Origin: a virus
Virus record (IMG/VR): IMGVR_UViG_3300031963_000042
Coordinates: 1 to 64,000 of that record
Length of the DNA: 64,000 nt
Direction: 5' to 3' (one strand)
The notes beneath the pieces were generated by a model. It was not told the origin of the DNA and did not search any database. It saw only the letters and a program-made list of their open reading frames with translations. Both the position numbers and the translations under genes were made by a program. Shown here piece by piece: positions 1 to 64,000 of the stretch; positions within the stretch are counted from its first letter, which is position 1, and each line of letters begins with the position of its first letter.

Positions 1-200
1 ATTAACTTACAAATTTTGTCTCTAAATTCATAGTTATAGTATACTTCACCTGATTTTTTCTTAATTAGGATTTCAGCATATCTATTATTTTTATAATGAA
101 GATATATGTCGTCTCCATCGTTACGTTCAACCACTTCCAGTTCGTCAAACTTTCGGTAAACAATTTTTTTTATTTTACTATAATATTCTTCTTTGCTCAT
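1..200 (-). CDS. Family A array protein, partial at window edge
   Basis: The first 66 codons of another array gene, read leftward from ATG at 200-198 and cut by the window edge. It begins MSKEEYYSKIKKIVYRKFDE like its neighbours. Bases 1-127 are identical to 343-469 in the next gene, so the two copies arose by a very recent tandem duplication or gene conversion. Function unknown. Confidence 0.8.
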   Translation of the reverse strand, partial: MSKEEYYSKIKKIVYRKFDELEVVERNDGDDIYLHYKNNRYAEILIKKKSGEVYYNYEFRDKICKL

Positions 201-299
201 GTTATTTGGATTTTATTTGGTTGGTATCTTCAACAGCTTTGAGGCGAAAGGATACTCGGAAGCGATGGTCTTAACCTTCATTTGAAAGGTATCTTCAAC
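201..299 (-). CRISPR. CRISPR-like mini-array A1 (one spacer)
   Basis: Read on the minus strand: full 36-nt repeat at 299-264, 29-nt spacer at 263-235, degenerate repeat at 234-201 ending at the ATG of the next gene. The repeat starts GTTGAAGATACC and contains the inverted repeat ACCTT...AAGGT. The spacer is about 52% GC by hand count. Confidence 0.5.
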
Positions 300-542
300 C
301 CATTTGCTCAGAAGTATTTCAAAATCAACCTTTTTTAAACGAATTAACTTACAAATTTTGTCTCTAAATTCATAGTTATAGTATACTTCACCTGATTTTT
401 TCTTAATTAGGATTTCAGCATATCTATTATTTTTATAATGAAGATATATGTCGTCTCCATCGTTACGTTTAGCCACTTTCAGTTCATTAAAATGTCTGTA
501 AATGAATACTTTTATTTTATTATAATACTGTTCTTTGCTCAT
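213..542 (-). CDS. Family A array protein (109 aa)
   Basis: Member of a tandem family that I do not recognise. Layout: an N-terminal helix-like segment with lysines and tyrosines (residues 1-20), an alternating strand-like part (25-55, core YLHYKNNRYAEILIKK), a hydrophobic helix around 60-80, and a conserved end WVEDTFQMKV at about 81-90. That end is encoded by the CRISPR-like repeat. The last 19 residues are encoded by the spacer and the next degenerate repeat, where the stop lies. No signal peptide or membrane segment. The gap to the next gene is only the repeat remnant. Possible roles (structural, RNA-binding, or a carrier for the repeats) cannot be told apart from sequence. Confidence 0.8.
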   Translation of the reverse strand: MSKEQYYNKIKVFIYRHFNELKVAKRNDGDDIYLHYKNNRYAEILIKKKSGEVYYNYEFRDKICKLIRLKKVDFEILLSKWVEDTFQMKVKTIASEYPFASKLLKIPTK

Positions 543-709
543 GTTATCTAAATTTTATTTGGTTTGTATCTTCAACCCATATCTTTCGATGCTCCGTTTT
601 CGGCAGGGTGTGATTCACCTTCATTTGAAAGGTATCTTCAACCGTTCCTTGCTGCACGATACCAGCAGCAGAAGGTGTGATTCACCTTCATTTGAAAGGT
701 ATCTTCAAC
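543..709 (-). CRISPR. CRISPR-like mini-array A2 (two spacers)
   Basis: Minus strand: full repeat 709-674, spacer 673-643 (31 nt), second full repeat 642-607 identical to the first, spacer 606-577 (30 nt), degenerate repeat 576-543. Two identical 36-mers separated by a unique segment, followed by a terminal repeat whose second half is degraded, is the classic form of a short CRISPR array. Both spacers are 50-53% GC. Confidence 0.6.
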
Positions 710-952
710 CCATCTGCCCAGAAGTATTTCAAAATCAACCTTTTCTAAATTAATTATCTTAAAAAATTTGTCTTTAAATTCATAATCATAGTATACTTCA
801 CCTGATATTTTCTTAATTAGGATTTCAGCATATCCTTTATTTTTATAACGAAGATACAAGTCATTTCGTTTATTACGTTCAACCACTTCCAGTTCGTCAA
901 ACTTTCGGTAAACAATTTTTTTTATTTTACTATAATATTCTTCTTTGCTCAT
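638..952 (-). CDS. Family A array protein (104 aa)
   Basis: Same fold-level pattern as the other array proteins. Here the frame runs through the first repeat and spacer and stops at the start of the second repeat, giving a tail FCCWYRAARNG encoded by the spacer. This shows that the C-terminal tail is set by whichever spacer is present and is not conserved. Confidence 0.75.
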   Translation of the reverse strand: MSKEEYYSKIKKIVYRKFDELEVVERNKRNDLYLRYKNKGYAEILIKKISGEVYYDYEFKDKFFKIINLEKVDFEILLGRWVEDTFQMKVNHTFCCWYRAARNG

Positions 953-1051
953 GTTATCTAAATTTTATTTTAAAGGTATCTTCAACCGAATATCAGCTAT
1001 ATATGGCAGACGTCCGGTGTGATTCACCTTCATTTGAAAGGTATCTTCAAC
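953..1051 (-). CRISPR. CRISPR-like mini-array A3 (one spacer)
   Basis: Minus strand: full repeat 1051-1016 (identical to those of A2), spacer 1015-987 (29 nt, about 45% GC), degenerate repeat 986-953. Confidence 0.5.
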
Positions 1052-1294
1052 CCATCTGCCCAGAAGTATTTCAAAATCAACCTTTTCTAAATTAATTATC
1101 TTAAAAAATTTGTCATTAAATTCATAATTATAGTATACTTCACCTGATATTTTCTTAATTAGGATTTCACCATATTGCTTATTTTTATAATGAAGGTACA
1201 AATCATTTCCATCATTACGTTCAGCCACTTCCAGGTCTTCAAACTTTCGGTAAACAAATCTTTTTATTTTATTATAATATTTTTCTTTGCTCAT
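965..1294 (-). CDS. Family A array protein (109 aa)
   Basis: Closely related to the 638-952 copy: its DFEILLGRWVEDTFQMKVNHT end is identical there. The 29-nt spacer plus one repeat base keeps the frame, so the protein ends LKIPLK inside the degenerate repeat. Function unknown. Confidence 0.78.
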   Translation of the reverse strand: MSKEKYYNKIKRFVYRKFEDLEVAERNDGNDLYLHYKNKQYGEILIKKISGEVYYNYEFNDKFFKIINLEKVDFEILLGRWVEDTFQMKVNHTGRLPYIADIRLKIPLK

Positions 1295-1396
1295 GTTATC
1301 TAAATTTTATTTTAAAGGTATCTTCAACGCAAAGAGAGCCCGCCATTCTGTCAATTCTGAGGTGTGATTCACCTTCATTTGAAAGGTATCTTCAAC
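1295..1396 (-). CRISPR. CRISPR-like mini-array A4 (one spacer)
   Basis: Minus strand: full repeat 1396-1361 (same 36-mer as A2 and A3), spacer 1360-1329 (32 nt, 50% GC), degenerate repeat 1328-1295. Confidence 0.5.
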
Positions 1397-1639
1397 CCAT
1401 CTGCTCAGGAGTATTTCAAAATCAATCTCTTCCAATGGAACTATCTTATTAATTTTATCTCTTAATCTTTTAGTATATAAAACCAGACCTGATATTTTCT
1501 TAATTAGGATTTCAGCATATCCTTTATTTTTATAACGAAGATATAAAAAATTTCCGTTATCACGTTCAACTACTTCCAGTTCATTAAACCTTTTATAAAC
1601 GAATCTTTTTATTTTACTATAATATTCTTCTTTGCTCAT
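1307..1639 (-). CDS. Family A array protein (110 aa)
   Basis: Array member with a diverged middle part (GLVLYTKRLRDKINKIVPLEE) but the standard start and repeat-encoded end. The 32-nt spacer is three bases longer than that of the previous unit, so the frame and the LKIPLK tail are kept. Confidence 0.78.
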   Translation of the reverse strand: MSKEEYYSKIKRFVYKRFNELEVVERDNGNFLYLRYKNKGYAEILIKKISGLVLYTKRLRDKINKIVPLEEIDFEILLSRWVEDTFQMKVNHTSELTEWRALFALKIPLK

Positions 1640-1738
1640 GTTATCTAAATTTTATTTGGTTGGTATCTTCAACCAGTCAATCAGGTAGCCTGCGATTACA
1701 GTGGGGCAACTCACCTCCATTTGAAAGGTATCTTCAAC
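1640..1738 (-). CRISPR. CRISPR-like mini-array A5 (one spacer)
   Basis: Minus strand: repeat 1738-1703, spacer 1702-1674 (29 nt, about 48% GC), degenerate repeat 1673-1640. The repeat differs from A2-A4 near its 3' end (AGGTGAGTTGCCCC), but the stem survives through G-U pairing. Confidence 0.48.
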
Positions 1739-1981
1739 CCATCTGCCCAGAAGTATTTCAAAATCAACCTTTTTTAAACGAATTAACTTACAAAATTTGT
1801 CTTTAAATTCATAATGGTAGTATACATTACCAAATTCTTTCTTAATTAGGATATTTGCATAATCATTATTTTTATAATGAAGAAGTATTTTCTTCCCATC
1901 AGTGCTTTCGAATACCTCTAATTCATTAAACCTTTTATAAACAAATCTTTTTATTTTATTATAATATTCTTCTTTGCTCAT
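1652..1981 (-). CDS. Family A array protein (109 aa)
   Basis: Array member with a divergent strand region (STDGKKILLHYKNNDYANIL) and the usual VDFEILLGRWVEDTFQMEV end. The tail SCPTVIAGYLIDWLKIPTK is encoded by the spacer and remnant repeat. Function unknown. Confidence 0.78.
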   Translation of the reverse strand: MSKEEYYNKIKRFVYKRFNELEVFESTDGKKILLHYKNNDYANILIKKEFGNVYYHYEFKDKFCKLIRLKKVDFEILLGRWVEDTFQMEVSCPTVIAGYLIDWLKIPTK

Positions 1982-2081
1982 GTTATCTAAATTTTATTTT
2001 AAAGGTTTCTTCAACAACTGGAATATCCATAATTTTTGTCAAGAGGGTGTTGATCACCTTTATTTTAAAGGTTTCTTCAAC
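1982..2081 (-). CRISPR. CRISPR-like mini-array A6 (one spacer)
   Basis: Minus strand: repeat 2081-2046 (GTTGAAGAAACC start, stem ACCTTT/AAAGGT), spacer 2045-2016 (30 nt, about 30% GC), degenerate repeat 2015-1982. First unit after the divergence point and the most diverged repeat of the left array. Confidence 0.48.
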
Positions 2082-2324
2082 CCAGCTCTTCAAAAGTATT
2101 TCAAAATCAATCTGTTCAAACCGAAATATCTTATTAATTTTGCCTCTGAATCTATTAGAATATAAAACCCAACCTAATTTTTTATTAATTCGAATCTGAG
2201 CGTATTCTTCATTATCATAACGAAAATATAAAATATCCCCATTATCACGTTCAACTACTTCCAGTTCATTAAACCTTTTATAAACGAATCTTTTTATTTT
2301 ACTATAATATTCTTCTTTGCTCAT
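1983..2324 (-). CDS. Family A array protein (113 aa), first of the left array
   Basis: First gene of the leftward array. The 30-nt spacer shifts the frame relative to 29- or 32-nt spacers, and the protein reads the degenerate repeat in the same frame as the full repeat, so VEETFKIK appears twice. This shows directly that the downstream element is a partial copy of the repeat. The start is preceded by an AT-rich stretch without a Shine-Dalgarno site. Confidence 0.8.
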   Translation of the reverse strand: MSKEEYYSKIKRFVYKRFNELEVVERDNGDILYFRYDNEEYAQIRINKKLGWVLYSNRFRGKINKIFRFEQIDFEILLKSWVEETFKIKVINTLLTKIMDIPVVEETFKIKFR

Positions 2325-2420
2325 TTTGTTATAATATTATAATAAATATTCGGTTAACCTTAATTCATGGGGGCTTCTGAGAACAAATAAAGGTTCAAAT
2401 AAAAAAAAAATAAAAAACGA

Positions 2421-2452
2421 TTTGCAAATACCAATTAAGACCGTTACCTTTG
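2421..2452 (+). promoter_or_regulatory. Bacteroidota-type promoter for 2478
   Basis: TTTG at 2421-2424, 20-nt gap, TACCTTTG at 2445-2452, then 25 nt to the ATG at 2478. This matches the -33/-7 consensus of the Bacteroidota housekeeping sigma factor. Confidence 0.8.
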
Positions 2453-2477
2453 TGGCTCAATTAAACTAAAAACTAAC

Positions 2478-3110
2478 ATGGAACATTTCATAGAGACAAT
2501 TCAAAAAGCGGTTAGGGAACATGGTGGTCAGATGACAATATTTGATCTATACCTGCGTGATTATCCGTATTTGTCATATAAAGACAAACAAACATCCATT
2601 AAAGTAAAGCTCTTTACTATGACGGGGATTGACGGAGAAATTGTCAACAGCAAGGGGGAAGTTCTTCAAAAGGTATCCGTGAATTATGAAGACATTAGTT
2701 CGATCAAGTTGCATTTTCTTTCCTGGCGAATTAGAGATCTTCATATGGTTAAAATTTATTATGAAGAGGAGCGTGAATCTTATATTAAGAAGATTGAATC
2801 ACATGGTGGTGGATGCCTTATCGAAAATAATTCCACAATGACATTGAATGATCTGTATGTGATTCTTTCGAACTTGGAAGAAGCCGCAGAAAGGGATCGA
2901 TTATTTAATGAGGACCATAGGCGAGCCTTAAAGAGAACCCACTATAATGATCTAAAAAACATTTTGGACACATTGGGTTTGGACTATATTGTTGTAACAC
3001 ATCTGGAGGAATATCTTCAGAATGAAACACCTGAGAATGCATCATTGTTTTCATTTGGCCAATATGAGTATTATTATGGAGACGGAATTTCGAAACGAAA
3101 AGTTAAATAA
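2478..3110 (+). CDS. Hypothetical protein between the two repeat/spacer arrays (210 aa)
   Basis: Unrecognised soluble protein, charged and largely helical by eye, no membrane segment. The segment at about 155-175 (DLKNILDTLGLDYIVVTHLEEYL) resembles residues 18-40 of the overlapping downstream protein (DLVRICEELDLRPTYITSLSEYL), so the two probably share a small domain. A clear host-type promoter precedes it. It sits between the divergent arrays, the place where a gene acting on the repeats would be expected, but nothing in it resembles a Cas protein that I know. Confidence 0.85.
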   Translation: MEHFIETIQKAVREHGGQMTIFDLYLRDYPYLSYKDKQTSIKVKLFTMTGIDGEIVNSKGEVLQKVSVNYEDISSIKLHFLSWRIRDLHMVKIYYEEERESYIKKIESHGGGCLIENNSTMTLNDLYVILSNLEEAAERDRLFNEDHRRALKRTHYNDLKNILDTLGLDYIVVTHLEEYLQNETPENASLFSFGQYEYYYGDGISKRKVK

Positions 3111-3435
3111 AGCGACCTTTCATGCTGATTTGGTTAGGATATGCGAAGAGTTGGATTTGCGACCGACCTATATAACTTCGCTATCGGAGTACTTGTATAT
3201 GTCTTTTGATATCTACATTGCTGGATTCCATGTAAAGGGCAAATCCTTTCTTCTGCAAGCACGTTTAATGGGGGATGAGGTATCATACCACATAATGATA
3301 ACTCGTGATTTTAAGAACAAGCATGGCGTTCGCAAGATAACATATCAAGACATTCTATCCAATACAAACTTGAAAGCTCTTCTATCCAGGTTTAAAAAAG
3401 AACATAACGTCTATTATAGATTGAAACAAAACTAA
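3076..3435 (+). CDS. Hypothetical protein, overlaps upstream gene (119 aa)
   Basis: Starts METEFRNEKLNKATFHADLV at ATG 3076, overlapping the previous gene by 35 nt; a longer in-frame start at 3022 is possible but would overlap by 89 nt. It carries the same short DL..I...L.L....T.L.EYL motif as the upstream protein, then a strand-rich part and a basic C terminus. Probably translationally coupled. Function unknown. Confidence 0.75.
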   Translation: METEFRNEKLNKATFHADLVRICEELDLRPTYITSLSEYLYMSFDIYIAGFHVKGKSFLLQARLMGDEVSYHIMITRDFKNKHGVRKITYQDILSNTNLKALLSRFKKEHNVYYRLKQN

Positions 3436-3507
3436 GGTTATTGCTTGGCTGATAAATATTGTGGTGTTCTCCGCGATCTATGTAATGTTCAAATATTGTT
3501 AAATGAC

Positions 3508-3840
3508 ATGAATAAAGAGAAGTTATATGGGGGGATAAAAAAAACCATGTATAGGAAGTTTAATAAACTGGAAATGGTTGAACGTAATGATGGCGATACT
3601 TTGTATCTTGGTTATAAAAATGATGAATATGCTGAAATCGTAATTGATAAAAAATCGGGCGAGGTATACTATCATTTTGAATATAAGAACAAAATTTGTA
3701 ACATGATTGGCGTTAATCAGGTTGATTTTGAAGTACTCTTGGGCCGATGGATTGAAGATACCTTTAAAATAAAGGTTGAACACATCGGGATAGACTACTA
3801 CCGCCGATCGTGCCCGGAGTTGAAGATTCGAATTAAATAA
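3508..3840 (+). CDS. Family A array protein, first of the right array (110 aa)
   Basis: Starts MNKEKLYGGIKKTMYRKFNK at ATG 3508, which aligns with all sister genes; an upstream TTG (3445) would add 21 unrelated residues. It has the repeat-encoded WIEDTFKIKVEH end and a spacer-encoded tail IGIDYYRRSCPELKIRIK. Nearly identical to the next gene through residue 90. Confidence 0.8.
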   Translation: MNKEKLYGGIKKTMYRKFNKLEMVERNDGDTLYLGYKNDEYAEIVIDKKSGEVYYHFEYKNKICNMIGVNQVDFEVLLGRWIEDTFKIKVEHIGIDYYRRSCPELKIRIK

Positions 3841-3850
3841 CTTATATGAT
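3751..3850 (+). CRISPR. CRISPR-like mini-array B1 (one spacer)
   Basis: Repeat 3751-3786 (ATTGAAGATACC start, stem ACCTTT/AAAGGT), spacer 3787-3818 (32 nt, about 62% GC), degenerate repeat 3819-3850. Confidence 0.5.
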
Positions 3851-4168
3851 ATGAATAAAGAAAAGTTTTATACTGGAATAAAAAACACCATGTATAGGAA
3901 GTTTAATAAACTGGAAATGGTTGAACGTAATGATGGCAATACTTTGTATCTTCGTTATAAAAATGATGAATATGCTGAAATCATAATTAATAAAAAATTT
4001 GGCGAAGTATACTATTATTCTGAATATAAGAAGAAAATTTGTTATATGATTGGCGTTAATCAGGTTGATTTTGAAGTACTCTTGGGCCGATGGATTGAAG
4101 ATACCTTTAAAATAAAGGTTGAACACATCGGCATAGAGATCGTGCCCGGAGTTGAAGATTCGAATTAA
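3851..4168 (+). CDS. Family A array protein (105 aa)
   Basis: Recent duplicate of the 3508 gene, with few substitutions before the repeat. Its spacer is an 11-nt-shorter version of the previous one, which changes the tail to IGIEIVPGVEDSN and moves the stop. Function unknown. Confidence 0.8.
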   Translation: MNKEKFYTGIKNTMYRKFNKLEMVERNDGNTLYLRYKNDEYAEIIINKKFGEVYYYSEYKKKICYMIGVNQVDFEVLLGRWIEDTFKIKVEHIGIEIVPGVEDSN

Positions 4169-4182
4169 ATAACTTATATGAT
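4094..4182 (+). CRISPR. CRISPR-like mini-array B2 (short spacer)
   Basis: Repeat 4094-4129 identical to B1; spacer 4130-4150 is only 21 nt and equals the B1 spacer with 11 internal bases missing and one substitution; degenerate repeat 4151-4182 matches that of B1. Confidence 0.45.
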
Positions 4183-4512
4183 ATGAATAAAGAAAAGTTT
4201 TATACTGGAATAAAAAACACCATGTATAGGAAGTTTAATGAATTGAATGTGGTTGTATCTAATGATGGTAATTACATTTATCTTAAATATAAAAATGATG
4301 CATATGCGCAGGTGGTAATTTACAAAGAATTGGGCCTTGTCAATTATTATTGTGGATTTATAGAAAAATTCTTTAAGCTATTTCCAATGACAAGACCTGA
4401 TTTTGAAGTACTTTTGAGTAGATGGGTTAAAGATACATTTAAAATTAAAATGAAGAATGCCAGCATAGCATGGCGTAAGTCCTCTCCCTTATTGAAAATA
4501 CCTCTAGAATAA
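4183..4512 (+). CDS. Family A array protein (109 aa)
   Basis: Shares the first 20 residues with the previous gene almost exactly, then diverges (ELNVVVSNDGNYIYLKYKND), suggesting recombination within the array. The repeat-encoded end is worn (WVKDTFKIKMKNAS). The tail ends LLKIPLE in the degenerate repeat. Confidence 0.78.
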   Translation: MNKEKFYTGIKNTMYRKFNELNVVVSNDGNYIYLKYKNDAYAQVVIYKELGLVNYYCGFIEKFFKLFPMTRPDFEVLLSRWVKDTFKIKMKNASIAWRKSSPLLKIPLE

Positions 4513-4524
4513 AAGTTAAACCAT
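4426..4524 (+). CRISPR. CRISPR-like mini-array B3 (one spacer)
   Basis: Degraded repeat 4426-4461 (GTTAAAGATACA start), spacer 4462-4491 (30 nt, 50% GC), degenerate repeat 4492-4524. Confidence 0.4.
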
Positions 4525-4857
4525 ATGTGTAAAGAGAAGTTATATGGGGGGATAAAAAACATTCTGTATAGAAGGTTTGAGAAACTGAAAGTGGTTGAAC
4601 GTGATAATGGAACTGTTTTATATCTTCGTTACAAGCATGATAAACATGCCGAGATTGTAATTAAAAAAAAATCATGTAATGTTTACTATTATTATGGGTT
4701 TAAGTCCAAACTTAATAAGCTTCTTCCAATTGAAGATAGTGACTTTGAAATACTTTTGATTAGGTGGATTGAAGAAAAATTTAAAATGAAGGTGCACGAC
4801 ACCATTCCACGTTTGCTTTCACATGAAGATCGTATATTAAAGATACCGATCAAATAA
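4525..4857 (+). CDS. Family A array protein (110 aa)
   Basis: Starts MCKEKLYGGIKNILYRRFEK. The end is WIEEKFKMKVHDT, a variant also seen at 5623. Tail IPRLLSHEDRILKIPIK is encoded by the spacer and remnant repeat. Function unknown. Confidence 0.78.
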   Translation: MCKEKLYGGIKNILYRRFEKLKVVERDNGTVLYLRYKHDKHAEIVIKKKSCNVYYYYGFKSKLNKLLPIEDSDFEILLIRWIEEKFKMKVHDTIPRLLSHEDRILKIPIK

Positions 4858-4869
4858 AACTTAACTAAC
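4768..4869 (+). CRISPR. CRISPR-like mini-array B4 (one spacer)
   Basis: Repeat variant 4768-4803 (ATTGAAGAAAAATTT start), spacer about 4804-4835 (32 nt, about 40% GC), degenerate repeat 4836-4869. The left boundary of the degenerate repeat is uncertain by a few bases. Confidence 0.38.
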
Positions 4870-5172
4870 ATGAATAAAGAAAAATTCTATACCGGAATAA
4901 AAAAAACCATGTATAGGAAGTTTAACGAACTGGATGTGGTTGAACGTAATGATGGAGATGATTTGTATCTTCATTATAAAGATGAAGAATACGCTCAGAT
5001 ATTAATTGAAAAAAAATCGGGTCATATTTATTATTTTTATGAGCTCAGTACCAAATTTTTTAAAATAATTCGCATAGGAATGACTGATTTTGAAGTACTT
5101 CTGAGCACCTGGGTTGAAGATACCTTTCAAACAAAGGTAAATCACATCACAGTGCAGAGTCCATTCACGTAA
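4870..5172 (+). CDS. Family A array protein (100 aa)
   Basis: Array member ending WVEDTFQTKVNHITVQSPFT; the stop TAA lies inside the spacer (5170-5172), so the rest of the spacer and the next repeat are untranslated. This argues that the spacer is not kept for its coding content. Confidence 0.78.
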   Translation: MNKEKFYTGIKKTMYRKFNELDVVERNDGDDLYLHYKDEEYAQILIEKKSGHIYYFYELSTKFFKIIRIGMTDFEVLLSTWVEDTFQTKVNHITVQSPFT

Positions 5173-5210
5173 TAGCTGGTTGAAGATACCTTTAAAATAA
5201 AATTTAAACC
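5113..5210 (+). CRISPR. CRISPR-like mini-array B5 (one spacer)
   Basis: Repeat 5113-5148, spacer 5149-5178 (30 nt, about 47% GC), degenerate repeat 5179-5210 with an intact first half (GTTGAAGATACCTTT) and an altered second half. Confidence 0.52.
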
Positions 5211-5212
5211 AT

Positions 5213-5527
5213 ATGGATAAACAAAAGTTCTATGCTGGAATAAAAAATATCATATATAGGAAGTTTAATGAACTGGAAGAGATTGAACGTGATAAAGGAA
5301 ATTATGTGTATCTTCGTTATAAAAATGAAGAGTTTACTCAGATCCTAATTGAAAAAAAATCAGGTAATGTTCACTATTCTTATAGAGTAGCAGACAAAAT
5401 TTACAAGATGATTCGGTTGGAACGGGCTGATTTTGAAGTACTTCTGAGCACCTGGGTTGAAGATACCTTCCAAATAAAGGTAAATCACATCGCTATGTCT
5501 GATTTGTTTGATTTTTTCAGGGGTTGA
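5213..5527 (+). CDS. Family A array protein (104 aa)
   Basis: Starts MDKQKFYAGIKNIIYRKFNE and ends VEDTFQIKVNHIAMSDLFDFFRG, the last part being spacer-encoded; the stop falls at the first bases of the second repeat, as in the 638-952 gene of the left array. Confidence 0.78.
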   Translation: MDKQKFYAGIKNIIYRKFNELEEIERDKGNYVYLRYKNEEFTQILIEKKSGNVHYSYRVADKIYKMIRLERADFEVLLSTWVEDTFQIKVNHIAMSDLFDFFRG

Positions 5528-5620
5528 AGATACCTTTCAAATAAAGGTAAATCACATCAGTATTAAAATCAATACCCGTCACTTTGGCGTTGAAGATACC
5601 TTTAAAATAAAATTTAAACC
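5456..5620 (+). CRISPR. CRISPR-like mini-array B6 (two spacers)
   Basis: Repeat 5456-5491, spacer 5492-5522 (31 nt), repeat 5523-5558, spacer 5559-5588 (30 nt), degenerate terminal repeat 5589-5620. The two full repeats differ at one base. The stem is perfect: ACCTTT, loop CAAAT, AAAGGT. Together with A2 this is the best CRISPR-like structure in the window. Confidence 0.6.
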
Positions 5621-5622
5621 AT

Positions 5623-5925
5623 ATGGATAAAAAAAAGTTCTATGCTGGAATAAAAAAAACCATGTATAGGAAGTTTAATAAATTGCAAGTGGTTGATCTG
5701 GGTAATGGAAACGACGTATATCTTCGGTATAAACATGATGATAATGTTCAGGTCCTAATTAAAAAAAAATATGGCGAAGTTTATTATTATTATGGGTTTA
5801 AAAACAAATTTCTTAAGCATATTCCAATGAATCAGCTTGATTTTGAAATACTCTTGAGTCAATGGATTGAAGAAAAATTTGAAATAAAGGTTAGCGACAT
5901 CTGGAAGCAATATCTATGTACATAA
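5623..5925 (+). CDS. Family A array protein (100 aa)
   Basis: Array member ending WIEEKFEIKVSDIWKQYLCT, with its stop inside the spacer. The upstream leader AAATTTAAACCATATGGATAA is shared with the 5213 gene. Function unknown. Confidence 0.78.
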   Translation: MDKKKFYAGIKKTMYRKFNKLQVVDLGNGNDVYLRYKHDDNVQVLIKKKYGEVYYYYGFKNKFLKHIPMNQLDFEILLSQWIEEKFEIKVSDIWKQYLCT

Positions 5926-5967
5926 TAATGTGTTGAAGAAAAACACCTGGCACCAATCAAATAACTT
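5866..5967 (+). CRISPR. CRISPR-like mini-array B7 (one spacer)
   Basis: Repeat variant 5866-5901, spacer 5902-5931 (30 nt, about 27% GC), degraded repeat from 5932 (GTTGAAGAAAAACACC) to about 5967. Confidence 0.4.
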
Positions 5968-5974
5968 AAATGAA

Positions 5975-6289
5975 ATGTGTAAATATAAGTTCTATAATGC
6001 GATAAAAAAAATCATACATAGGAAGTTTAACGAATTGGAAGTTGTTGGACGTAATAATGGGAATGATTTGCACCTTCATTATAAATATGATAATCATGCT
6101 AAGATCTTAATTAAGAAAAAATCGGGTAATGTTTATTACTACTATGGATTTAAAAGCAAAATTATCAATATGATTCCTATGGAGCAGCGTGATTTTGAAG
6201 TTCTTTTGAAGAGATGGGTTGAAGATTCTCATCAAATGAAGGTGAAGGCCGTCTATCAAGCACCTAAGAATTTCCCGTTTGCCCGTTAA
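5975..6289 (+). CDS. Family A array protein, last of the right array (104 aa)
   Basis: Starts MCKYKFYNAIKKIIHRKFNE at ATG 5975, in register with its sisters; the upstream in-frame start at 5930 would translate the degenerate repeat. The tail VYQAPKNFPFAR is spacer-encoded and the stop lies where the terminal repeat begins. Confidence 0.75.
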   Translation: MCKYKFYNAIKKIIHRKFNELEVVGRNNGNDLHLHYKYDNHAKILIKKKSGNVYYYYGFKSKIINMIPMEQRDFEVLLKRWVEDSHQMKVKAVYQAPKNFPFAR

Positions 6290-6313
6290 ATACGCCTTTA
6301 AAATTTAAACATC
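6218..6313 (+). CRISPR. CRISPR-like mini-array B8, distal end of right array
   Basis: Repeat 6218-6253 (worn stem), spacer 6254-6284 (31 nt, about 45% GC), remnant repeat 6285-6313 (GTTAAATACGCCTTT). No family A gene follows, so this is the end of the array. Confidence 0.42.
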
Positions 6314-6359
6314 ATTATTCGATCTAATATTTCTTTTTTTATCACATATTATTTTAATT

Positions 6360-6749
6360 ATGAAAGGCATTATTGATTTGCAAGATGGATTGACCTATAA
6401 TGACCTTAAGGTTAAGTATTCATGGGTATTGGAAGCTAACATTGAAGAGGCTGTCATTGGGGAACGCAATAATTCATTGATGTGGCATGGTGGAAAATGG
6501 AATTGGGGTGTATGGAGAAGCGGCATATGGAAGCACGGCATATGGGAGAATGGCATCTGGGATGGGGGTTTTTGGATGTTTGGTGTATGGAAGCACGGCA
6601 TATGGAATGATGGGTTTTGGGATAATGGTTATTGGCGGGATGGCACATGGCACAATGGCTATTGGAATGGTGGAAGTTGGGGGAAAGGCACCTGGAATGG
6701 GGGGAAAGTACATAATGGCGAGTATTTTGAGCATATAAGCGAAAGATAG
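6360..6749 (+). CDS. Trp/Gly pentapeptide-like repeat protein (129 aa)
   Basis: A normal-looking N terminus (about 40 residues) is followed by some 16 tandem copies of a five-residue unit of the form x-G-x-W-x (for example KHGIW, ENGIW, DGGFW). Regular five-residue spacing of aromatic and glycine residues suggests a compact beta-helix or solenoid, as in other short-period repeat proteins. No signal peptide. Possible roles are structural protein, ligand mimic or surface decoration; none can be chosen. The matching open frames on the other strand are shadows of the repetitive codons. Confidence 0.85.
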   Translation: MKGIIDLQDGLTYNDLKVKYSWVLEANIEEAVIGERNNSLMWHGGKWNWGVWRSGIWKHGIWENGIWDGGFWMFGVWKHGIWNDGFWDNGYWRDGTWHNGYWNGGSWGKGTWNGGKVHNGEYFEHISER

Positions 6750-6828
6750 GGCAAATATCCCCCCATTCTACCACAAAACTCTAATTTTTGCGCAGGTAAA
6801 AAAATATATTCACTCCAATGAATAATAA

Positions 6829-6860
6829 TTTGCACAATCCAAATATTAATCATACCTTTG
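6829..6860 (+). promoter_or_regulatory. Bacteroidota-type promoter inside the longer 6818 frame
   Basis: TTTG 6829-6832, 20-nt gap, TACCTTTG 6853-6860. It lies downstream of the ATG at 6818, so transcripts from it cannot use that start; this moves the gene start to 6887. Confidence 0.8.
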
Positions 6861-6886
6861 TAATCTCAAATAAAAACAACGCAACC

Positions 6887-7354
6887 ATGACATACAAAGA
6901 AATCCCAACAAGCAATACCATCAAAACATTTAGCAATAGCTATATCACAAGAATAGAAAATACAAATATACTGGTATATACAGATGTAAGACACGGTAAC
7001 GAGTCTGATCATAACGTGCTAAGACTTCCCTGGATACCAGTAAGGACATCTCTATTCCTTGATAACTCAACAAGAGCTGTAAAACTCCCCCTCTTTATGT
7101 GTAAATTAGAGGGGAGATGTATAACTACAAAATGTGGGGCAGAACTCATTGATGTACATAGCATACCTATAAAAAATTCAGACACCTATGTCACACTCTT
7201 TCTCCTTAAAGATGAAGAGTGTAATATACTGCCAGACATCTTTGATCCGATAAGTAAACATGTTATGGTAATAAACATAGATGGTGATATATACCACTTG
7301 TGTGTACATAAACACCTGCCGGAAAGTGACTTTTCACTTAGTGACATAATTTAA
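6887..7354 (+). CDS. Hypothetical protein (155 aa)
   Basis: Start chosen at ATG 6887 (MTYKEIPTSNTIKTFSNSYI), 26 nt after the promoter -7 element. Strand-rich, with a cysteine pair region (MCKLEGRCITTKCGAEL) around residues 70-86. No recognised domain and no membrane segment. It stands alone in its transcription unit. Fewer G runs than the genes downstream. Confidence 0.8.
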   Translation: MTYKEIPTSNTIKTFSNSYITRIENTNILVYTDVRHGNESDHNVLRLPWIPVRTSLFLDNSTRAVKLPLFMCKLEGRCITTKCGAELIDVHSIPIKNSDTYVTLFLLKDEECNILPDIFDPISKHVMVINIDGDIYHLCVHKHLPESDFSLSDII

Positions 7355-8005
7355 CCATTAATTATATTTTTCTCTGGAAAATTTAATTAATGTGCCGATG
7401 CAGATAATCGCAGCATATATTTGGCTCTAAGGATACCCGCAGGGCCATGAATCAGATGTTGAAATGGGGGGATAATTTGGCTTGTAGGCCGTCCATCGTA
7501 TTTCTGGGGTATAATGTTATTGGTCCATAGATCGTTTAACAAGGGGGAAATACGGGGCTTGTAGGATGTGTATACATATATTTGGAGAACTTCATACCTG
7601 AATGGGGGCATCTGTGCCCCCCAGTTGAAGGAACTACAGTATATAAATTCTACATATATATGGAGAACTTCATAAATGAATTTGATTCATAAATGGGGGA
7701 CAAAAACCACATGTGTTCTACCTGAATGGGGGACCTACAGTGCACGAGTTCTACTTAAATGGGGGACAAAAACCACATGTGTTCTACCTGAATGGGGGAC
7801 AAAAACCACATGTGTTCTACCTGAATGGGGGACCTACAGTGCACGAGTTCTACTTAAATGGGGGACAAAAACCACATTGGGGGATTATCCCCCCCACGAC
7901 GAGGAGGCAGTTTTGCTGACAATTTGACATGAAAATAAGTTTGGCATGGGTTACAGCCCCCATTTTGGGTTGTGAATATATGTACCATAAATAAAAATTA
8001 ATAGT
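7355..8005 (+). other. Noncoding stretch with G runs and local repeats
   Basis: About 650 bp without a convincing gene. It holds scattered GGGGG runs, two related copies of a TGGAGAACTTCAT element (near 7583 and 7662), and the 33-bp tandem repeats at 7693-7876. Open frames here come from repeat units whose length is a multiple of three. Confidence 0.6.
7693..7876 (+). repeat. 33-bp tandem repeats, two alternating types
   Basis: Five full units and one partial, starting at 7693, 7726, 7759, 7792, 7825 and 7858, each beginning ATGGGGGAC. Type A continues with CCACATGTG, type B with CAGTGCACG; order A B A A B A(partial). Each type holds a small palindrome (CACATGTG or GTGCAC). Confidence 0.9.
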
Positions 8006-8248
8006 ATGAAAAAATTAATTGGCATAGGTGGTGAGGAGGTTAGGGTTGACTGTTATGGTCCTAACATAAGTGTTAGGTATGGGGACAGGATAGTATTCCG
8101 GTATGGTGTAACTAATACATTAATAGGCGAGGGTTATGTATTATTAAACTATGTTGTTAATGGTGAGTTAGGTGGCAGGAGTGTAATGGAATATCGGGAG
8201 GACAGCATAAAAAAGATAAAAGAAACTTGCGGGAGTGGGGGAAAGTGA
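8006..8248 (+). CDS. Hypothetical protein (80 aa)
   Basis: Small strand-rich protein starting MKKLIGIGGEEVRVDCYGPN, with glycine-rich turns and an acidic/basic C-terminal helix (EDSIKKIKETCG). GC and G-run content are higher than in the surrounding genome. Its 3' end overlaps the promoter of the next gene (8227-8257). Not recognised. Confidence 0.65.
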   Translation: MKKLIGIGGEEVRVDCYGPNISVRYGDRIVFRYGVTNTLIGEGYVLLNYVVNGELGGRSVMEYREDSIKKIKETCGSGGK

Positions 8249-8257
8249 TTACCTTTG
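8227..8257 (+). promoter_or_regulatory. Promoter with its -7 box 4 nt before an ATG
   Basis: TTG 8227-8229, 20-nt gap, TACCTTTG 8250-8257; ATG at 8262. With the usual start a few bases past the -7 box, the mRNA would be leaderless or nearly so. Confidence 0.6.
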
Positions 8258-8261
8258 TGGT

Positions 8262-8714
8262 ATGATAACGGTAAGCATAGATGACTTTCGTATAAAGCAT
8301 GAGATATGGGGTGAGTCACCATATGAGGAGTATGGTGGTATATATAACAGGCTATGTGATTTCTGCAACAATGTGGATGAGCCGGTGCGTTTAAGGGGGG
8401 AGCTTAACATTGTTCAGGTTTATGGTCCCCCCATTAATAATTTGGTTTATGTGGAGAAGTTTTGGTTTACGAGTGATTATGATAGTCGGTTTAACGTGGG
8501 GGAGTTTCTCCCCCACTTAAGGGTGGTGGATACGTTGTCGGTGTTATTTCCTCCGATTAACCTGGGGAATATAGAATATGTGGGCATCTATACTGGGATT
8601 CGTTTACAAGAGAAAATGTGCAACATGACAATAGATCATATTAAAGATGACATATATAAGCTTAGCAATTGTTTTTTTTGTGATAAAATAATTAGGATAT
8701 CTAACTTAGAATGA
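8262..8714 (+). CDS. Family B LRR-like protein (150 aa)
   Basis: Start at ATG 8262 (MITVSIDDFRIKHEIW) aligns with the two following paralogues; the frame is open from 8235 but that start precedes the promoter. Family B layout: short N-terminal strand ending in D-F, helix with a conserved C (LCDFCNN), then three turns of the type xP-x-h-x-x-h-x-x-L (INNLVYVEKF, LPHLRVVDTL, LGNIEYVGIY), then a C-terminal strand. This looks like a very short leucine-rich-repeat solenoid. A perfect DNA hairpin (8496-8516) lies inside the coding region. Confidence 0.8.
   Translation: MITVSIDDFRIKHEIWGESPYEEYGGIYNRLCDFCNNVDEPVRLRGELNIVQVYGPPINNLVYVEKFWFTSDYDSRFNVGEFLPHLRVVDTLSVLFPPINLGNIEYVGIYTGIRLQEKMCNMTIDHIKDDIYKLSNCFFCDKIIRISNLE
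8496..8516 (+). repeat. Perfect 9-bp inverted repeat inside CDS
   Basis: GTGGGGGAG, loop TTT, CTCCCCCAC. The homologous place in the next paralogue (8950-8970) has a different but again perfect stem. Confidence 0.85.
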
Positions 8715-8715
8715 T

Positions 8716-8723
8716 TACCTTTG
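8716..8723 (+). promoter_or_regulatory. Promoter -7 box 4 nt before an ATG
   Basis: TACCTTTG, with ATG at 8728. The block TTACCTTTGTGGTATGATAA is the same as before 8262 and 9182. The -33 position holds TTAG, a weaker match. Confidence 0.5.
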
Positions 8724-8727
8724 TGGT

Positions 8728-9168
8728 ATGATAACGATAAACACAAAAGATCTGGTCACTGAAGAAGATTTGGCTTATAAAGATGCACATGACTTCTTTT
8801 GTTCGATATATAAGAGGTTAAGTTTTTTCTGTGACAATGTGGATGATCAGGTATATCTTACAGGCACGTTAAACATACACGATATTTATGGGGACCCCAT
8901 TAAGAATTTAGTACATATAGATAGGTTAGGGTTCGTTAGTTGGCTTGACCTGGGGGAATATTTCCCCCAGTTAAAGACGGTGAATACATTCTCGGTGTTG
9001 TTCCCCCCGATTAACCTGGGGAATATAGAATACATAGAGACATACAAAGGGATTCTAATCCAGCAAGAAACGGGGGGCGTGAAAGTAGAACACATACAAG
9101 ATGATATGTATAAACTAAGTAATAAACATTTTTCTGATAGAATAATTAGAATATCTAACTTAGAATGA
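8728..9168 (+). CDS. Family B LRR-like protein (146 aa)
   Basis: Tandem paralogue of the 8262 gene; the stretch from SVLFPPINLGNIEYI onward is nearly the same in both, down to runs of identical bases. N-terminal half diverged. It contains the hairpin 8950-8970. Spacing to the previous gene is 13 nt, just enough for the -7 box. Confidence 0.8.
   Translation: MITINTKDLVTEEDLAYKDAHDFFCSIYKRLSFFCDNVDDQVYLTGTLNIHDIYGDPIKNLVHIDRLGFVSWLDLGEYFPQLKTVNTFSVLFPPINLGNIEYIETYKGILIQQETGGVKVEHIQDDMYKLSNKHFSDRIIRISNLE
8950..8970 (+). repeat. Perfect 9-bp inverted repeat inside CDS
   Basis: CTGGGGGAA, loop TAT, TTCCCCCAG. Compared with 8496-8516, two base pairs have changed on both sides while pairing is kept. 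Confidence 0.85.
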
Positions 9169-9169
9169 T

Positions 9170-9177
9170 TACCTTTG
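9170..9177 (+). promoter_or_regulatory. Promoter -7 box 4 nt before an ATG
   Basis: Third copy of TACCTTTG followed by TGGT and ATG (9182). TTAG occupies the -33 position as at 8693. Confidence 0.5.
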
Positions 9178-9181
9178 TGGT

Positions 9182-9640
9182 ATGATAACGATTAGAATAG
9201 AAGACTTTATTACCGATCAAGACATTACACCTATGGATGATCTCCCGGTAATAACTAACTATGAGGCAATATATGATCGTATAGCAAATTTCTGCAATAA
9301 CGTGAATGATGAAGTACACCTTAACGGATGGATCGATGGAGAACATATTAATGGCACAATTAATAACCTAGTATATATCTCATCACTTAATTTTAATTTT
9401 ACTAAAAATGGTAAATCAGATATAGCTAAAAAATTCCCCCACCTTAAAGAGGTAGACCGATTCACTCACTACGGTCTACCAGCTAACCTGGGGAATATAC
9501 AACGTATAGGAAAATACATCGGTATCAAACTATATATCGAACTAAATGCTATAACTCTTAAACATATCTATGGTGATCTATATAATATATCATGCTCTAA
9601 CTTCTCTAAAGATATAATACTAGCTGACAGGGGGGGCTAA
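9182..9640 (+). CDS. Family B LRR-like protein (152 aa)
   Basis: Third tandem paralogue (MITIRIEDFITDQDITPMDD). It keeps the three LRR-like turns (INNLVYISSL, FPHLKEVDRF, LGNIQRIGKY) but has lost the internal hairpin: only the CCCCC side remains. Base use is more AT-rich than in the two genes before it. The stop lies in a G run. Confidence 0.8.
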   Translation: MITIRIEDFITDQDITPMDDLPVITNYEAIYDRIANFCNNVNDEVHLNGWIDGEHINGTINNLVYISSLNFNFTKNGKSDIAKKFPHLKEVDRFTHYGLPANLGNIQRIGKYIGIKLYIELNAITLKHIYGDLYNISCSNFSKDIILADRGG

Positions 9641-9745
9641 CCCCCCCTCCCCACCACCATACCACCCATATAGGGGGGGGCCCCCCGTATCCCCCCTCCC
9701 CCTAAATGGGGGATAAGACCCAAAAGGGGGGTATAATCCCCCAAA
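9628..9745. repeat. G-run / C-run island
   Basis: About 118 bp with several runs of 5-9 G or C, including nested inverted repeats (GGGGGGG near 9630 with CCCCCCC near 9642; GGGGGGG and CCCCCC around 9674-9687). It may terminate transcription of the 9182 gene or fold as hairpins or quadruplexes. Confidence 0.7.
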
Positions 9746-9746
9746 A

Positions 9747-9774
9747 AAAGTCTGGGCAATTTTTTCCGGATTTG
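9747..9774 (+). repeat. 28-bp direct repeat, left copy
   Basis: Begins AAAGTCTGGGCAATTTTTTC; identical to 10132-10159. Both copies follow a C run and lead into a pyrimidine-rich stretch, and together they bracket the 9873 gene. Confidence 0.9.
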
Positions 9775-9872
9775 GCCTTTCCTTCTGGGTGGGGTTACAC
9801 TTATTATTCAAGTGGCTTTAGATATGGATTAATTCCCTCATAAAATTTTTTTAAAATTAAAAACAACAGAAA

Positions 9873-10133
9873 ATGGATACTAAAAAACTTATGGAAATGT
9901 CATCGTTTTGGCATAACAAAACGGATGAAGAATGTATTCAAATGGCATCCACTGAATATGGGGTTGATGCTGCGGAAGCTCTCTCAAATATGTTTGAAAG
10001 AGATTTTTGGATTCAAACAAACAATAATATTATAAATGAATTAACCAAACAGGTTTTGGATGAAAAATCTGTTAGTGAGGGAGTAAATGACGACAATATA
10101 AACATAACAAACGAACCAGACACCCCCCAATAA
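9873..10133 (+). CDS. Hypothetical protein in a direct-repeat cassette (86 aa)
   Basis: Small acidic helical protein (MDTKKLMEMSSFWHNKTDEE), with a low-complexity C terminus rich in N, D and E. Its stop codon is one base from the right copy of the 28-bp repeat, so gene and repeats may have moved or duplicated as a unit. It interrupts the family B series. No domain recognised. Confidence 0.75.
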   Translation: MDTKKLMEMSSFWHNKTDEECIQMASTEYGVDAAEALSNMFERDFWIQTNNNIINELTKQVLDEKSVSEGVNDDNINITNEPDTPQ

Positions 10134-10159
10134 AGTCTGGGCAATTTTTTCCGGATTTG
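10132..10159 (+). repeat. 28-bp direct repeat, right copy
   Basis: Second copy of the element at 9747-9774, overlapping the stop codon region of the 9873 gene. Confidence 0.9.
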
Positions 10160-10163
10160 CCCC

Positions 10164-10207
10164 CCCTTCAAGTAAGTAATTTATTCTCCCTTCAAGTAAG
10201 TAATTTA
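10164..10207 (+). repeat. Two tandem 20-bp repeats
   Basis: CCCTTCAAGTAAGTAATTTA at 10164-10183 and again at 10188-10207 (24-bp period). The rest of 10208-10426 is noncoding, with G runs and two ATGGTCCAT words. Confidence 0.85.
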
Positions 10208-10426
10208 ACGTCCCCCTTTTTTTGTGGGTTTATTATTCCCTCCATTCGATGGCACATATATGGTCCATTTTGAGTGGGGGTTTTTTTACGTCTTCAACTA
10301 TGGGGTTATAATAATGGTCCATATAATGGTTTATATTTTTGGGCATAAGGGTATATTTATATTTGGGGGGGGGGTGGTTTCCAAAAAAAAATTTTTGGAA
10401 AATTTTTGAAAAAATTAGGTTTTTAT

Positions 10427-10882
10427 ATGTTGACATTATATATTGATGATTTTGATTGTGAGGGCTGCACCAGTGCAGATATTTTTACTAACTTGAGTTA
10501 TTATTGTAATAATATAAGGCATAGAATTTTTTTAACCTATAGAGATAAAAAGTATCGTCATATTATATTCTATGATAATGGATTAATATACCCCAACGTT
10601 ATTTATATTTACGAGTTAAATATGTATAGCCGTATTGATTTCTCGAAGACATTTCCTGATTTAAAAACCATAGGTAGATTTAATTTTGATGGCAATTATC
10701 ATATAGATAGTTTTGGGGGGGTTGAAAGTATAACTTGGTTTAACCATATGACTGACATGCTTTCTCCGGAGAAAAGAGAAAAGCTTGGAATAAACATTAT
10801 ATGTGAGATGATTGGTGTTAGAATGTATCGGTTTACGACACCTAAAGGATCTTGGGATATTAGTGTTATGGTATTTAATTAG
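10427..10882 (+). CDS. Family B LRR-like protein, CxxC type (151 aa)
   Basis: First gene of the long tandem series. Start at ATG 10427 (MLTLYIDDFDCEGCTSADIF) to match the sister genes; an upstream in-frame ATG (10406) adds seven unrelated residues. Features of this subgroup: N-terminal D-F-x-C-x-G-C, a conserved cysteine after a helix, three LRR-like turns (YPNVIYIYEL, FPDLKTIGRF, FGGVESITWF), and a C-terminal strand pair with GVRMYRFTTPKGSWDI. A CxxC and separate Cys could bind metal, but several sisters lack the CxxC. Confidence 0.85.
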   Translation: MLTLYIDDFDCEGCTSADIFTNLSYYCNNIRHRIFLTYRDKKYRHIIFYDNGLIYPNVIYIYELNMYSRIDFSKTFPDLKTIGRFNFDGNYHIDSFGGVESITWFNHMTDMLSPEKREKLGINIICEMIGVRMYRFTTPKGSWDISVMVFN

Positions 10883-10894
10883 AATTTATAGAGT

Positions 10895-11353
10895 ATGAAA
10901 GTAAGAATAAATATTGATGATTTTGATTGTGAGGGTTGTGCTATCAGAGATGTTATGCGCAACATAAGTTTTCATTGTGAAAATAGTACTGGTGATAAAA
11001 TTTCTATATATTCTGGGCATAAGCTTCAAACATTGAATTGTTATGATTACGCATTAAGATATCCTAATGTTGTTTACGTTGAGAATTTGAGGTTGGTATA
11101 TAATGTGGAGGACCTAAAAAGCGTTTTTCCTGATCTTAAGAAGATCGGTTCATTTGTATCAAATTACAATAAAATACAAGATTTTGGCAAAATAGAGGAG
11201 ATTGATTATTTTTATAGGATGTCTTTTTATTCTGTTTCAGATGATAGGCCAAAATATAATCAAATCACGGTATGTGAGCCTCTTGGTGACAAGATGTATC
11301 GGTTTAAAACTAAAAAAGGTAGCTGGGATATAAAGGTTAATAAATATTGTTAG
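10895..11353 (+). CDS. Family B LRR-like protein, CxxC type (152 aa)
   Basis: CxxC present (DFDCEGC). Turns YPNVVYVENL, FPDLKKIGSF, FGKIEEIDYF. C terminus KKGSWDIKVNKYC. 12-nt gap to the gene before, holding the leader AATTTATAGAGTATG that recurs through the series in place of a Shine-Dalgarno site. Confidence 0.85.
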   Translation: MKVRINIDDFDCEGCAIRDVMRNISFHCENSTGDKISIYSGHKLQTLNCYDYALRYPNVVYVENLRLVYNVEDLKSVFPDLKKIGSFVSNYNKIQDFGKIEEIDYFYRMSFYSVSDDRPKYNQITVCEPLGDKMYRFKTKKGSWDIKVNKYC

Positions 11354-11365
11354 AATTTATAGAGT

Positions 11366-11824
11366 ATGAGAGAGATAATATATACTAATGATTTTTTTTG
11401 TGACGGTTGTCAATACCCTGATGTTATGGAGAATATCAGTCTGCATTGTCATTTTACACCTAGTGATGAAATTTGGATTTATGAACGTAGTGGCAATAAT
11501 TTATTTTTGGCTTGCTATAGTGAGGATATCACATACCCAAAAGTTACTTATGCTGAATCGGTAAAATTAGCTAAGGATGTTAGTTTAATTAAAATTTTGC
11601 CCGATATTAAGAAGATGGGGGAACTTACGACTAGTTACAGTGATATAGATGATTTTGGGAATATACAGGAAATAGGGTATTTTAACGGTCTGTCTGAATT
11701 TACTAACTCACGAAAAAGAAAACTATATAACATAAAAACAAAATGTGTACCTCTTGGTGACAATATGTATAGGTTCACAACACCTAAAGGAATCTGGGAT
11801 ATTAGGGTTAATAGTTATGATTAA
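11366..11824 (+). CDS. Family B LRR-like protein, CxxC type (152 aa)
   Basis: CxxC present (DFFCDGC) and the segment TPSDEIWIY. A 44-bp block (11520-11563) is identical to 12000-12043 in the next gene, although flanks differ, which points to gene conversion. Confidence 0.85.
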   Translation: MREIIYTNDFFCDGCQYPDVMENISLHCHFTPSDEIWIYERSGNNLFLACYSEDITYPKVTYAESVKLAKDVSLIKILPDIKKMGELTTSYSDIDDFGNIQEIGYFNGLSEFTNSRKRKLYNIKTKCVPLGDNMYRFTTPKGIWDIRVNSYD

Positions 11825-11848
11825 GCCCCCATTTTAAGTTTATAGAGT

Positions 11849-12304
11849 ATGAAAGAGATAATATTTATTACAGATTTTTTTTGTGATGATTGTACCAACA
11901 AAGATGTTATGGCTAATATCAGTAGGCATTGTAATCTTACACCTAGCGATGAGATTTGGGTTTATGATGGTGTTCCTAATTTTTATTTGATTTGCTTTAG
12001 TGAGGATATCACATACCCAAAAGTTACTTATGCTGAATCGGTATCCTTAAGTACGCAAGTTAGTTTAATTAAAATTTTGCCTGATATTAAGAAGATTGAT
12101 TATTTTTGGGCCAATTATCTTGGCATGGATGATTTTGGTACAATACAGGAAATAGGGCATTTTTCCAATATGTCTATCTTTACTAACTCACGATACAGAA
12201 AAGAAAATAACATAAAAACAAAATGTGAACGTATTGGTAAAAAAATGTATCGGTTTACGTCAGATAAAGGTACCTGGGATATTAAGGTTAATAAATATGA
12301 TTAA
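11849..12304 (+). CDS. Family B LRR-like protein, CxxC variant (151 aa)
   Basis: CxxC kept but the glycine is replaced (DFFCDDC). Closest to the preceding gene. Turns YPKVTYAESV, LPDIKKIDYF, FGTIQEIGHF. The 24-nt leader before it (with GCCCCCATTTTAAG) is shared with the next gap. Confidence 0.85.
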   Translation: MKEIIFITDFFCDDCTNKDVMANISRHCNLTPSDEIWVYDGVPNFYLICFSEDITYPKVTYAESVSLSTQVSLIKILPDIKKIDYFWANYLGMDDFGTIQEIGHFSNMSIFTNSRYRKENNIKTKCERIGKKMYRFTSDKGTWDIKVNKYD

Positions 12305-12328
12305 GCCCCAATTTTAAGTTTATAGAAT

Positions 12329-12787
12329 ATGAATGAGATATTATCTTTAAGTGATTTTTACGAAGGCGGCAATGATGTATATAGAGCGTATTATTATTTA
12401 AGCTTGCATTGTCATGCTACACCTAGTAGCCAAATTAAGTTATATTGTGGGAATAAATATTCAATATTTGTACTTAAAGATGTTTCATTAACATTTCCTA
12501 AAATTGTTTATATTGATAAATTTTTATTAAATACCAAAATTAGTATGGAGGATTCGTTTCCAGATTTAAGGGAGGTTGGCGAATTTGACTATATTGTTGG
12601 CACCAATATACATGAGTTTGGGAATATCAGTAGTATAGGTTTCTTTGTGGATATGCGTCAGTTAATGCTTCCTTTTCCTAGGAAAAATTACTTTTCAACA
12701 TTAAAATGCGAACCTCTTGGCGATGATATGTATAGGTTTACGTCAGATAAAAGATCTTGGGATATTAGGGTTAATAATTATTCATAA
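12329..12787 (+). CDS. Family B LRR-like protein, no CxxC (152 aa)
   Basis: N terminus MNEILSLSDFYEGGNDVYRA lacks the CxxC. Central turns FPKIVYIDKF, FPDLREVGEF, FGNISSIGFF. The C-terminal strand has an R in place of the usual G (DKRSWDIRVNNYS). Confidence 0.84.
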   Translation: MNEILSLSDFYEGGNDVYRAYYYLSLHCHATPSSQIKLYCGNKYSIFVLKDVSLTFPKIVYIDKFLLNTKISMEDSFPDLREVGEFDYIVGTNIHEFGNISSIGFFVDMRQLMLPFPRKNYFSTLKCEPLGDDMYRFTSDKRSWDIRVNNYS

Positions 12788-12798
12788 ATTTATAGAAT

Positions 12799-13257
12799 AT
12801 GGAGATATTATTTATTAACGATTTTGATTGTGAGGGCTGTGAGGAATATGATGTTATGGAAAACATCAGTAGGCATTGTAATGCTACGCACAATAAAAAA
12901 ATCAAAATATATCCAAGGTTTTCAAGTTATTTAAGATTGAAATGCTTTGATGATTCAATAACATACCCTAATGTTGTTTATGTTTATGCTTTATATTTGT
13001 GTTCGAATGTAACATTAACGACAGTTTTGCCAGATATTAAGAATATACACATTGTATATAATGCTAATGTTATTAACTTAGATGACCTTGGGAGTATTAC
13101 CAATATAGGTTTTTTTGAGGATATGTCTATGCTTATGGTCACGGAGAATATAATAAAGTTTAAAACAAAAATGGCTTGTTCACCTCTTGGTAATAAGATG
13201 TATCGGTTCACATCTAATAAAGGTACCTGGGATATTAAGGTAGGTACTTATACTTAA
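12799..13257 (+). CDS. Family B LRR-like protein, CxxC type (152 aa)
   Basis: CxxC present (DFDCEGC). It carries the THNKKIKIYPR variant of the segment after the conserved Cys, shared with the 17409 gene rather than with its neighbours. 11-nt gap with leader AATTTATAGAATATG. Confidence 0.85.
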   Translation: MEILFINDFDCEGCEEYDVMENISRHCNATHNKKIKIYPRFSSYLRLKCFDDSITYPNVVYVYALYLCSNVTLTTVLPDIKNIHIVYNANVINLDDLGSITNIGFFEDMSMLMVTENIIKFKTKMACSPLGNKMYRFTSNKGTWDIKVGTYT

Positions 13258-13268
13258 ATTTATAGAAT

Positions 13269-13721
13269 ATGGATATATTATATTTAGATTTTTTTCGCGA
13301 AAACAACACTGGTGATGGCAACATGTATCATAATCTAAGTGAGCATTGTAATAGATGTGATTGTGAGATTGAATTATATCGTCTAGATATCAATAAATTC
13401 TTTGAACCTAAAGATAACTCATTAACATTTCCTAATGTTGTTTATATAGATAAATTATATTTAGTTTCTGTATATAGTACGCAGTATATGTATCCTGATT
13501 TAAGGGAGGTTCGCTTGTTATCGACTAGGGCACTTGATGAAATAGATTATCTTTGGGCTATTGACACTATAGGTTTTTTTGTTGGTTTGGATCTGCTAAT
13601 TTATCCTCATAAACGGAGCCATTTCAACCCAAAAATAAAATGTGACCCGCTTGGTGATAATATGTATCGGTTCAGATCTAAAAAAGGTTCCTGGGATATA
13701 AAGGTTAATGGTTATAATTAA
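13269..13721 (+). CDS. Family B LRR-like protein, no CxxC (150 aa)
   Basis: Diverged N terminus (MDILYLDFFRENNTGDGNMY) and third turn (LWAIDTIGFF). C terminus as usual (KKGSWDIKVNGYN). Same 11-nt leader. Confidence 0.84.
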   Translation: MDILYLDFFRENNTGDGNMYHNLSEHCNRCDCEIELYRLDINKFFEPKDNSLTFPNVVYIDKLYLVSVYSTQYMYPDLREVRLLSTRALDEIDYLWAIDTIGFFVGLDLLIYPHKRSHFNPKIKCDPLGDNMYRFRSKKGSWDIKVNGYN

Positions 13722-13732
13722 ATTTATAGAAT

Positions 13733-14188
13733 ATGGAAGAGAGACTAATAATAAATTATTTTCACGACGGTAGTCATAATAAAAGCACAGCTTATGCTAA
13801 TTTAAGTTGGCATTGTAATTTTAGTAAAAATGAAATTAAGATATATAGCGGGCCTAACTTTCGCAACTTTGAATGTTACATTAAAGGGTTAACATTCCCT
13901 AATATTGTTTATATTGAATCGTTATTTTTATATGCCAATTCGGATATTAGACGTTCGTTTCCAGATTTGAAAAAAATTGGTGAATTATTGAGTGCAAATC
14001 CTTATGATATTGATGATCTTGGGAACATTGCCAGCGTAGATGTATTTATGGATATGACTGAGATGCTCGATCCAGAGAAAATAAAAAAATTAAAACCGAA
14101 AATAACATGTAAACCGCTTGGTGACAAGATGTTTAGATTCACATCTAGAAAAGGCACCTGGGATATTAAGGTAAATAAATATGATTAA
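13733..14188 (+). CDS. Family B LRR-like protein, no CxxC (151 aa)
   Basis: N terminus MEERLIINYFHDGSHNKSTA. Turns FPNIVYIESL, FPDLKKIGEL, LGNIASVDVF. The conserved His-Cys after the first helix is kept (SWHCNFS). Confidence 0.84.
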   Translation: MEERLIINYFHDGSHNKSTAYANLSWHCNFSKNEIKIYSGPNFRNFECYIKGLTFPNIVYIESLFLYANSDIRRSFPDLKKIGELLSANPYDIDDLGNIASVDVFMDMTEMLDPEKIKKLKPKITCKPLGDKMFRFTSRKGTWDIKVNKYD

Positions 14189-14199
14189 ATTATAAAAAT

Positions 14200-14649
14200 A
14201 TGCAGTTAATTTTTATGGATGATTTTAATTGTAATGGTTGTACATACGAAGATATTTTTAAAAACCTCAGTCAGTATTGCCATTATATTAACGAAGAAAT
14301 TTCGATTTATAAAAGGAGTTATGATAAATATTTAATTTGTGTTTCTAATGAGTTCAAATTTCCTAACGTTGTTTATGTTCAGGATTTGCATGTACTTAGC
14401 TATTGTTCAATACCTGTATCTTTCCCAGATCTTAGGAAGGTCGGCAAGCTTAACATTAGCAAGGAAAAAATAGATCATTTTGGTAAAATAAATGAAATTA
14501 ATAATTTTTCTGGCCTAGATCAATATTTTTATTTTCGTGGTTGGGCTGAAGATGAATACCCATTCAAATGTACCCCGCTTGGTGATGATATGTATAGATT
14601 CACATCTAGAAAAGGCACCTGGGATATTAAGGTTAATAGTTATGATTAA
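14200..14649 (+). CDS. Family B LRR-like protein, CxxC type (149 aa)
   Basis: CxxC present (DFNCNGC). Leader is the variant AATTATAAAAATATG, also found before 15116. Turns FPNVVYVQDL, FPDLRKVGKL, FGKINEINNF. Confidence 0.85.
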   Translation: MQLIFMDDFNCNGCTYEDIFKNLSQYCHYINEEISIYKRSYDKYLICVSNEFKFPNVVYVQDLHVLSYCSIPVSFPDLRKVGKLNISKEKIDHFGKINEINNFSGLDQYFYFRGWAEDEYPFKCTPLGDDMYRFTSRKGTWDIKVNSYD

Positions 14650-14660
14650 ATTTATAGAAT

Positions 14661-15104
14661 ATGGAAGTAATTAATATTAGCGATTTTTATAACCCCAATT
14701 TTATGCATCATCATATTATGGATGTGGTAAGTAGGCATTGTAACAGCCCCTACACTGAAGAAGAGATCGCGATAATATGCGGCGATAATCCGGCATTTGA
14801 ATGCTATTGGGAGGATATGACATATCCTAAGGTCATTTATGTTGACAAATTGCGTGTGCGCGGTAGTGCCAGTCTAAAGATAATTTTCCCCGATTTGGTT
14901 AAGGTTGGTGATTTTACTTGTGATATGCATAAAATTGTTGAATTCGGTAAAATAAGTAGGATTGGCTTCTTTCACGATATGAGTCAGATTCTTAGAAAGA
15001 AGAGACCTATCCCCCCATTAATATGTGAAAAGATTGGCAACAAGTTGTATAATTTCACGTCAACAAAGGGCTCCTGGGATATTATGGTTGATAATTATGA
15101 TTAA
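14661..15104 (+). CDS. Family B LRR-like protein, no CxxC (147 aa)
   Basis: N terminus MEVINISDFYNPNFMHHHIM has a histidine cluster instead of the CxxC. Slightly higher GC than its neighbours. C terminus TKGSWDIMVDNYD. Confidence 0.84.
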   Translation: MEVINISDFYNPNFMHHHIMDVVSRHCNSPYTEEEIAIICGDNPAFECYWEDMTYPKVIYVDKLRVRGSASLKIIFPDLVKVGDFTCDMHKIVEFGKISRIGFFHDMSQILRKKRPIPPLICEKIGNKLYNFTSTKGSWDIMVDNYD

Positions 15105-15115
15105 ATTATAAAAAT

Positions 15116-15577
15116 ATGAAGAATATGGAAACTTTAACCCTTGACGATTTTAATTGTCAAGGTTGTTCTGATAAAGATGTTATGGTTAATCTTAGTAGGC
15201 ATTGTAATCTTACACCTAGTGATGAGATTGCTATATACGGTTCACCAAATTATAAGTATTTGATTTGCAAATACGACTCAATAACGTACCCTAAAGTTGT
15301 TTATGTTGATAAGTTAGACTTAGGTAGAAATGCTACGTTAGTTAACGTGTTGCCTGATATTAAGAAGATTGGAACATTTTGGCCAGACGCTGCTGATACA
15401 GATGATTTTGGGAATATACTGGAAATTGATCTTTTTGCCGGTATGTCTATTTTTTTTGATCCAATGAGAAGAGACTATTTTAATATAGAAACAACATGTG
15501 AACCGCTTGGTAATAAGATGTATCGGTTTACGTCTAAAAAAGGATCCTGGGATATTAAGGTTAATAGACATAATTAA
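15116..15577 (+). CDS. Family B LRR-like protein, CxxC type (153 aa)
   Basis: CxxC present (DFNCQGC). Two starts are possible, ATG 15116 (MKNMETLTLDDF) or 15125 (METLTLDDF), the second matching the family length better. About 101 bp (15210-15310) match 17036-17136 with three differences, while the rest of the two genes is clearly more diverged. Confidence 0.84.
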   Translation: MKNMETLTLDDFNCQGCSDKDVMVNLSRHCNLTPSDEIAIYGSPNYKYLICKYDSITYPKVVYVDKLDLGRNATLVNVLPDIKKIGTFWPDAADTDDFGNILEIDLFAGMSIFFDPMRRDYFNIETTCEPLGNKMYRFTSKKGSWDIKVNRHN

Positions 15578-15588
15578 ATTTAGAGAAT

Positions 15589-16038
15589 ATGAAAGAGATA
15601 ATTTTTGTTGAAGATTTTATTAGTGCTGACCCATCGTTAGAGACTGCTATGGAAAACATAAGTATGCATTGTCATATTACCCCTAGTGATGAGATTTATG
15701 TTAAAAATTCTAAATTTTATTTAGCTTGTTATGATAATAGGGTCACATACCCCAAAGTTACATATGCTGATTGGGTGAAGTTAAACGCCAATGTAAGGTT
15801 AAGTAAAATTTTGCCCGATATTAAAACGATTGGCGTATTTTCGGCAAGTTATGTTGATATAGATGATTTTGGCAAAATAGAGGAAATCAATTATTTTTCG
15901 GGTATGTCTAATTTTTATAGTTCAGATAAAAGAAAACAATTTAACTTAAAAACAAAATGCATACCGCTTGATTATGATTTATATAGATTTAAATCTAAAA
16001 AAGGTTCATGGGATATTAAAGTTAATAAACATAGTTAA
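15589..16038 (+). CDS. Family B LRR-like protein, no CxxC (149 aa)
   Basis: N terminus MKEIIFVEDFISADPSLETA, akin to the 16490 gene. Turns YPKVTYADWV, LPDIKTIGVF, FGKIEEINYF. The LGD turn before the last strand is replaced by LDYDLYRF. Confidence 0.84.
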   Translation: MKEIIFVEDFISADPSLETAMENISMHCHITPSDEIYVKNSKFYLACYDNRVTYPKVTYADWVKLNANVRLSKILPDIKTIGVFSASYVDIDDFGKIEEINYFSGMSNFYSSDKRKQFNLKTKCIPLDYDLYRFKSKKGSWDIKVNKHS

Positions 16039-16049
16039 ATTTAGAGAAT

Positions 16050-16478
16050 ATGGAAATAATATTTGTTGATAGTTTTAAATATGATGGTAGTACGATCTAT
16101 GGTCAATTCATGAATATGAGCAAGCACTGTCATATTACACCTAGTGATGAAATTAAGATATATGGTTCGCTAGATATTTATGATTTGCCTGAGGAAATTA
16201 TTTTCCCTAAAGTTATATATGTTAATGATTTATCGGCGATTAGATCTACTAATACAAGCAAAATTTTACCTGATTTAGTTAAGGTTGGTAGCCTTTTACC
16301 TATTCAAGGTATGACGGATTTTGGTGGGATAAAAGAGGTTGATAATTTTATCGGTATGACTCGTTTTTTTGAAAGTTTTAAAATTCATGATATTATGTGT
16401 GAGAATATTGATGGTAATATTTTTAGGTTTACGACACCTAAAGGCACCTGGGACATAAAGGTAAATAAGTATAATTAA
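16050..16478 (+). CDS. Family B LRR-like protein, no CxxC (142 aa)
   Basis: Shorter member; the loop between the third turn and the last strand is reduced. N terminus MEIIFVDSFKYDGSTIYGQF. C terminus TPKGTWDIKVNKYN. Confidence 0.84.
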   Translation: MEIIFVDSFKYDGSTIYGQFMNMSKHCHITPSDEIKIYGSLDIYDLPEEIIFPKVIYVNDLSAIRSTNTSKILPDLVKVGSLLPIQGMTDFGGIKEVDNFIGMTRFFESFKIHDIMCENIDGNIFRFTTPKGTWDIKVNKYN

Positions 16479-16489
16479 GTTTAGAGAGT

Positions 16490-16945
16490 ATGGAAATAAT
16501 AAATGTTGAAGATTTTATAACTACAAACCCCCCAACCTTAGAGGGTACTATGGAAAACATAAGTGCGCATTGTCACTCTACACCTAGTGATGAGATTGCT
16601 ATTTATGCTGAAAGTTATAAATTTTATTTAGTTGGTTATGATAATAAGGTCACATACCCCAAAGTAACATATGTTAGCGAGTTACACTTAAACAAAAATG
16701 TAAGTTTAAGTAAAATTTTACCCGATCTTAAGAAGGTTGGTTATTTTTCGCCAGATTATTTTGATATAGACGATTTTGGGAAAATACAGGAAATCGATTA
16801 TTTTGCCGGAATGTATCCTTTTCTTGATTCAATGGCAAGAAACCATTTTAATATAAAAACAAAATACAAACCGATTGGTGATAAGATGTTTAGAATCACA
16901 TCTAAAAAAGGTTCCTGGGATATTAAGATTAATGATTATAATTAA
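16490..16945 (+). CDS. Family B LRR-like protein, no CxxC (151 aa)
   Basis: N terminus MEIINVEDFITTNPPTLEGT. Turns YPKVTYVSEL, LPDLKKVGYF, FGKIQEIDYF. Only 5 nt separate it from the next gene, where the leader is shortened to AATAATATG. Confidence 0.84.
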   Translation: MEIINVEDFITTNPPTLEGTMENISAHCHSTPSDEIAIYAESYKFYLVGYDNKVTYPKVTYVSELHLNKNVSLSKILPDLKKVGYFSPDYFDIDDFGKIQEIDYFAGMYPFLDSMARNHFNIKTKYKPIGDKMFRITSKKGSWDIKINDYN

Positions 16946-16950
16946 ATAAT

Positions 16951-17403
16951 ATGGAGATAATATATATTAAAGATTTTGATTGTGATGGTTGTAACTTCAA
17001 TGATGTTATGGATAATATCAGTAGGCATTGTCATATTACACCTAGTGATGAGATTGCTATATACGGTTCACCAAATTATAAGTATTTGATTTGCAATAAC
17101 GACTCAATAACGTTCCCTAAAGTTGTTTATGTTGATATGTTACACCTACTCAGAGACGTCACTTTAGTTAAAGTTTTGCCTGATATTAAGAAGATTAGAA
17201 TATTTTGGCCGAATTCTAGGGATATAGATGATTTTGGTAAAATACAAGAAATCAATAGATTTACAGGCATGTCTAATTTTTTGGATCCAAGTTCGAGAAA
17301 ATTTTTTAATATAAAAACAAGATGCAAAAAGCTTAATGATGATATGTATAGATTCACATCTAAAAAAGGTTCCTGGGATATTAAGATTAATGATTATAAT
17401 TAA
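16951..17403 (+). CDS. Family B LRR-like protein, CxxC type (150 aa)
   Basis: CxxC present (DFDCDGC). Shares a nearly identical central block with the 15116 gene (see there). C-terminal KKGSWDIKINDYN equals that of the gene before it, so its two ends and its centre have different closest relatives. Confidence 0.84.
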   Translation: MEIIYIKDFDCDGCNFNDVMDNISRHCHITPSDEIAIYGSPNYKYLICNNDSITFPKVVYVDMLHLLRDVTLVKVLPDIKKIRIFWPNSRDIDDFGKIQEINRFTGMSNFLDPSSRKFFNIKTRCKKLNDDMYRFTSKKGSWDIKINDYN

Positions 17404-17408
17404 ATAAT

Positions 17409-17867
17409 ATGGAGATAATAAATGTTGGAGATTTTGATTGCGATGGTTGCTCTTACGATGATATTATGATTAATATCAGTAATCATTGTCATAATACCCA
17501 TAATAAAAAAATTGAGATATATGGTTCTAACCCGCATTATTTACATTTGAGATGCACCGATAATTCAATAACATTTCCAAAGGTTATTTACGTTAGTCAT
17601 GTATATTTGTACAATAACGCACAATTAGTGAAAGTTTTACCTAATCTTGAGAAGATTGGTACCTTATGTATTTATGGTAATCTTGATGTAGATGATTTTG
17701 GCGGTATAAAAGAGATTGAATATTATCATGGTATGTCTAAGTATTTTAATCAGAGTTCAAGAGACTATTATGATATACAAACAATATGTGCTCCGATTGG
17801 GTACAAAAAGTATGCGTTTAGATCTAAAAAAGGTTCCTGGAATATTAAGGTAAATAACTTTAGTTAA
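17409..17867 (+). CDS. Family B LRR-like protein, CxxC type (152 aa)
   Basis: CxxC present (DFDCDGC), followed by the THNKKIEIYGS variant otherwise seen only at 12799. Turns FPKVIYVSHV, LPNLEKIGTL, FGGIKEIEYY. Confidence 0.84.
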   Translation: MEIINVGDFDCDGCSYDDIMINISNHCHNTHNKKIEIYGSNPHYLHLRCTDNSITFPKVIYVSHVYLYNNAQLVKVLPNLEKIGTLCIYGNLDVDDFGGIKEIEYYHGMSKYFNQSSRDYYDIQTICAPIGYKKYAFRSKKGSWNIKVNNFS

Positions 17868-17890
17868 AACCCCGTTTAAATTAAATAAGT

Positions 17891-18346
17891 ATGGATAAAA
17901 CTATAATTTATGTAGATGATTTTGTTGGTGAACGTTCACTGTTAGAAAATACTATGTCTAACATAAGTATGCATTGCCATTCTAGTGCTGAAGATATTGA
18001 AATATATAGTAGGGACTATCCCATATATTTGCTCGAAAACGATATAACATTCCCGAATGTTATTTATATCGAGCAGTTAAATATTTACTCTGAAGACCCC
18101 AACATAGGTAAGGCTTTTCCCGATTTAGTAAAGGTTGGTTTTTTTAACCCAAACATTTACATGAAAGATATTGGCAATATACAGGAGATCGATTATTTTC
18201 ACTATTTGAACCACTTTCTTGAGGTTAAAGGGTATGATCATACAACACATGAGGTTAAATTATGGTGCGAAGATCTTGGTGAGGGCCTCTTTAAGTTTAT
18301 CTCTAACGAGGCAACCTGTGTTGTTAAAATAAATGATTATGATTAA
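17891..18346 (+). CDS. Family B LRR-like protein, alternative C terminus (151 aa)
   Basis: No CxxC. The last strand is ISNEATCVVKINDYD rather than the SKKGSWDIKVN form; the next gene has the same alternative end, so the two are a sub-pair. Leader differs (AAATTAAATAAGTATG). Confidence 0.84.
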   Translation: MDKTIIYVDDFVGERSLLENTMSNISMHCHSSAEDIEIYSRDYPIYLLENDITFPNVIYIEQLNIYSEDPNIGKAFPDLVKVGFFNPNIYMKDIGNIQEIDYFHYLNHFLEVKGYDHTTHEVKLWCEDLGEGLFKFISNEATCVVKINDYD

Positions 18347-18357
18347 AATTATTGATT

Positions 18358-18786
18358 ATGTATAAAATATTTGTTAAAGATTTTGATTGTGACGGTTGTT
18401 CTTTCTTAGATATTATGAGTAACGTCAGTTTGTTTTGTAATTCTATTGATGATAAAATTCAGATACATAGTATGAGTATCCCTTCATATGCTAAGGAATA
18501 TAATTTGACATTTCCTAATGTTGTTTATATTGGTGATTTAGATGCTTTTTATACTACCGACTTTTTTAAGATTTTTCCTGATTTGGTAAAAGTTGGTACA
18601 CTTTTGCCTAGTTTCCACCAACTAAATCTTGGGAACATAAAGGAGATTGATTTTTGTAGAAATTTAAAAGATATTAATAGTCGCAGAGATTTATATGTTC
18701 CAAAGTTTAGAGATATTGGTGATGGCTTCTTTATGTTTATCTCTAACGAGGCAACCAGTGTTGTTAAAATAAATGATTACACTTAA
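18358..18786 (+). CDS. Family B LRR-like protein, CxxC type, alternative C terminus (142 aa)
   Basis: Start at ATG 18358 (MYKIFVKDFDCDGCSFLDIM). CxxC present, with the alternative last strand ISNEATSVVKINDYT. Turns FPNVVYIGDL, FPDLVKVGTL, LGNIKEIDFC. Confidence 0.84.
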   Translation: MYKIFVKDFDCDGCSFLDIMSNVSLFCNSIDDKIQIHSMSIPSYAKEYNLTFPNVVYIGDLDAFYTTDFFKIFPDLVKVGTLLPSFHQLNLGNIKEIDFCRNLKDINSRRDLYVPKFRDIGDGFFMFISNEATSVVKINDYT

Positions 18787-18798
18787 AATATATTTATT

Positions 18799-19251
18799 AT
18801 GGAAATAATTTATGTCGATGATTTTTATACTGAAAAAAATGAATATACTAGTCATTATCATGATATGGCTAACATAAGTAATCATTGTAATTCTATTAAT
18901 GATGATTTTATGATATATAGTAGAGGAGAACCTTTGTATACTTTCGGTCAACTTTTAACTTTTCCAAAGGTTGTTTATGTTGAATATTTAAAGGTAGTTA
19001 AAGATAAAAGTCTATTTAAATCTCTGCCTGATTTAAAAAGGGTTGGCAATTTACAGGTGCATTTCTTTATGGAGGATCTTGGCCCTATAAAGGAAATCGA
19101 TAATTTTTTCTCAATGAGTTCATTTCTTAAATTTACAATGATGGATACCTTTCGTAAAGGTGTTATGAGGTGTACCAGCCTGGGTGACAATATGTTTAAG
19201 TTTACATCTAGAAAAGGTTCTTGGGTTATTAAGGTAAACCAATATTCGTAG
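18799..19251 (+). CDS. Family B LRR-like protein, last of subgroup (150 aa)
   Basis: No CxxC. Returns to the SRKGSWVIKVNQYS end. Followed by 130 nt of noncoding DNA with a terminator-like hairpin, so it closes the long operon-like run from 10427. Confidence 0.84.
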   Translation: MEIIYVDDFYTEKNEYTSHYHDMANISNHCNSINDDFMIYSRGEPLYTFGQLLTFPKVVYVEYLKVVKDKSLFKSLPDLKRVGNLQVHFFMEDLGPIKEIDNFFSMSSFLKFTMMDTFRKGVMRCTSLGDNMFKFTSRKGSWVIKVNQYS

Positions 19252-19301
19252 AACTCCCATTCTCCCAATATAACTTAGGTTATTTTCAAAAAACTCGCGA
19301 C

Positions 19302-19324
19302 TTGGGGTTATTACATAACCCCAA
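19302..19324 (+). terminator. Hairpin after the first family B run
   Basis: TTGGGGTTA, 5-nt loop, TAACCCCAA (9 bp), followed by a T-rich stretch (TTTGTTATATTT). Confidence 0.65.
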
Positions 19325-19384
19325 TTTGTTATATTTATAAATGTGTCTTTAATCTCAGCTGGTTAAAATATATAAAAATATAAA

Positions 19385-19810
19385 ATGATAGAAGTTAACT
19401 TAGATTATTTTTTTACTGAAGGCAATCGTCTTCAGGATATGTGGGAAAATTTTAGTGAGTATTGTCATGCTATTGACAGTCCAGTTCATGTTATTGGAGA
19501 GACATCGTTAGATTTAACGGGCGATGAATTAATTTATCCAAATGTCGAATATGTATCGCATCTTTGGGTTATAGATCCAACGAATATATCTGTAATTTTA
19601 CCTGATTTGGTAAAGGTAGGTAGGATATCAGGTCTTGGTCAACTATTGGATATGGGTAATATTAAAGAAGTCAATGTCTTTAAAAATATGTCAAAATATT
19701 CTTCAGATAAAAAACCAGAATTAAAATGCGATCCAGCCGGGAATCATAATTATGTATTTAGTAAAAAAGGATACTATAAAATGGTTAAGATACATAAAAT
19801 ATCTTATTAA
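19385..19810 (+). CDS. Family B LRR-like protein, second subgroup (141 aa)
   Basis: First of a subgroup with shorter proteins that end in a lysine- or tyrosine-containing strand rather than KGSWDIKVN. N terminus MIEVNLDYFFTEGNRLQDMW. Turns YPNVEYVSHL, LPDLVKVGRI, MGNIKEVNVF. The ATAAAATATG context again lacks a Shine-Dalgarno site. Confidence 0.84.
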   Translation: MIEVNLDYFFTEGNRLQDMWENFSEYCHAIDSPVHVIGETSLDLTGDELIYPNVEYVSHLWVIDPTNISVILPDLVKVGRISGLGQLLDMGNIKEVNVFKNMSKYSSDKKPELKCDPAGNHNYVFSKKGYYKMVKIHKISY

Positions 19811-19815
19811 TTGTA

Positions 19816-20241
19816 ATGATAGAGATTTATATTGAATTTTTTTATACCGGAAACCCTTATTCTGGCGAAATATGGGATAATCTTAGCGATTATTGTAGGG
19901 CTGTAGGCCAGCCAATCAATATTTTAGGGGAAGAACCTTTGTATTTGTTTGGCGATGATATTATATTTCCAAATGTTGTATATGTTGATAAAGTCTATGT
20001 TATGGATCCAACAACTATATCCATAGTTTTACCTGATTTAAAAAAAGTTGGTAAATTTCATAGTAATGGATACCCAATAGATATGGGTTATATTGAAGAA
20101 ATTGGTGAATTTGGGAGAGCATCACACTTTAATAAAGCGAGTGCACCATTAAGGTTTGAGCCGCTTGGCGATAATCGGAACTTATTTAGAAATAGGGATT
20201 ATAGTTATTCGCGTGTGATAAAAATAAACAGTGTTTATTAA
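19816..20241 (+). CDS. Family B LRR-like protein (141 aa)
   Basis: Five nt after the previous stop. N terminus MIEIYIEFFYTGNPYSGEIW; the segment VMDPTTISIVLPDLKKVG parallels VIDPTNISVILPDLVKVG of the gene before, so the two are a close pair. Confidence 0.84.
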   Translation: MIEIYIEFFYTGNPYSGEIWDNLSDYCRAVGQPINILGEEPLYLFGDDIIFPNVVYVDKVYVMDPTTISIVLPDLKKVGKFHSNGYPIDMGYIEEIGEFGRASHFNKASAPLRFEPLGDNRNLFRNRDYSYSRVIKINSVY

Positions 20242-20253
20242 AAACATTAATAT

Positions 20254-20676
20254 ATGATAACTATTAACCCTGACTTTTTTATGGCTGAGGATTTAGCTTT
20301 TGTTGCCGTATGGGAAAGAATTAGCCTATATTGCCATAATGTTGATATTCCAATTAGGTTAATTGATGGACAACTTAATAGCATGGGTAATTCGCTTATA
20401 TTTCCAAATGTCGTACATGTTGATAACCTATCAACACCAATGAAAACAAATATTTCTATAGCATTTCCTGATTTAAAAACGGTTCATACTTTATATAGTT
20501 ATGACAAACTATTGGATCTTGGAAATATTGAATATATTGACTGTCTTTATGATACAACCGAATATATGAGGCCAGATTCAAAATTAAAAATGAAACCTAT
20601 TGGTGATAATAAATACAGTTTTAAATCGGAGGGATATTCAAGTGTAGTTAAAATAACCGAAGTTGTTTATTTTTAA
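20254..20676 (+). CDS. Family B LRR-like protein (140 aa)
   Basis: N terminus MITINPDFFMAEDLAFVAVW. Turns FPNVVHVDNL, FPDLKTVHTL, LGNIEYIDCL. Followed by a terminator-like hairpin. Confidence 0.84.
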   Translation: MITINPDFFMAEDLAFVAVWERISLYCHNVDIPIRLIDGQLNSMGNSLIFPNVVHVDNLSTPMKTNISIAFPDLKTVHTLYSYDKLLDLGNIEYIDCLYDTTEYMRPDSKLKMKPIGDNKYSFKSEGYSSVVKITEVVYF

Positions 20677-20704
20677 TACTTCAATAATATTAGGAATATT
20701 CAAA

Positions 20705-20759
20705 AACTCCATTTATATTTGTGGCTTATATTTGCTTCACCTATAAATGGGGTTTTTTT
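20705..20759 (+). terminator. Long-stem terminator with a promoter-like loop
   Basis: AACTCCATTTATA at 20705-20717 pairs with TATAAATGGGGTT at 20742-20754 (13 bp), followed by a T run. The 24-nt loop contains TATATTTG, a match to the host -7 box, 40 nt before the next gene, so one element may both end and start transcription. Confidence 0.6.
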
Positions 20760-20774
20760 ATTAAAAATAAAACT

Positions 20775-21206
20775 ATGATAACTTTAGATGTAAGAGATTT
20801 TTTTAGTGAAAATTATAGTGACATTGCCTATGATTATTATAATGTATGTGACAATATAAGTAAATTTTGTTGTTCTGTTGATGAACCGATACATCTAAAC
20901 GGTCTTTTGCGGGTCCGGACTGAGCCAGCTTTGGTATTTAAAAATATTGTGTTTGTAGATTCCTTAGTATTGGATATATCTATTAGTATTAAGAAAATAT
21001 TTCCTCACCTAAAGAAGGCTAACCAGCTTTGTGCTAGAACTAAAATTCCTGATATTGGGTACATTGATGATATTCACACTTTTTCCTGGTTTGTATATTA
21101 TATGGAAGGGCCTGGGCTGTTAGCCAAAAAGATTTCAGATGAGATTTATCTATTTGAGGATGATGACTATTCAAAAAAAATTAAAGTGACTGAAGTTATT
21201 ATATAA
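20775..21206 (+). CDS. Family B LRR-like protein (143 aa)
   Basis: Start at ATG 20775 (MITLDVRDFFSENYSDIAYD); the frame is open upstream from 20721 but that part overlaps the terminator. Turns FKNIVFVDSL, FPHLKKANQL, IGYIDDIHTF. Confidence 0.83.
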   Translation: MITLDVRDFFSENYSDIAYDYYNVCDNISKFCCSVDEPIHLNGLLRVRTEPALVFKNIVFVDSLVLDISISIKKIFPHLKKANQLCARTKIPDIGYIDDIHTFSWFVYYMEGPGLLAKKISDEIYLFEDDDYSKKIKVTEVII

Positions 21207-21209
21207 TAA

Positions 21210-21509
21210 CTAATATAGATCTTTTAATTCTGGGTTATAGATATTTGCTAAGGCATCTTTGTGCTGTGAGATATCATCCTTAGTTATTTTTCTTCCGAGC
21301 CTTTTTTCAAAACAACTTTTACATAATGTTAATTTGTCATTTCCATATTCTTTCCATAAATCATCATTAACCATAAACATTTTATAGTCGTAATTACCGC
21401 AATCCTGGCAAGTAAATTTTGTTTTTTCATCATTAAATGAGTTTTCCTTACGTGGCCTACCAAAACCCATTATTTGTTTAATCCTATCTATATTCTCGTG
21501 TATGTTCAT
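21210..21509 (-). CDS. Small zinc-ribbon-like protein (99 aa)
   Basis: Two CxxC pairs (CQDC at about 34-37, CKSC at about 63-66) about 26 residues apart are the pattern of a four-cysteine zinc ribbon. Basic stretch RPRK near residue 19. It sits on the opposite strand inside the family B series, with 3 nt between its stop and the preceding gene's stop. It could bind nucleic acid or protein; no closer family is evident. Confidence 0.78.
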   Translation of the reverse strand: MNIHENIDRIKQIMGFGRPRKENSFNDEKTKFTCQDCGNYDYKMFMVNDDLWKEYGNDKLTLCKSCFEKRLGRKITKDDISQHKDALANIYNPELKDLY

Positions 21510-21535
21510 ATTTATAAATATTAAACTAACTAAAA

Positions 21536-21967
21536 ATGTTAAAAATTAGCGTTGTTGATTTTACCACATCACATCATGATCACCCGTATGATGTAGCTGA
21601 GAGAATTAGCCTTTATTGCAACAACATCGATGTTCCGATTTCAATTACTAATAACAGCCTTATGGAAATAAGGTTAGAAGGAAATGAACTTGTATTTCCT
21701 AATGTTGTTTATTTAGAAAGCCTCGTAATTTTAGGTGACACAAATATATCTATAGTATTCCCAGATTTAAAAGAAGTTGGTGAAATGTCAAGCCAAGGTG
21801 AAATACAGGATATGGGTATTATTGATGAGGTTGATTATTTTTATCACGTTGGATACTATATGTACTCAGATGAAGGGTTAAAAATTAACCATTTATCGAA
21901 AAATAAATATCTATTTGAATCAAAAGATTATTCTAGAGTAATTCAAATAAACAAAACTTATCGTTAA
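21536..21967 (+). CDS. Family B LRR-like protein (143 aa)
   Basis: N terminus MLKISVVDFTTSHHDHPYDV. Turns FPNVVYLESL, FPDLKEVGEM, MGIIDEVDYF. Divergent from the zinc-ribbon gene, with 26 nt between their starts that must hold both sets of signals. Confidence 0.83.
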   Translation: MLKISVVDFTTSHHDHPYDVAERISLYCNNIDVPISITNNSLMEIRLEGNELVFPNVVYLESLVILGDTNISIVFPDLKEVGEMSSQGEIQDMGIIDEVDYFYHVGYYMYSDEGLKINHLSKNKYLFESKDYSRVIQINKTYR

Positions 21968-21973
21968 TTTTAT

Positions 21974-22405
21974 ATGATAAACCTTACTTTTGATGATTTT
22001 GCCACAACAAAAACTGAATATGCTCATAATTTTTCTAAAATATTAAGCAGAATAAGCCAGTACTGTAAAAACATAGGGGCCCCTGTAAGTATCGTAGACG
22101 AAAAAAAATTCAAAGCATTTACAACCAAATATAAGTTTCCAAATGTAGTATACATTGAAAAATTTTTCCATACAGAAGGAGGTTCCATATTAAAGACTTT
22201 CCCTGATCTTAAAAAGGTAAACGTATTTTGGGGAGACAGAATTACACCAGATATGGGTGTAATAGATGAGATTGATTATTATTACGATTTAAGAATCGAA
22301 ATAAAAGATCCTCTTATATTAAAAGTTACTGATTTGGGGCAGAACAGATTCATGTTCAAAAATGGTAAATATTCGAAAATAATAAAGATAAACGATTTTA
22401 ACTAA
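21974..22405 (+). CDS. Family B LRR-like protein (143 aa)
   Basis: N terminus MINLTFDDFATTKTEYAHNF. Turns FPNVVYIEKF, FPDLKKVNVF, MGVIDEIDYY. It ends KIIKINDFN, and the next gene starts 3 nt later. Confidence 0.83.
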   Translation: MINLTFDDFATTKTEYAHNFSKILSRISQYCKNIGAPVSIVDEKKFKAFTTKYKFPNVVYIEKFFHTEGGSILKTFPDLKKVNVFWGDRITPDMGVIDEIDYYYDLRIEIKDPLILKVTDLGQNRFMFKNGKYSKIIKINDFN

Positions 22406-22408
22406 AAA

Positions 22409-22858
22409 ATGATTGATATAGAATTTATATGGTTTCGTACAGATGATCAAGATCTTTCTGATTATGCTAATGCTTTGGAAAATTTGTCCCATTATTGCCA
22501 TAATGTTGATGTCCCGATAAATATTGTAGAGCGTCGTGAAAGCCTATCTATCTTTGATTTACCACATACCTACCCTAATGTTGTTAGCATTACTACAGTA
22601 TACCTCTATCAGGAAAATTTTGGGGTTATTTTCCCTGATGTTACACACATAGATTTTTTAGCTCTTGGTTGCTCTAATATAGATTTTGGAAAATTAAAAG
22701 ATGTTAATACTCTTTATATCCCTGGTCATATAAAAGAAAACTATAAGATACAAGAGATTAAAGACGATATATATAAAATATATAACGTCGGATTTGACAC
22801 TAAAGATGGAGGTAGGGGACACAAACTTAAAATAAACAAACTAATTATTGGCAACTAA
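22409..22858 (+). CDS. Family B LRR-like protein, diverged (149 aa)
   Basis: N terminus MIDIEFIWFRTDDQDLSDYA. Turns YPNVVSITTV, FPDVTHIDFL, FGKLKDVNTL. It overlaps the next gene by one base (TAATG), indicating coupled translation. Confidence 0.82.
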   Translation: MIDIEFIWFRTDDQDLSDYANALENLSHYCHNVDVPINIVERRESLSIFDLPHTYPNVVSITTVYLYQENFGVIFPDVTHIDFLALGCSNIDFGKLKDVNTLYIPGHIKENYKIQEIKDDIYKIYNVGFDTKDGGRGHKLKINKLIIGN

Positions 22859-23256
22859 TGATAAAATTAGATAAGGATTATTTTTATACTGGAAACGGTG
22901 CCGGAAATAAATCTACAAATAAAAACCTATCAGATTACTGTCATAGTGTAGATTTTGAAATACATTTATCTGGTGCCCTATATATCCATGATGAGGAGCA
23001 TACATTCCCAAATATTGTTAAAATTGACGTATTGGTTATGTATACGCCATACTTGGCAGATATTTTCCCTGATTTAACTTATGCTGAATATTTATCTGTA
23101 GGTTCACAAAAATTTTATTTCGGAAATTTACGTAAGGTTGATTTAATAATTTTTCAACCACAAGTAAACCATCGATATGAATTAAAGCCCATAGGACATA
23201 ATGAATTTGTCGTATACAATAATAATAAAAAAATACATAGTTTAATATTTGGATAA
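22858..23256 (+). CDS. Family B LRR-like protein, diverged (132 aa)
   Basis: One of the shortest members. N terminus MIKLDKDYFYTGNGAGNKST. Linked to both neighbours by TAATG overlaps. Turns FPNIVKIDVL, FPDLTYAEYL, FGNLRKVDLI. Confidence 0.82.
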   Translation: MIKLDKDYFYTGNGAGNKSTNKNLSDYCHSVDFEIHLSGALYIHDEEHTFPNIVKIDVLVMYTPYLADIFPDLTYAEYLSVGSQKFYFGNLRKVDLIIFQPQVNHRYELKPIGHNEFVVYNNNKKIHSLIFG

Positions 23257-23684
23257 TGATTACGTTACGTACCGAGTTATTTGATACTGAACCTAATAAA
23301 GGCAGGAATCTTCCTGATAAAGAATATGACGAATATGTCTCGAACAAATTTATGAGGATGTCAGAATATTGTAATGCTGTTGATACTGACATAAGAATTG
23401 AAGGTAATTTTAGAAGAGATAATAATGTACTTATATTCCCAAATATAGTTATGGTCGATAACCTCTTTCTTGATTACTCTGCGGACCTTACATGTTTACC
23501 TGATTTAAAACGTGTTAAAGTATTAATATCATATACACAGGTCTTAAATTTGGGTGTTTTGGAAGAAGTTGATTCCATAATACTTATGGGCTCAGTAAAT
23601 ACTATTGAACATATTGAGGGTAATTTATATGCAATAAAATATAAAGGAGAAAAGATACATACTCTAATAATAAATAAGCCTTAA
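23256..23684 (+). CDS. Family B LRR-like protein, diverged (142 aa)
   Basis: N terminus MITLRTELFDTEPNKGRNLP. The second turn is shortened (LPDLKRVKVL). It ends KIHTLIINKP, similar to the HSLIFG and HTMKIDN ends of its neighbours. Confidence 0.82.
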   Translation: MITLRTELFDTEPNKGRNLPDKEYDEYVSNKFMRMSEYCNAVDTDIRIEGNFRRDNNVLIFPNIVMVDNLFLDYSADLTCLPDLKRVKVLISYTQVLNLGVLEEVDSIILMGSVNTIEHIEGNLYAIKYKGEKIHTLIINKP

Positions 23685-23687
23685 TCT

Positions 23688-24110
23688 ATGATCTATATTA
23701 AACTCCACAATTTTTCTACATTTGGATCCTCTGCTCGTGAGAATCATCTTAGATTGGCAGAATATTGTGATATTGTTAATGAAGAAGTTCATATTTATGG
23801 CCAATTCTATAGCTATTTCACAGATATTATTTATAAAAATGTTGTTAGTGTTGACGATTTGGTATTAAGCACCAAGGCATCCATAACTTATTTTCCGGAT
23901 CTTAAATTAGCAGAAACGATACAATTTAGTTCAGGATTCAGCACTTTGGGTAAATTAGAATATGTTAATAACATGTTGGTAAATAATTTAGATCCTGAAA
24001 TAGAGATATTTAATAAGCAAGGTAATATATATGAATTTTATAAAAATAAAATTTTATTTCATACAATGAAAATTGACAATCTAACTATTTTGGATGAACC
24101 TAACTTTTAA
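23688..24110 (+). CDS. Family B LRR-like protein, diverged (140 aa)
   Basis: Last gene of the run from 19385. N terminus MIYIKLHNFSTFGSSARENH. Turns YKNVVSVDDL, FPDLKLAETI, LGKLEYVNNM. Followed within a few bases by a strong terminator. Confidence 0.82.
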   Translation: MIYIKLHNFSTFGSSARENHLRLAEYCDIVNEEVHIYGQFYSYFTDIIYKNVVSVDDLVLSTKASITYFPDLKLAETIQFSSGFSTLGKLEYVNNMLVNNLDPEIEIFNKQGNIYEFYKNKILFHTMKIDNLTILDEPNF

Positions 24111-24112
24111 AA

Positions 24113-24149
24113 AAAGATAATACCCATTTAGGTATTATCTTTTTTTTTT
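24113..24149 (+). terminator. Rho-independent terminator
   Basis: AAAGATAATACC, 6-nt loop, GGTATTATCTTT and a T run to 24149. It closes the second family B run. Confidence 0.9.
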
Positions 24150-24155
24150 ACCATG

Positions 24156-24163
24156 ATATTTAT
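24156..24163 (+). promoter_or_regulatory. ATATTTAT motif, candidate late promoter
   Basis: 18 nt before ATG 24182, directly after a terminator. Confidence 0.45.
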
Positions 24164-24181
24164 TTAAATAAATAAAAAAAT

Positions 24182-24583
24182 ATGAAAAAAATTATAAGAT
24201 TAACAGAAAATGATTTGACAAATATTGTCAAAAGAGTAATTAACGAAGATTCTAGATCTAAAAAAATAAAGGATTTAAAAAAGGATCTTGGTAAGATAAT
24301 GGCTGAGCGGTTTTTTATAAATGACCGTATTGTTATAATTGTGTTTGATGTAATCAAACATGCAGGTTCTTTGTCAAGCATACAAGGTGATACAATATAC
24401 GATGAAACGCTAGCAGACATTATAGGTACATCTAGCGAAGTATTAAAAGAATTTAGGAGGCTTGGATTTACTACGAGAGGTTATAAAGACACAAATTTAG
24501 AACCAAATGAGGTTAATTCAATAACAAAAAAAATCACATCTTTAATGAACGATCTAATTGAGTCGCTACGTAAAGTTAAATAA
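24182..24583 (+). CDS. Putative head-targeted protein (133 aa)
   Basis: N terminus MKKIIRLTENDLTNIVKRVI followed by NE|DS. This is the clearest example of a signature found across the next 38 kb: a 15-25 residue amphipathic helix ending in (L/I/V)-x-E. In T4-like phages a similar short N-terminal peptide targets proteins into the prohead and is cut after such a motif by the prohead protease; applying that here is inference. The rest is helical, with no known domain. Confidence 0.8.
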   Translation: MKKIIRLTENDLTNIVKRVINEDSRSKKIKDLKKDLGKIMAERFFINDRIVIIVFDVIKHAGSLSSIQGDTIYDETLADIIGTSSEVLKEFRRLGFTTRGYKDTNLEPNEVNSITKKITSLMNDLIESLRKVK

Positions 24584-24596
24584 TATCCATTTAGAT

Positions 24597-25208
24597 ATGA
24601 GACGAATTACAGAGAAAGAAATTACTAGGATCGTTAGTAAAGTATTAAATGAAGATACTTCAAAATCTGACAATAAAAAATTTATCAAAAAATATGTTAA
24701 AATTGTTGATAAGTTTACTAACGATTTAAAGTCAAAACGAGAAACGCTTGAAAATAATTTAGATCACGGCATTAAGTTAATTTCTACTTCGGATAAAACA
24801 AATCGTAGGTATTCTTCTAACATCATGGATATATATGATGTTCATATAGGCAAGCCTCTAGCACATTTTGCTGCTTCAATTCAAACGCTTAGTGACTTAA
24901 ATAAAGAAATTTATCCTCAGGCCAAGGGATCTTCGGATATTATTAAAATGTTTATACTTAATATTAGTAATGATATATATGAAACAGCTGTAAGTGCTAA
25001 AGAAATATATGATGAAATAAGAACTAGTCTTAGTGACATCAAAGATTATACTGCATATTCCGGGAAAAAAGGATCTTTAGACAGATTTCCATTATTAGGT
25101 ATTGATTATAGTAGTTTAGATGAAAACATCGCTCAATTAATGAAAACACTCGAATCCTGGAATACGTATTTAAAATATGGTAGATTGGATAAAACCGACT
25201 TAAACTGA
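24597..25208 (+). CDS. Putative head-targeted helical protein (203 aa)
   Basis: Start at ATG 24597 (MRRITEKEITRIVSKVLNED), which gives the standard signature with candidate cut after LNE (residue 18). An upstream in-frame start (24558) would overlap the previous gene. The body is almost all helix (FIKKYVKIVDKFTNDLKSKR and onward), with no membrane segment. Weakly similar in plan to the 26100 and 26688 proteins. Confidence 0.78.
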   Translation: MRRITEKEITRIVSKVLNEDTSKSDNKKFIKKYVKIVDKFTNDLKSKRETLENNLDHGIKLISTSDKTNRRYSSNIMDIYDVHIGKPLAHFAASIQTLSDLNKEIYPQAKGSSDIIKMFILNISNDIYETAVSAKEIYDEIRTSLSDIKDYTAYSGKKGSLDRFPLLGIDYSSLDENIAQLMKTLESWNTYLKYGRLDKTDLN

Positions 25209-25221
25209 GTAAAAAATTAAA

Positions 25222-25629
25222 ATGCAAAAAATAATAATAAATGAGAATGAATTAAATAGTATAATACTAAATATTATATCAGAGTATACAAAGCCATATA
25301 CTCAAGATGAACTATTTGATGATTTTGATAACTCTTATGAGTTAATTGATAGCGTTTTAAGTAAATTAAACATTATTGAAGATGTTAATAGAACATATTT
25401 TATAGCCCCCAACAAAAAATATGCTGTATTCATGTTCGATTTTAAGTCTTGCATAATTTATTATGACAAGAACTTCATGGCTGAGCTTGAGGAAAATTTT
25501 GGTTTTAAAAATTTAAAGCAAAGTATATCCAGATGGGTAAATTACAATGAATATTTTGTTAATTGCAAAAAAGACCCTAGGTTTTTTGTTGTGACAGATA
25601 AGAATATTAGATTTTTAGATCCGTATTAA
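25222..25629 (+). CDS. Putative head-targeted protein (135 aa)
   Basis: N terminus MQKIIINENELNSIILNIIS followed by E|YT. The C-terminal region (YYDKNFMAELEENFGFKNLK, then SISRWVNYNEYFV) has the same order of strand, helix and W-V-containing helix as family A proteins, though weakly. Function unknown. Confidence 0.78.
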   Translation: MQKIIINENELNSIILNIISEYTKPYTQDELFDDFDNSYELIDSVLSKLNIIEDVNRTYFIAPNKKYAVFMFDFKSCIIYYDKNFMAELEENFGFKNLKQSISRWVNYNEYFVNCKKDPRFFVVTDKNIRFLDPY

Positions 25630-25638
25630 AAACAAATT

Positions 25639-26103
25639 ATGGTTACATTAAATTTTAATTATTTTGAAATTTCTGATCAAGCATATCTGACAGAAGATGC
25701 TGTGGATAATTTTGTATCTTATTGTAACAATATTGATCATGATGTTTATCTTGATGATAATATTCAAGTTTTATTTTATGATGAATATATTTATAATAAT
25801 CTTGTGGGAGCTAGTTCGATACGTATCGAACTAGATACATTAGTATTTGGTGATATATTCCCAGACCTTAAATTTGTTGATGATTTATTAGAATTTGATG
25901 AATGGCCCACTAATTTTGGAAAATTGGAGTTTGCTAGAATTCTATCGTTCACTAATAATAAACCTCCAGAATATGAAATAGAAATAAATGATAAAGATGG
26001 GTATAAAGAAGTAACTTTTATATACAATGGTGACAAAAAACATAAAATTATTTGTAGTGAGTTTAAATATTACCAGGATAATAAATTAATTAAAATAACA
26101 TGA
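25639..26103 (+). CDS. Family B LRR-like protein, isolated copy (154 aa)
   Basis: A family B member away from the main runs (MVTLNFNYFEISDQAYLTED). Conserved Cys after the first helix (SYCNNID) and turns YNNLVGASSI, FPDLKFVDDL, FGKLEFARIL. It overlaps the next gene by 4 nt (ATGA), so the two are translated together. Confidence 0.8.
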   Translation: MVTLNFNYFEISDQAYLTEDAVDNFVSYCNNIDHDVYLDDNIQVLFYDEYIYNNLVGASSIRIELDTLVFGDIFPDLKFVDDLLEFDEWPTNFGKLEFARILSFTNNKPPEYEIEINDKDGYKEVTFIYNGDKKHKIICSEFKYYQDNKLIKIT

Positions 26104-26684
26104 GAGCAAATAAATTTACAAACAAAGATTTAAATAGGATCACTAAACGGGTTCTTAATGAAGCATACATAGATTCATTCAGTAATGAAATATACATGGC
26201 TGTTTATGACATTCTTAATAAGATTATTAATATTAGTAGTTACTCACAGCAATTAACGATGTTGAAAAAGAACATAAAGTCGCTTGATTGGGCTAATGAT
26301 GAAACAAACGTATATCGGTACATTGGAACTTTATTTATTGACCCGATAAAAGATATACTGTTTAGTTTAGTTGAGATTTCCACGTCCATATATAGTTTCG
26401 AACACAAAAATATATATGAAGGGAAATATTTGGAAACTTTACTAAGACTAGTGACCAATGTACAAAAGACTGCCGGATCGCTAGTAAAATGTAGCCATAT
26501 TCTTGCTAATAAAATTGTCGACAATTATATAAATTTCCAAAATAATATTTTACACATATATGCAGGACAATGCGATAAAATTTTTAATAAGTTAAAAGTT
26601 GCTATCTCTGATTTGCATGATTTCTTAGAAAGAGAACTTAAAAAATCTTCTTATGACTTTTATGACTTAAAAAAAATGAATTAG
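26100..26684 (+). CDS. Putative head-targeted helical protein (194 aa)
   Basis: Signature MRANKFTNKDLNRITKRVLN, candidate cut after LNE (residue 21). Helical body. Paralogue of the next gene: both have LF(I/V)DPI.DI in the middle and Y..G.CD....L near the C terminus. Confidence 0.8.
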   Translation: MRANKFTNKDLNRITKRVLNEAYIDSFSNEIYMAVYDILNKIINISSYSQQLTMLKKNIKSLDWANDETNVYRYIGTLFIDPIKDILFSLVEISTSIYSFEHKNIYEGKYLETLLRLVTNVQKTAGSLVKCSHILANKIVDNYINFQNNILHIYAGQCDKIFNKLKVAISDLHDFLERELKKSSYDFYDLKKMN

Positions 26685-26687
26685 TAT

Positions 26688-27224
26688 ATGAAAAATTCAA
26701 AATTAAATAACACTGACTTAAATCGATTAATTCATAAAATATTAACTGAAAATACAAATACTGAGTTTTTAGTAAGGTTTAGAAAGATTATTGGTAGGTT
26801 CATCGAAAAACTGGCAAATATTAAGCACTATAAAGAAATAATTGAAGGATTTGGCTGGTATAGCCTGGAGTTCGATATGGAAACTACGGAAATGAAAAAA
26901 AGTCTAAAGGAACTATTTGTCGATCCTATAGATGATATAAGAATTGATTTTTTTGAAACTTTAAAGCCAATTATTGACCGTATAAGTGGGCGAGGTTCTG
27001 AAGAATTTTTAACTAAAATTAATACTCATATTTATGAGGCTATCAAATATTTTAATTCTATCGTAGAACATAGTAAATTACTTGTAGAGACTATTATTGA
27101 TGAACATTTAAACGCTGATGGGTTATATGTTCAGTACGTGTTAGGTACGTGCGATGCTAATTTGATGCTGTTAAGGCAGGTACTTAATTCTTTACATTTT
27201 GCATTAATTACACATACTGATTAA
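26688..27224 (+). CDS. Putative head-targeted helical protein (178 aa)
   Basis: Signature MKNSKLNNTDLNRLIHKILT, candidate cut after LTE. Paralogue of the 26100 protein (LFVDPIDDIR, YVLGTCDANLMLLRQVLNSL). Two hairpins follow the gene. Confidence 0.8.
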   Translation: MKNSKLNNTDLNRLIHKILTENTNTEFLVRFRKIIGRFIEKLANIKHYKEIIEGFGWYSLEFDMETTEMKKSLKELFVDPIDDIRIDFFETLKPIIDRISGRGSEEFLTKINTHIYEAIKYFNSIVEHSKLLVETIIDEHLNADGLYVQYVLGTCDANLMLLRQVLNSLHFALITHTD

Positions 27225-27225
27225 T

Positions 27226-27292
27226 AAATTATACCTTATCTGGTATAATTTTCATCAAAAATTATGAATTATACCTTATTGGGTATAAAATT
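27226..27292 (+). terminator. Two consecutive hairpins
   Basis: AAATTATACC, loop, GGTATAATTT at 27226-27251, and a second hairpin with the same ATTATACC arm and arm GGTATAA at about 27267-27292. The two share their left arm, so they look like a duplicated terminator. Confidence 0.7.
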
Positions 27293-27327
27293 ATAATCTA
27301 TTTACAAATACAATTTAAAAAATTGCG

Positions 27328-27335
27328 ATATTTAT
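27328..27335 (+). promoter_or_regulatory. ATATTTAT motif, candidate late promoter
   Basis: 5 nt before ATG 27341, just after the double hairpin. Confidence 0.4.
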
Positions 27336-27340
27336 ATGGT

Positions 27341-27694
27341 ATGAGTAGGAATATTATAATTAAAGAATCTGATTTTATCAATATAGTTAATAAATTTCTC
27401 CTTGAACAAGACTATACTAGAATCAGGCGTGCAATTGTAGATAATATCTATGATATTATTGATAATATAAGTAATAGAATGTTAAATAGAGATTTTGACG
27501 GTGCATTAGGGGAGGTTGTTGTATTACATATTAAAATAAATGATCTCTCACAAAATACAAGAACTCACAACAGAATTCAACTGCTTAGAAGGTTCGCGTC
27601 AAATTTAGAGAGACGTATTGAGAGGAGAGATATGAATGGCGTCAATATGCAATTAGAAAATATTTTAGACATTTTACCTAAGTTTTCTAGGTAA
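27341..27694 (+). CDS. Putative head-targeted protein (117 aa)
   Basis: Start at ATG 27341 (MSRNIIIKESDFINIVNKFL), candidate cut after LLE. The upstream in-frame ATG (27323) precedes the ATATTTAT motif. Basic helical body with many R-R pairs (IQLLRRFASNLERRIERRD), which might bind nucleic acid. A strong terminator follows. Confidence 0.75.
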   Translation: MSRNIIIKESDFINIVNKFLLEQDYTRIRRAIVDNIYDIIDNISNRMLNRDFDGALGEVVVLHIKINDLSQNTRTHNRIQLLRRFASNLERRIERRDMNGVNMQLENILDILPKFSR

Positions 27695-27723
27695 TAATAA
27701 ATTCCACTTGAATTTAATATACA

Positions 27724-27761
27724 TGGGGATGAGCAAAATATGCTTATCCCCAATTTTTTTT
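27724..27761 (+). terminator. Rho-independent terminator
   Basis: TGGGGATGAGCA, loop AAATA, TGCTTATCCCCA, then an 8-nt T run. Confidence 0.9.
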
Positions 27762-27810
27762 GTAAAACTAATAATATCTTGGATATTTATAATAAATATT
27801 AATACATCAT

Positions 27811-28524
27811 ATGGTTAAATATGTTATAACAGAAAGGCATTACAAATATTTAATTGAATCTGAGGCCAGTTTATTAACGGAAAATAAAATATCCGGAATT
27901 ATTTCAAAAGCATTCAGCAAAGTATCTAAATTTGGTCGAAAGTTTGAATCTTATTTTATCAAACAGTTCCCCAGGTATTTCTCATTATATATTGCATATA
28001 AAACTTTCATTCCAGGGTTTGCTCAGCCTGTAGAGGAATTTTTAAAAACGGGTGAATTCGATTTATCAGACAATCAGATTAATTTAATAATTAGTGGTAT
28101 TGTGGCTCAATTAATGTTTGACTCCAGGGTAATTTTTGAGCAAATTTTCAAAAAAATAGACGATGATGGGTTAGTAGAGGCGTTTGATTCTGCATTTGAT
28201 TTTTCTAAAAAAATGATAGTTAAGTTAATGAAAATTCTTAGGCTTGTTAACGTAAGCATTGCTAATTCAGCCAAATCACTTTCCATTTGCTTTATGTTAC
28301 CTGTCTTCAACATATATAGCCAATATAGACATTTTCCTTATGAACTGACACCTGAGGTATTATTTAAAGGTGCTTGGATCACTGGTTTAGCTTATACTTC
28401 TATAAGTTTAATTAAGCATGTTATTGACGGGTTACTAAATAATATAGAAAATGATATTAAAGCCTCAGTAAAGAAAGATAATATAAAACCAGGATCTGCT
28501 GAGGATTATTTTTTTGGCGATTAA
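27811..28524 (+). CDS. Head-targeted membrane protein, paralogue of 45803 (237 aa)
   Basis: Signature with candidate cut after LTE (residue 24; SLLTENKIS). Several hydrophobic segments (around 55-70, 92-105, 150-170, 190-205). Alignment by eye with the minus-strand protein at 45803-46420 is clear over PVEEFLKTGEFDLS to MLPVFNIY (there PLNNFLMTSEFNLT to LIPIIPIL). A membrane-inserting protein that carries a head-targeting signal would suit a role in DNA ejection, but this is speculative. Confidence 0.8.
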   Translation: MVKYVITERHYKYLIESEASLLTENKISGIISKAFSKVSKFGRKFESYFIKQFPRYFSLYIAYKTFIPGFAQPVEEFLKTGEFDLSDNQINLIISGIVAQLMFDSRVIFEQIFKKIDDDGLVEAFDSAFDFSKKMIVKLMKILRLVNVSIANSAKSLSICFMLPVFNIYSQYRHFPYELTPEVLFKGAWITGLAYTSISLIKHVIDGLLNNIENDIKASVKKDNIKPGSAEDYFFGD

Positions 28525-28539
28525 ATTTTAATTTAAAAT

Positions 28540-28851
28540 ATGAAATTAATAAATAAACGTGAGGTGTTTGATAAATTAGACGATAAAACTAGATGGTATG
28601 ATACCAGTTATCGGGGTAGAAACATACTAATGAAGTCTAAAATAACATTAAGGCCTAAAATATTAGTCGTACCTGAAAAATATCAAATATTTATTGATGG
28701 AGAACTTCTTAATGTATTAAAAGATAATTTTGATTTGACGGATTATACTGCCAAAGATTATCTGATAGGTTGGGCTAGAGATCGATTTAATGTAAAAATT
28801 CATGATGTTTTTTACGTTGATTCATCTGTACATTGGGACAGAATTGTTTAA
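28540..28851 (+). CDS. Single-copy relative of family A (103 aa)
   Basis: The second half, YQIFIDGELLNVLKDNF then DYLIGWARDRFNVKIHDV, follows the same order as family A (ILIKKISGEVYYNYEFKDKF then DFEILLGRWVEDTFQMKVNHT). The stretch that forms the CRISPR-like repeat in the arrays is here just ordinary coding sequence with no repeat or spacer after it. It lacks the targeting signature. Useful as an outgroup for the array genes. Confidence 0.75.
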   Translation: MKLINKREVFDKLDDKTRWYDTSYRGRNILMKSKITLRPKILVVPEKYQIFIDGELLNVLKDNFDLTDYTAKDYLIGWARDRFNVKIHDVFYVDSSVHWDRIV

Positions 28852-28866
28852 TTTTTAATTAAAAAG

Positions 28867-28874
28867 ATATTTAT
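28867..28874 (+). promoter_or_regulatory. ATATTTAT motif, candidate late promoter
   Basis: 5 nt before ATG 28880. Confidence 0.4.
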
Positions 28875-28879
28875 TTAAT

Positions 28880-29296
28880 ATGAAAAGAAAGATTTTATTA
28901 AGAGAGTCTGAATTGACGGCATTAATCAGAAAAACTATTAGTGAAGCCACTGGCGATATGTCATTGATTGAGAATGAATTAGATAGTTTACTAAAGAAAC
29001 CATCGACACTTAGATTCCCCTTAGAAAGAGGTGTTCATAGTTATTTTGAATTACCATCATATTCATTTTATGATGATATGGATTACCCTGTTATTGGGGT
29101 AATAAAAAACCCAAATAAATATTCTGGTACTTTTTCAAAAAAGTTATATATAACTAAAGATTATTATGAAAAATTGTCTGGAATGTGCGACCTTTCATTG
29201 AGGATTCTAAATGATGTTATATTATCCTGGGTTAACGGTAAATTTGACGATAGACTTGTCCATAAAATCGTAATAAATAGTAGAGTTTTTACTTAA
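28880..29296 (+). CDS. Putative head-targeted protein with family A-like end (138 aa)
   Basis: Signature MKRKILLRESELTALIRKTI, candidate cut after ISE. The C-terminal part (LYITKDYYEKLSGMCDLSLR, ILNDVILSWVNGKFDDRLVH) again resembles the family A end. So the family A fold also occurs behind a targeting peptide. Confidence 0.78.
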   Translation: MKRKILLRESELTALIRKTISEATGDMSLIENELDSLLKKPSTLRFPLERGVHSYFELPSYSFYDDMDYPVIGVIKNPNKYSGTFSKKLYITKDYYEKLSGMCDLSLRILNDVILSWVNGKFDDRLVHKIVINSRVFT

Positions 29297-29301
29297 ATAG
29301 T

Positions 29302-29790
29302 ATGAGGAATTTTTTTTATAAAAAGCCCAGATTATATGAACAAATGGATGATAGCTCATCAGTTGAGCTTTTAGATTATTCTCAGTTTGATAATGATTGG
29401 ATTAGATTGCACATGCACTTAAAGCATAAAGGCAATCCTGAATATGGCTTAAAAGGGGATGTCAATTTAAATATGACTAAAGCTAAGACTTTAAAAAATA
29501 TGATATATATCATTGGGGATTTAAACATTGTAAATTGTGATATTCCTAGTCTTGGTGATTTATATTTAGCTTACGGTAATGTTAATGCTTCGAGGTCTAA
29601 ATTAAGAGACCTTGGTGATCTGGCTATCGTTATTGGTGATTTAATTCTTACAAGTACGTTGGTTTCTTCATTAGGTAGTTTAAAGCATATCAATGGTAAT
29701 TTGTATATTAGAGGAACAGATCTAGCTAGGAATATGTCTCCAGATGAAATCAGAAAAAAAATATATGTAAAAGGAGATATATTAACCTAA
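29302..29790 (+). CDS. LRR-like solenoid protein (162 aa)
   Basis: Regular turns of about 20 residues in the middle (MIYIIGDLNIVNCDIPSLGD, LAIVIGDLILTSTLVSSLGS, HINGNLYIRG): alternating I/L/V strands with S-L-G-x-L corners. This is a bacterial leucine-rich-repeat-like solenoid, and a longer, cleaner version of the turns seen in family B. Starts 5 nt after the previous stop. Confidence 0.82.
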   Translation: MRNFFYKKPRLYEQMDDSSSVELLDYSQFDNDWIRLHMHLKHKGNPEYGLKGDVNLNMTKAKTLKNMIYIIGDLNIVNCDIPSLGDLYLAYGNVNASRSKLRDLGDLAIVIGDLILTSTLVSSLGSLKHINGNLYIRGTDLARNMSPDEIRKKIYVKGDILT

Positions 29791-29816
29791 TAAAATTAAA
29801 TTAAAAAAAATAAAAA

Positions 29817-30098
29817 ATGCAAAAAAATACAGATAGAAAAGTTTCAAAAGCAGAATTTTTTACTCTATTCAATAAGTTAATCACTGAGCAGGAAAATGTT
29901 TCAGATCCCGCTAAGTATTTATGGAATATGGTTGATTCTGTTAAAAACAAAGAAATTAAACCAGAATATTACCTAGAGGTTTTGGCACAAGCCTCAAGAG
30001 AATTAAGAGAATTTAAATCAAAAGGTGTCATAAACTTAGATGATTTCGAAGCGTTAGTGATATACATAAGCGACGTTAAAAATGAATTAGGACTATAA
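29817..30098 (+). CDS. Putative head-targeted protein (93 aa)
   Basis: Signature ends LITE|QE (residue 24). Small acidic helical protein; the next gene follows after 4 nt. No recognised domain. Confidence 0.78.
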   Translation: MQKNTDRKVSKAEFFTLFNKLITEQENVSDPAKYLWNMVDSVKNKEIKPEYYLEVLAQASRELREFKSKGVINLDDFEALVIYISDVKNELGL

Positions 30099-30102
30099 AA
30101 TT

Positions 30103-30381
30103 ATGGCTAAAATATATAAACCAGAAGATTTCCCGGCAAAAGATCCAAAAGCTAAACGATCTGAAATCGTAGAAAAAGTTTCCGCAGCAATAGAATCAAA
30201 TAGTTTTACTAAGGAAAACGATAATACAATAAGTCTTAAAATAACCGGAGATTATGACCAACAGGAATTAATCGATTTTCAGAGCTATTACTCTTTATTG
30301 GGCGATTGGTCTAAGGTGGAAACATCTAGGATCTTGTCTCCAAATAGTGAGCATGAAATTAAAATAAAACTTATTAAGTAA
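30103..30381 (+). CDS. Hypothetical protein (92 aa)
   Basis: MAKIYKPEDFPAKDPKAKRS start, then a helix and two or three strands ending HEIKIKLIK. One nt separates it from the caspase-like gene, so they are probably co-translated; it could be a partner of that protein. No targeting signature. Confidence 0.78.
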   Translation: MAKIYKPEDFPAKDPKAKRSEIVEKVSAAIESNSFTKENDNTISLKITGDYDQQELIDFQSYYSLLGDWSKVETSRILSPNSEHEIKIKLIK

Positions 30382-30382
30382 A

Positions 30383-31126
30383 ATGAAAAAAATATCATTC
30401 AATATAGGTATTAATATATATTCACCAAATGTTTATGGTGCTGACTCAAATTTAAATCAATGCGTTAGAGATGCTAATGTAATGTTTGATATTGCAAAAA
30501 AAAATGGCTTTGAGTGTAAATTATTAATAGATTCTGGTGCGACAATTTCAAATTATGTATTGTATCTAGATGAGGTATCTAAAATAATGGTATCTGGAGA
30601 TATTTTGTTAATAACACAAAGTTCTCATGGTACATACTTTGATGACCCACATAAAGGTCGTGCTACAGGTTTATGCTTTCATGATGATGTGTTCTGGGAC
30701 GTAGAACAATTACCTGTATGGAAGAAATTTGCTAAAGGTATTAAGATCATAAGGATCATAGATTGCTGCTTCTCAGAATCAAATTTTAGGCGTCCTTTGG
30801 CCGGTGAAGCATCTTTAGGAACAGCTAGGTCTACAAAAGTTATTGGAGCCGTTCCTCCAAAAGCGACAAATAACACATTAAGGGGAGTTAATGCTAGTAT
30901 TATAAGTTTAGCCTCTTCAAATGTTAGAGAGGTTTCGTATGAAAACGCTAAAGGAGGTGTTTTCACCCAAACAATCGAACAATTATTGGCTAAAGACCCT
31001 AATTATACTTATGATGATATAATAAAAGGATCTCAAAATCTTCTGTCTGTTTGGGGATACCCCCAAACCCCAAAACTTGAACATGCTAAAGCAGGTAAAT
31101 TTCAAAAAACAAAATTTTTAACATAA
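30383..31126 (+). CDS. Caspase-like (metacaspase, C14) protein (247 aa)
   Basis: Classic order of a C14 peptidase: first strand and corner GINIYSPN with LNQCVRDANVMFDI (residues 9-37), catalytic His in TQSSHGT (H82), and catalytic Cys in IIDCCFSES (C129, preceded by D127 and C128). Length fits a stand-alone p20/p10-like domain. No signal peptide, no targeting signature. Metacaspases cleave after Arg or Lys; the substrate here is unknown. It ends a three-gene run (29817-31126) with gaps of 1-4 nt. A bidirectional terminator follows. Confidence 0.88.
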   Translation: MKKISFNIGINIYSPNVYGADSNLNQCVRDANVMFDIAKKNGFECKLLIDSGATISNYVLYLDEVSKIMVSGDILLITQSSHGTYFDDPHKGRATGLCFHDDVFWDVEQLPVWKKFAKGIKIIRIIDCCFSESNFRRPLAGEASLGTARSTKVIGAVPPKATNNTLRGVNASIISLASSNVREVSYENAKGGVFTQTIEQLLAKDPNYTYDDIIKGSQNLLSVWGYPQTPKLEHAKAGKFQKTKFLT

Positions 31127-31130
31127 AAAA

Positions 31131-31156
31131 AAGCCAGTCTAATTTAGACTGGCTTT
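31131..31156. terminator. Bidirectional terminator between convergent genes
   Basis: AAGCCAGTCT, short loop, AGACTGGCTT, with A run before and T run after. It serves the caspase-like gene (+) and the membrane protein gene (-), whose end overlaps it. Confidence 0.88.
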
Positions 31157-31507
31157 TTTTGTTAAAATTAGCAAAGACATACTAAATACAATAACACTTA
31201 GAAATAAGCAGAGTATTGATATTGCCCTAATAAAACCTTTTTTATTATCAATAATATAATCCTCAAGCTGAAATTTATCCCCAATTTTTACGTTATCATA
31301 TTCATTTACATCTATTTTTGCTGTTGAGTATTTTACTTCTCCGCAATCATATGTTAGATAAACAATTTTTTTGTAATACAGGTTTTTAGTTGTCTTATCT
31401 GTTAGTTCGCAGTCACAACGGACTTTTTTGGTAATAAAAATATTATACCCGGAAATAAGCATAATAGTCAAACTTACACAGAGAGATAGAATAATATGTT
31501 TACTCAT
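31139..31507 (-). CDS. Two-pass membrane protein (122 aa)
   Basis: Hydrophobic segments at residues 5-25 and 90-115, with a soluble, strand-rich part in between that holds cysteines (VRCDCEL, YDCGEVKY). This is the layout of a small membrane-anchored extracytoplasmic domain. It is the last gene of a three-gene minus-strand operon with the phosphatase. Function unknown. Confidence 0.78.
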   Translation of the reverse strand: MSKHIILSLCVSLTIMLISGYNIFITKKVRCDCELTDKTTKNLYYKKIVYLTYDCGEVKYSTAKIDVNEYDNVKIGDKFQLEDYIIDNKKGFIRAISILCLFLSVIVFSMSLLILTKKASLN

Positions 31508-31589
31508 TTTTGTTTTTTTTTAAGTTATCAAGAATAATCGGTGCTATTGCCAATAAAAATAAGATCAAAAGAATATGTTTTATTGTCAT
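31500..31589 (-). CDS. Very small membrane protein (29 aa)
   Basis: MTIKHILLILFLLAIAPIIL followed by DNLKKNKNE: one transmembrane helix and a short basic tail. It overlaps the stop of the upstream phosphatase gene (ATGA, 31586-31589) and its own stop overlaps the start of the downstream membrane protein, so the three are tightly coupled. This coupling is the main support for a gene so short. Confidence 0.6.
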   Translation of the reverse strand: MTIKHILLILFLLAIAPIILDNLKKNKNE

Positions 31590-32023
31590 GTGATTTTATT
31601 TATAAGTATGCTTCTAACCAGAGAATTTGGTTGTACTCTTGGATTTTTTCTTTTGAAATCGAAATATGGGATCTCAAAATATGTTGAGAGAGCATCACCT
31701 ACGGCCCCACTCCTGCATTTACCAAATGTGCAATGTATAACAAAATTATCTTTGTCTTTGTTTTTGTTAGCAAATGAAATTATCTGATCCCCCATTTCGT
31801 TATTAAATGGAATGATATGCCGCATAAAAATATCTTTTGATTTTGGGATATATTCAATATCATCAAAGTGTAAATTTAGTACGTTATCACCTTCGATAAT
31901 ATGAGTTGAATTGGGCCCAGACGGATCGTGAATTGAGATAAATGCTGTTTTACCCATTTCTTCGGTAGAAATAGTCTCAACGAGTTTTTTAAACTCAGCT
32001 CTTGAAAGCACGGTAATATTCAT
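31586..32023 (-). CDS. Dual-specificity / tyrosine phosphatase-like protein (145 aa)
   Basis: Signature HCTFGKCRS at residues 97-105 fits HCxxGxxR(S/T), with catalytic C98 and R104. Upstream acidic segment LHFDDIEYIP could supply the general acid. Compact size is as in phage and bacterial DSP-like enzymes. It would remove phosphate from Tyr/Ser/Thr or another small substrate in the cytoplasm. First gene of an operon with two membrane proteins. Confidence 0.82.
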   Translation of the reverse strand: MNITVLSRAEFKKLVETISTEEMGKTAFISIHDPSGPNSTHIIEGDNVLNLHFDDIEYIPKSKDIFMRHIIPFNNEMGDQIISFANKNKDKDNFVIHCTFGKCRSGAVGDALSTYFEIPYFDFKRKNPRVQPNSLVRSILINKIT

Positions 32024-32071
32024 GCTAATATTTATTTATTTTTGAAGAAAAAAACTGTATTTTTATAAAAA

Positions 32072-32698
32072 ATGCCATACTTAAATTCAAATATTCCAGT
32101 CATTTCATGTTACTTTAGGGACAATTTCCTATACAATCATGAAAAAGGTTTTGTATCGCACACAAAATGCGAAGTTCACTCAGTATCATCGATAGAATCT
32201 AAAACTTTGTTGTTCGAAGTTTTCCTAGAAAACGGTGTTAATTGGACTAGACGCCCAATTAATTCCTTTTGTTGGAAAAAAGATGCACCAATTTTGGAAT
32301 TACAAGAGCACATTTACTGGGATTGCTTCAGTTATTACATTGATGTGCAAATAAGACATCGTTTACAGGGTTTAACTGCCGATTTGACCTCAATTTCAGG
32401 CAAAAAATACAAAGGAGAGTATCTTTTTACCATAGATTGGGCTCACGAGAACAACATGATGACAAATGTATCTTTTGCTGAGACTCCAGAGCATAAATGT
32501 GCCCACATTTTCAAAGGATTTGACGGAAATTTCTTCGCATATCCAAACAACAAGGTAGTTTGGTATGATAGAGCGTTTACATCTAACAGAATTACGTCAA
32601 ATCCTGGTTATGTCATCGATTCTCGAACATATTCTGTCGAAAATGGCAATTATTTTGAGTCAAATAGCGATTTTTTGACCGATTTTGAGAAAAAATAG
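32072..32698 (+). CDS. Hypothetical protein (208 aa)
   Basis: Soluble, strand-rich, with many aromatic residues and conserved-looking blocks FSYYIDVQIRHRL and CAHIFKGFDGNFFAYPNNKV. More balanced base composition than its neighbours. No domain recognised. Convergent with the next gene, 6 nt apart. Confidence 0.82.
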   Translation: MPYLNSNIPVISCYFRDNFLYNHEKGFVSHTKCEVHSVSSIESKTLLFEVFLENGVNWTRRPINSFCWKKDAPILELQEHIYWDCFSYYIDVQIRHRLQGLTADLTSISGKKYKGEYLFTIDWAHENNMMTNVSFAETPEHKCAHIFKGFDGNFFAYPNNKVVWYDRAFTSNRITSNPGYVIDSRTYSVENGNYFESNSDFLTDFEKK

Positions 32699-32704
32699 GC
32701 AATT

Positions 32705-32974
32705 TTATGCCAAAACAAGCATATTTTGAAGGACAGATTTGATTTTATCTGATTCTTCTTTGTAGGTTTTGATAAAATCAGTAAGACTGATAACAGAATT
32801 ACGGGTCAAAAGTTTACATTTGATGAGTTTATTGATGGCACCTTCAAGAGTTGTGAAATACCCAACGGTTGATTCGGTATTTTTGCCTTTTTTAACCTTT
32901 ATCTCACGAAGAGTAAAGCTGTTTTCTGTTACATCGATTACGTAGTTACCGAGAATTGGGTCTGTGATGCGCAT
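32705..32974 (-). CDS. Small hypothetical protein (89 aa)
   Basis: Start placed at ATG 32974 (MRITDPILGNYVIDVTENSF) because a host-type promoter lies inside the longer open frame that reaches 33049. Two-layer alternation of strands with basic loops (LREIKVKKGK), then two helices (TTLEGAINKLIKCKL). Function unknown. Confidence 0.75.
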   Translation of the reverse strand: MRITDPILGNYVIDVTENSFTLREIKVKKGKNTESTVGYFTTLEGAINKLIKCKLLTRNSVISLTDFIKTYKEESDKIKSVLQNMLVLA

Positions 32975-33019
32975 GGCTTGAATTTTTAAGTGATTTGTGA
33001 CTTGTTCCTGATTGGACTG

Positions 33020-33050
33020 CAAAGATATGGGCATTATTTTAAACCGCAAA
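33020..33050 (-). promoter_or_regulatory. Bacteroidota-type promoter for 32705
   Basis: On the minus strand: TTTG (33050-33047), 19 nt, TATCTTTG (33027-33020), then 45 nt to ATG 32974. Confidence 0.78.
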
Positions 33051-33069
33051 GCTTTTTTTAATTTTTTTT

Positions 33070-33258
33070 ATGACAGAAATTGAATACAAAACACTCATTT
33101 CGCCCCCCAATATGGTATATACTCAAGATGAGTTCAAAATTGCTGTAAAAAGTAGAGAAATAGGATGGGAACGGGGGCTAAATAACGTCCTAAGACATTG
33201 TGAAAAATTAGAACTTTACGAATATTGTGCCATTATTTGCAAAGAATTAAAAAATTGA
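33070..33258 (+). CDS. Small hypothetical protein (62 aa)
   Basis: MTEIEYKTLISPPNMVYTQD start, mixed charge, helical end with cysteines (VLRHCEKLELYEYCAIICKE). Upstream is a T run rather than a clear promoter. Unrecognised. Confidence 0.65.
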   Translation: MTEIEYKTLISPPNMVYTQDEFKIAVKSREIGWERGLNNVLRHCEKLELYEYCAIICKELKN

Positions 33259-33268
33259 CAATAAAGCA

Positions 33269-33276
33269 ATATTTAT
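33269..33276 (+). promoter_or_regulatory. ATATTTAT motif, candidate late promoter
   Basis: 6 nt before ATG 33283. Confidence 0.4.
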
Positions 33277-33282
33277 AATTGT

Positions 33283-34431
33283 ATGAATATTATCATTAAT
33301 AGCGAGCAGAAAAGACTTTTAACAGAAAAAGGGGGCTCAACATATTTGCCTGAGTTAGAATGCTGTAAAAACCCTAGAGAGGCATGTAGTCCTGAGAATG
33401 TAGATAAAATTTTAAATAATTTATTCGTTGCTAACACTACATTAAGTAAAGGTATCGTTATATTGGCTAAAACATTACCTATGGTCGCTACTAAAGACTA
33501 TAAATTAGGTGATGATATTGATTTCAGTGAAGAAACGAGCGAGGCTAATAGACTGCGTTTTTTTGAGTTCTACCGAAACTTAATTAATGAGAACTATCCA
33601 CATAGGGGGATGCTAATCGAAGGCTTTGTAGCCGGTTTTTTACGGGGAGAATTAGCAAATGGTAAGCATACTAAGTACGATATTATTATTCCAGACAAAC
33701 AGCAATTAAAACATGTAAGTAAAAAAGGAACTGAGGGGGGCTATATTCGAATATCAGTTAAAACGATATATGAGGGTACTATAAATCTTGGCTCGGTTAA
33801 AACAAGTTTTATTGCATTTAAAGAGCAAAGAGATCAGTTTAGAGATTTTGGATCATTCAAAGAATTTTATGAAGCTAATCGAAATAATACATACATAATG
33901 AAGGATTTCTTTAATTTTGTCTTTAAAGACGTAGAGGGGTTCTTATTTATGAAAATGCCTGGTAAAGAAAAACTAACTAGTGATGTTTATGACATAAAAT
34001 ACCTCTATTTATCCAGAGATTATATTGTAGATAACCATGAGAAATATATTGGTATTACATATGATTATTCTTTAAAGATAAATAGATCTATGACCAATAT
34101 ATTTGGTAGTAGTGAAGCAAAAAAGATAATATTTCCATTTTTTACAGTAAAAAGGCTTTGTGAGTTGTCTTTTAACCCTAAGGGTGTTAATATGCGTACT
34201 CAGATAAGAAAATTATTTGGTGATGTTAACGCAAAATATGTACCAAACGAGATCGTTGAATACATCGCAAAAGGCCCAAGAAAATTTATTAACAAGATTT
34301 TTAGTAATGAAAACTTGGTTGAAATTTTGGTGGATCAATTAAAAAACAAGCCTCTAATACTAAAAAAAATTGCTTTAAAATATAAAGAAGAATTGTTAAA
34401 ATATATTCAAGAAGATGGCGTTAACTTATAA
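33283..34431 (+). CDS. Putative head-targeted PD-(D/E)xK nuclease-like protein (382 aa)
   Basis: Short signature MNIIINSEQKRLLTE with candidate cut at residue 15. In the first half the pattern GMLIEGFVAGFL (E113), KYDIII (D133) and RISVKT (158-160, xVK) has the order and spacing of the PD-(D/E)xK core: helix Glu, strand Asp, next strand x-x-K. This is a prediction from a weak motif. The second half is helical with basic patches. A nuclease delivered with the genome could act on host DNA. Confidence 0.7.
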   Translation: MNIIINSEQKRLLTEKGGSTYLPELECCKNPREACSPENVDKILNNLFVANTTLSKGIVILAKTLPMVATKDYKLGDDIDFSEETSEANRLRFFEFYRNLINENYPHRGMLIEGFVAGFLRGELANGKHTKYDIIIPDKQQLKHVSKKGTEGGYIRISVKTIYEGTINLGSVKTSFIAFKEQRDQFRDFGSFKEFYEANRNNTYIMKDFFNFVFKDVEGFLFMKMPGKEKLTSDVYDIKYLYLSRDYIVDNHEKYIGITYDYSLKINRSMTNIFGSSEAKKIIFPFFTVKRLCELSFNPKGVNMRTQIRKLFGDVNAKYVPNEIVEYIAKGPRKFINKIFSNENLVEILVDQLKNKPLILKKIALKYKEELLKYIQEDGVNL

Positions 34432-34603
34432 AATAAGCGATGAACAATTTAATGAGATTGTTAACTTGATTAATGAAGACAGAGAGATTGAAAATCCCAA
34501 TGTACATAAAATAAACAGCCAAGTCACTGTTTATGACGACATTGAAACATTCAAAGCAGAAAACCCAGAACTTTATGCTATGTATTTCTCTGATGAGGAG
34601 TAA
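34415..34603 (+). CDS. Putative head-targeted small protein (62 aa)
   Basis: Overlaps the previous gene by 17 nt. Signature MALTYKISDEQFNEIVNLIN followed by E|DR takes up a third of the protein; the rest is acidic (ETFKAENPELYAMYFSDEE). Confidence 0.72.
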   Translation: MALTYKISDEQFNEIVNLINEDREIENPNVHKINSQVTVYDDIETFKAENPELYAMYFSDEE

Positions 34604-34604
34604 A

Positions 34605-36191
34605 TTAATTTAGGTCCCAAGAAATCCTATTTTCTAACGATTCGTTAAAAGCTTCATCACTAACATCAGCGTAAAAATAATCTGGGATTGAAAAATCAGG
34701 TGGGGTTACATTACCATCATAAATAGCCTCTTTAATGATACTAAAATAATCATCACCAAAATTATCACTGTAAGTGTTGATATCACCTATAGGTACATTA
34801 CGAAATAATTGATATAAGTCAACTTCAATTAAAGCTTTGTCAGGTTCGCCTTCATGAAAGTATCTAGTAATTTTACCATATTCTTCGAGGCAATCTTTAA
34901 GTTTATTCCAATACAAATTAGCGTATTCATTTGATTCACAATCACCGTAAGCAATATTTATCACCCTAACAATTTCATCGTGAATATCTAACTCTTTTGC
35001 TGCTTCGTCTAAATCTAATTCACTAATATCTAAATTTTCTTTTTCCGCTTTTTTATTAATAAAATCTTTAATTTCTGATAAATTGCTATCGTTTATCATG
35101 TTTCTAACATCATATATACTACTAAAGTGATTATAATAATTATCGAAATAAGAGTACATTTCACCATCTATTATAGATATGAAAAGTTCATCGCAACCTC
35201 TTCTTCCCCTACGGTCACAAGAAACTAGCGATGAAATATCATCAGGATCTACCGAAATAGTTACATTCAAATCAACCGTAACACCGGAAATATTTAAACT
35301 ATTCAGTAAAAATTTACCCCCTAAGCTATCAAATAAATCTGGCCTATTTTCATATATATCTCGTATTTCTTGATCAGACAAATCTGTTAATTTAAAATCT
35401 AAGCTTGATTCGTATTCTGATGAGAATCCTTTTATGAAGTAATCGCCTTCATCGTCAGTTAAATAAAATAGAGGTATGATATATTTATGATATTTGTCTT
35501 CCGGTTTTGAGTTTTTTGGACCTTTTAATTGATACAATGTACCATATCCTATCGCCGCAGTTAAATAACTTTTATTTAAAGTATGATTTGTCCCAGGTAT
35601 TTTTGAATTTTTTCTCAGAGATACTAAGTCTCCGTATGAAGATCTACCACAATGGCCCATTCTTTCACACTCTTCTTCAGAATAATTCGTACCTAAATCT
35701 GCCCAGTAAAATCCTTCACCATTTTCATCCCTAAAATCGAGAATAATTTGGTGTTCTTCTTTATAATCTATGGATCCTGCCCCAACTTCTAAAGATTCAT
35801 GCCATTCTCTAGATAGTTCAGCTATGTCTTCAATTGATAAATCATTTATAGTTTTTATATTACCGCTTAATCCGACTCTAATATAGTCCATAATACTAAT
35901 AATTGTCTGCCTAACATTTATCGAGTTTAGCCTAACATTCAATATGTTTGCGACATCTTCAGATTTACGGGCATTTGGTCCTGTGGGTATTGGCTGGTTT
36001 AAAATTAATGCATACTTTTTGTCTAGTATAGCATCAATAATTTTATTTGCCATCCAAATTGACAATTTTCCACAAGATTGATTTAAAAATTTAGCATTTG
36101 GTTCAGTTATTTTTAATTTATTTATTAGGCTATCCATTTTTGAAGCCTCAGTTATTAAAGCAGTTAAAGATTGTATTAGAGAGTATCTCAT
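34605..36191 (-). CDS. Large hypothetical protein, head-targeting signature (528 aa)
   Basis: Signature MRYSLIQSLTALITE|AS. The middle has a block W-H-E-S-L then YWADLGTNYSEEECERMGHC and GRSSYGDLVSLRK (about residues 130-190): a cysteine next to a Gly/Arg/Ser turn, then a strand pair. This is similar in style to the S-W-C-x-S-R block of the two LRR proteins at 36601 and 38686, so they may share an uncharacterised domain. The C-terminal half is strongly acidic. No enzyme motif recognised. Confidence 0.8.
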   Translation of the reverse strand: MRYSLIQSLTALITEASKMDSLINKLKITEPNAKFLNQSCGKLSIWMANKIIDAILDKKYALILNQPIPTGPNARKSEDVANILNVRLNSINVRQTIISIMDYIRVGLSGNIKTINDLSIEDIAELSREWHESLEVGAGSIDYKEEHQIILDFRDENGEGFYWADLGTNYSEEECERMGHCGRSSYGDLVSLRKNSKIPGTNHTLNKSYLTAAIGYGTLYQLKGPKNSKPEDKYHKYIIPLFYLTDDEGDYFIKGFSSEYESSLDFKLTDLSDQEIRDIYENRPDLFDSLGGKFLLNSLNISGVTVDLNVTISVDPDDISSLVSCDRRGRRGCDELFISIIDGEMYSYFDNYYNHFSSIYDVRNMINDSNLSEIKDFINKKAEKENLDISELDLDEAAKELDIHDEIVRVINIAYGDCESNEYANLYWNKLKDCLEEYGKITRYFHEGEPDKALIEVDLYQLFRNVPIGDINTYSDNFGDDYFSIIKEAIYDGNVTPPDFSIPDYFYADVSDEAFNESLENRISWDLN

Positions 36192-36208
36192 ATTTTCATT
36201 TATAAACT

Positions 36209-36216
36209 ATAAATAT
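36209..36216 (-). promoter_or_regulatory. ATATTTAT motif (minus strand), candidate late promoter
   Basis: 17 nt before ATG 36191 on the minus strand. Confidence 0.42.
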
Positions 36217-36235
36217 TTTTTTTTTCAAAAAAGTG

Positions 36236-36265
36236 TTGCAAATTAAAAAAATGCCAGTATCTTTG
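36236..36265 (+). promoter_or_regulatory. Bacteroidota-type promoter for 36293
   Basis: TTG 36236-36238 followed by CA, 19 nt gap, TATCTTTG 36258-36265, then 27 nt to the ATG. Confidence 0.78.
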
Positions 36266-36292
36266 CCCCACAATTAATAAAACATAAAAAAA

Positions 36293-36493
36293 ATGGAACA
36301 ATACTTCGTTGAAATTGCAGACAAATCCGGTAATCGTAAAATGGGCCTTTTGGTTGAAAACACCAGCTCTTCTTTAAAAATTTCATATAACGGCCAAGTT
36401 AGTACATACGAAAAGCCGAATTGGTTTATTGTCCCAGACAAACAACATTCAAATAAATTTAGGGCGTATATAAGCTCGTATTTGAAAGTCTGA
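36293..36493 (+). CDS. Small hypothetical protein (66 aa)
   Basis: MEQYFVEIADKSGNRKMGLL start; beta-rich with a short basic C terminus. It has its own promoter and terminator, so it is a single-gene unit of the non-late class, placed between late-type genes. Not recognised. Confidence 0.8.
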   Translation: MEQYFVEIADKSGNRKMGLLVENTSSSLKISYNGQVSTYEKPNWFIVPDKQHSNKFRAYISSYLKV

Positions 36494-36514
36494 GGTCTTT
36501 TGTTTATTTTTATT

Positions 36515-36557
36515 AAAATAACACACAACATTATTTATTTGTTGTGTGTTATTTTTT
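36515..36557 (+). terminator. Rho-independent terminator
   Basis: AAAATAACACACAACA pairs with TGTTGTGTGTTATTTT across a short AT loop, with a T run at the end. Confidence 0.9.
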
Positions 36558-36567
36558 GAATTAGTTA

Positions 36568-36575
36568 ATATTTAT
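36568..36575 (+). promoter_or_regulatory. ATATTTAT motif, candidate late promoter
   Basis: 25 nt before ATG 36601. Confidence 0.4.
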
Positions 36576-36600
36576 CATAATAATATTTTCATCTAAAACT

Positions 36601-38466
36601 ATGAGAAGTAATCTAAAAGAAGAAATTTCCAGACTAAAAAGTTTGATGTTGTTCGAGGTTAGTGATAAAGTCATTAAACAACTCACTGCCAAATATAAAA
36701 AAACAGATCCGAGGCTAACAGATGCAGAAATCGTCCAATATATTGACGATTTTGAGAGGTTTAAAGCTTCTTTGCCTGTTGATGGTCGAGATATCGCTAG
36801 ATATTCATTTCCTGAGCTAAAATCGCTTATCGATAATCTAAGAACAAAAAAATTGTTCACGGATGCGTTTGATTATTTTAAGAAAACGGAAAAAAGTATC
36901 GAAAGGGTAAGATTGAAAAGAGCGATCAAAAACTTTTATGAAATACAATCAGCATTACCTAAAAAATATCAAGATATTAAAACATTTAAGTTTGATGTTT
37001 TGAAAGACTTGCTATATGGCGAGGCCAATGAACAAAGGCCTAATTATAAAACATTGTTGACTAAAAAATTAAAGGAAAAGTTCGAAAAAGAAGGTGTTGA
37101 TAAAGATCAGGTTGAATTCTACCTTTCAAAGTATTTTAGAGGTATGCATGTTATTCCTCCGGATGCACCCCCTGTTGATAGAATGTCTTTTGAAGATTTT
37201 GAGCATTTTATTGATGGAGCTATCCCGGACGAAAATGTTGTTTCATCAGGTGAAATCAACACAACCGCAGAATTATTAGTCGATACTGACGAATTGCAAA
37301 TTTATCATGCTGGCTCTAAAAAAGATGCTGTTCCTTTTGGATTTTTAGCTAGCTGGTGTATTAGTAGACAAGGTGGTGGTAACTTGTTTTATAACTATAG
37401 ACTAAGTAAGAGACTTACTATTTATTTTGTTATAAACAAAACAATACCAAGAACAAACGTTAATTATGGGTTAGTAATCCTAGTTGAGCGTGATGGTAGG
37501 TATAATCTTGCCGACATGACAAACTCAGGTACTTTTGCCGGTTCGACAATTGTTCCTTGGTCTACCATAGTAGAGAAAAACCCTCTTCTTGACCCGTATA
37601 AGAAATTATTCAAGCCTGAACCTTTGACTGATGAGGAAGCTAATTTTGTTAGCAAATACATGAGCACAAACCCTGGTCCTAACCCTACTGATTATTTTGA
37701 TGGAGACATTGATAAAATTAACACTTGGTTAGAATTACGAAGCTCAAGTATTGAAAATGAACAATATGCTAATTTGCCAGAAGAGAGCCAAAAAACATAT
37801 ATTAGTTTGGGCTATAGTTTAAATTCTGTTATGATTCAAACTTCTCCGCCCTCTGTTTTGGCTTATTATGTTAACAAAAAACTTGAAAGTATGAAAAATA
37901 TCCCACTGGATAGACTATCCACTGAAGATATTGCTCTATTGACAAGTAACGATCCTAACGCTAGAAAATTAAGAATAAATCTAAAGTCAAAATTTTCTTC
38001 AGATTTATCCTCAACATTTAAAGATGATGCCGCAGAAATAAATTACCCCAATTCTATCGCAAGTAAATATGCTGCATTATATGGGTTAGATGAAATATTT
38101 GAACTAATACCTGAGAATGTTAGTGAAATTCAATTGGAAAACACTTCAACCTCAGAAGTTTCAGTGGAAATTCCGGAATCAATTATTAGGTTTAAACAGG
38201 TTAGAGATATATACATTGTTAATTTCATATCTGAGTTACCTGAAGAGATTGGCAATCTACCTAGTCTAATGATGTTGTCATTGCAAAACAATACCAAATT
38301 AAAATCACTACCAAGATCATTAGTTACTTCTAAAACATTAGAAGTTATTGTTCTTAGAAACTATACTGGAGAACTTCCAAGTGGATTTTTAGATGTTTAT
38401 GAATTAATTGAAAGTGGATCAGAAGATGGAACAAAATTATATATACGAACAGGACTGGATGACTGA
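36601..38466 (+). CDS. Head-targeted LRR protein with Trp-Cys domain (621 aa)
   Basis: Signature MRSNLKEEISRLKSLMLFE|VS. Helical N-terminal half; around residue 250 the block SWCISRQGGGNLFYNYR, followed by strands LTIYFVINK and YGLVILVERDGRYNLADMTN. The C terminus has short LRRs (IPESI, LPEEIGNLPSLMMLSLQ, LKSLPRSL). Paralogue of the next large gene (38686) over the full length. The Trp-Cys block looks like a conserved domain of unknown function; LRRs suggest protein binding. Confidence 0.83.
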   Translation: MRSNLKEEISRLKSLMLFEVSDKVIKQLTAKYKKTDPRLTDAEIVQYIDDFERFKASLPVDGRDIARYSFPELKSLIDNLRTKKLFTDAFDYFKKTEKSIERVRLKRAIKNFYEIQSALPKKYQDIKTFKFDVLKDLLYGEANEQRPNYKTLLTKKLKEKFEKEGVDKDQVEFYLSKYFRGMHVIPPDAPPVDRMSFEDFEHFIDGAIPDENVVSSGEINTTAELLVDTDELQIYHAGSKKDAVPFGFLASWCISRQGGGNLFYNYRLSKRLTIYFVINKTIPRTNVNYGLVILVERDGRYNLADMTNSGTFAGSTIVPWSTIVEKNPLLDPYKKLFKPEPLTDEEANFVSKYMSTNPGPNPTDYFDGDIDKINTWLELRSSSIENEQYANLPEESQKTYISLGYSLNSVMIQTSPPSVLAYYVNKKLESMKNIPLDRLSTEDIALLTSNDPNARKLRINLKSKFSSDLSSTFKDDAAEINYPNSIASKYAALYGLDEIFELIPENVSEIQLENTSTSEVSVEIPESIIRFKQVRDIYIVNFISELPEEIGNLPSLMMLSLQNNTKLKSLPRSLVTSKTLEVIVLRNYTGELPSGFLDVYELIESGSEDGTKLYIRTGLDD

Positions 38467-38599
38467 TAATCTCGAATGGGATGAAATTCATTTAGACAAA
38501 AGCCAATCATTAGTCAATGATTGGGATCAGTTTGATGACTGGGCTAAATCTTTTTTACAAGAAAGTTCAGAAATAAAACCATTAACAGTTAAAAATTAA
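38459..38599 (+). CDS. Small acidic protein (46 aa)
   Basis: ATG 38459 overlaps the end of the LRR gene by 8 nt; longer in-frame starts (38408, 38426) overlap it more. MTDNLEWDEIHLDKSQSLVN start, rich in D, E and W. No recognised motif. Confidence 0.5.
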   Translation: MTDNLEWDEIHLDKSQSLVNDWDQFDDWAKSFLQESSEIKPLTVKN

Positions 38600-38604
38600 A
38601 ATAT

Positions 38605-38639
38605 TTGTGAAAAGTGCTGTTATTTGGCACTTTTCACAA
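38605..38639 (+). terminator. Rho-independent terminator
   Basis: TTGTGAAAAGTGC, 9-nt loop, GCACTTTTCACAA. An A run rather than a T run follows, so it may be weaker on this strand. Confidence 0.75.
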
Positions 38640-38661
38640 AAAAATAATTAGTTTTTTAACC

Positions 38662-38669
38662 TATATTTG
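38662..38669 (+). promoter_or_regulatory. Host-type -7 box before 38686
   Basis: TATATTTG, 16 nt before ATG 38686. No good -33 element at the expected distance. Confidence 0.45.
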
Positions 38670-38685
38670 CAAAAAAATATTCTGT

Positions 38686-40569
38686 ATGAATACTCAAGTT
38701 TTAAATGAAATTAAAAAAATAAAAAAAATGATGCTTATTGAAGCATCTGAGGCTAACATTAAGAACATACTCGCTAAATTTAAAAAGGAGGATCCTAATA
38801 TTAATGATGCTGAAGCGATTGAACTTATTAAAGCGTTTGAGCGTATTAAACAAGCATTGCCTGTTGATAAAAAAGATATTACAAGGTATACTTTTAGTGA
38901 CCTTAAAAACTTGGTCGCAAGCCAAGAAAAAAGTATGTCTCAAAAGAAAAGTCTTAAAAATGCTATAACCCACTTTAGAAAGATGGGATCTAAAGCACAA
39001 AATGAAATGCTTATTCGTGGTATTAGAAATTTCTTTGAAATAGAAGATATGCTACCTAAAAGTGAACAAAACATCTTTGATTATGATGATTTTTCTACAT
39101 TAGAATATAATCTTTACAGAAGATCGAATTATAATTATAATGAATTGATTAAGAAAAAGCTTATTGATAATTTCAAAAAAGAGGGTATTACAAAAACACA
39201 AATTCTGTACTATGTAAATAAATACATAAATGAAAACTCACAATATGATATAAATACTCCTAGAGTTGATACTATGTCATTCGCTGATTTTGAAGCTCTT
39301 GTTGACGCTAATGATAAAGAGGAAATCCAACAAATTGATGCTTTCCAAGACATTAATAAAAATATTGTATATAATGATAAAAATATAACAATATATCTGG
39401 CAGATGAAAAACCTGTTGCTATTGCTTTAGGATTTGGTCGAAGTTGGTGTACTAGCCGTAAAGGTGGTGGTAATTTGTTCTATAATTACAGATTTGATAA
39501 AAATCTGACAATATACCACGTTGTAAATCACACATTAGATTATAATGACATTAATTATACATTAGTAGTGCTTGTTGATCCTCAAGGTAATATGAGGCTT
39601 GCTGACAAAACTAACTCAGGTGACTACGCTGGAATAACCGTAGTAGCTTGGGATACAATAACGAGAAAATGTAAATTTTTAGAAGATCTTAAATATATAT
39701 TCAAGCCTATTCCGCTAACAAAAAGCGAACAAGCTTTATATGCGGAAATGAAAAAAATTGAGGTAGGAAATAATCCAACAGCATTCTTTAATAACGATGA
39801 TGTTAAAGTCGCTTTATGGCTAGAATTGACTTCTGAAAAAATTTCAGATGAACAATATAAAAACTTATCATCTGAAATGCAGAAAAAATATGTAGCTTTA
39901 GGTTATAGTCTAAACTACAGTAAATTAGAAAATACTAAACAGGATACTCTTGAGTATATAATAACAAAAAGTATCGTTAGAATTTCACAATTAAAATTAT
40001 CTGAATTGTCTCACGACGATATTGTTTTGTTAAACAGTAACACAGGTCGTATGAATAAAATCAAGAAAGAGAGAAAATCCGATTTTGAAGCTGAAATAAA
40101 TATGCCTCAGGCTGCCGATAGTAGACGAATGCTAGATATTCAATACCCAGAAACAACTGACTCAAAATATGCCGCGCTTTATGGCCTAGATGATCTATTT
40201 AATAAGGTCAACGAACCAGAAAAATATAGCACGATAAATATATCAACAAAAAATTCTGGTATTGATGATGTAACATTAAATGTTGAAATACCAAGATCTA
40301 TTGGTAAATTTGTTAATATTAACACGCTATCTTTGTCTGGTGGGGTAATTAAAATCCCGGAAGAAATTTGTAAACTAGAAAACCTTACAGGCCTCTTTAT
40401 AAGAGATAATAAAAGGCTTACGACGATTCCAAGCTGTATTTTTCGTCTTCCTAGACTTGTTTCTATTAATCTATCAATGAATCCAAGTCTTAGTTTGCCG
40501 AACGAGATTTTTGAAAGATATGATGAGGTTAATAATTCTAAATTTTTTAACCGTAAAAAAAGTAAATAA
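38686..40569 (+). CDS. Head-targeted LRR protein, paralogue of 36601 (627 aa)
   Basis: Start at ATG 38686 (MNTQVLNEIKKIKKMMLIEA), giving the signature with candidate cut after LIE; the frame is open upstream to 38614 but that part covers the terminator and promoter. It has the same order as 36601: helical half, Trp-Cys block SWCTSRKGGGNLFYNYR, strands, then LRRs (IPEEICKLENLTGLFIRDN, IPSCIFRLPRLVSINLS). Divergence is considerable, so the duplication is old. Confidence 0.83.
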   Translation: MNTQVLNEIKKIKKMMLIEASEANIKNILAKFKKEDPNINDAEAIELIKAFERIKQALPVDKKDITRYTFSDLKNLVASQEKSMSQKKSLKNAITHFRKMGSKAQNEMLIRGIRNFFEIEDMLPKSEQNIFDYDDFSTLEYNLYRRSNYNYNELIKKKLIDNFKKEGITKTQILYYVNKYINENSQYDINTPRVDTMSFADFEALVDANDKEEIQQIDAFQDINKNIVYNDKNITIYLADEKPVAIALGFGRSWCTSRKGGGNLFYNYRFDKNLTIYHVVNHTLDYNDINYTLVVLVDPQGNMRLADKTNSGDYAGITVVAWDTITRKCKFLEDLKYIFKPIPLTKSEQALYAEMKKIEVGNNPTAFFNNDDVKVALWLELTSEKISDEQYKNLSSEMQKKYVALGYSLNYSKLENTKQDTLEYIITKSIVRISQLKLSELSHDDIVLLNSNTGRMNKIKKERKSDFEAEINMPQAADSRRMLDIQYPETTDSKYAALYGLDDLFNKVNEPEKYSTINISTKNSGIDDVTLNVEIPRSIGKFVNINTLSLSGGVIKIPEEICKLENLTGLFIRDNKRLTTIPSCIFRLPRLVSINLSMNPSLSLPNEIFERYDEVNNSKFFNRKKSK

Positions 40570-40570
40570 A

Positions 40571-40600
40571 AAAAACCCCCATGTTATCGTGGGGGTTTTT
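40571..40600. terminator. Bidirectional terminator
   Basis: AAAAACCCCCA, loop, TGGGGGTTTTT between convergent genes. Confidence 0.9.
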
Positions 40601-40601
40601 T

Positions 40602-41198
40602 TTATTTTATATCAGAGCTCTCTATCAATGTGTATGTAAATTTGTTGCCGTATAAATCTCTGGATTTCCTACAAATATTCATAAAATCATCAAAATCTTT
40701 TCTACGTCTAAAGACCTGGCAGCCTTCACTCCAATTTTCAACTAATAAAGACTCTGTTCTTGGATTTGACCTGTGAATATTGATTCCAAATACACCTTCT
40801 TGTATTATCTTCTCATCAAAAGTCATGTCTTTATTACTATCTCTAAAAACTTTTAAAGGGCTATCTTGGCATAAAGCTTCATATTCGTTTCTATGCTTTC
40901 TGATACTGTGAGATCTTAGATATTGTCCAGGAACCAATCTAGCAACACCATTCCTAGCTTTGAATGCGACAACCGCTTTCCGGCCTGGATCTGTAGTTAT
41001 TGGCCATTCAAAATATTGCCATTTACCTTCGGCAACAAAAGACACTGTTAATAAGTCATCGAATACGTTAGTTACTCGTTTACCTGTAGAAGAGTTTCTT
41101 ATACCGATTATATTTATATTATACTCTCTAGGGCCATCAAACCAAGCATATTTTTTATCTAAAATAGCTTTTTTTATTTTTTCTACACTATATACCAT
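40602..41198 (-). CDS. L,D-transpeptidase (YkuD)-like protein (198 aa)
   Basis: The end of the protein has GINIHRSN (H142) and, 14 residues on, WSEGCQVF (S157, G159, C160): the H...S-x-G-C pattern of the YkuD fold, where Cys is the nucleophile. YkuD enzymes cross-link or process peptidoglycan peptides; in a phage it may cleave or remodel the wall. The catalytic Arg after the Cys in the classical SHGCxR motif is not in the usual place, so activity is uncertain. No targeting signature or signal peptide. Confidence 0.65.
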   Translation of the reverse strand: MVYSVEKIKKAILDKKYAWFDGPREYNINIIGIRNSSTGKRVTNVFDDLLTVSFVAEGKWQYFEWPITTDPGRKAVVAFKARNGVARLVPGQYLRSHSIRKHRNEYEALCQDSPLKVFRDSNKDMTFDEKIIQEGVFGINIHRSNPRTESLLVENWSEGCQVFRRRKDFDDFMNICRKSRDLYGNKFTYTLIESSDIK

Positions 41199-41218
41199 AA
41201 GTTCTTAATATTTATTAT

Positions 41219-41226
41219 ATAAATAT
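41219..41226 (-). promoter_or_regulatory. ATATTTAT motif (minus strand), candidate late promoter
   Basis: 20 nt before ATG 41198 on the minus strand. Confidence 0.42.
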
Positions 41227-41266
41227 TTTATTTGAACTAAAAATTCAAACAATTTTAAATTATTGT

Positions 41267-41274
41267 GTATTTAT
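41267..41274 (+). promoter_or_regulatory. GTATTTAT, variant of the late motif
   Basis: 16 nt before ATG 41291; one difference from ATATTTAT. Confidence 0.35.
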
Positions 41275-41290
41275 AAATAACTAGTTTAGT

Positions 41291-42304
41291 ATGAAAAAAG
41301 ACCTTTTATTATTTGAAAAATACTTAAAATCTATAGTTAACAACGTAATCGTTGAGACTCATGACGAATCTAACCATCCTGGACGATATTATATATTAAG
41401 AGGATTGTATTTTTATGTTGATGACGATAGAATGTACTTAGCAGATAAATCAACGGGAGAATTAAGCCCCAATATGAGTGTTGAATTTCCATCTACAAAT
41501 GAAATTTCAGCAATCTGGACATCAAGAACTCAAGAATATGATGACGAGAATATTAAAGGTATCGAATTAAAAAATCTTGATTTTGATGAAAAAATGAAAA
41601 ATGCCATAAAATATGGTAAATATTTGCAAGCAAACAATCAAGAAATTGCGAATATTGGTACTTTAAATCCAATTATATTCTATTCTAGAAAATATAGGGC
41701 ACCATCATTGGGTGGCTTTATTATAAGCTCAGAATATCCTGAAAGTATTGAAGGACCAACAACATTAATAGACCCAATTCCTGGAAATAAAATATACTTC
41801 CAGCAATCAGCATTTAAGAAAGGAAAAGAGTTTGGTATAAGGTTAGATCTTTCAACATATGGTGAAGAACTCAATTTAAAAGACTTTGGTATCAATCAAA
41901 ATATGTTAAGGCTACCAAAAACATTTAACATTGGTGACTTCTTTGAAGAAAATTCAGCCATACCAAAAAATATAGACAAAGCCTCATTTGTTGAAATGAT
42001 AAAAGAATTTATTAAGAAAGGAGGTAAGATAAATAAAGTAACTGTAATTGCTTCTACATCAAAAGTTCCGGCAGGACATGTTGATAATGATACAAATAAG
42101 TCTAAATGGATTGATGTTAAAGATTTTGATACAGTAGTTAACGGTAATAATGATGATAATACCGGTAATTTACAGTTGACAAAAGCAAAATCTTTTAATA
42201 CATATTCACATCTAAAGAAACACATTCCAGAATTAACAAGTGCCCCATATGTTTTAAAAGCTGATGGCCCATCTGGAGAATATGTTCATGTCCGTTTTGA
42301 ATAA
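41291..42304 (+). CDS. Putative head-targeted protein (337 aa)
   Basis: Signature MKKDLLLFEKYLKSIVNNVI followed by VE|TH. Beta-rich body with acidic loops and a C-terminal half carrying T-V-I-A-S-T-S (about 250). No cysteines in obvious pairs, no membrane segment. A small hairpin with arms AAAGATTCC and GGAATCTTT follows. Not recognised. Confidence 0.8.
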   Translation: MKKDLLLFEKYLKSIVNNVIVETHDESNHPGRYYILRGLYFYVDDDRMYLADKSTGELSPNMSVEFPSTNEISAIWTSRTQEYDDENIKGIELKNLDFDEKMKNAIKYGKYLQANNQEIANIGTLNPIIFYSRKYRAPSLGGFIISSEYPESIEGPTTLIDPIPGNKIYFQQSAFKKGKEFGIRLDLSTYGEELNLKDFGINQNMLRLPKTFNIGDFFEENSAIPKNIDKASFVEMIKEFIKKGGKINKVTVIASTSKVPAGHVDNDTNKSKWIDVKDFDTVVNGNNDDNTGNLQLTKAKSFNTYSHLKKHIPELTSAPYVLKADGPSGEYVHVRFE

Positions 42305-42380
42305 AAAAAAATGAAAAACATTAAAGTAAGATTATTATATTATTGTGTGCAAATAAATGAAAAGATTCCTTGGAATCTTT

Positions 42381-42656
42381 TCATTTAAACACAATTTTTA
42401 CTTCTAAATCGCCAGATCCTTTAATTAATCTGTGCCATACATATTTAGGAATGAGTATCTCTTCTCCAATTACAAGTTTTCTTGGAAATTCGTTATCTAA
42501 TTGGACCATCCAATCAGTTTCGTGCAGTGGGGATACCAATCTATCTTCAAGATCCTGATGCCATTTTAGTTCGGCATCGTCAACGTTTTCTAAAAACGTT
42601 CTTAACTTAAAATTACCGTTATCTACTTCGGTAAAAGGTAAAAATTCTTCTGCCAT
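42381..42656 (-). CDS. Small cupin-like phage protein (91 aa)
   Basis: Pattern KWHQDLEDRLV ... HETDWMVQLDNEFPRKLVIG ... IPKYVWHRLIKGSGDLEVKI: histidines and acids at the ends of short strands, as in small cupin-type barrels of phages. Paired His/Asp could bind a metal. It starts 2 nt after the upstream gene's stop, forming an operon with it. Function unknown. Confidence 0.65.
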   Translation of the reverse strand: MAEEFLPFTEVDNGNFKLRTFLENVDDAELKWHQDLEDRLVSPLHETDWMVQLDNEFPRKLVIGEEILIPKYVWHRLIKGSGDLEVKIVFK

Positions 42657-42657
42657 A

Positions 42658-43278
42658 TTACCAACTTCTTGATGATTTAAGTCCTAATTTTTTAGCGTAC
42701 CTACCAACATTACAACTCCAGTATCCGGCTGTTGTTTTGTCTTTTTTCTGGTCGCATTTATGCCTAGCTCTGAAAGATTTTGCTCTACTTTTGCTAGCGT
42801 TTTTTATTTTTAGGTTAGGATCGCCGAACGTTACTTTTTTAATTGTTCCTTTAGGTGTTTTAACGTAAACAGCAAACTTCTTAGGCCCACCTGGAGTTCT
42901 GAATGGGCTGTTTAATCTTACATTTTTACCTCTATGCGTAGCTTCAGAAACTAACTCCGGAAGATCATCTTCGTATATTGGGGCATCTAGATACACTTCA
43001 TCTCCGTTTTCAAGTAAAATTTTTTTACCTAGGTCGGACTCTAATAACCATTGATCATCTTCGTTGTTAAATTTTATTGCACCAAAAGTATTCAAATCTC
43101 TAGCTTCATTTAGTAATTCAAAATAAGCTTCAGAGTATATTCTGAAAACATTTTCGGATAAAGGAATTTTATTTTCAATATGATATCTCATATTTTCAGA
43201 CATTTCTACGTCAATTAATACTTCTATCGGATTTGAAGTATATTCTTTTAGAACTTTCGTAATTATTGATAAATCCAT
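42658..43278 (-). CDS. Putative structural protein with basic YWSC C-terminal domain (206 aa)
   Basis: The N terminus MDLSIITKVLKE|YT is a weak form of the targeting signature. The C-terminal 90 residues are very basic: KKFAVYVKTPKGTIKKVTFG, SFRARHKCDQKKDKTTAGYW, SC. From memory, similar R-A-R-H-x-C ... Y-W-S-C domains occur in proteins encoded near phage head genes, where function is unsettled. The C and H residues could bind zinc. Confidence 0.7.
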   Translation of the reverse strand: MDLSIITKVLKEYTSNPIEVLIDVEMSENMRYHIENKIPLSENVFRIYSEAYFELLNEARDLNTFGAIKFNNEDDQWLLESDLGKKILLENGDEVYLDAPIYEDDLPELVSEATHRGKNVRLNSPFRTPGGPKKFAVYVKTPKGTIKKVTFGDPNLKIKNASKSRAKSFRARHKCDQKKDKTTAGYWSCNVGRYAKKLGLKSSRSW

Positions 43279-43293
43279 ACTTATTTTTTTATT

Positions 43294-43301
43294 ATAAATA
43301 T
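43294..43301 (-). promoter_or_regulatory. ATATTTAT motif (minus strand), candidate late promoter
   Basis: 15 nt before ATG 43278 on the minus strand. Confidence 0.42.
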
Positions 43302-43323
43302 AATACTAATGTGATAATTTTAT

Positions 43324-43331
43324 ATATTTAT
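43324..43331 (+). promoter_or_regulatory. ATATTTAT motif, candidate late promoter
   Basis: 18 nt before ATG 43350. Confidence 0.42.
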
Positions 43332-43349
43332 TGTAAAAAACAATGTAAC

Positions 43350-44315
43350 ATGAAAAAATATATAATAACACAAAAACAATATTTTAGTGTATTGAATGAC
43401 ATAATTTTAGAACAAGATAATTACAATCAAGGTGTGCAATTTGGAAATATAATATATTATCCAAATTCAATTAGAGTCACTAATCAGCCTAATGTTGTTG
43501 TCGTAAAAGACACGGTAACACAAAAAGATTACGCCTTAAAAATAAATGCCCAAGGAACTCCTGTAGATTGGTTTAGAGGTGATCCTAGCACTTTAAACGT
43601 TGGTAGGAATAAAACTGATGTAGAACAAGTTAAACAACAAGCATGTAATGGTAGAGGATTCCCTAGTGTTTGGTTTTTGATAAATAAAATTATTGCTCAG
43701 TTAGAAGGTAACTATTATCATCCAAATATGATTAGAAATACAAATGGCGTTTATTCATTTATAGGTGATAATAGGTATGGTGATTCAGGTGAAACTTTTT
43801 TAGGTATAGATAGAAAAAATTGGGGAGATGAATCACCAGAAGAATTTCAAAAATTCTGGAATTTAATTGATAAGGATAAAGAAAAAAAGAAAAATATGGG
43901 TAATAAAAAATATTGGAAAAAATGGAATTATGGATTAGAAGACGACCCACAATTACTTAAGGTTTTGAAAGAATCTGCAACTCAACTTATACGTAATAGA
44001 GTAGAGTTGTATGGCCAACAATATTTAACACAACAAGCTAAAAATCTTGTTACCTGCGAGGCTAATCTATTATTACATTTCATTTATGCTGCCTATAATG
44101 GCCGAAAATATTTTAATGAGATGGCAAATATTGTAAATAGAACAATTAGTAGTGGAGGAAATGTTAATCAATGTTTAAGTGCTTTAAACTCATATAGAGT
44201 AAATTATAGGAATAGTTTGATTAAGCAAACAGGGGAAAAAATACTTAGTATAATTAAAAGCGGTGTTTTGGATACCGTTCCTACAGTAGCTTACGCAGCA
44301 TTTAAATTACAATAG
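43350..44315 (+). CDS. GH108-like lysozyme, head-targeting signature (321 aa)
   Basis: Start at ATG 43350 (MKKYIITQKQYFSVLNDIIL, then E|QD) after the ATATTTAT motif; the longer frame from 43266 covers that motif. The C-terminal 200 residues form a lysozyme-like domain: IIAQLEGNYYHP with candidate catalytic E119, then a RYGDSGETFLGID loop and the FIYAAYNGRKYF helix. This resembles the family 108 glycoside hydrolase pattern (E-G-G near the start, then G-x-T-x-x-G-I). It would cut peptidoglycan glycan strands. Paralogue of the next gene. Confidence 0.78.
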   Translation: MKKYIITQKQYFSVLNDIILEQDNYNQGVQFGNIIYYPNSIRVTNQPNVVVVKDTVTQKDYALKINAQGTPVDWFRGDPSTLNVGRNKTDVEQVKQQACNGRGFPSVWFLINKIIAQLEGNYYHPNMIRNTNGVYSFIGDNRYGDSGETFLGIDRKNWGDESPEEFQKFWNLIDKDKEKKKNMGNKKYWKKWNYGLEDDPQLLKVLKESATQLIRNRVELYGQQYLTQQAKNLVTCEANLLLHFIYAAYNGRKYFNEMANIVNRTISSGGNVNQCLSALNSYRVNYRNSLIKQTGEKILSIIKSGVLDTVPTVAYAAFKLQ

Positions 44316-44341
44316 ATTTTTTAAAAAAAATATAATATAAT

Positions 44342-45193
44342 ATGAAAGATTCTGAAAAAAAAAGAATATTAGAAATGCATATCAATGCAACAAAAAATCA
44401 TTATTTACATGAGGCAACTAACATAGTTGACAACTATGACGAATATTGGGATTATAAAGAAGAAAATGGACAATATTATGCAAAACGTAAAGGAACCAAT
44501 GACTGGGTTTTAGCTAGAGGCAGAGCAAAGAAAAGTATTGAATCAAATGTATTCAATAAAAATGCTCAAAACATTCCACCATCAAATGCGATAACTAACC
44601 CTCAAGCAGGTATTACTGGTGGAGCTCAGTCTACTAGCATAAGTGAAATAGTTAAAACTATTGTGCAAAATTTAGAAGGCGGTTACTATCATCCTGATAT
44701 GTTAAGAGACGGTAGAGTTAGAGATGGTAGATACGGAAAGTCTGGTGAAACAATGTTCGGTATGGATAGGTTAAGAGGTGGTGATTTTGTTAAAACACCC
44801 GCAGGTCAAAGATTTTGGGCGTTAATAGATAGTGCTAACGCTAGAAAAACTTGGAAATGGAATTACTATGGAGGAAATCTACAATCAGAATTAATTGAAC
44901 TTACAGCACAAATGATTCAACCATTTTATGACAAATATTCAAAATCATATTTATCTCCAGAATCTATTAACATTGTTAATAACAATTATAAATTAAAATT
45001 TAATTTTGTTTACGCGGTATTTAATGGGCCAAAATTATTCAAGCATTTGGCTTCATTGGTTAATAAACAAGTTGCATCTGGAAACACTAATCCAGACAGT
45101 TTGGCTAATGTTGTTTTAAGTGCTAGATTAAATCATAATAAGTCGTTATATAGACAATCTGGCAAAAAAATTAAAAATATTTTAGGTATGTAA
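44342..45193 (+). CDS. GH108-like lysozyme, second copy (283 aa)
   Basis: It has a different N-terminal signature, EKKRILEMHINATKNHYLHE, related to those of 46482 and 47569 (x-x-I-L-E-x-H). Lysozyme domain: IVQNLEGGYYHPDM (E112), RYGKSGETMFGMDR, FVYAVFNGPKLF. The linker part (WVLARGRAKK) matches a small wall-side segment in the first copy. Two lysozymes next to each other could serve entry and exit, or different wall layers. Confidence 0.78.
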   Translation: MKDSEKKRILEMHINATKNHYLHEATNIVDNYDEYWDYKEENGQYYAKRKGTNDWVLARGRAKKSIESNVFNKNAQNIPPSNAITNPQAGITGGAQSTSISEIVKTIVQNLEGGYYHPDMLRDGRVRDGRYGKSGETMFGMDRLRGGDFVKTPAGQRFWALIDSANARKTWKWNYYGGNLQSELIELTAQMIQPFYDKYSKSYLSPESINIVNNNYKLKFNFVYAVFNGPKLFKHLASLVNKQVASGNTNPDSLANVVLSARLNHNKSLYRQSGKKIKNILGM

Positions 45194-45216
45194 TTTTTTT
45201 TATAAAAAAAGCGTCA

Positions 45217-45224
45217 TATCTTTG
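45217..45224 (+). promoter_or_regulatory. Host-type -7 box directly before 45229
   Basis: TATCTTTG, 4 nt before ATG 45229 (a second ATG is at 45235). Another near-leaderless arrangement like those at 8262-9182. Confidence 0.5.
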
Positions 45225-45228
45225 CGTC

Positions 45229-45624
45229 ATGAAAATGATACAAGACAAAGAAGACGCTATCAATATCGCAACAGCCACCTTTGATTGGTGCAAACGATTT
45301 TTCGCCGTTAGTGATACTCATTTTAATATAAAAATAATAGTATCATTTGATCGCAGAGTTAAACGTAGGTATGGCTATTACTCAAATGGTGTTATTGTTG
45401 TTTATCCTTTGTTGTGTAAAACAAAAAAGATGTTGATTAAAACTGTACTTCATGAGTATAAACATTTTATTCAAATGCCATATGTAAACAGTATGGCTAA
45501 TTATTCAATACTGCAAGAATATTTTGATTACGAGTCAAATCCTTATGAAATAGAAGCAAATAATTTTGCAGATGAACAATATAAAAGATGCTATGCCTCA
45601 TTAAAGAGGAAAAAAGTTATATAA
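45229..45624 (+). CDS. Zinc metalloprotease-like protein (131 aa)
   Basis: HEYKH at residues 75-79 (in TVLHEYKHFIQ) fits HExxH, and a Glu-rich segment follows (NPYEIEANNFADEQY, about 105-119), a common place for the third zinc ligand. The whole protein is a small minimal metallopeptidase domain (SprT-like in size). No signal peptide. Target unknown. Confidence 0.72.
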   Translation: MKMIQDKEDAINIATATFDWCKRFFAVSDTHFNIKIIVSFDRRVKRRYGYYSNGVIVVYPLLCKTKKMLIKTVLHEYKHFIQMPYVNSMANYSILQEYFDYESNPYEIEANNFADEQYKRCYASLKRKKVI

Positions 45625-45630
45625 AAAAAA

Positions 45631-45656
45631 AGGCCTATCGTTTGATAGGCCTTTTT
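45631..45656. terminator. Bidirectional terminator
   Basis: AGGCCTATC, loop GTTT, GATAGGCCT, with A run before and T run after. The minus-strand gene 45635-45802 stops inside it. Confidence 0.9.
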
Positions 45657-45802
45657 GCGTTCATTTCGTTTTTATATGTTATTATAACTTCAACGGGACC
45701 AAATTTTGATTTTGTTTTATCAAATTTCCAAATATCTATCGATATTTCGTCTTCAAATTTGAGTTCGTATTTCAATTTTGTGTCTTTTTGTTTAGTTGCC
45801 AT
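45635..45802 (-). CDS. Small hypothetical protein (55 aa)
   Basis: MATKQKDTKLKYELKFEDEI start, then SIDIWKFDKTKSKFGPVEVI and a basic end. The ATG follows directly on the stop of the upstream membrane protein gene (stop at 45805-45803), so it is translated with it. Strand-rich, charged, no known domain. Confidence 0.65.
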   Translation of the reverse strand: MATKQKDTKLKYELKFEDEISIDIWKFDKTKSKFGPVEVIITYKNEMNAKRPIKR

Positions 45803-46420
45803 TTATTTTTCTTTAAAACGTGAAATTAGGTTTGTTAATATTTCTTTTGTCAACTGTCCTGCCCCCAATGAGATCATTGAAGCTACGATTCTTGATGCTA
45901 TTTGTTTAGCTGATTCTGGTGTTGAGTTACTAATATCCAATAAAATTGGGATTATTGGAATTAAAAATGTATATGAAATAATTTTTGAGCTTTCAAGTGC
46001 CGCAATATTCAAACTTTTTAGTAATGATACGAAAGATTTTTTAAGCTCTTTTGCTTCGGATAAGGCTTCTAAGTATTCTTTTTCCAATCCTCTTTCATAG
46101 ACAAGCTGAATTAGTTTTTTAGTTTCTGTTTTACGAGCATTATAAACAATGGCTGATACTGCGCAAGCAATTAAAGCAGCATCTTGTTTAGTTAGATTAA
46201 ACTCAGATGTCATTAGAAAGTTATTTAATGGCCCGATGAATCCTGCTACACCAGCCCCCCATGTTGTTAACATAGTTAAATTCATTTTTGTATCCTGGGA
46301 TACCTCTTTTATAATTGAATTTGAAACCTTTATACTATTTTTTAACTCATCTTTAATTGGCTTATATTTAGATTCTGTTAATAAAATAACAAATTGCGAT
46401 TCATTTATTAGTATTTTCAT
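45803..46420 (-). CDS. Head-targeted membrane protein, paralogue of 27811 (205 aa)
   Basis: Start at ATG 46420 (MKILINESQFVILLTE|SK); the frame extends to a TTG at 46432. Hydrophobic segments near 45-65, 80-95, 140-160 and 170-190. Homologous over about 110 residues to the plus-strand protein at 27811 (see there). Confidence 0.8.
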   Translation of the reverse strand: MKILINESQFVILLTESKYKPIKDELKNSIKVSNSIIKEVSQDTKMNLTMLTTWGAGVAGFIGPLNNFLMTSEFNLTKQDAALIACAVSAIVYNARKTETKKLIQLVYERGLEKEYLEALSEAKELKKSFVSLLKSLNIAALESSKIISYTFLIPIIPILLDISNSTPESAKQIASRIVASMISLGAGQLTKEILTNLISRFKEK

Positions 46421-46431
46421 TATAGACGACA

Positions 46432-46451
46432 ATATTTATTGTAATAAATAT
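46432..46451. promoter_or_regulatory. Back-to-back ATATTTAT motifs for divergent genes
   Basis: ATATTTAT at 46432-46439 points right (42 nt before ATG 46482) and its reverse complement at 46444-46451 points left (23 nt before ATG 46420). The divergent pair supports the motif being directional. Confidence 0.5.
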
Positions 46452-46481
46452 TATCAATAATATATTTAATATAAAAAGACC

Positions 46482-46985
46482 ATGAAAAGATATCTATTAA
46501 AAGTAAATAAGTCAGAGAGAGATAGCATTTTAGAAATGCATAATACGCAACAACCTATCTGGGGTAAAACTAAGATAAATGAAAGTATAAGATCCGAATA
46601 TGAAGGAATGACTACTCATTACGGACAAAATAATAGCACACCATTATTTGTAGAAGATTTTGCCGCAGATAAAAAAGGGATCACTGTTAATAACAAAGGT
46701 GATGTAATGGAGTATCGCAATACGGAAATCAATGAGAAGAAAAAGAAGTGCAAAAAATGCGGTTTAAATGAGGAGGTTTGCAAATGTGGCAAGAAAAAAG
46801 GCAAGCCGACTAAATGTAAAAAATGCGGTTTAAATGAAGAAGTCTGCGAGTGTGGCACTATGAATGAAATGGATGAAATTGATGGCTTTACAGGCAAATT
46901 TGATTATACTGAGAGTGATCACATGTCATTAGACGAATCGATAAATAAATCCCTTAATATGTTTAAACGTATTAGAATAATTTAA
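46482..46985 (+). CDS. Head-targeted protein with duplicated Cys-rich zinc motif (167 aa)
   Basis: The N-terminal signature has two possible cut sites (ILE at 17, INE at 34). In the middle, the unit KCKKCGLNEEVC(K/E)CG occurs twice (about 87-101 and 106-121): each has C-x-x-C-G and C-x-C-G, a four-cysteine zinc-ribbon-like knot. The linker between is lysine-rich. The C-terminal part is acidic and helical. Possibly a nucleic-acid or protein binder in the head. Confidence 0.8.
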   Translation: MKRYLLKVNKSERDSILEMHNTQQPIWGKTKINESIRSEYEGMTTHYGQNNSTPLFVEDFAADKKGITVNNKGDVMEYRNTEINEKKKKCKKCGLNEEVCKCGKKKGKPTKCKKCGLNEEVCECGTMNEMDEIDGFTGKFDYTESDHMSLDESINKSLNMFKRIRII

Positions 46986-46988
46986 ATT

Positions 46989-47294
46989 ATGGAAATAATT
47001 GAGTTAATATCATATAACATTAATATTGATTCAAAAATCATTGAAGTAGAATTTAGAGTGTCAACTGACACTGTAAATGACCCTGTAAATGAAACTGAAG
47101 ATGATTTCAGATCAGATATAATTGAATTAAACGAGCTAAACAATTTTGGATTTACCGACGAGGATGTAATAATTAATTATGATGATGATTTAGAGCCTAT
47201 TGAATTTAATTTTGAGGGGTATGATTTATTGTCATTCTTAAATGAATATTATGTTGTATATCCGGAAAGAATGCCTAAAAAAAGCTTTTTATAA
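46989..47294 (+). CDS. Acidic hypothetical protein (101 aa)
   Basis: MEIIELISYNINIDSKIIEV start, very acidic (D/E-rich 30-75). 3 nt after the previous gene. No targeting signature and no recognised domain. Confidence 0.75.
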   Translation: MEIIELISYNINIDSKIIEVEFRVSTDTVNDPVNETEDDFRSDIIELNELNNFGFTDEDVIINYDDDLEPIEFNFEGYDLLSFLNEYYVVYPERMPKKSFL

Positions 47295-47301
47295 TATTTA
47301 T
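47294..47301 (+). promoter_or_regulatory. ATATTTAT motif overlapping an upstream ATG
   Basis: The motif includes the ATG at 47300, so a transcript from it would start later and favours the ATG at 47330. Confidence 0.4.
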
Positions 47302-47329
47302 GTATAGTATTAACGAAATAATTAAAATT

Positions 47330-47569
47330 ATGAATAAATACACCACACAATACAGTGAGTTGGGTGAGCAAGCTGATGTAGAAGCTACACCAAAAAGCAA
47401 TGTTACTGTTTGGTCTAGTGGTGCAACTAGGGGTAAAGCAAATCCATTGATGACTAAAGACCAAAAATGGGATTCAGGGGCATCTAGAGGGCTTGCAAAC
47501 CCAATTTCAAACCAAAAATGGAGTGATAATTATTCAATAAAAAGAGGAGCAGCAAATCCATTACCGTAA
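47330..47569 (+). CDS. Putative head-targeted small protein (79 aa)
   Basis: ATG 47330 (MNKYTTQYSELGE|QA) preferred over 47300 because of the promoter motif. After the signature come near-repeats: SSGATRGKANPL, DSGASRGLANPI, IKRGAANPL, three copies of a G-A-x-R-G-x-A-N-P unit, suggesting a short repetitive binding peptide. It overlaps the next gene by one base (TAATG). Confidence 0.7.
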   Translation: MNKYTTQYSELGEQADVEATPKSNVTVWSSGATRGKANPLMTKDQKWDSGASRGLANPISNQKWSDNYSIKRGAANPLP

Positions 47570-48768
47570 TGATTAAGCAAAATTATAAAATAGATAAACG
47601 TAGCATACTTGAACAGCATAAATTTAGTTCCTTTAACAAGAAAAACGAAACATATGCTATAGTTGAGTGGGTTTCTCCCGATGATAAGTATGTAATCTTT
47701 TTAGACGAATTAATAGACGTTAAAAACAAAAGGATAATTGGTAATATCCTTGAAGATTATAATAATCTAAAGTTTTTTTTAGAATATTCTTATAATGTAT
47801 CTAAAAACATCCCTAAAGTTGTTAAGGAAGGTTTAATAAAAGAAGTTAGATCCTTAGTTTTAACTGAAAATATTTCTACCTTTAAAAAACAAATTAACGA
47901 AACAGTATCATTCACTAAGCAAAACAAAAAAATATTGCTTGAAGCCGAGAATGAAGGTGGTGGCCTTTTAAATAAATTTGGTAATTGGTTAGGAAATGAG
48001 TATAATAAAACAGTTTCTGGGGTAACAGACTTTGCTAATACTGTAGCTACAGGTGCAAAAGATTTAGGATCTGCTGTGGCAAATTTTGATTGGGCAAAAA
48101 TAAAAGATATTCTATCAAAAGGTGTATTGTATATTGCTAGATCAATAAGATCTGCGATGTATTCAGTGGCAGGAGGTATTGTTGATGCTATTCTTGTCGC
48201 AACAGGTATTGGTAAAGCTGTACAGTGGATTCCCTGGTTTATTATTGTAATGTTAGATTTTTATGAAATCTATACTGGAGAGTATGAAGACCCTAACGTA
48301 CCTGAATGGCTTAGATACGTTACTATAGGTATTGATTGTATCGGACTATTTACTACAGGTGCGGCGGCTATTGCAGCTAAAAAAACTTTTGGTACTGTAG
48401 CCGCAATAACTAAAAATCCAGAGTCTGTCGGATTTTTACAAAAAATAATTGGATATTTTGGAAATTTACCTGGTAAAATATCTGAAGGAATGTCGATATT
48501 GAAAAATAAATCGCCAAAAATTTATTCGTTTTTTGCTCCAATTGTTAGTGGTATTTCAAATTTTATTCAAAGAGCGGTTACTGTACTTGGTAATATTGTC
48601 ACCAAAAAAACTGGAAATGTCGCAAAAAATGTTGGTGCTGAAGTAGGTGTTAACTTTGCCGCCGATACCGTAACAAATCAAGATAATAGCCGTATGGTTC
48701 CAGTCGCTACTGCTAATCAAATAGATTACATGGTTAATCAGTTAAAAACTGATCCATTCTTTAACTAA
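47569..48768 (+). CDS. Putative head-targeted membrane-active protein (399 aa)
   Basis: Signature KIDKRSILE|QH (residue 15). A second L-x-E (LLEAENEGGG) near 128 could be another cut site before a Gly-rich hinge. The C-terminal two thirds have long hydrophobic or glycine/alanine-rich segments (VAGGIVDAILVATGIGKAVQ, WIPWFIIVMLDFY, IGLFTTGAAAIAA), the profile of proteins that insert into membranes. A role in DNA ejection would be plausible but is not shown. Confidence 0.75.
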   Translation: MIKQNYKIDKRSILEQHKFSSFNKKNETYAIVEWVSPDDKYVIFLDELIDVKNKRIIGNILEDYNNLKFFLEYSYNVSKNIPKVVKEGLIKEVRSLVLTENISTFKKQINETVSFTKQNKKILLEAENEGGGLLNKFGNWLGNEYNKTVSGVTDFANTVATGAKDLGSAVANFDWAKIKDILSKGVLYIARSIRSAMYSVAGGIVDAILVATGIGKAVQWIPWFIIVMLDFYEIYTGEYEDPNVPEWLRYVTIGIDCIGLFTTGAAAIAAKKTFGTVAAITKNPESVGFLQKIIGYFGNLPGKISEGMSILKNKSPKIYSFFAPIVSGISNFIQRAVTVLGNIVTKKTGNVAKNVGAEVGVNFAADTVTNQDNSRMVPVATANQIDYMVNQLKTDPFFN

Positions 48769-48778
48769 AAAAAATGAC

Positions 48779-49543
48779 ATGAATCAAAGTGAAATTAATT
48801 TATATTTAAATAAATTCAAACTATTATCAGAATACGATAATAGATTTAATCATAATGAGAGTTCTAATTTAATTAATGAGAATTTATTTCGTAAAATAGG
48901 TAGAAGTTTGGGTATATATGGTCAAGTTTTAAAAAAATTAACCAAAGATATTGAGCCGCAAAATTTACAAAAATATAGCAACATGACTTATGATGAGATC
49001 AAGTTAGCTGTTGATAACTTAAATCCAAGTAGAACTGCGGCATATGATCCTGCTCTTATGAAAGAAATAAAAGATGCTAGAAAAATTGCCGTTCTTAAAA
49101 GAGCAGCTGAACTAGAACAAGCTAGAGGGTCTAAATTAAGTTCAGACGAGATAAAATCAATATTTGATGAAGTTAAAACTAAATTTACTCCAAGTACCTA
49201 CTCTAAAGAGGCTACAAATGTATTAAATAAATATTCTCCAGACGAGTCGACAATAAATTTGTTTAGTGCTCAATTTAATAAATTAAAACCAGATCAAATA
49301 AATTTTTTAGCTAAAACAGACGCAAAACTAAGCGGGTTAGGTTCTAAAGGGCAAATAGTTCAAAGTGCTGGAAATATGAATCAACAGTCTTTTATTAGTT
49401 ATTATCGCGATTATTTTAATGCTATAGGAATAACGTTAGCGATGGCAGGATTGGTTTATTGGTATTACAACCGAGTTTATAACGGAGAGCCTGAACAATT
49501 CAAGACAAATATTTTACCAGATTATTCTATTAAATCACAGTAA
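48779..49543 (+). CDS. Putative head-targeted protein with C-terminal membrane segment (254 aa)
   Basis: Candidate cuts LSE (residue 19) and INE (34). Helical body with repeated K/E heptad-like segments, then one hydrophobic helix (AIGITLAMAGLVYWYYNRVY) near residue 225. It follows the 47569 gene after 10 nt, so the two may work together at the membrane. Confidence 0.75.
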   Translation: MNQSEINLYLNKFKLLSEYDNRFNHNESSNLINENLFRKIGRSLGIYGQVLKKLTKDIEPQNLQKYSNMTYDEIKLAVDNLNPSRTAAYDPALMKEIKDARKIAVLKRAAELEQARGSKLSSDEIKSIFDEVKTKFTPSTYSKEATNVLNKYSPDESTINLFSAQFNKLKPDQINFLAKTDAKLSGLGSKGQIVQSAGNMNQQSFISYYRDYFNAIGITLAMAGLVYWYYNRVYNGEPEQFKTNILPDYSIKSQ

Positions 49544-49548
49544 TTATA

Positions 49549-49571
49549 TTTATAATTATAATATTTATATT
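49549..49571 (+). promoter_or_regulatory. Two ATATTTAT motifs, candidate late promoter
   Basis: Copies at 49549-49556 and 49564-49571, the second 12 nt before ATG 49584. Confidence 0.45.
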
Positions 49572-49583
49572 AAAAAATAAGAT

Positions 49584-50564
49584 ATGAAAAAATCAATTCA
49601 TGACATAAAAAAAGATTTTTTGTTGTATACAAACTATGATACAAGAAAAACTTTACGTGAAAATATTGAGTTAGTTAGCGAGCAAGAAGAAGGTGGTGCT
49701 ATTCCAACATATGAACCAAGATCTGTAAGAAATACTAATATTAGAGTAAATAGTGAAGGCGAAAATGATCCTAATGGTGAATTTACAGTTAAAATAGTTA
49801 GAACTCCTTCCGGACAAGACATTGCTTTAATATTCGACAATAATAACAAGCCTCAAGGATATTACAGAGGTGGTGGGTCAGTTAACCCTGCAACACCAGA
49901 AAATGTTAAAAACACAATTAACTATTTATATAGTTGGTTTAATCAATGCAAGTCAAAAGATGCGTTAGGTAGTAATTGGTCAAATCAAGTACAAGCAAAA
50001 CTACAAAGGTTATCTGCTGAATTAACCGATATATTAGATGAAGGGCCTAAATCTGGTGTATATGATACAGATGCTCTAATTGGTTTTTTAGGTAACTTTA
50101 GCAATTTTGATGAATTGTGCCTTTTTAACCTTTTTTACGGTTCTTTAGATAATAAATCTAAATTTTTAGCACAACTATCTGATTTCTATTATAGAAATCC
50201 TGGTGATAAAAAATTTAGAGAGGTATTAAACATAATATCTAGATTGGCATCAGAACAATCAAATACTCCAAGTACACCTGGTGGCGGAACACCAGGTGGG
50301 GGAGGAACACCAGGTGGTTCAGGATACGTTAATTGCCCAGGTCCTGAGTATAGATTTGGTTGCATTAGTCCTGCAATTTCAAAAATTCAATCTTGTGCTG
50401 GATTACCTAGAGACGACAAATTTGGACCATCTACTTTAGATTATGTTAAGAGAACATTAGGAAAGGAAACATTTGATACAAACACTGACCTGAATAAACT
50501 ATGTCCTAACGGGGTTCCTAACACACCTCCGCCAGGGGCTTACGACGAAGTTAACGAAAGATAA
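49584..50564 (+). CDS. Head-targeted protein with peptidoglycan-binding-like domain (326 aa)
   Basis: Signature ends ELVSE|QEEGG (residue 33). Middle helical domain, then a linker of T-P-G-G-G units (about 227-248), then a compact C-terminal domain YRFGCISPAISKIQSCAGLP followed by DDKFGPSTLDYVKRTLG. The x-x-I-x-x-I-Q...G...D-x-x-F-G-P-x-T pattern is that of peptidoglycan-binding domain type 1. It is likely to attach to the cell wall during entry or lysis. Followed 24 nt later by a gene of similar type. Confidence 0.75.
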   Translation: MKKSIHDIKKDFLLYTNYDTRKTLRENIELVSEQEEGGAIPTYEPRSVRNTNIRVNSEGENDPNGEFTVKIVRTPSGQDIALIFDNNNKPQGYYRGGGSVNPATPENVKNTINYLYSWFNQCKSKDALGSNWSNQVQAKLQRLSAELTDILDEGPKSGVYDTDALIGFLGNFSNFDELCLFNLFYGSLDNKSKFLAQLSDFYYRNPGDKKFREVLNIISRLASEQSNTPSTPGGGTPGGGGTPGGSGYVNCPGPEYRFGCISPAISKIQSCAGLPRDDKFGPSTLDYVKRTLGKETFDTNTDLNKLCPNGVPNTPPPGAYDEVNER

Positions 50565-50588
50565 TTAAAATATATAAAATTTCATCTT

Positions 50589-51725
50589 ATGAGAGAAAAG
50601 TTTGAAAAAAAAATAATAAATGAGCAAGGAACTGGTCTGTCACTGCCTAATCCTATTACTATGGCAGACTTAGTTGCGAATAATTCATGTAAATTTACTA
50701 CCGGATTGCAGCCGACTGATACCGGAACTTATTGGCTAGCTATAGCCGATGTTGATCGTCCGGATCGAAAACCGCCAGTAAAAAGAGGTGATTATTATGT
50801 TGTTTCTGATGATTTTGAATTTGTAAACGGAACACCTAAAGGGACTTATGCTTTATTTAGATATGGTAGTTATGTTCCTGGTACGTATGATAAAAACACT
50901 GGTAAATATCTATTAAGATGGACTTGTGAAAATTATCAACCACCAACGAATTTAATTTCAGCTGGAAATCTAACTCCAGCTCAAAAAGAATGGATAAATA
51001 ATAGTAGATACCTTAAACAGGGATATAGCTTGAGTGCAAATACGCAGGAAGGTTGTATAACTACACCATTTGACGAAAAATTATGTGACAGAGTTGATTT
51101 AGCTGAAAAAGCACCTGACGTTTTTTTTAAAAAAGGCGTATATTACTTATATAAATCTAAAACCGCTCTTAATCAACAGCAAAAAGAACAACAAGCACAA
51201 ATTATTAACTCTTATAAGTCATTAAGTGGTTGTACTGATGTAGTCCCACCAGCTACTCAAATTAACCAATATTATCAAGTAAGATTATCTCAAATTCCTG
51301 AGTTTCGTAATTTATTTGACTCAAATTTTGTAATGTATTGTCCTTATTCAGCAATAACTAAAGGAAATAGAGCATCAGTTATTGACGGTATTAAAAATAA
51401 ATTAAACATGTCAAGTGTTACGGATGATTGTCAATTTGCTATGACTGTTATTTATGATGGGTTATACAAACGTAAAAATCAATATTCAAGGCAGTTAGAT
51501 CTTCAAGAAATAACTTATTTAAAAAATGTTTTAAAACAGTGTGCTACAGCTAGGGATGAAAGAGGTAGAGCCTTTAATTTTAAATACAAAAATAATTACC
51601 AAGAATTAGTTAGGCTAAATAAAGATAATCCTGCATCACTAGCAGAAAGTAAAACAAAAGATTTAACAACTATAATTAGAGAACAACTAGTTGAAGCTTA
51701 TAATAGGAAGAATAGAAGATATTAA
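50589..51725 (+). CDS. Putative head-targeted protein (378 aa)
   Basis: Short signature MREKFEKKIINE|QG. Mixed body with many cysteines and aromatics (NSCKFTTGLQPTDTGTYWLA, LLRWTCENYQPP), no membrane segment. C-terminal helix rich in R/K (NRKNRRY). Last gene of the run from 46482; two hairpins follow. Confidence 0.78.
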   Translation: MREKFEKKIINEQGTGLSLPNPITMADLVANNSCKFTTGLQPTDTGTYWLAIADVDRPDRKPPVKRGDYYVVSDDFEFVNGTPKGTYALFRYGSYVPGTYDKNTGKYLLRWTCENYQPPTNLISAGNLTPAQKEWINNSRYLKQGYSLSANTQEGCITTPFDEKLCDRVDLAEKAPDVFFKKGVYYLYKSKTALNQQQKEQQAQIINSYKSLSGCTDVVPPATQINQYYQVRLSQIPEFRNLFDSNFVMYCPYSAITKGNRASVIDGIKNKLNMSSVTDDCQFAMTVIYDGLYKRKNQYSRQLDLQEITYLKNVLKQCATARDERGRAFNFKYKNNYQELVRLNKDNPASLAESKTKDLTTIIREQLVEAYNRKNRRY

Positions 51726-51730
51726 TAGAT

Positions 51731-51752
51731 AATTAGGTTTAGTCACCTAATT
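51731..51752 (+). terminator. Hairpin after 50589
   Basis: AATTAGGT, 6-nt loop, ACCTAATT, then TTATAA. Confidence 0.6.
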
Positions 51753-51784
51753 TTATAAATGTTTTTAAAAAAAGGAGGTAATTA

Positions 51785-51824
51785 AAACAAATGGGAGGCT
51801 TATTGCCCCCCATTTGTTTTTTTT
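51785..51824. terminator. Bidirectional terminator
   Basis: AAAACAAATGGG...CCCATTTGTTTT with a T run, between the convergent 50589 and clpP genes; the clpP stop falls within it. Confidence 0.85.
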
Positions 51825-52483
51825 CGAATTACTTCGTCGATGATTCCATATTCTAGAGCTTCATCAGCAGTTAGCCATAGATCACGTTGTGCGTGTCGTT
51901 TAACTTCTTCTTTGTCTTTCGAGCAAAATTCACCAAGAAGTTCGAATAGAATTTCATTACTTCTCATCCATTCATCCATATAGATTGTTGCGTCTTGAAT
52001 ATTACCTCTAAATCCGGCTGATGATTGGTGTAGCATAGTCCTTGAGAACTTAAGAGATCGTCTTAGGCCCTTAGTTCCGGCACCAAGTATAACTGATCCC
52101 ATAGATGCTGCAATTCCAGTATTTACGGTTGCGATATTTGAGTTAATGTACTGCATAATATCGACAATAGAAAGCCCTGACTTTACAGATCCTCCTGGGC
52201 TATCAACGTGCATTGCGATCTCTTTATTTTCGACAGAATCGAGGAACATGAGTTGTGCTTGCACTATGGTTGACATGTTATCGTCGACTTCACCTGCAAC
52301 CCAAAGAATGCGTTCTCGCATAAGTCTTGAAAAGATATCGATCTGAGTTGCTCTTAGTTCTCTTTCTTCAAGAACGTAAGGTGTTAGAGAGCTATTAATC
52401 CTTTGGGAGTAATAATCGATATGTGATGATGGTTTATACAGGTGATTTGTGTAGTAAGATGTAAATTCTTTTGTAATATCCAT
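51800..52483 (-). CDS. clpP: ClpP-type serine protease (227 aa)
   Basis: Catalytic triad in the usual order: Ser127 (GIAASMGSVI), His152 (RTMLHQSSAG) and Asp201 (QRDLWLTADEAL). Also the oxyanion turn HVDSPGGSV (92-100). Slightly longer than bacterial ClpP, with a 35-residue N-terminal extension. ClpP forms a double-ring chamber fed by AAA+ unfoldases; none is visible here, so it may use the host ClpX/ClpA or act in head maturation. Transcribed with the tRNA-Leu gene directly upstream on the same strand. Confidence 0.93.
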   Translation of the reverse strand: MDITKEFTSYYTNHLYKPSSHIDYYSQRINSSLTPYVLEERELRATQIDIFSRLMRERILWVAGEVDDNMSTIVQAQLMFLDSVENKEIAMHVDSPGGSVKSGLSIVDIMQYINSNIATVNTGIAASMGSVILGAGTKGLRRSLKFSRTMLHQSSAGFRGNIQDATIYMDEWMRSNEILFELLGEFCSKDKEEVKRHAQRDLWLTADEALEYGIIDEVIRKKTNGGQ

Positions 52484-52500
52484 AATTTATCTTGTTTGAG

Positions 52501-52582
52501 TGCGGTAAAAGGGACTCGAACCCCCACTCCTTTCGGAATATCATCCTTAGTGATACGTGTCTACCAATTTCACCACTACCGC
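52501..52582 (-). tRNA. tRNA-Leu (AAG)
   Basis: Anticodon stem TATCA/TGATA with loop CTAAGGA (anticodon AAG), long variable arm, acceptor GCGGTAG with TTACCGC, discriminator A. No encoded CCA. Lies 17 nt upstream of clpP. Confidence 0.88.
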
Positions 52583-52627
52583 ATTATTTACTCAACAAGA
52601 GTATAAATTAGTTTTTACATTGTCAAA

Positions 52628-53122
52628 TTAATATGTGAACGATTTTTTGTAGTCAATCCAGACATCTTCCATAGAATTTGTGAGGATTTCTGCAAAAATA
52701 GAAGGTTCGAATGGTTTTTTAATCATAACCATGTTAGCTTCTTTAGGTGTTCTATCTGCTTTATTAAAATTACATTTATTACAGCAAGTTACCATATTAT
52801 TCCATGAGTTATCACCACCTCGTGATTTTGGTACTACGTGATCTATCGTAAGGTTTCTTTTAGACCCACAATAAACGCATTCAAAACCATCTCTTCTATA
52901 TATTCGTGTTTTTGACACTTTTAAATGTTTTTTGCTGATACTTACATAATTTAGCAACCTGATAATCAGTGGCTTTATGTAAGTTCTGTATATTGAAGAT
53001 ATACGATCTTCAGACTCTTTAACAACTTCTGCCTTACCTTTGTGCACAAGTTTAAACCCTCTTTTTTGAGAGGTAACGTTTATTGGAGTATAATCTGCAT
53101 TTAATACTAATACTTTATCCAT
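52628..53122 (-). CDS. HNH endonuclease (164 aa)
   Basis: RRDGFECVYCGSKRNLTIDH followed by VVPKSRGGDNSWNNMVTCCN and KC: two CxxC zinc knuckles (C82/C85 and C114/C117) around the D-H (94-95) and N of the HNH core. The N-terminal part (VLVLNADYTPINVTSQKRG) is typical of bacterial and phage HNH proteins of this type. Free-standing; it could be a homing enzyme or a packaging or replication nuclease. Confidence 0.9.
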   Translation of the reverse strand: MDKVLVLNADYTPINVTSQKRGFKLVHKGKAEVVKESEDRISSIYRTYIKPLIIRLLNYVSISKKHLKVSKTRIYRRDGFECVYCGSKRNLTIDHVVPKSRGGDNSWNNMVTCCNKCNFNKADRTPKEANMVMIKKPFEPSIFAEILTNSMEDVWIDYKKSFTY

Positions 53123-53281
53123 ATATAATTATTAATTAATTATTTTAATTATAATAATATTATTATTATATATATTTAATATATAAATATATTATCTAAA
53201 TAATAATACTAGATATTTTTTCTATCGGCAAGTAGTTTTGTTGTTTTTTTTTAAAATAAAAATATTTATAATAAAAAAGTT
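53123..53281. other. Extremely AT-rich intergenic stretch
   Basis: 53123-53215 is almost pure A/T with alternating TA runs and a few TTAATTAA words; no gene or stem with GC pairs. It contains the upstream region of the minus-strand HNH gene and of the 53282 gene. Confidence 0.7.
53262..53269 (+). promoter_or_regulatory. ATATTTAT motif, candidate late promoter
   Basis: 12 nt before ATG 53282. Confidence 0.42.
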
Positions 53282-54028
53282 ATGAACAAAAGTTATAGTA
53301 AAATAAGGCATATTAAAGAAGCTAATATGCAAATCGAGCAAAAATTCTTAAATGAAGGTCAATCAGTTATTAATGGCGGTAAAGTTGGGAGAATAGATGA
53401 AGCTTTTATTCCTATTCCTGAAGAACCAAGGGAAGTAATAGCTGATAAATTATTAAAGAAAATTATAGATAAAAATATTTATTTTATACACAACTTATTA
53501 CATAAGTTGAGGTATGAAAAATTTTACTTAAAAAGTAAAAAGTCTATTGTAAAAAAAATCATAGATTTTTCTGGTAGTGGTAAATATAGTTTAGTGACAT
53601 ATTCTGATCTTCTTAGGAATCTAATACAAGTAGCTCCGTATTATAAATCAAGTATTGACCCTATACTTACAGATATTAAATCTGTAATGGAGGACCTTAA
53701 CAAGTTTGATTATAGCGATAATTCAAATGTTTATATCGCAACAGTAACTTTATATAATTTATTTGAACGTATCGATGCTAAGTTTGACATTTTTTTCAAA
53801 TCGCCGAAAAAAAGATCTTCTACGCTAGATAGGCCATATAGGTCATACGGGTCACATACAAATTCAGGCAAAAAAAAGGATGACGATGATGACTTTAAAT
53901 TCCCTACTTTTGATCCAAATATTTTTGGTGGTGGCCCTGGTGGCGGTAGTTTTGGTGGTGGGGACTTTGGTGGCGGTAGTTTTGGTGGTGGGGACTTTGG
54001 TGGCGGAGGTGCAGGTGGTGATTGGTAA
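53282..54028 (+). CDS. Head-targeted protein with Gly/Phe-rich tail (248 aa)
   Basis: Signature ends FLNE|GQ (residue 25), after an earlier ANMQIE. Helical middle; basic segment KSPKKRSSTLDRPYRSYGSH; acidic KKKDDDDDFKFPTFDP; then about 35 residues of repeats GGGSFGGGDFGG. Such Gly/Phe tails are flexible and may drive assembly or phase separation. The DNA of the tail is a 33-bp tandem duplication. Confidence 0.78.
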   Translation: MNKSYSKIRHIKEANMQIEQKFLNEGQSVINGGKVGRIDEAFIPIPEEPREVIADKLLKKIIDKNIYFIHNLLHKLRYEKFYLKSKKSIVKKIIDFSGSGKYSLVTYSDLLRNLIQVAPYYKSSIDPILTDIKSVMEDLNKFDYSDNSNVYIATVTLYNLFERIDAKFDIFFKSPKKRSSTLDRPYRSYGSHTNSGKKKDDDDDFKFPTFDPNIFGGGPGGGSFGGGDFGGGSFGGGDFGGGGAGGDW

Positions 54029-54046
54029 AAAATACTTTAAAAAATA

Positions 54047-54079
54047 TTTGGACTTTTGAATTGTATTATCGTATCTTTG
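54047..54079 (+). promoter_or_regulatory. Bacteroidota-type promoter for tRNA-Glu
   Basis: TTTG 54047-54050, 21 nt, TATCTTTG 54072-54079, 19 nt before the tRNA. Confidence 0.75.
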
Positions 54080-54098
54080 CAGTGTCATTAAATGAAAT

Positions 54099-54171
54099 GT
54101 CGGGTTCGTATAGTTGGTTAGTACATAGCCCTTTCAAGGCTAAAACGCGGGTTCGAACCCCGTACCCGATA
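54099..54171 (+). tRNA. tRNA-Glu (TTC)
   Basis: Anticodon loop CTTTCAA in stem TAGCC/GGCTA; acceptor GTCGGGT with ACCCGAT; T loop TTCGAAC. No encoded CCA. Confidence 0.9.
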
Positions 54172-54177
54172 CTTAAT

Positions 54178-54251
54178 TGCCTCCATAGTTAAACGGATAT
54201 AACGAGACTCTTCTAAAGTCTAATTGGTGGTTCGATTCCATCTGGGGGTAC
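54178..54251 (+). tRNA. tRNA-Arg (TCT)
   Basis: Loop CTTCTAA in stem AGACT/AGTCT; acceptor TGCCTCC with GGGGGTA; T loop TTCGATT. Confidence 0.88.
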
Positions 54252-54262
54252 AAAAACATCTT

Positions 54263-54523
54263 ATGTTAAGAACATTTATTGTATTAGGACTGATTGTCAC
54301 TTTGTTTTGGGGTTTTATTTCTGATAACAAATCTTCACAAATAAGTTATAGTAAAGAAACCATAGTAGATGTTGATACGGTGCAAGTTGTTAATAACGTT
54401 TTACCTAATCTAACAAAATTTGCCTATAAAACAAACAATGGGTCATATTTTGTTTTGAACTCTTGCCGATATTCTGTGGGGGATAAAATAAAAATAACAA
54501 ATATAACTTATTATGAAAAATAA
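54263..54523 (+). CDS. Membrane-anchored small protein (86 aa)
   Basis: ATG 54263 (MLRTFIVLGLIVTLFWGFIS) begins with a signal anchor; the frame is open upstream to 54224, but that is inside the tRNA. The rest is a short strand-rich domain (TKFAYKTNNGSYFVL) ending KITNITYYEK. Overlaps the next small gene. Confidence 0.7.
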   Translation: MLRTFIVLGLIVTLFWGFISDNKSSQISYSKETIVDVDTVQVVNNVLPNLTKFAYKTNNGSYFVLNSCRYSVGDKIKITNITYYEK

Positions 54524-54596
54524 AGTTTTTTTTGCTTATCCGGAAGACGATGAGGATGATTATCCGGAAGATCCTGGTGATATTATTAGTTTTTAA
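54513..54596 (+). CDS. Very small acidic protein (27 aa)
   Basis: MKNKVFFAYPEDDEDDYPED followed by PGDIISF; the unit YPED occurs twice. It overlaps the previous stop by 11 nt and is followed by a terminator. Low certainty because of its length. Confidence 0.4.
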   Translation: MKNKVFFAYPEDDEDDYPEDPGDIISF

Positions 54597-54606
54597 CTAA
54601 AAAAAT

Positions 54607-54631
54607 AAAGGCTGGATAAACTCCAGCCTTT
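54607..54631. terminator. Bidirectional terminator
   Basis: AAAGGCTGGA, loop TAAAC, TCCAGCCTTT. Confidence 0.9.
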
Positions 54632-54635
54632 ATAA

Positions 54636-54827
54636 TTAACCCTCAACAGGCTGATCTGCTTTTTTCTTAGAGATGAAAGACCATACTAAACCCGCGATTG
54701 AAACAAGGGCTGATGTTACCTCTAAGAATAGAGACTCATCAAGAACACCTTTGGCTACTAAGTAGCCACCAACAAAAGTTAATACGTGTCTAACGATACC
54801 TAAAAATTGATCTCTAGTCATTCCCAT
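54636..54827 (-). CDS. Holin-like small membrane protein (63 aa)
   Basis: MGMTRDQFLGIVRHVLTFVG followed by GYLVAKGVLDE, a turn, then ALVSIAGLVWSFISKKKADQ: two hydrophobic segments with a charged turn and a basic C terminus, the layout of phage holins of the Pam3-gp28-like type. An upstream TTG (54836) is a less likely start. It would form membrane lesions to release the wall hydrolases. Confidence 0.72.
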   Translation of the reverse strand: MGMTRDQFLGIVRHVLTFVGGYLVAKGVLDESLFLEVTSALVSIAGLVWSFISKKKADQPVEG

Positions 54828-54943
54828 TTTTAACAAAATTTAAAAAAAAAGTTTATTTATTATTACCTATAAATATCTTTTTTTAGAAAAAAAATTGACT
54901 TATTATAAACTTTTTACTAACATTGAGATATATATAAGATATT

Positions 54944-55021
54944 ATGAACTTTAACTTATTTAAACATACGCAAGATTCTAACCCGGCGATTAGCTGGTTT
55001 GCATCGTTATTTATTAAATAA
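54944..55021 (+). CDS. Possible very small protein (25 aa)
   Basis: MNFNLFKHTQDSNPAISWFA followed by SLFIK. Followed by a terminator 35 nt later. The AT-rich leader (ATATATATAAGATATT) could be a promoter or ribosome-entry region, but the sequence alone does not settle whether it is a gene. Confidence 0.35.
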   Translation: MNFNLFKHTQDSNPAISWFASLFIK

Positions 55022-55055
55022 GTTCAGGTTATTTATATAATTTTATAGATATAAT

Positions 55056-55086
55056 AAAAACCCTGGACTAAAATCCGGGGTTTTTT
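55056..55086 (+). terminator. Rho-independent terminator
   Basis: AAAACCCTGGA, 6-nt loop, TCCGGGGTTTT and a T run. Confidence 0.85.
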
Positions 55087-55134
55087 GTTCTTTGACATAT
55101 TGGATAGTTAATTAAAAAAAATATTGCTCACTTG

Positions 55135-55164
55135 TTGCGAATATGAAAAATACTCGTACCTTTG
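55135..55164 (+). promoter_or_regulatory. Bacteroidota-type promoter for tRNA-Gln
   Basis: TTG 55135-55137, 19 nt, TACCTTTG 55157-55164. Confidence 0.75.
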
Positions 55165-55176
55165 CAGAGCAAATAA

Positions 55177-55251
55177 TTACTCAGTGGTGTAAAGGCTAAC
55201 ATTTCAGAATTTGAATCTGAAGATTGTAGGTTCGAGTCCTACCTGAGTAAC
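55177..55251 (+). tRNA. tRNA-Gln (TTG)
   Basis: Loop ATTTGAA in stem TCAGA/TCTGA; acceptor TTACTCA with TGAGTAA; T loop TTCGAGT. Confidence 0.88.
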
Positions 55252-55274
55252 GAAAAAAAAATAAAAAAACTTCT

Positions 55275-55304
55275 TGCTCAATTCGAAATAAGTTTATATC
55301 TTTG
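55275..55304 (+). promoter_or_regulatory. Bacteroidota-type promoter
   Basis: TTG (55274-55276, followed by C), 20 nt, TATCTTTG 55297-55304, before the small gene at 55340 and tRNA-His. Confidence 0.72.
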
Positions 55305-55339
55305 CAGTGTCAATCGTTAACCACTAAAAATGAAAAAAA

Positions 55340-55438
55340 ATGCTAAACTTTATCTTGTTTCTTATCGCATTGAATTTGGTTGTATGTGGTTCGGTTCTCC
55401 TCATATCAAAGGATGTTGAAAACAAAAGAAGTATTTAA
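55340..55438 (+). CDS. Very small membrane protein (32 aa)
   Basis: MLNFILFLIALNLVVCGSVL followed by LISKDVENKRSI: one transmembrane helix with a charged tail, 35 nt after a good promoter. A second frame starting at 55330 (29 aa) overlaps it but looks less like a protein. Confidence 0.5.
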   Translation: MLNFILFLIALNLVVCGSVLLISKDVENKRSI

Positions 55439-55451
55439 TCCTTTATAACAT

Positions 55452-55526
55452 GGTTTTATTGGTGTTATCGGCTAGCACAGGAGTTTGTGGATCTCCAAGA
55501 TCGAGTTCGAATCTCGAATAAAGCCC
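55452..55526 (+). tRNA. tRNA-His (GTG)
   Basis: Loop TTGTGGA; acceptor GGTTTTA with TAAAGCC; T loop TTCGAAT. The base before G1 is T rather than the usual extra G of tRNA-His, so the G-1 would have to be added or the RNA processed differently. Confidence 0.8.
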
Positions 55527-55537
55527 AGGTTGATTAG

Positions 55538-55617
55538 GCCCCCTTTAGGCAGTTTATTTGATACTTTATTGATAGCGTAGTAGTTCTGATTATTTATTTC
55601 ATAGCCTTAAAGGGGGC
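55538..55617 (+). repeat. Long-range hairpin with G5/C5 stem between tRNAs
   Basis: GCCCCCTTTAGGC at 55538-55550 pairs with GCCTTAAAGGGGGC at 55604-55617 around a 53-nt AT-rich loop; T-rich sequence follows. Confidence 0.65.
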
Positions 55618-55636
55618 ATTTTTAAAAACAACATTA

Positions 55637-55708
55637 CCCTCATTAGCAAACAGGTGTAGGCAGTAGACTTTTAATCTACGGGGGCAGGATCGATACCTGC
55701 ATGGGGGA
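55637..55708 (+). tRNA. tRNA-Lys (TTT)
   Basis: Loop CTTTTAA in stem GTAGA/TCTAC; acceptor CCCTCAT with ATGGGGG; T loop ATCGATA, where the usual first T of the loop is A. Confidence 0.82.
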
Positions 55709-55719
55709 CAATAAAATAC

Positions 55720-55794
55720 AGGCTAATAACTCAGTTGGTTTAGAGTGCTTATTTTACACGTAAGTGGTCGCAAGTTCGAATCTTGCTTAGCCTA
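55720..55794 (+). tRNA. tRNA-Val (TAC)
   Basis: Loop TTTACAC in stem CTTAT/GTAAG; acceptor AGGCTAA with TTAGCCT; T loop TTCGAAT. Confidence 0.85.
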
Positions 55795-55810
55795 CAAAAA
55801 ATAATTTAAT

Positions 55811-56017
55811 ATGCAAAAATGTAAATATGATTCATGTTATAAGGGCTACTGTGGAGAACCGGTTGTTAAAGGTGAGGAATATTGCAAAGAGCATCTAGGT
55901 AAAAAATGCTGGAAATGCGATAAACAAGCAATAGGGGATTGCAATAAATTTGACGGTTCATATATATGTGGTTCTCCAATGTGTCAAGATCATAAACATG
56001 GTGATCATAATATTTAA
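55811..56017 (+). CDS. Cys/His-rich zinc-binding protein (68 aa)
   Basis: At least ten cysteines and several histidines in pairs: CKYDSC, YCGEP, YCKEH, CWKCDK, ICGSPMCQDH, HKHGDH. The regular C/H spacing implies two or more structural zinc sites, similar to B-box or AN1-type knots. Between tRNA-Val and tRNA-Phe. Function unknown. Confidence 0.78.
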   Translation: MQKCKYDSCYKGYCGEPVVKGEEYCKEHLGKKCWKCDKQAIGDCNKFDGSYICGSPMCQDHKHGDHNI

Positions 56018-56024
56018 AAATTAA

Positions 56025-56056
56025 TTTGAATAATACAAAAAAAGGTTATACCTTTG
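56025..56056 (+). promoter_or_regulatory. Bacteroidota-type promoter for tRNA-Phe
   Basis: TTTG 56025-56028, 20 nt, TACCTTTG 56049-56056. Confidence 0.78.
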
Positions 56057-56068
56057 CAGAGCAAACAA

Positions 56069-56141
56069 GGTGACTAAGCTAACTAGGTAGAAGCGTAAGT
56101 CTGAAAAACTTAAGGAGCCGGTTCGATACCGGCAGTCACCA
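56069..56141 (+). tRNA. tRNA-Phe (GAA)
   Basis: Loop CTGAAAA in stem TAAGT/ACTTA; acceptor GGTGACT with AGTCACC; T loop TTCGATA. Confidence 0.9.
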
Positions 56142-56154
56142 CTAAACAACAAAC

Positions 56155-56364
56155 ATGAAAAATAACCAAACAAACGAGCAATTGCTGTCAGAGATCGACA
56201 AAAAGTACAAAGTACTGTATGAAACAGTATTTAGTATTCTTTCAGATACTGTTGCAGCTGATTACGAAGGTAAGGATGATGATGTGAATATTATGTTCAA
56301 TATCAGATCTCTTGTTGGTCAACTCTCTCTATACGAGAGATATTATCCTGAAATGTTGTTTTAA
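56155..56364 (+). CDS. Small hypothetical helical protein (69 aa)
   Basis: MKNNQTNEQLLSEIDKKYKV start, helical and acidic. It lies between tRNA-Phe and tRNA-Ser, 13 nt and 2 nt from them, so it is part of a mixed tRNA/mRNA transcript. Not recognised. Confidence 0.75.
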   Translation: MKNNQTNEQLLSEIDKKYKVLYETVFSILSDTVAADYEGKDDDVNIMFNIRSLVGQLSLYERYYPEMLF

Positions 56365-56366
56365 TT

Positions 56367-56453
56367 GGAAGAGGCCCGGCATGGACGAGGACACTGTCTT
56401 GAAAACAGCTGGTCGGTAACACCGATTCGTGAGTTCGATTCTCATCTCTTCCG
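56367..56453 (+). tRNA. tRNA-Ser (TGA)
   Basis: Loop CTTGAAA; long variable arm; acceptor GGAAGAG with CTCTTCC; discriminator G as in other tRNA-Ser. Confidence 0.9.
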
Positions 56454-56521
56454 CTTGAGATATCTATTCTTTAGATAGATAAGTAGATTTAGAGTATTAT
56501 TTAATTCTTTTTGTATTAAAT

Positions 56522-56572
56522 CACGTAAGGGGGGTAGTTTATTGTAATATTAGCCCTACCCCCCATTGCGTG
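56522..56572 (+). repeat. Hairpin with G6/C6 stem between tRNAs
   Basis: CACGTAAGGGGGGTAG pairs with CTACCCCCCATTGCGTG (9-bp inner stem, 4-bp outer stem). Similar in build to 55538-55617. Confidence 0.7.
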
Positions 56573-56581
56573 CCAAAAAAT

Positions 56582-56654
56582 TGCCCCGTAGTTTAACGGA
56601 TTAGAATATATCACTACGAATGATAAGGTCTGGGTTCGATTCCTGGTGGGGCAA
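56582..56654 (+). tRNA. tRNA-Arg (ACG)
   Basis: Loop CTACGAA in stem TATCA/TGATA; acceptor TGCCCCG with TGGGGCA; T loop TTCGATT. Confidence 0.88.
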
Positions 56655-56661
56655 CATCGAA

Positions 56662-56747
56662 GGAGAGTAAAATAAGGAGGTCCTTGTCGCCGTTTGCTAA
56701 ACGGATGGTACCTTAACAGGTATGTGCATCATGCGCACTGCTCTCCG
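56662..56747 (+). tRNA. tRNA-Ser (GCT), unusual T arm
   Basis: Loop TTGCTAA (anticodon GCT), variable arm stem TACCT/AGGTA, acceptor GGAGAGT with GCTCTCC, discriminator G. The T arm is GTGC-ATCATGC-GCAC: the usual TTC(A/G)A of the loop is missing. Confidence 0.7.
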
Positions 56748-56758
56748 CTCACTAATAT

Positions 56759-56828
56759 GGGCCAGATTCCGAAGGCAGGAGGCTTCACTTGCAATGAAGC
56801 TATTTGGGTTCGATTCCCACTGTGTCCA
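56759..56828 (+). tRNA. tRNA-Ala (TGC), degenerate acceptor
   Basis: Clear anticodon arm (CTTCA, loop CTTGCAA, TGAAG) and T arm (GGG TTCGATT CCC). The acceptor GGGCCAG with TGTGTCC has two mismatches, and Ala's G3-U70 pair is present. It may be edited, worn or nonfunctional. Confidence 0.65.
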
Positions 56829-56836
56829 CACAATAC

Positions 56837-56909
56837 TGGGGTGTATATCAGATGGTAGATTTCTTGGTTTGGGACCAAGAGGCCGCCGGTTCGAGCCCGG
56901 CTACCCCAA
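56837..56909 (+). tRNA. tRNA-Pro (TGG)
   Basis: Loop TTTGGGA in stem CTTGG/CCAAG; acceptor TGGGGTG with TACCCCA; T loop TTCGAGC. Confidence 0.9.
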
Positions 56910-56919
56910 CAATTTTAAT

Positions 56920-56991
56920 CGGTATATAGTTCAGTGGTAGAACACTTCTCTCATAAGGAAGATGTCATTGGTTCGATTCCATTTATACCGA
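56920..56991 (+). tRNA. tRNA-Met or tRNA-Ile2 (CAT)
   Basis: Loop CTCATAA in stem CTTCT/GGAAG; acceptor CGGTATA with TATACCG. Whether it is elongator Met, initiator or lysidine-modified Ile cannot be decided from the sequence. Confidence 0.82.
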
Positions 56992-57008
56992 CAATAATCC
57001 AACAATAT

Positions 57009-57082
57009 TGGCATGTATTTCAGCTGGTTAGAATATCTCTCTGATAAGGAGAAGGTCGCCGGTTCAAGTCCGGCCATGCCAA
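57009..57082 (+). tRNA. tRNA-Ile (GAT)
   Basis: Loop CTGATAA in stem TCTCT/GGAGA; acceptor TGGCATG with CATGCCA; T loop TTCAAGT. Confidence 0.88.
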
Positions 57083-57096
57083 CATAAAATTTTTAT

Positions 57097-57167
57097 GGCC
57101 TGATGTCAGAGTGTTTATGTGAACGATTGCAAACCGTTCTAGGTTGGTTAGATTCCAACTCAGGCCT
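57097..57167 (+). tRNA. tRNA-Cys (GCA), atypical
   Basis: Loop TTGCAAA (anticodon GCA) with one mismatch beside it; acceptor GGCCTGA with TCAGGCC; discriminator T as in tRNA-Cys. The T loop is TTAGATT, lacking the usual C. Confidence 0.75.
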
Positions 57168-57176
57168 CAATTTAAC

Positions 57177-57250
57177 GTGCTCGTGGTGTTAATGGAATAG
57201 CATGGTAGTCTCCAAAACTATTGGTCTTGGTTCGAATCCAAGCGGGTGCG
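57177..57250 (+). tRNA. tRNA-Trp (CCA)
   Basis: Loop CTCCAAA; acceptor GTGCTCG with CGGGTGC (three G-U pairs); discriminator G; T loop TTCGAAT. Confidence 0.82.
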
Positions 57251-57259
57251 CAATTAGAA

Positions 57260-57342
57260 TGGTAGGTAGCCTAGTGGCCTAAGGCAATTGACTGTTAATC
57301 AATCGAGGAAACTCATCGAGGGTTCGAATCCCTCCCTACCAG
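57260..57342 (+). tRNA. tRNA-Asn (GTT) with a long variable arm
   Basis: Loop CTGTTAA in stem ATTGA/TCAAT; acceptor TGGTAGG with CCTACCA; discriminator G as expected for Asn. Between anticodon stem and T stem there are about 14 nt (CGAGGAAACTCATC), a class II-type arm normally found in Leu, Ser and Tyr tRNAs. Confidence 0.8.
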
Positions 57343-57354
57343 CAACAACTACAT

Positions 57355-57439
57355 TCCGATGTCGCATAGCGGTTGATTGCACCTGACTTGTAATCAGGCC
57401 CTCTCACGAGGCACGCCAGTTCGAATCTGGCCATCGGAT
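57355..57439 (+). tRNA. tRNA-Thr (TGT) with a long variable arm
   Basis: Loop CTTGTAA in stem CCTGA/TCAGG; acceptor TCCGATG with CATCGGA; T loop TTCGAAT. The variable region of about 16 nt contains a stem (CTC, loop TCAC, GAG), again unusual for this amino acid. Confidence 0.8.
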
Positions 57440-57451
57440 CTTAATTAACAT

Positions 57452-57524
57452 GGTCTATTGGTGTTAATGGCTAACATACTGCACTGTCTATGCTGAGCTC
57501 TCGGTTCGAATCCGTGATAGACCG
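57452..57524 (+). tRNA. tRNA-Asp (GTC)
   Basis: Loop CTGTCTA, one mismatch in the anticodon stem; acceptor GGTCTAT with ATAGACC; discriminator G. Confidence 0.83.
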
Positions 57525-57536
57525 CTTAATAATACT

Positions 57537-57607
57537 GCGGATATAGTATAGTGGTATTACACTAGATTGCCAATCTAGTGACGTCAGTTCGATTCTGGTT
57601 ATCCGCA
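57537..57607 (+). tRNA. tRNA-Gly (GCC)
   Basis: Loop TTGCCAA in stem CTAGA/TCTAG; acceptor GCGGATA with TATCCGC. Confidence 0.9.
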
Positions 57608-57618
57608 CATAATAAATT

Positions 57619-57689
57619 GCGGATATCGTATAGTGGTAATATACTAGTCTTCCAAACTAATGCTGCCAGTTCGATTCTGGCTATCCGCA
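57619..57689 (+). tRNA. tRNA-Gly (TCC)
   Basis: Loop CTTCCAA; same acceptor as the preceding tRNA-Gly (GCGGATA/TATCCGC) and similar D arm, so a tandem duplicate with a changed anticodon arm. Confidence 0.9.
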
Positions 57690-57711
57690 CACAAAAATAA
57701 TCTAATTAACT

Positions 57712-57939
57712 ATGTCTAATATATCAAACAAAGGCCCATATACTAATTTTACAGAGTATTATCCTAATTATCCTCCTAACAATAATTATATACCCTTAGG
57801 TTGGCAATGTCCGATATGTAAAACAGTTTATTCTCCTAATGTTTTATCATGCCACAAGCATGAAGATATTCAAAAAAATATAACATCATCTAGTACAGAT
57901 ACTGTTAAGGTAAATGATCATGAAAAACGTATTCTATAA
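57712..57939 (+). CDS. Small zinc-ribbon-like protein (75 aa)
   Basis: The core GWQCPICKTVYSPNVLSCHK has C-x-x-C followed by C-x-(K)-H, a short knuckle found in many small phage and bacterial proteins of the form GWQCP.C...YSP....C. The N terminus is rich in N, P and Y. Function unknown. Confidence 0.78.
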   Translation: MSNISNKGPYTNFTEYYPNYPPNNNYIPLGWQCPICKTVYSPNVLSCHKHEDIQKNITSSSTDTVKVNDHEKRIL

Positions 57940-57950
57940 TATAATAAATT

Positions 57951-58124
57951 ATGTATTACCTAATACTGTTATTCCCAATACTAATATTTGTTTTGGTTTT
58001 AATAGCAATATGTTTTTATTTGGCATATTTGTATATAGCATTTACTTTGTTTTTTAATATAATTTTTGGTTTTATTTTTTTTATTTATATTGTTATAAAG
58101 CTTTTCTATTTGGCAAAAAAGTAA
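57951..58124 (+). CDS. Small membrane protein (57 aa)
   Basis: MYYLILLFPILIFVLVLIAI start; nearly all hydrophobic, two transmembrane helices, ending LFYLAKK. 11 nt after the previous gene. Its stop overlaps the -7 box that precedes tRNA-Leu. Confidence 0.6.
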   Translation: MYYLILLFPILIFVLVLIAICFYLAYLYIAFTLFFNIIFGFIFFIYIVIKLFYLAKK

Positions 58125-58132
58125 TATCTTTG
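58125..58132 (+). promoter_or_regulatory. Host-type -7 box for tRNA-Leu
   Basis: TATCTTTG, 11 nt before tRNA-Leu(TAA); no clear -33 element at normal distance. Confidence 0.5.
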
Positions 58133-58143
58133 TATCACAAACT

Positions 58144-58227
58144 GGCCCGGTGGTGGAACAGGTAGACACGAGGGACTTAAAATCCCTTGGCCTTGCGGTC
58201 GTGCGGGTTCGATTCCCGTCTGGGCTA
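58144..58227 (+). tRNA. tRNA-Leu (TAA)
   Basis: Loop CTTAAAA in stem AGGGA/TCCCT; long variable arm; acceptor GGCCCGG with CTGGGCT; discriminator A. Confidence 0.9.
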
Positions 58228-58247
58228 CAATTTTGAGCCTCTTTGAT

Positions 58248-58255
58248 ATATTTAT
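58248..58255 (+). promoter_or_regulatory. ATATTTAT motif, candidate late promoter
   Basis: 7 nt before ATG 58263. Confidence 0.42.
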
Positions 58256-58262
58256 TGTTATT

Positions 58263-59450
58263 ATGGACAATAGATTAATCAAAGAGGCTCTTGGCGTTAG
58301 GCCTGAGTTGCTTGAAATTGCCAAGCAACTATATGCGGATATACTCTCAACTTTGAGTATACTTGATCCATCGACTAGTATCTTTTTTTTAGATAAAAAA
58401 GCATTTTTTTTAAACTTAAAAAACAATATTTTTTCTCTAAAAAAACTAAGTATTGGTTTTTCAATTAACCAAATAGGTTATAATCGCCTTGATATAATCA
58501 ATTTTCAAACTCAGATTCCAGGATCATTAGTAAATGATAGAATTATTTACTCCGATGGCTATAATAGTTATATCCTAATAAGGATAAACGCAGCTAGATA
58601 TATGAGAGTATATGACCTCATGCATCATTTTAAGGAAGAAAAGGCGTTAATTGTTTCATCGTTATCTCACGAATTAAAACATTTTTTTGACTATTTAATT
58701 CAGAAATCAACTAAAACATCAAATGCTTATAAAGCAGAGGTTTATCGTCAATTATCTAGTGAGGAAAACAGAGTTAGTCAAATTATTAGTAATGGATGGT
58801 ATCTCACGTCCATTAACGAACTCATAGTTGCACCAACTCATTTATATGCCGAACTGAGGTCTATGAATGTAACAAAGAAAACATTTTTAGAAGATTTAAA
58901 AAATAGTGATGTAATAAAAAAATATCAAAATATCGCCAAGGATTTTTATTATGACCAAATTTATAGAAGAATTTTTGTCAGAATATCGGCAAGTATGGGG
59001 GATTCAGATTTTAAGAATTCTACTTTCGATGAAAGTAAAAAATATGTTGAGGGAGGGATTACAAATCTTAACGAGTTGATTTCATTTGCTACCGAACTAA
59101 CATTTTATGAAGCCAGAAAAAATTTTTACAAATCAATATTAAATCAAATACTTAGCAATAATTCTAAGAATAATTTACCATTAGCTAATTTAACGCAAGA
59201 AAATATTGACGATCCTAAAGCGTTATTATCATATCATAATATTTCTAAGACTGATTATTATTCAGAACCTGAATTTTCCTTGAAAGATTCCCCAGGCAAA
59301 AACAAACTTTTTTTTACACGTGAAATTAATAAAATAAGAGAGAGAGCAAATAATATTTTAATAAAGTTGTATAAAATATATTCATTATTGCCTGATCGTA
59401 AACCCCCTAATGTTAGCGGGAGTTATAAAAAGAAAATAAAAAATAATTAA
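58263..59450 (+). CDS. Zinc metalloprotease-like protein, copy 1 (395 aa)
   Basis: Start at ATG 58263 (MDNRLIKEALGVRPELLEIA) after the promoter motif. HELKH at 136-140 (SSLSHELKHFFD) is an HExxH zinc site; about 45 residues on, TSINELIVAPTHLYAEL holds conserved Glu and Thr that recur in the two sister proteins and could supply the third ligand. The C terminus is basic (YKIYSLLPDRKPPNVSGSYK). It shares a short N-terminal I-K-E-A-L-G-V-R peptide with its sisters, perhaps its own targeting tag. Substrate unknown. Confidence 0.78.
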   Translation: MDNRLIKEALGVRPELLEIAKQLYADILSTLSILDPSTSIFFLDKKAFFLNLKNNIFSLKKLSIGFSINQIGYNRLDIINFQTQIPGSLVNDRIIYSDGYNSYILIRINAARYMRVYDLMHHFKEEKALIVSSLSHELKHFFDYLIQKSTKTSNAYKAEVYRQLSSEENRVSQIISNGWYLTSINELIVAPTHLYAELRSMNVTKKTFLEDLKNSDVIKKYQNIAKDFYYDQIYRRIFVRISASMGDSDFKNSTFDESKKYVEGGITNLNELISFATELTFYEARKNFYKSILNQILSNNSKNNLPLANLTQENIDDPKALLSYHNISKTDYYSEPEFSLKDSPGKNKLFFTREINKIRERANNILIKLYKIYSLLPDRKPPNVSGSYKKKIKNN

Positions 59451-59466
59451 TTATATAGTGACTAAG

Positions 59467-59474
59467 ATATTTAT
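59467..59474 (+). promoter_or_regulatory. ATATTTAT motif, candidate late promoter
   Basis: 5 nt before ATG 59480. Confidence 0.4.
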
Positions 59475-59479
59475 TCTTT

Positions 59480-60655
59480 ATGAAGAATAAATTAATCAAA
59501 GAGGCTCTTGGCGTTAGGCCTGAATTATTTAAATTAGCACAGATCGTTTATACGGAAGTGCTCTCTTATTTGAGAGCTAATAAAGATATACTGATAGGTA
59601 AGAATCCGGAACATTCAATCAATGTTAAAATTGGTAATTTTCCTTTGATGTTAGCTTTTAAAGATAAAGCAGAATTCATTTTAGATTATATTAAAGAAAT
59701 TGAAGTCGAACTTAGGTTCATCTATACTAAAGATGAGAGCCCTGAAATAAAAACCGCAGCATTTAGTATTCCGTATGTTAGTGTACGTGATTATTATATT
59801 TCTAAACATAAGGCTAAGCCTGTTATTGAATTTAGAGTAACAGGTAAAAAAAATATAAAATTTTCACAGATAGCAGATTTTTTAGTTGAAAAAGAGCCTA
59901 AAATAATTACTCTATTAGCCCACGAGCTAAAGCATATGTATGATGCTTTAATTGGTCATAAAAGATATCCTGCCAATGATGTAAGTTATGCTGCTAGTGT
60001 TAAACCAGTATTTAATAAAGACATTATTGAATATGGTAAAAAAATAGCTGAAGCTGCGTATTACACAAGTATCGTAGAGTTACACATTAGAGCTACTGAG
60101 ATTTATGCTTATTTAATGTCAAGATCAATCACTAAAAAAGAATTTTTAAATGAATTAAGCGAATTATCAATCATATTGAGATATAAAGGGTATATAAAAA
60201 CTTTTGATTATGATTTATTCATTGCTCAAATCTTTCAAGATTTGGCAAAATCTAACAATAATAGATCTTTATATCATATGACCGAAAAAGTATTTAACGT
60301 TAAAAATCCTAGCATAGATACAGTGAAATATGTTGGAGTTGAATACATATTATATTTAATTCGGAAAGATTACTTTAAAAATGTGTCAAATATTAGTAAA
60401 AATATATTTCCTTTTTATAATTTTATTTCTTTCTGGAAAAAATTTGGCTTTTTTAAAAAAGAGCAAAATGTCAATCCTAAAGATATTATTAATAAATTAA
60501 GTGTTGGCAATTATTATAACGAACCTAAATTTACTAAAGAAAGTATAAAGAGAAACAGTTTTTTTTTCAAAAAAATGTTTAAAACGATAAGATACAGATC
60601 TCATAATATTTTAAGAAAATTGTATAAAGTTTACTCATTATTACCTGACAGGTAA
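59480..60655 (+). CDS. Zinc metalloprotease-like protein, copy 2 (391 aa)
   Basis: MKNKLIKEALGVRPELFKLA start; HELKH at 148-152 (LLAHELKHMYD); TSIVELHIRATEIYAYL downstream. The most diverged of the three, yet its first 35 bases nearly equal those of copy 1, so the 5' ends have been homogenised. It stops at SLLPDR, without the basic tail of the others. Confidence 0.78.
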   Translation: MKNKLIKEALGVRPELFKLAQIVYTEVLSYLRANKDILIGKNPEHSINVKIGNFPLMLAFKDKAEFILDYIKEIEVELRFIYTKDESPEIKTAAFSIPYVSVRDYYISKHKAKPVIEFRVTGKKNIKFSQIADFLVEKEPKIITLLAHELKHMYDALIGHKRYPANDVSYAASVKPVFNKDIIEYGKKIAEAAYYTSIVELHIRATEIYAYLMSRSITKKEFLNELSELSIILRYKGYIKTFDYDLFIAQIFQDLAKSNNNRSLYHMTEKVFNVKNPSIDTVKYVGVEYILYLIRKDYFKNVSNISKNIFPFYNFISFWKKFGFFKKEQNVNPKDIINKLSVGNYYNEPKFTKESIKRNSFFFKKMFKTIRYRSHNILRKLYKVYSLLPDR

Positions 60656-60658
60656 CAG

Positions 60659-60688
60659 CCTTTTTATAGCTTCCGCTATAAAAAAAAG
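60659..60688 (+). terminator. Hairpin between metalloprotease genes
   Basis: CCTTTTTATAGC, loop TTCC, GCTATAAAAAAAGG. Confidence 0.65.
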
Positions 60689-60708
60689 GTGATTTTTAAT
60701 TATATAGC

Positions 60709-60716
60709 ATATTTAT
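60709..60716 (+). promoter_or_regulatory. ATATTTAT motif, candidate late promoter
   Basis: 5 nt before ATG 60722. Confidence 0.4.
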
Positions 60717-60721
60717 TTGTT

Positions 60722-61921
60722 ATGAAAAACAAATTAATCAAAGAGGCTCTAGGCGTTAGAGAAGAATTGTTTAATGCCGCAAAATTAATTTATTCTGAAA
60801 TAATTCAGAAATTAAACCTAATTGGCTTACATAAAAATGTAACCGAATTAGAAAATTCGGTATTAAGATTAGATTTAAAATCTAATATTAATTATCTACA
60901 AAAAATAGATGTTTATTTTGATATAAAATATCATGATAAAGATACTATAGATATCATTGGTCTTGTTGCTCGAATGTCGACATCACTTAAAAATGATAGA
61001 GTTCACTATTCAACTAGTGATACAGCAAATTTAGTAATAGAATTAGAGTCTAATCGCAGCAAAGAAATTGATGATGTTGTCAAAAATTTACAAACCAATT
61101 CAAATTTATATGTACCATCAATAGCTCACGAATTAAAACATTTTTTTGATAATACAACTGAAAGATCAAATAATCTTAAAAGACGATTAAAATATAAAGC
61201 TTATCTTGATTTAAGTAATAACTCTAACACAATTACTCAAATTGTTGCTGATGCTTGGTATCGTACATCTATTGATGAATTGTTAGTAATTCCAACCGAA
61301 ATATATTCAGAATTAAAGTATATGAATATAACAAAAAAAAATTTTTTAGATGCATTAAAAAATTCTAAATATATTGTTATATATAAAGACTATATCGATA
61401 ATCTTTACTACGATAAAATATATAACACAACACTTAAACAAGTCCTGGAATCTTTTGAAGAAGACCCACAGACTAAATATCAAGTGTTTGAGCGTAGCAA
61501 AAAATATGTAGATCAAGGGATATCTAATAACTATACTTTAGCCTTATTTTTAACAGAACTCTTATTCTATAGAACCAGAGCTTCGTTTTATGATGAAATA
61601 CGAAATGGAATAATTAGAAAGTATGAGCCGTTAGATCCTATACGTGATATTGCGTTTATGCTTGGGATGATCTCAAGAAGAGATATTACTGACCCTAAAG
61701 CATTATTACTATATAATAAGATGTCCAAAAATAATTATTACGCTGAACCAGAGTTTTCGTTTAAAGATTCACCAACGAGAAATGAGATATTTTTTGAACG
61801 TGAATTTAAAAAAATAAGGCGTAAATCGGCTAATATTCTAAAAAAGATATATAAAATATACTCATTGCTACCTAATAGGATCCCACCTCGTGTTAGTGGA
61901 AGTTATAAAAAAAAGGGTTAA
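60722..61921 (+). CDS. Zinc metalloprotease-like protein, copy 3 (399 aa)
   Basis: Start at ATG 60722 (MKNKLIKEALGVREELFNAA); the longer frame from 60689 covers the promoter motif. HELKH at 136-140 (PSIAHELKHFFD), then TSIDELLVIPTEIYSEL. Closest to copy 1 through the whole length, including the LPNRIPPRVSGSYKKKG tail. Confidence 0.78.
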   Translation: MKNKLIKEALGVREELFNAAKLIYSEIIQKLNLIGLHKNVTELENSVLRLDLKSNINYLQKIDVYFDIKYHDKDTIDIIGLVARMSTSLKNDRVHYSTSDTANLVIELESNRSKEIDDVVKNLQTNSNLYVPSIAHELKHFFDNTTERSNNLKRRLKYKAYLDLSNNSNTITQIVADAWYRTSIDELLVIPTEIYSELKYMNITKKNFLDALKNSKYIVIYKDYIDNLYYDKIYNTTLKQVLESFEEDPQTKYQVFERSKKYVDQGISNNYTLALFLTELLFYRTRASFYDEIRNGIIRKYEPLDPIRDIAFMLGMISRRDITDPKALLLYNKMSKNNYYAEPEFSFKDSPTRNEIFFEREFKKIRRKSANILKKIYKIYSLLPNRIPPRVSGSYKKKG

Positions 61922-61937
61922 ATAATATGTAAACACA

Positions 61938-61969
61938 TTTGATTGTCTGGAATAAAGATCTTACCTTTG
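61938..61969 (+). promoter_or_regulatory. Bacteroidota-type promoter for tRNA-Leu/Met
   Basis: TTTG 61938-61941, 20 nt, TACCTTTG 61962-61969. Confidence 0.8.
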
Positions 61970-61980
61970 TAGTGCAAAAC

Positions 61981-62062
61981 AGCCGGGTGGTGAAATTGGT
62001 AGACACGAAAGACTTAGAATCTTTTGGCTTATGTCATGCGGGTTCGATTCCCGTCCCGGCTA
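61981..62062 (+). tRNA. tRNA-Leu (TAG)
   Basis: Loop CTTAGAA in stem AAAGA/TCTTT; long variable arm; acceptor AGCCGGG with CCCGGCT; discriminator A. Confidence 0.9.
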
Positions 62063-62071
62063 CACATACAA

Positions 62072-62145
62072 TGGCCCGTAGCTCAGCAGGTTAGAGCGTC
62101 TGACTCATAATCAGAGGGTCGCAGGTTCAAATCCTGTCGGGCCAA
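62072..62145 (+). tRNA. tRNA-Met or tRNA-Ile2 (CAT), second copy
   Basis: Loop CTCATAA in stem CTGA/TCAG; acceptor TGGCCCG with CGGGCCA; T loop TTCAAAT. Body unlike the 56920 tRNA, so the two CAT tRNAs probably decode differently. Confidence 0.88.
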
Positions 62146-62168
62146 CTATAATAAATTGACTTTTCAAT

Positions 62169-62176
62169 ATATTTAT
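62169..62176 (+). promoter_or_regulatory. ATATTTAT motif, candidate late promoter
   Basis: 19 nt before ATG 62196. Confidence 0.42.
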
Positions 62177-62195
62177 TAGTTATTATATAAATGAT

Positions 62196-62924
62196 ATGAA
62201 AAGACGTTTATTTGAAAGTATTAATTTAGTTCTAAAGGAAGAAGTGTCATATCAAGACGCTATTAACACGTTTAAAAAGTATTCTGGCCGTGATGATATT
62301 GGTACGTTACCATATGAAGATTTACGAAAAATTTATAGGGCTTTAGCTATTAAACACCATCCAGATAAAGGCGGAGATCGCCGAATATTTGCTGAAATAG
62401 CAAATGCTTATGATGTAATATTAAAAAATAAAAGTTCTAGTGGTTCTAGTGGTTATGAGACTGATGACTTCATTTCTAAAATGAAAGAAAAGCTTCGCAA
62501 AGAAAGAGAAGCTGCATATATAAGATTTCAAGAAGAAAAAGCACGCCAGGAAGCAGAAAGAAGAAAAAGGGAGGCTCAAGATAAAAAATATGAACAATCT
62601 AAAGGTAATACAAAAACAAAGTACGGCCAAGAATTATTCGAGGAATTTCAATACAAATATCATAAAGGGTTTAAATTAAACGAGTCATTTTTAGATAGGA
62701 TTATAAATTTCTTCAATTTAAGAGGTTATGATCGAGCAGACCATGAAGCATATAACATGTTTAGGGATAATGTAAGGCGGGCTAGAGTATATTTTAAAAA
62801 GAGGTATAAAGGATATGAAGGGTTGACTGAAGATCTTATGCGAGAATATATTGATTGGTTTGATAACTATTACATGAACAACCTTAAAAACTGGAAAGAG
62901 TACTTTAAAAATAAATACAGATAA
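62196..62924 (+). CDS. DnaJ-domain protein with targeting-like N terminus (242 aa)
   Basis: J domain at about residues 19-77 with the HPD motif at 55-57 (AIKHHPDKGGD) and the usual flanking helices (LRKIYRALAIKHH, FAEIANAYDVILKN). A charged coiled-coil-like helix follows (90-140, K/E/R-rich) and a helical C-terminal domain. N terminus MKRRLFESINLVLKE|EV fits the head signature. J proteins stimulate the ATPase of DnaK; here it may recruit host DnaK to assembly or be packaged. Confidence 0.85.
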   Translation: MKRRLFESINLVLKEEVSYQDAINTFKKYSGRDDIGTLPYEDLRKIYRALAIKHHPDKGGDRRIFAEIANAYDVILKNKSSSGSSGYETDDFISKMKEKLRKEREAAYIRFQEEKARQEAERRKREAQDKKYEQSKGNTKTKYGQELFEEFQYKYHKGFKLNESFLDRIINFFNLRGYDRADHEAYNMFRDNVRRARVYFKKRYKGYEGLTEDLMREYIDWFDNYYMNNLKNWKEYFKNKYR

Positions 62925-62969
62925 CTTCATTGATTTATTTATAAATAAATTATATGTTTTATATATAAT

Positions 62970-63048
62970 GGGTGTGCATTGGAGATCCTTGCCGGACTGT
63001 AAATTCGGTGCTTAAACGCTTAGTCGAGTTCGAATCTCACCACTCCCA
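62970..63048 (+). tRNA. tRNA-Tyr (GTA)
   Basis: Loop CTGTAAA in stem CCGGA/TTCGG; class II variable arm; acceptor GGGTGTG with CACTCCC (one mismatch); T loop TTCGAAT. Confidence 0.83.
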
Positions 63049-63068
63049 CAAAAATTTAACCTTAATAT

Positions 63069-63149
63069 GGTGGGGTACCATTGGATGCTTATATCATCTA
63101 TACATGTAGCGGTAAGTTGAAAACGTGGGTTCGAATCCCTCCCCCACTA
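63069..63149 (+). tRNA. tRNA-like gene, anticodon not assignable
   Basis: Good acceptor (GGTGGGG with CCCCACT) and T loop (TTCGAAT), 81 nt long. The rest does not fold as a normal D and anticodon arm. The only 5-bp/7-nt arm with T33 is GGATG-CTTATAT-CATCT (anticodon TAT), which lies too close to the acceptor and leaves no D arm. Confidence 0.45.
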
Positions 63150-63156
63150 CAATCAA

Positions 63157-63182
63157 AAGCCAGAATTTACATTCTGGCTTTT
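63157..63182 (+). terminator. Rho-independent terminator after the tRNA cluster
   Basis: AAAGCCAGAAT, loop TTAC, ATTCTGGCTTT and a T run. Confidence 0.9.
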
Positions 63183-63232
63183 TTTTATTTTTAACTTTAA
63201 AAGTTACTGATAAATAGTTATTTTTATTACAT

Positions 63233-63670
63233 ATGAATAAAAATGATAAAAAAATTTCTTTAGGTGAAAATGTATCTATTGTAGAACCATGTAATTTATA
63301 TGGCTGTGAGATAGGTAATAACGTAAAAATAGGCCCATTTGTTGAGATCCAAGCAGATTCTATTGTAGGAGAAAACACAACAATAAGTTCTCATAGTTTT
63401 ATATGTTCAGGTGTAAAAATCGGTAGTGGAACATTTATAGGTCATGGAGTAATGTTTATAAATGACAAATTTGATTCCGACTCAATAAAAAATTGGAAGA
63501 TGATGGAAACTGTTGTTGGTGATAGAGTTAGGATAGGTAGTAACGCAACTATTCTCCCAGTTAATATAGGTGATGATAGTATCATTGGTGCCGGTGCTGT
63601 TGTAACAAAAGACGTACCATCTAGGCATGTTGCCTATGGAAATCCAGCTAAATGTTACCCTTTGAGTTAA
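63233..63670 (+). CDS. Hexapeptide-repeat N-acyltransferase (145 aa)
   Basis: Left-handed beta-helix: repeated (I/V)-G-x-x-x-x units such as CEIGNNVKIGPFVEI, DSIVGENTTISS, VKIGSGTFIGHGV, DRVRIGSNATIL, GDDSIIGAGAVVTKDVP, ending with the typical VAYGNPAK. Size and end fit the WlbB/PglD-like sugar N-acetyltransferases that modify UDP-activated amino sugars with acetyl-CoA. The next gene is a candidate partner dehydrogenase. No targeting signature. Confidence 0.88.
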   Translation: MNKNDKKISLGENVSIVEPCNLYGCEIGNNVKIGPFVEIQADSIVGENTTISSHSFICSGVKIGSGTFIGHGVMFINDKFDSDSIKNWKMMETVVGDRVRIGSNATILPVNIGDDSIIGAGAVVTKDVPSRHVAYGNPAKCYPLS

Positions 63671-63685
63671 AATTTAATAATAGAA

Positions 63686-64000
63686 ATGAAAATATGTATA
63701 ATAGGTAACGGATATTGGGGGAAGATAATAGAAAAAAATCTTTATAATCTAGGATATAGTGAGATTAAAATAATAGACAAAGTTCTGAATAATTATCATG
63801 AACTTACGGATGAATTCGATTATTATTTTATCGCCACACCATTCTCTACGCATAAAAGTATCTTAAATGATCTTTCTAATTTTTCAGAAAAAAGAATTTG
63901 GTCGGAAAAACCATTAGTCGAGTCTTTAGATTCAGCAAAGACAATATACGCGCAGCTTGAAGAGAATGGTAATATGTTATTTGTTGATTGGACATATACG
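63686..64000 (+). CDS. Gfo/Idh/MocA-type dehydrogenase, N-terminal part
   Basis: Open from ATG 63686 to the window edge (105 codons seen). MKICIIGNGYWGKIIEKNLY is a nucleotide-binding Gly motif; DYYFIATPFSTHKSIL and WSEKPLVES match the conserved (A-T-P...H) and E-K-P signatures of the Gfo/Idh/MocA oxidoreductases. Together with the acetyltransferase it suggests a path such as oxidation, amination and acetylation of a UDP-sugar, but the aminotransferase is not seen here. Confidence 0.8.
   Translation, partial: MKICIIGNGYWGKIIEKNLYNLGYSEIKIIDKVLNNYHELTDEFDYYFIATPFSTHKSILNDLSNFSEKRIWSEKPLVESLDSAKTIYAQLEENGNMLFVDWTYT

Follow-up and report, generated by a model that had tools for sequence, protein, structure and literature searches.

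Examination of the window, by which we mean the whole 64,000-nt stretch of viral DNA that was analysed, revealed a family of phage genes with 3' ends that are probably CRISPR-like cassettes used at the protein level. The window holds 14 units with 16 spacers, spread over both of its divergent arrays, and this recount agrees with the numbers given in a first-pass annotation of the sequence, which had also placed the 36-nt repeats, the unique segments of 29-32 nt and the degenerate repeats at the correct positions in both arrays. The spacers measure 21 nt (one), 29 nt (four), 30 nt (five), 31 nt (three) and 32 nt (three), the sole 21-nt spacer being a deletion derivative of its neighbour. Two units carry two spacers (952..638, minus strand, and 5213..5527, plus strand), and the two outermost units of the plus-strand array (from 5623 and from 5975) have strongly degraded second repeats. 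Another record of the same phage, G002 (148,754 bp, of which 60,721 bp are identical to the window), has 43 such spacers. A control pattern gave 0 matches versus 17 in the record, and a chance origin is thereby ruled out. The features of the window are as follows, the coordinates after each unit name being those of its family A gene.

P01 (113 aa), 1983..2324, minus strand: repeat 2081-2046, spacer 2045-2016 (30 nt), degenerate repeat 2015-1980; tail through the spacer, VINTLLTKIMDIPVVEETFKIKFR
P02, 1652..1981, minus strand: repeat 1738-1703, spacer 1702-1674 (29 nt, homologous to that of P08), degenerate repeat 1673-1638
P03, 1307..1639, minus strand: repeat 1396-1361, spacer 1360-1329 (32 nt), degenerate repeat 1328-1293
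P04, 965..1294, minus strand: repeat 1051-1016, spacer 1015-987 (29 nt), degenerate repeat 986-951
P05, first part, 638..952, minus strand: repeat 709-674, spacer 673-643 (31 nt, translated)
P05, second part, minus strand: identical repeat 642-607, spacer 606-577 (30 nt, past the stop), degenerate repeat 576-541
P06, 213..542, minus strand: repeat 299-264, spacer 263-235 (29 nt), degenerate repeat 234-199
P07, 1..200, minus strand: truncated by the window edge; about 27 further units of this array are present in G002
M01, 3508..3840, plus strand: repeat 3751-3786, spacer 3787-3818 (32 nt), degenerate repeat 3819-3854
M02, 3851..4168, plus strand: repeat 4094-4129, spacer 4130-4150 (21 nt, the M01 spacer minus a deletion), degenerate repeat from 4151
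M03, 4183..4512, plus strand: repeat 4426-4461, spacer 4462-4490 (29 nt), degenerate repeat 4491-4526
M04, 4525..4857, plus strand: repeat 4768-4803, spacer 4804-4835 (32 nt), degenerate repeat 4836-4871
M05, 4870..5172, plus strand: repeat 5113-5148, spacer 5149-5178 (30 nt, in-frame stop past 8 codons), degenerate repeat 5179-5214
M06, first part, 5213..5527, plus strand: repeat 5456-5491, spacer 5492-5522 (31 nt)
M06, second part, plus strand: repeat 5523-5558, spacer 5559-5588 (30 nt), degenerate repeat 5589-5624
M07, 5623..5925, plus strand: repeat 5866-5901, spacer 5902-5931 (30 nt, in-frame stop), degraded second repeat from 5932
M08, 5975..6289, plus strand: repeat 6218-6253, spacer 6254-6284 (31 nt), degraded second repeat from 6285
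ORF pair, 2478..3435, plus strand: overlapping frames of 210 and 137 aa, located between the divergent arrays and matching no known family

The first repeat of a unit encodes the conserved C-terminus of the protein, W-VEDTFQMKVNHT, and the C-terminal motif derived from the 36-nt repeat reads W-V-E-x-x-(F/L)-x-x-K-V-x-x-T. The spacer prolongs the reading frame past this repeat into a hypervariable tail of about ten residues, while the degenerate second repeat presents stops in all three frames and is followed by the next ATG. The units had been described as filling the gaps between genes; the order of their elements was correctly given, but they are not gap DNA, since the first repeat forms the 3' end of the gene, in frame with it, and the ORF takes in the spacer as well. 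It is also because of this frame that a non-coding phage CRISPR array was set aside as the primary reading. Changes in the repeat fall mostly at third codon positions (89/61/176 by codon position), and its drift across subfamilies resembles that of protein-coding sequence.

The spacers appear to be translated and to be selected to stay open. An in-frame stop occurs in 3 of 40 gene-adjacent spacers, while the other two frames are interrupted in 18/40 and 17/40, and a count as low as 3/40 was reached in 0 of 20,000 shuffles. In the in-frame arrays of related phages, none of the 55 spacers has an in-frame stop (16 and 30 in the other frames); in their single-tail units the figure is 5 of 30 (15 and 12 in the other frames), and only two of these five have the stop within the first 8 codons. 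In multi-spacer A-type arrays, the ORF ends in the repeat that follows the first spacer, yet this spacer, of 29 or 31 nt, is open in 9/9 cases; translational coupling to the downstream gene was therefore rejected as the cause of the open frame. Capture of foreign genes in frame was likewise rejected, as the frame of the spacers lacks codon-like composition. Codon changes between orthologous spacers, 25 in total, comprise 13 synonymous and 12 non-synonymous ones against a neutral expectation of 28% synonymous (p=0.009), which suggests purifying selection; in the P02/P08 paralogous pair of the phage analysed here, the spacer changes are all non-synonymous. Coding-like evolution of these segments in related phages had been named in advance as an argument against a CRISPR-like nature, and older spacers do behave in this way in part.

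Spacer lengths fall mostly at 29-32 nt and are not tied to codon phase, which implies that the length ruler works at the DNA level; in one-frame arrays the spacers measure 30 nt almost without exception. Their GC content is 45% versus 27% in the genes, and 42-45% versus about 30% in the phages, and their dinucleotide biases are those of natural DNA (TA 0.72, z -5.8, outside the stop-sensitive position). Neither random synthesis nor phage DNA, therefore, accounts for them. Furthermore, the spacers turn over on constant repeats: P06 and P07 are 96% identical at the gene 3' end and 100% identical in the repeat, with unrelated spacers, and P04 and P05 likewise have unrelated spacers behind a gene that is 93% identical over 200 nt and a repeat that is 100% identical. 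Across 703 pairs, the mean spacer identity is the same as for shuffled sequence. Double-spacer units have their own repeat variant duplicated, with two different spacers.

Homologues are present in more than 25 other large-phage contigs, with the anatomy conserved and the repeat sequence diverged, and in one subfamily up to nine repeats with 30-nt spacers form an array that is a single open frame. CRISPR-like growth of the arrays is well supported by the comparison of orthologous multi-spacer arrays in sister phages, in which 118 shared unit pairs stand in the same order, with 0 conflicts, and entire 66-nt units with unrelated spacers are gained or lost. Private units are enriched gene-proximally (7/18 versus 10/80, p=0.014); as they are also found inside arrays, the polarity is not strict. 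Significance is overstated wherever the counts run over related sequences. Between sister strains of this phage (L011 versus L012) a unit deletion is the only difference, and no acquisition event was caught. The CRISPR-like hallmarks recognized by the first-pass annotation are upheld in these respects: the spacers are unique and of fixed length, they are replaced on constant repeats and genes, and unit order is kept in sister phages.

These data bear on whether the family is an ordinary hypervariable tandem repeat protein with a linker that diverges fast under positive selection, its CRISPR look being coincidental, a reading that we consider improbable. The repeat is indeed coding, ancestral family members without spacers also have a variable tail, and genes of this type, with a repeat-spacer look inside a protein-coding gene, are known to yield false CRISPR calls (PMC5294841). 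However, such false CRISPRs are without diverse spacers (PMC5294841) and would have their units copied together with the spacers, whereas here the spacers of near-identical units show chance similarity and are not diverged copies. Nor would a repeat protein account for A-unit spacer lengths out of codon phase, for a natural, foreign composition unlike that of the surrounding gene and phage, or for the gain and loss of whole units.

The source of the spacers was sought widely. There was no significant protospacer match in 50,697 phage records, none in 1.84 Mb of this and related phages, several phages' own records included, none in plasmids for the 8 spacers searched, and none in IMG/VR outside this phage for two 22-nt spacer cores; an N-joined query was sensitive enough for one 20-nt match to be reported. 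An origin in the phage's own genome or in related jumbo phages was thus rejected, with nothing beyond 15-19-nt chance matches, as was one in known phages or plasmids. The spacer search that had been suggested at the outset, an empty result of which was to count against a CRISPR-like origin, accordingly yielded no match in phage records or related phages. Rfam gave no relevant match. The gene cas1 and its product are absent from 20 phage records, in keeping with the earlier remark that no cas gene was in view.

Could short cassettes be copied from a donor store between repeat arms, as in lamprey VLR or pilin cassette switching? The repeats flanking each variable piece would permit gene conversion, and the L011/L012 comparison documents unit deletion by recombination; yet no donor copy of any spacer is present in G000, G002 or the 1.84 Mb of related phages, different array loci have no spacer clusters in common, and a retro-copy route finds no reverse transcriptase (searched in this phage only), all of which makes such copying very improbable. 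We give scarcely any credence to a decoy for host CRISPR adaptation, in which many repeat sites would make the host integrase waste prespacers. Each genome does offer numerous identical repeats, and spacer gain is insertion-like, but what a trap collects ought to be mostly phage DNA, and no spacer matches the phage, while the spacers have a higher GC content than the phages; moreover, stop avoidance shows that the content of the insert matters.

It appears unlikely, too, that the units are primarily phage-borne CRISPR mini-arrays whose crRNAs are cut for a host effector against rival phages or host genes, with translation secondary, for example as transcript protection. Their 36-nt repeats, 30-nt spacers, degenerate last repeat and array-like evolution all fit this reading. 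A type II-C or VI-B system of Bacteroidota could accommodate repeats of this size and 30-nt spacers; an identification of the repeat as a type VI-B (Cas13b) direct repeat was not confirmed, and the likeness extends to size only. Some repeats also outdo the majority of their synonymous variants in hairpin folding (P01 p<0.001, L130 p=0.005, M-type p=0.02; set means of z -3.5 to -4.4 against synonymous codons, over sets of related sequences), and these short hairpins leave room for an RNA role. However, the commonest A' repeat has a weak hairpin or none (p=0.34), several spacer-bearing units lack it, and it is weak in the repeat of the main relatives, contrary to the earlier description of a stem kept in most copies. 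In-frame stops are strongly avoided even where translation stops just past the first spacer, and the phage records and related phages searched contained no protospacer. The first-pass annotation had suggested an array serving host Cas proteins or mimicking host repeats; the former does not sit well with spacers that are translated and kept open on a repeat that varies like coding sequence, and the host-repeat search it called for gave the latter no support, as the core of the window's own repeat occurred in 0 of 84,980 species genomes in two exact-pattern scans.

Cas-less virus-borne mini-CRISPR arrays do exist, in the portogloboviruses of Sulfolobales (PMC6858448; reviewed in PMC11656645), and they resemble the present units in having one or a few spacers behind conserved leader-side sequence. 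Their repeats equal those of the host and most of their spacers match related viruses (PMC6858448, PMC11656645), whereas our searches gave neither host repeat nor protospacer; here, a protein gene has the repeat as its end, the spacers seem to be translated and selected to stay open, and there are dozens of paralogous units. RNA anti-CRISPRs (Racrs; PMC10651486) likewise involve CRISPR-like repeats in phages that lack cas genes, but these are small non-coding RNAs from solitary, spacer-less repeat units that match a host repeat (PMC10651486), while here unique spacers lie inside coding frames, a spacer and a second repeat occur in every unit, and no host repeat was found in the genomes scanned. 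Compared with CRISPR arrays in general, the loci have near-identical direct repeats in the 23-50 nt range and unique spacers of uniform length, which come and go in an ordered, leader-polarised way (if not strictly so), with duplication of the repeat; they depart from them in that the spacers are in frame and not non-coding (stops in 3/40 and 0/55) and gave no matches to mobile elements or viruses in our searches. Diversity-generating retroelements work by adenine-directed substitutions and have a reverse transcriptase and a template repeat. The family resembles them in that diversification is targeted to a phage protein's C-terminal end, but a whole piece of about 30 nt is replaced, there is no template repeat or spacer copy elsewhere, and reverse transcriptase (PF00078) is absent from five records of this phage.

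Pfam and PHROGs gave no convincing family for the A, A' or C proteins. The AlphaFold2 model of P04 has a pLDDT of 87.6, and a fold search with the single-tail form matched no solved structure, the only matches being uncharacterised proteins of an uncultured Caudovirales phage; the multi-repeat protein, modelled alone by AlphaFold, gave a pLDDT of 42, and this model is not trustworthy.

In the reading that we consider probable, a piece of about 30 nt of foreign natural DNA behind the repeat is read as the hypervariable tail of about ten residues, and the degenerate repeat after it ends all three frames. New pieces would enter beside the gene, bringing with them a copy of the unit's own repeat as in CRISPR adaptation, while older ones would be shifted downstream or lost through repeat-repeat recombination; in one subfamily the multi-spacer array remains one open frame throughout. 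The inserting enzyme is probably a Cas1-Cas2-type integrase from the host, because the phages are without cas1, and the tails most likely provide a changing peptide set that binds variable partners in hosts or rival phages. The searches yielded no partner protein for the tails, no integrase and no spacer source. More broadly, we tentatively propose, as possible but short of probable, that in large phages a CRISPR-type acquisition process has been turned into protein diversification, with translated arrays taking up foreign DNA, probably through host adaptation enzymes, as a heritable and growing set of tails or modules.

No description of translated repeat-spacer arrays was found in the literature searched. 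To our knowledge, CRISPR arrays, viral ones included, act via RNA, and selection on their spacers as protein is not known. CRISPR finders would call arrays such as these, which could mislead the matching of spacers to hosts. With members in more than 25 large-phage contigs, the family is widespread enough for study. If the proposal is true, these phages would have a new route to protein diversity, apart from retroelement hypermutation or cassette switching, and the question is raised whether Cas1-Cas2-type integration can serve roles beyond guide RNA memory.

In both divergent arrays of family A, the unit anatomy is constant: ~343 nt in the order gene, 36-nt repeat, 29-32-nt unique segment (the spacer), degenerate repeat and ATG. 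Our count of 16 spacers in 14 units within the window agrees with that of the first-pass annotation, and G002, a longer record of the same phage, contains 43 spacers. The annotation placed this whole series in the gaps between genes; the order holds, but the repeat and spacer lie inside the ORF. Translation of the family A repeat (GTT GAA GAT ACC TTT CAA ATG AAG GTG AAT CAC ACC) gives VEDTFQMKVNHT, with which the conserved part of the protein ends; the reading frame continues beyond it through the spacer, and the degenerate repeat terminates all frames.

Reading of the degenerate repeat according to spacer length
Spacer of 29 or 32 nt: L-K-I-P-L-K-stop
Spacer of 30 nt: V-E-D-T-F-K-I-K-F-R-stop
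Spacer of 31 nt: TGA at once

Since the W-(I/V)-E-x-K-F-x-I-K-V motif recurs in the distal members of the tandem family, which lack both a spacer and a second repeat, the sequences indicate that the repeat originated as coding sequence. Most differences between repeat variants fall on the third position of the codon (minor alleles 89/61/176). Compared with synonymous variants, sets of repeats fold somewhat better (z -3.5 to -4.4), with single repeats ranging from p<0.001 to p=0.57; the repeat may therefore also act as a hairpin in RNA or DNA.

The spacers avoid stops in the frame of the gene. An in-frame stop occurs in 3/40 gene-adjacent spacers, against 18/40 and 17/40 in the other two frames; shuffling gives on average 16.8 stop-bearing spacers of 40, and in 20,000 shuffles the number never fell to the observed 3. 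Coupling to the next gene might keep spacers open, but this is ruled out by the multi-spacer A-type units, because translation there already ends after the first spacer, which is open in 9/9 cases (29 or 31 nt). Spacer lengths are tightly clustered yet out of codon phase; it is thus the DNA that sets the length, and selection that subsequently imposes the coding property. Between phages, orthologous spacers show 13 synonymous and 12 non-synonymous codon changes (28% synonymous expected if unconstrained, p=0.009), which is only suggestive of protein-level constraint, as numbers are small and ancestry is shared. The spacer peptide TDAY(M/R)NID, possibly a conserved functional tail, is common to three phages (loci L139:3891, L155:3001 and L168:2646), with mostly synonymous codon differences.

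A single-tail protein, modelled with 60 homologues, gave a confident prediction (pLDDT 87.6, pTM 0.81) of a helix, four strands and two helices, in which the repeat codes for the terminal part of the last long helix together with the stretch after it; confidence drops in the variable tail. A fold search retrieved no similar solved structure, the sole matches being uncharacterised proteins from uncultured Caudovirales phage. In BFVD, at least 10 such proteins of 104-329 aa share the fold (including A0A6J5L9L5 and A0A6J5L5U3), and some of these lengths suggest multi-repeat arrays.

The spacers turn over: where unit pairs have gene ends 93-96% identical and the same repeats, spacer similarity is no higher than for shuffled sequence. 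Across all 703 pairs of units, mean spacer identity is 0.326, vs 0.325 for shuffles. Each of the three two-spacer units has its own repeat variant duplicated. Comparison of L011 with L012 shows one unit to be missing from a sister record, where a recombination deletion between neighbouring repeats has fused gene P06 to the P07 spacer. The composition of the spacers is foreign: those of this phage have 45% GC against 27% for genes and 31% for the phage, and the overall spacer value is 43% versus ~30% in six phage records. TA occurs at 0.72 times the expected frequency (z -5.8, with the stop-sensitive position left out), and CA and TG are high. This make-up speaks for natural DNA other than the phage's own.

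The earlier reading of a CRISPR-like phage array split by genes gained no spacer target or host repeat: 171 spacers found nothing beyond 15-19-nt chance matches in 1.84 Mb of sequence from this phage and its relatives, no significant match was returned from phage records or, for eight spacers, from plasmids, and the repeat core of this phage was absent from 84,980 species genomes in two scans for exact patterns only. Cas1 was not found in 20 records, nor reverse transcriptase in five.

The family is widespread: large-phage contigs, the longest of them 294 kb, contain 35 loci, and a profile search detected it in 29/34 records. Relatives were first reached via a head-protein search, through a phage whose homologues are distant (E 6e-13) and share the anatomy but have a different repeat, GTTGAAAATACCCTACAAATGAGGGTTAAAGACACC. 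In the related subfamily A', true multi-spacer arrays follow some genes. A third subfamily, C, has the repeat GTGGAAGAGGTCTTAAATCATAAGGTATCCACAACC (V-E-E-V-L-N-H-K-V-S-T-T) in up to nine copies, with 30-nt spacers holding the entire array in one frame; none of the 55 distinct C spacers contains an in-frame stop, compared with 16 and 30 for the two alternative frames. Nearly all end in G, so that the true C repeat probably starts one base earlier.

Multi-spacer arrays of subfamilies A' and C
L132, A'-type, from 3246: spacers of 31, 30, 30 and 30 nt; degenerate end
C unit order, example 1: QDSL-FIPL-CDVK-TILK-DSLD
C unit order, example 2: YRPI-VTGS-CDVK-TILK-DSLD
C unit order, example 3: FIPL-DDSR-VTGS-CDVK-NTHN-TILK

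Descent of the C arrays is array-like. Orthologous arrays of sister phages keep common units in a single order, with 0 conflicts among 118 shared pairs, and no spacers are common to different array loci. Units private to a single array are enriched gene-proximally (7/18 vs 10/80, Fisher p=0.014, hand count), although they also occur internally and the polarity is not strict; distal repeats are more degenerate. CRISPR arrays change in this same manner.

The window covers positions 1-64000 of an IMG/VR phage record of 103,208 bp, and over 60,721 bp it is identical to G002 (148,754 bp), where the array extends past the window edge. For both the portal and the major head protein of the phage, the matching PHROGs are of T4 type. 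The host may plausibly belong to the Bacteroidota, as Flavobacterium, Microcystis and Rhodothermus phages are among those with the closest named major head proteins (37-43% identity). Other features of this phage are as follows, the second tandem family being a contrast case to the repeat-spacer family.

6360-6749, + strand: small protein adjoining the + array, with tandem W-rich 5-residue-type repeats (GIWKHGIWENGIWDGG)
8235-24110, + strand: second tandem family, ~32 genes of 130-160 aa with LRR-like motifs (e.g. FPNVVYVDKL, LPDLKKVG); gaps mostly short (3-24 nt), without repeat-spacer structure
36601-40569, + strand: a pair of large proteins (621 and 651 aa) carrying C-terminal leucine-rich-repeat stretches (Pfam)
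G002:C1:95205-105460 (L021/L022), - strand: third tandem family, ~11 adjacent genes of 300-320 aa

A CRISPR array is non-coding and has spacers with matches; since the repeats and spacers here are translated and the spacer searches returned no significant match, we do not class the family as one. Its mode of change is nevertheless that of a CRISPR array, and the data best fit an array extended through CRISPR-type insertion, with the inserts used as peptide. The sequences show the anatomy, the frame, the avoidance of stops, the turnover of units, the array-like descent and the foreign composition of the spacers. By inference from these, a host Cas1-Cas2-type integrase would perform the insertion, and the tails may provide the phage with a shifting repertoire of binding peptides.
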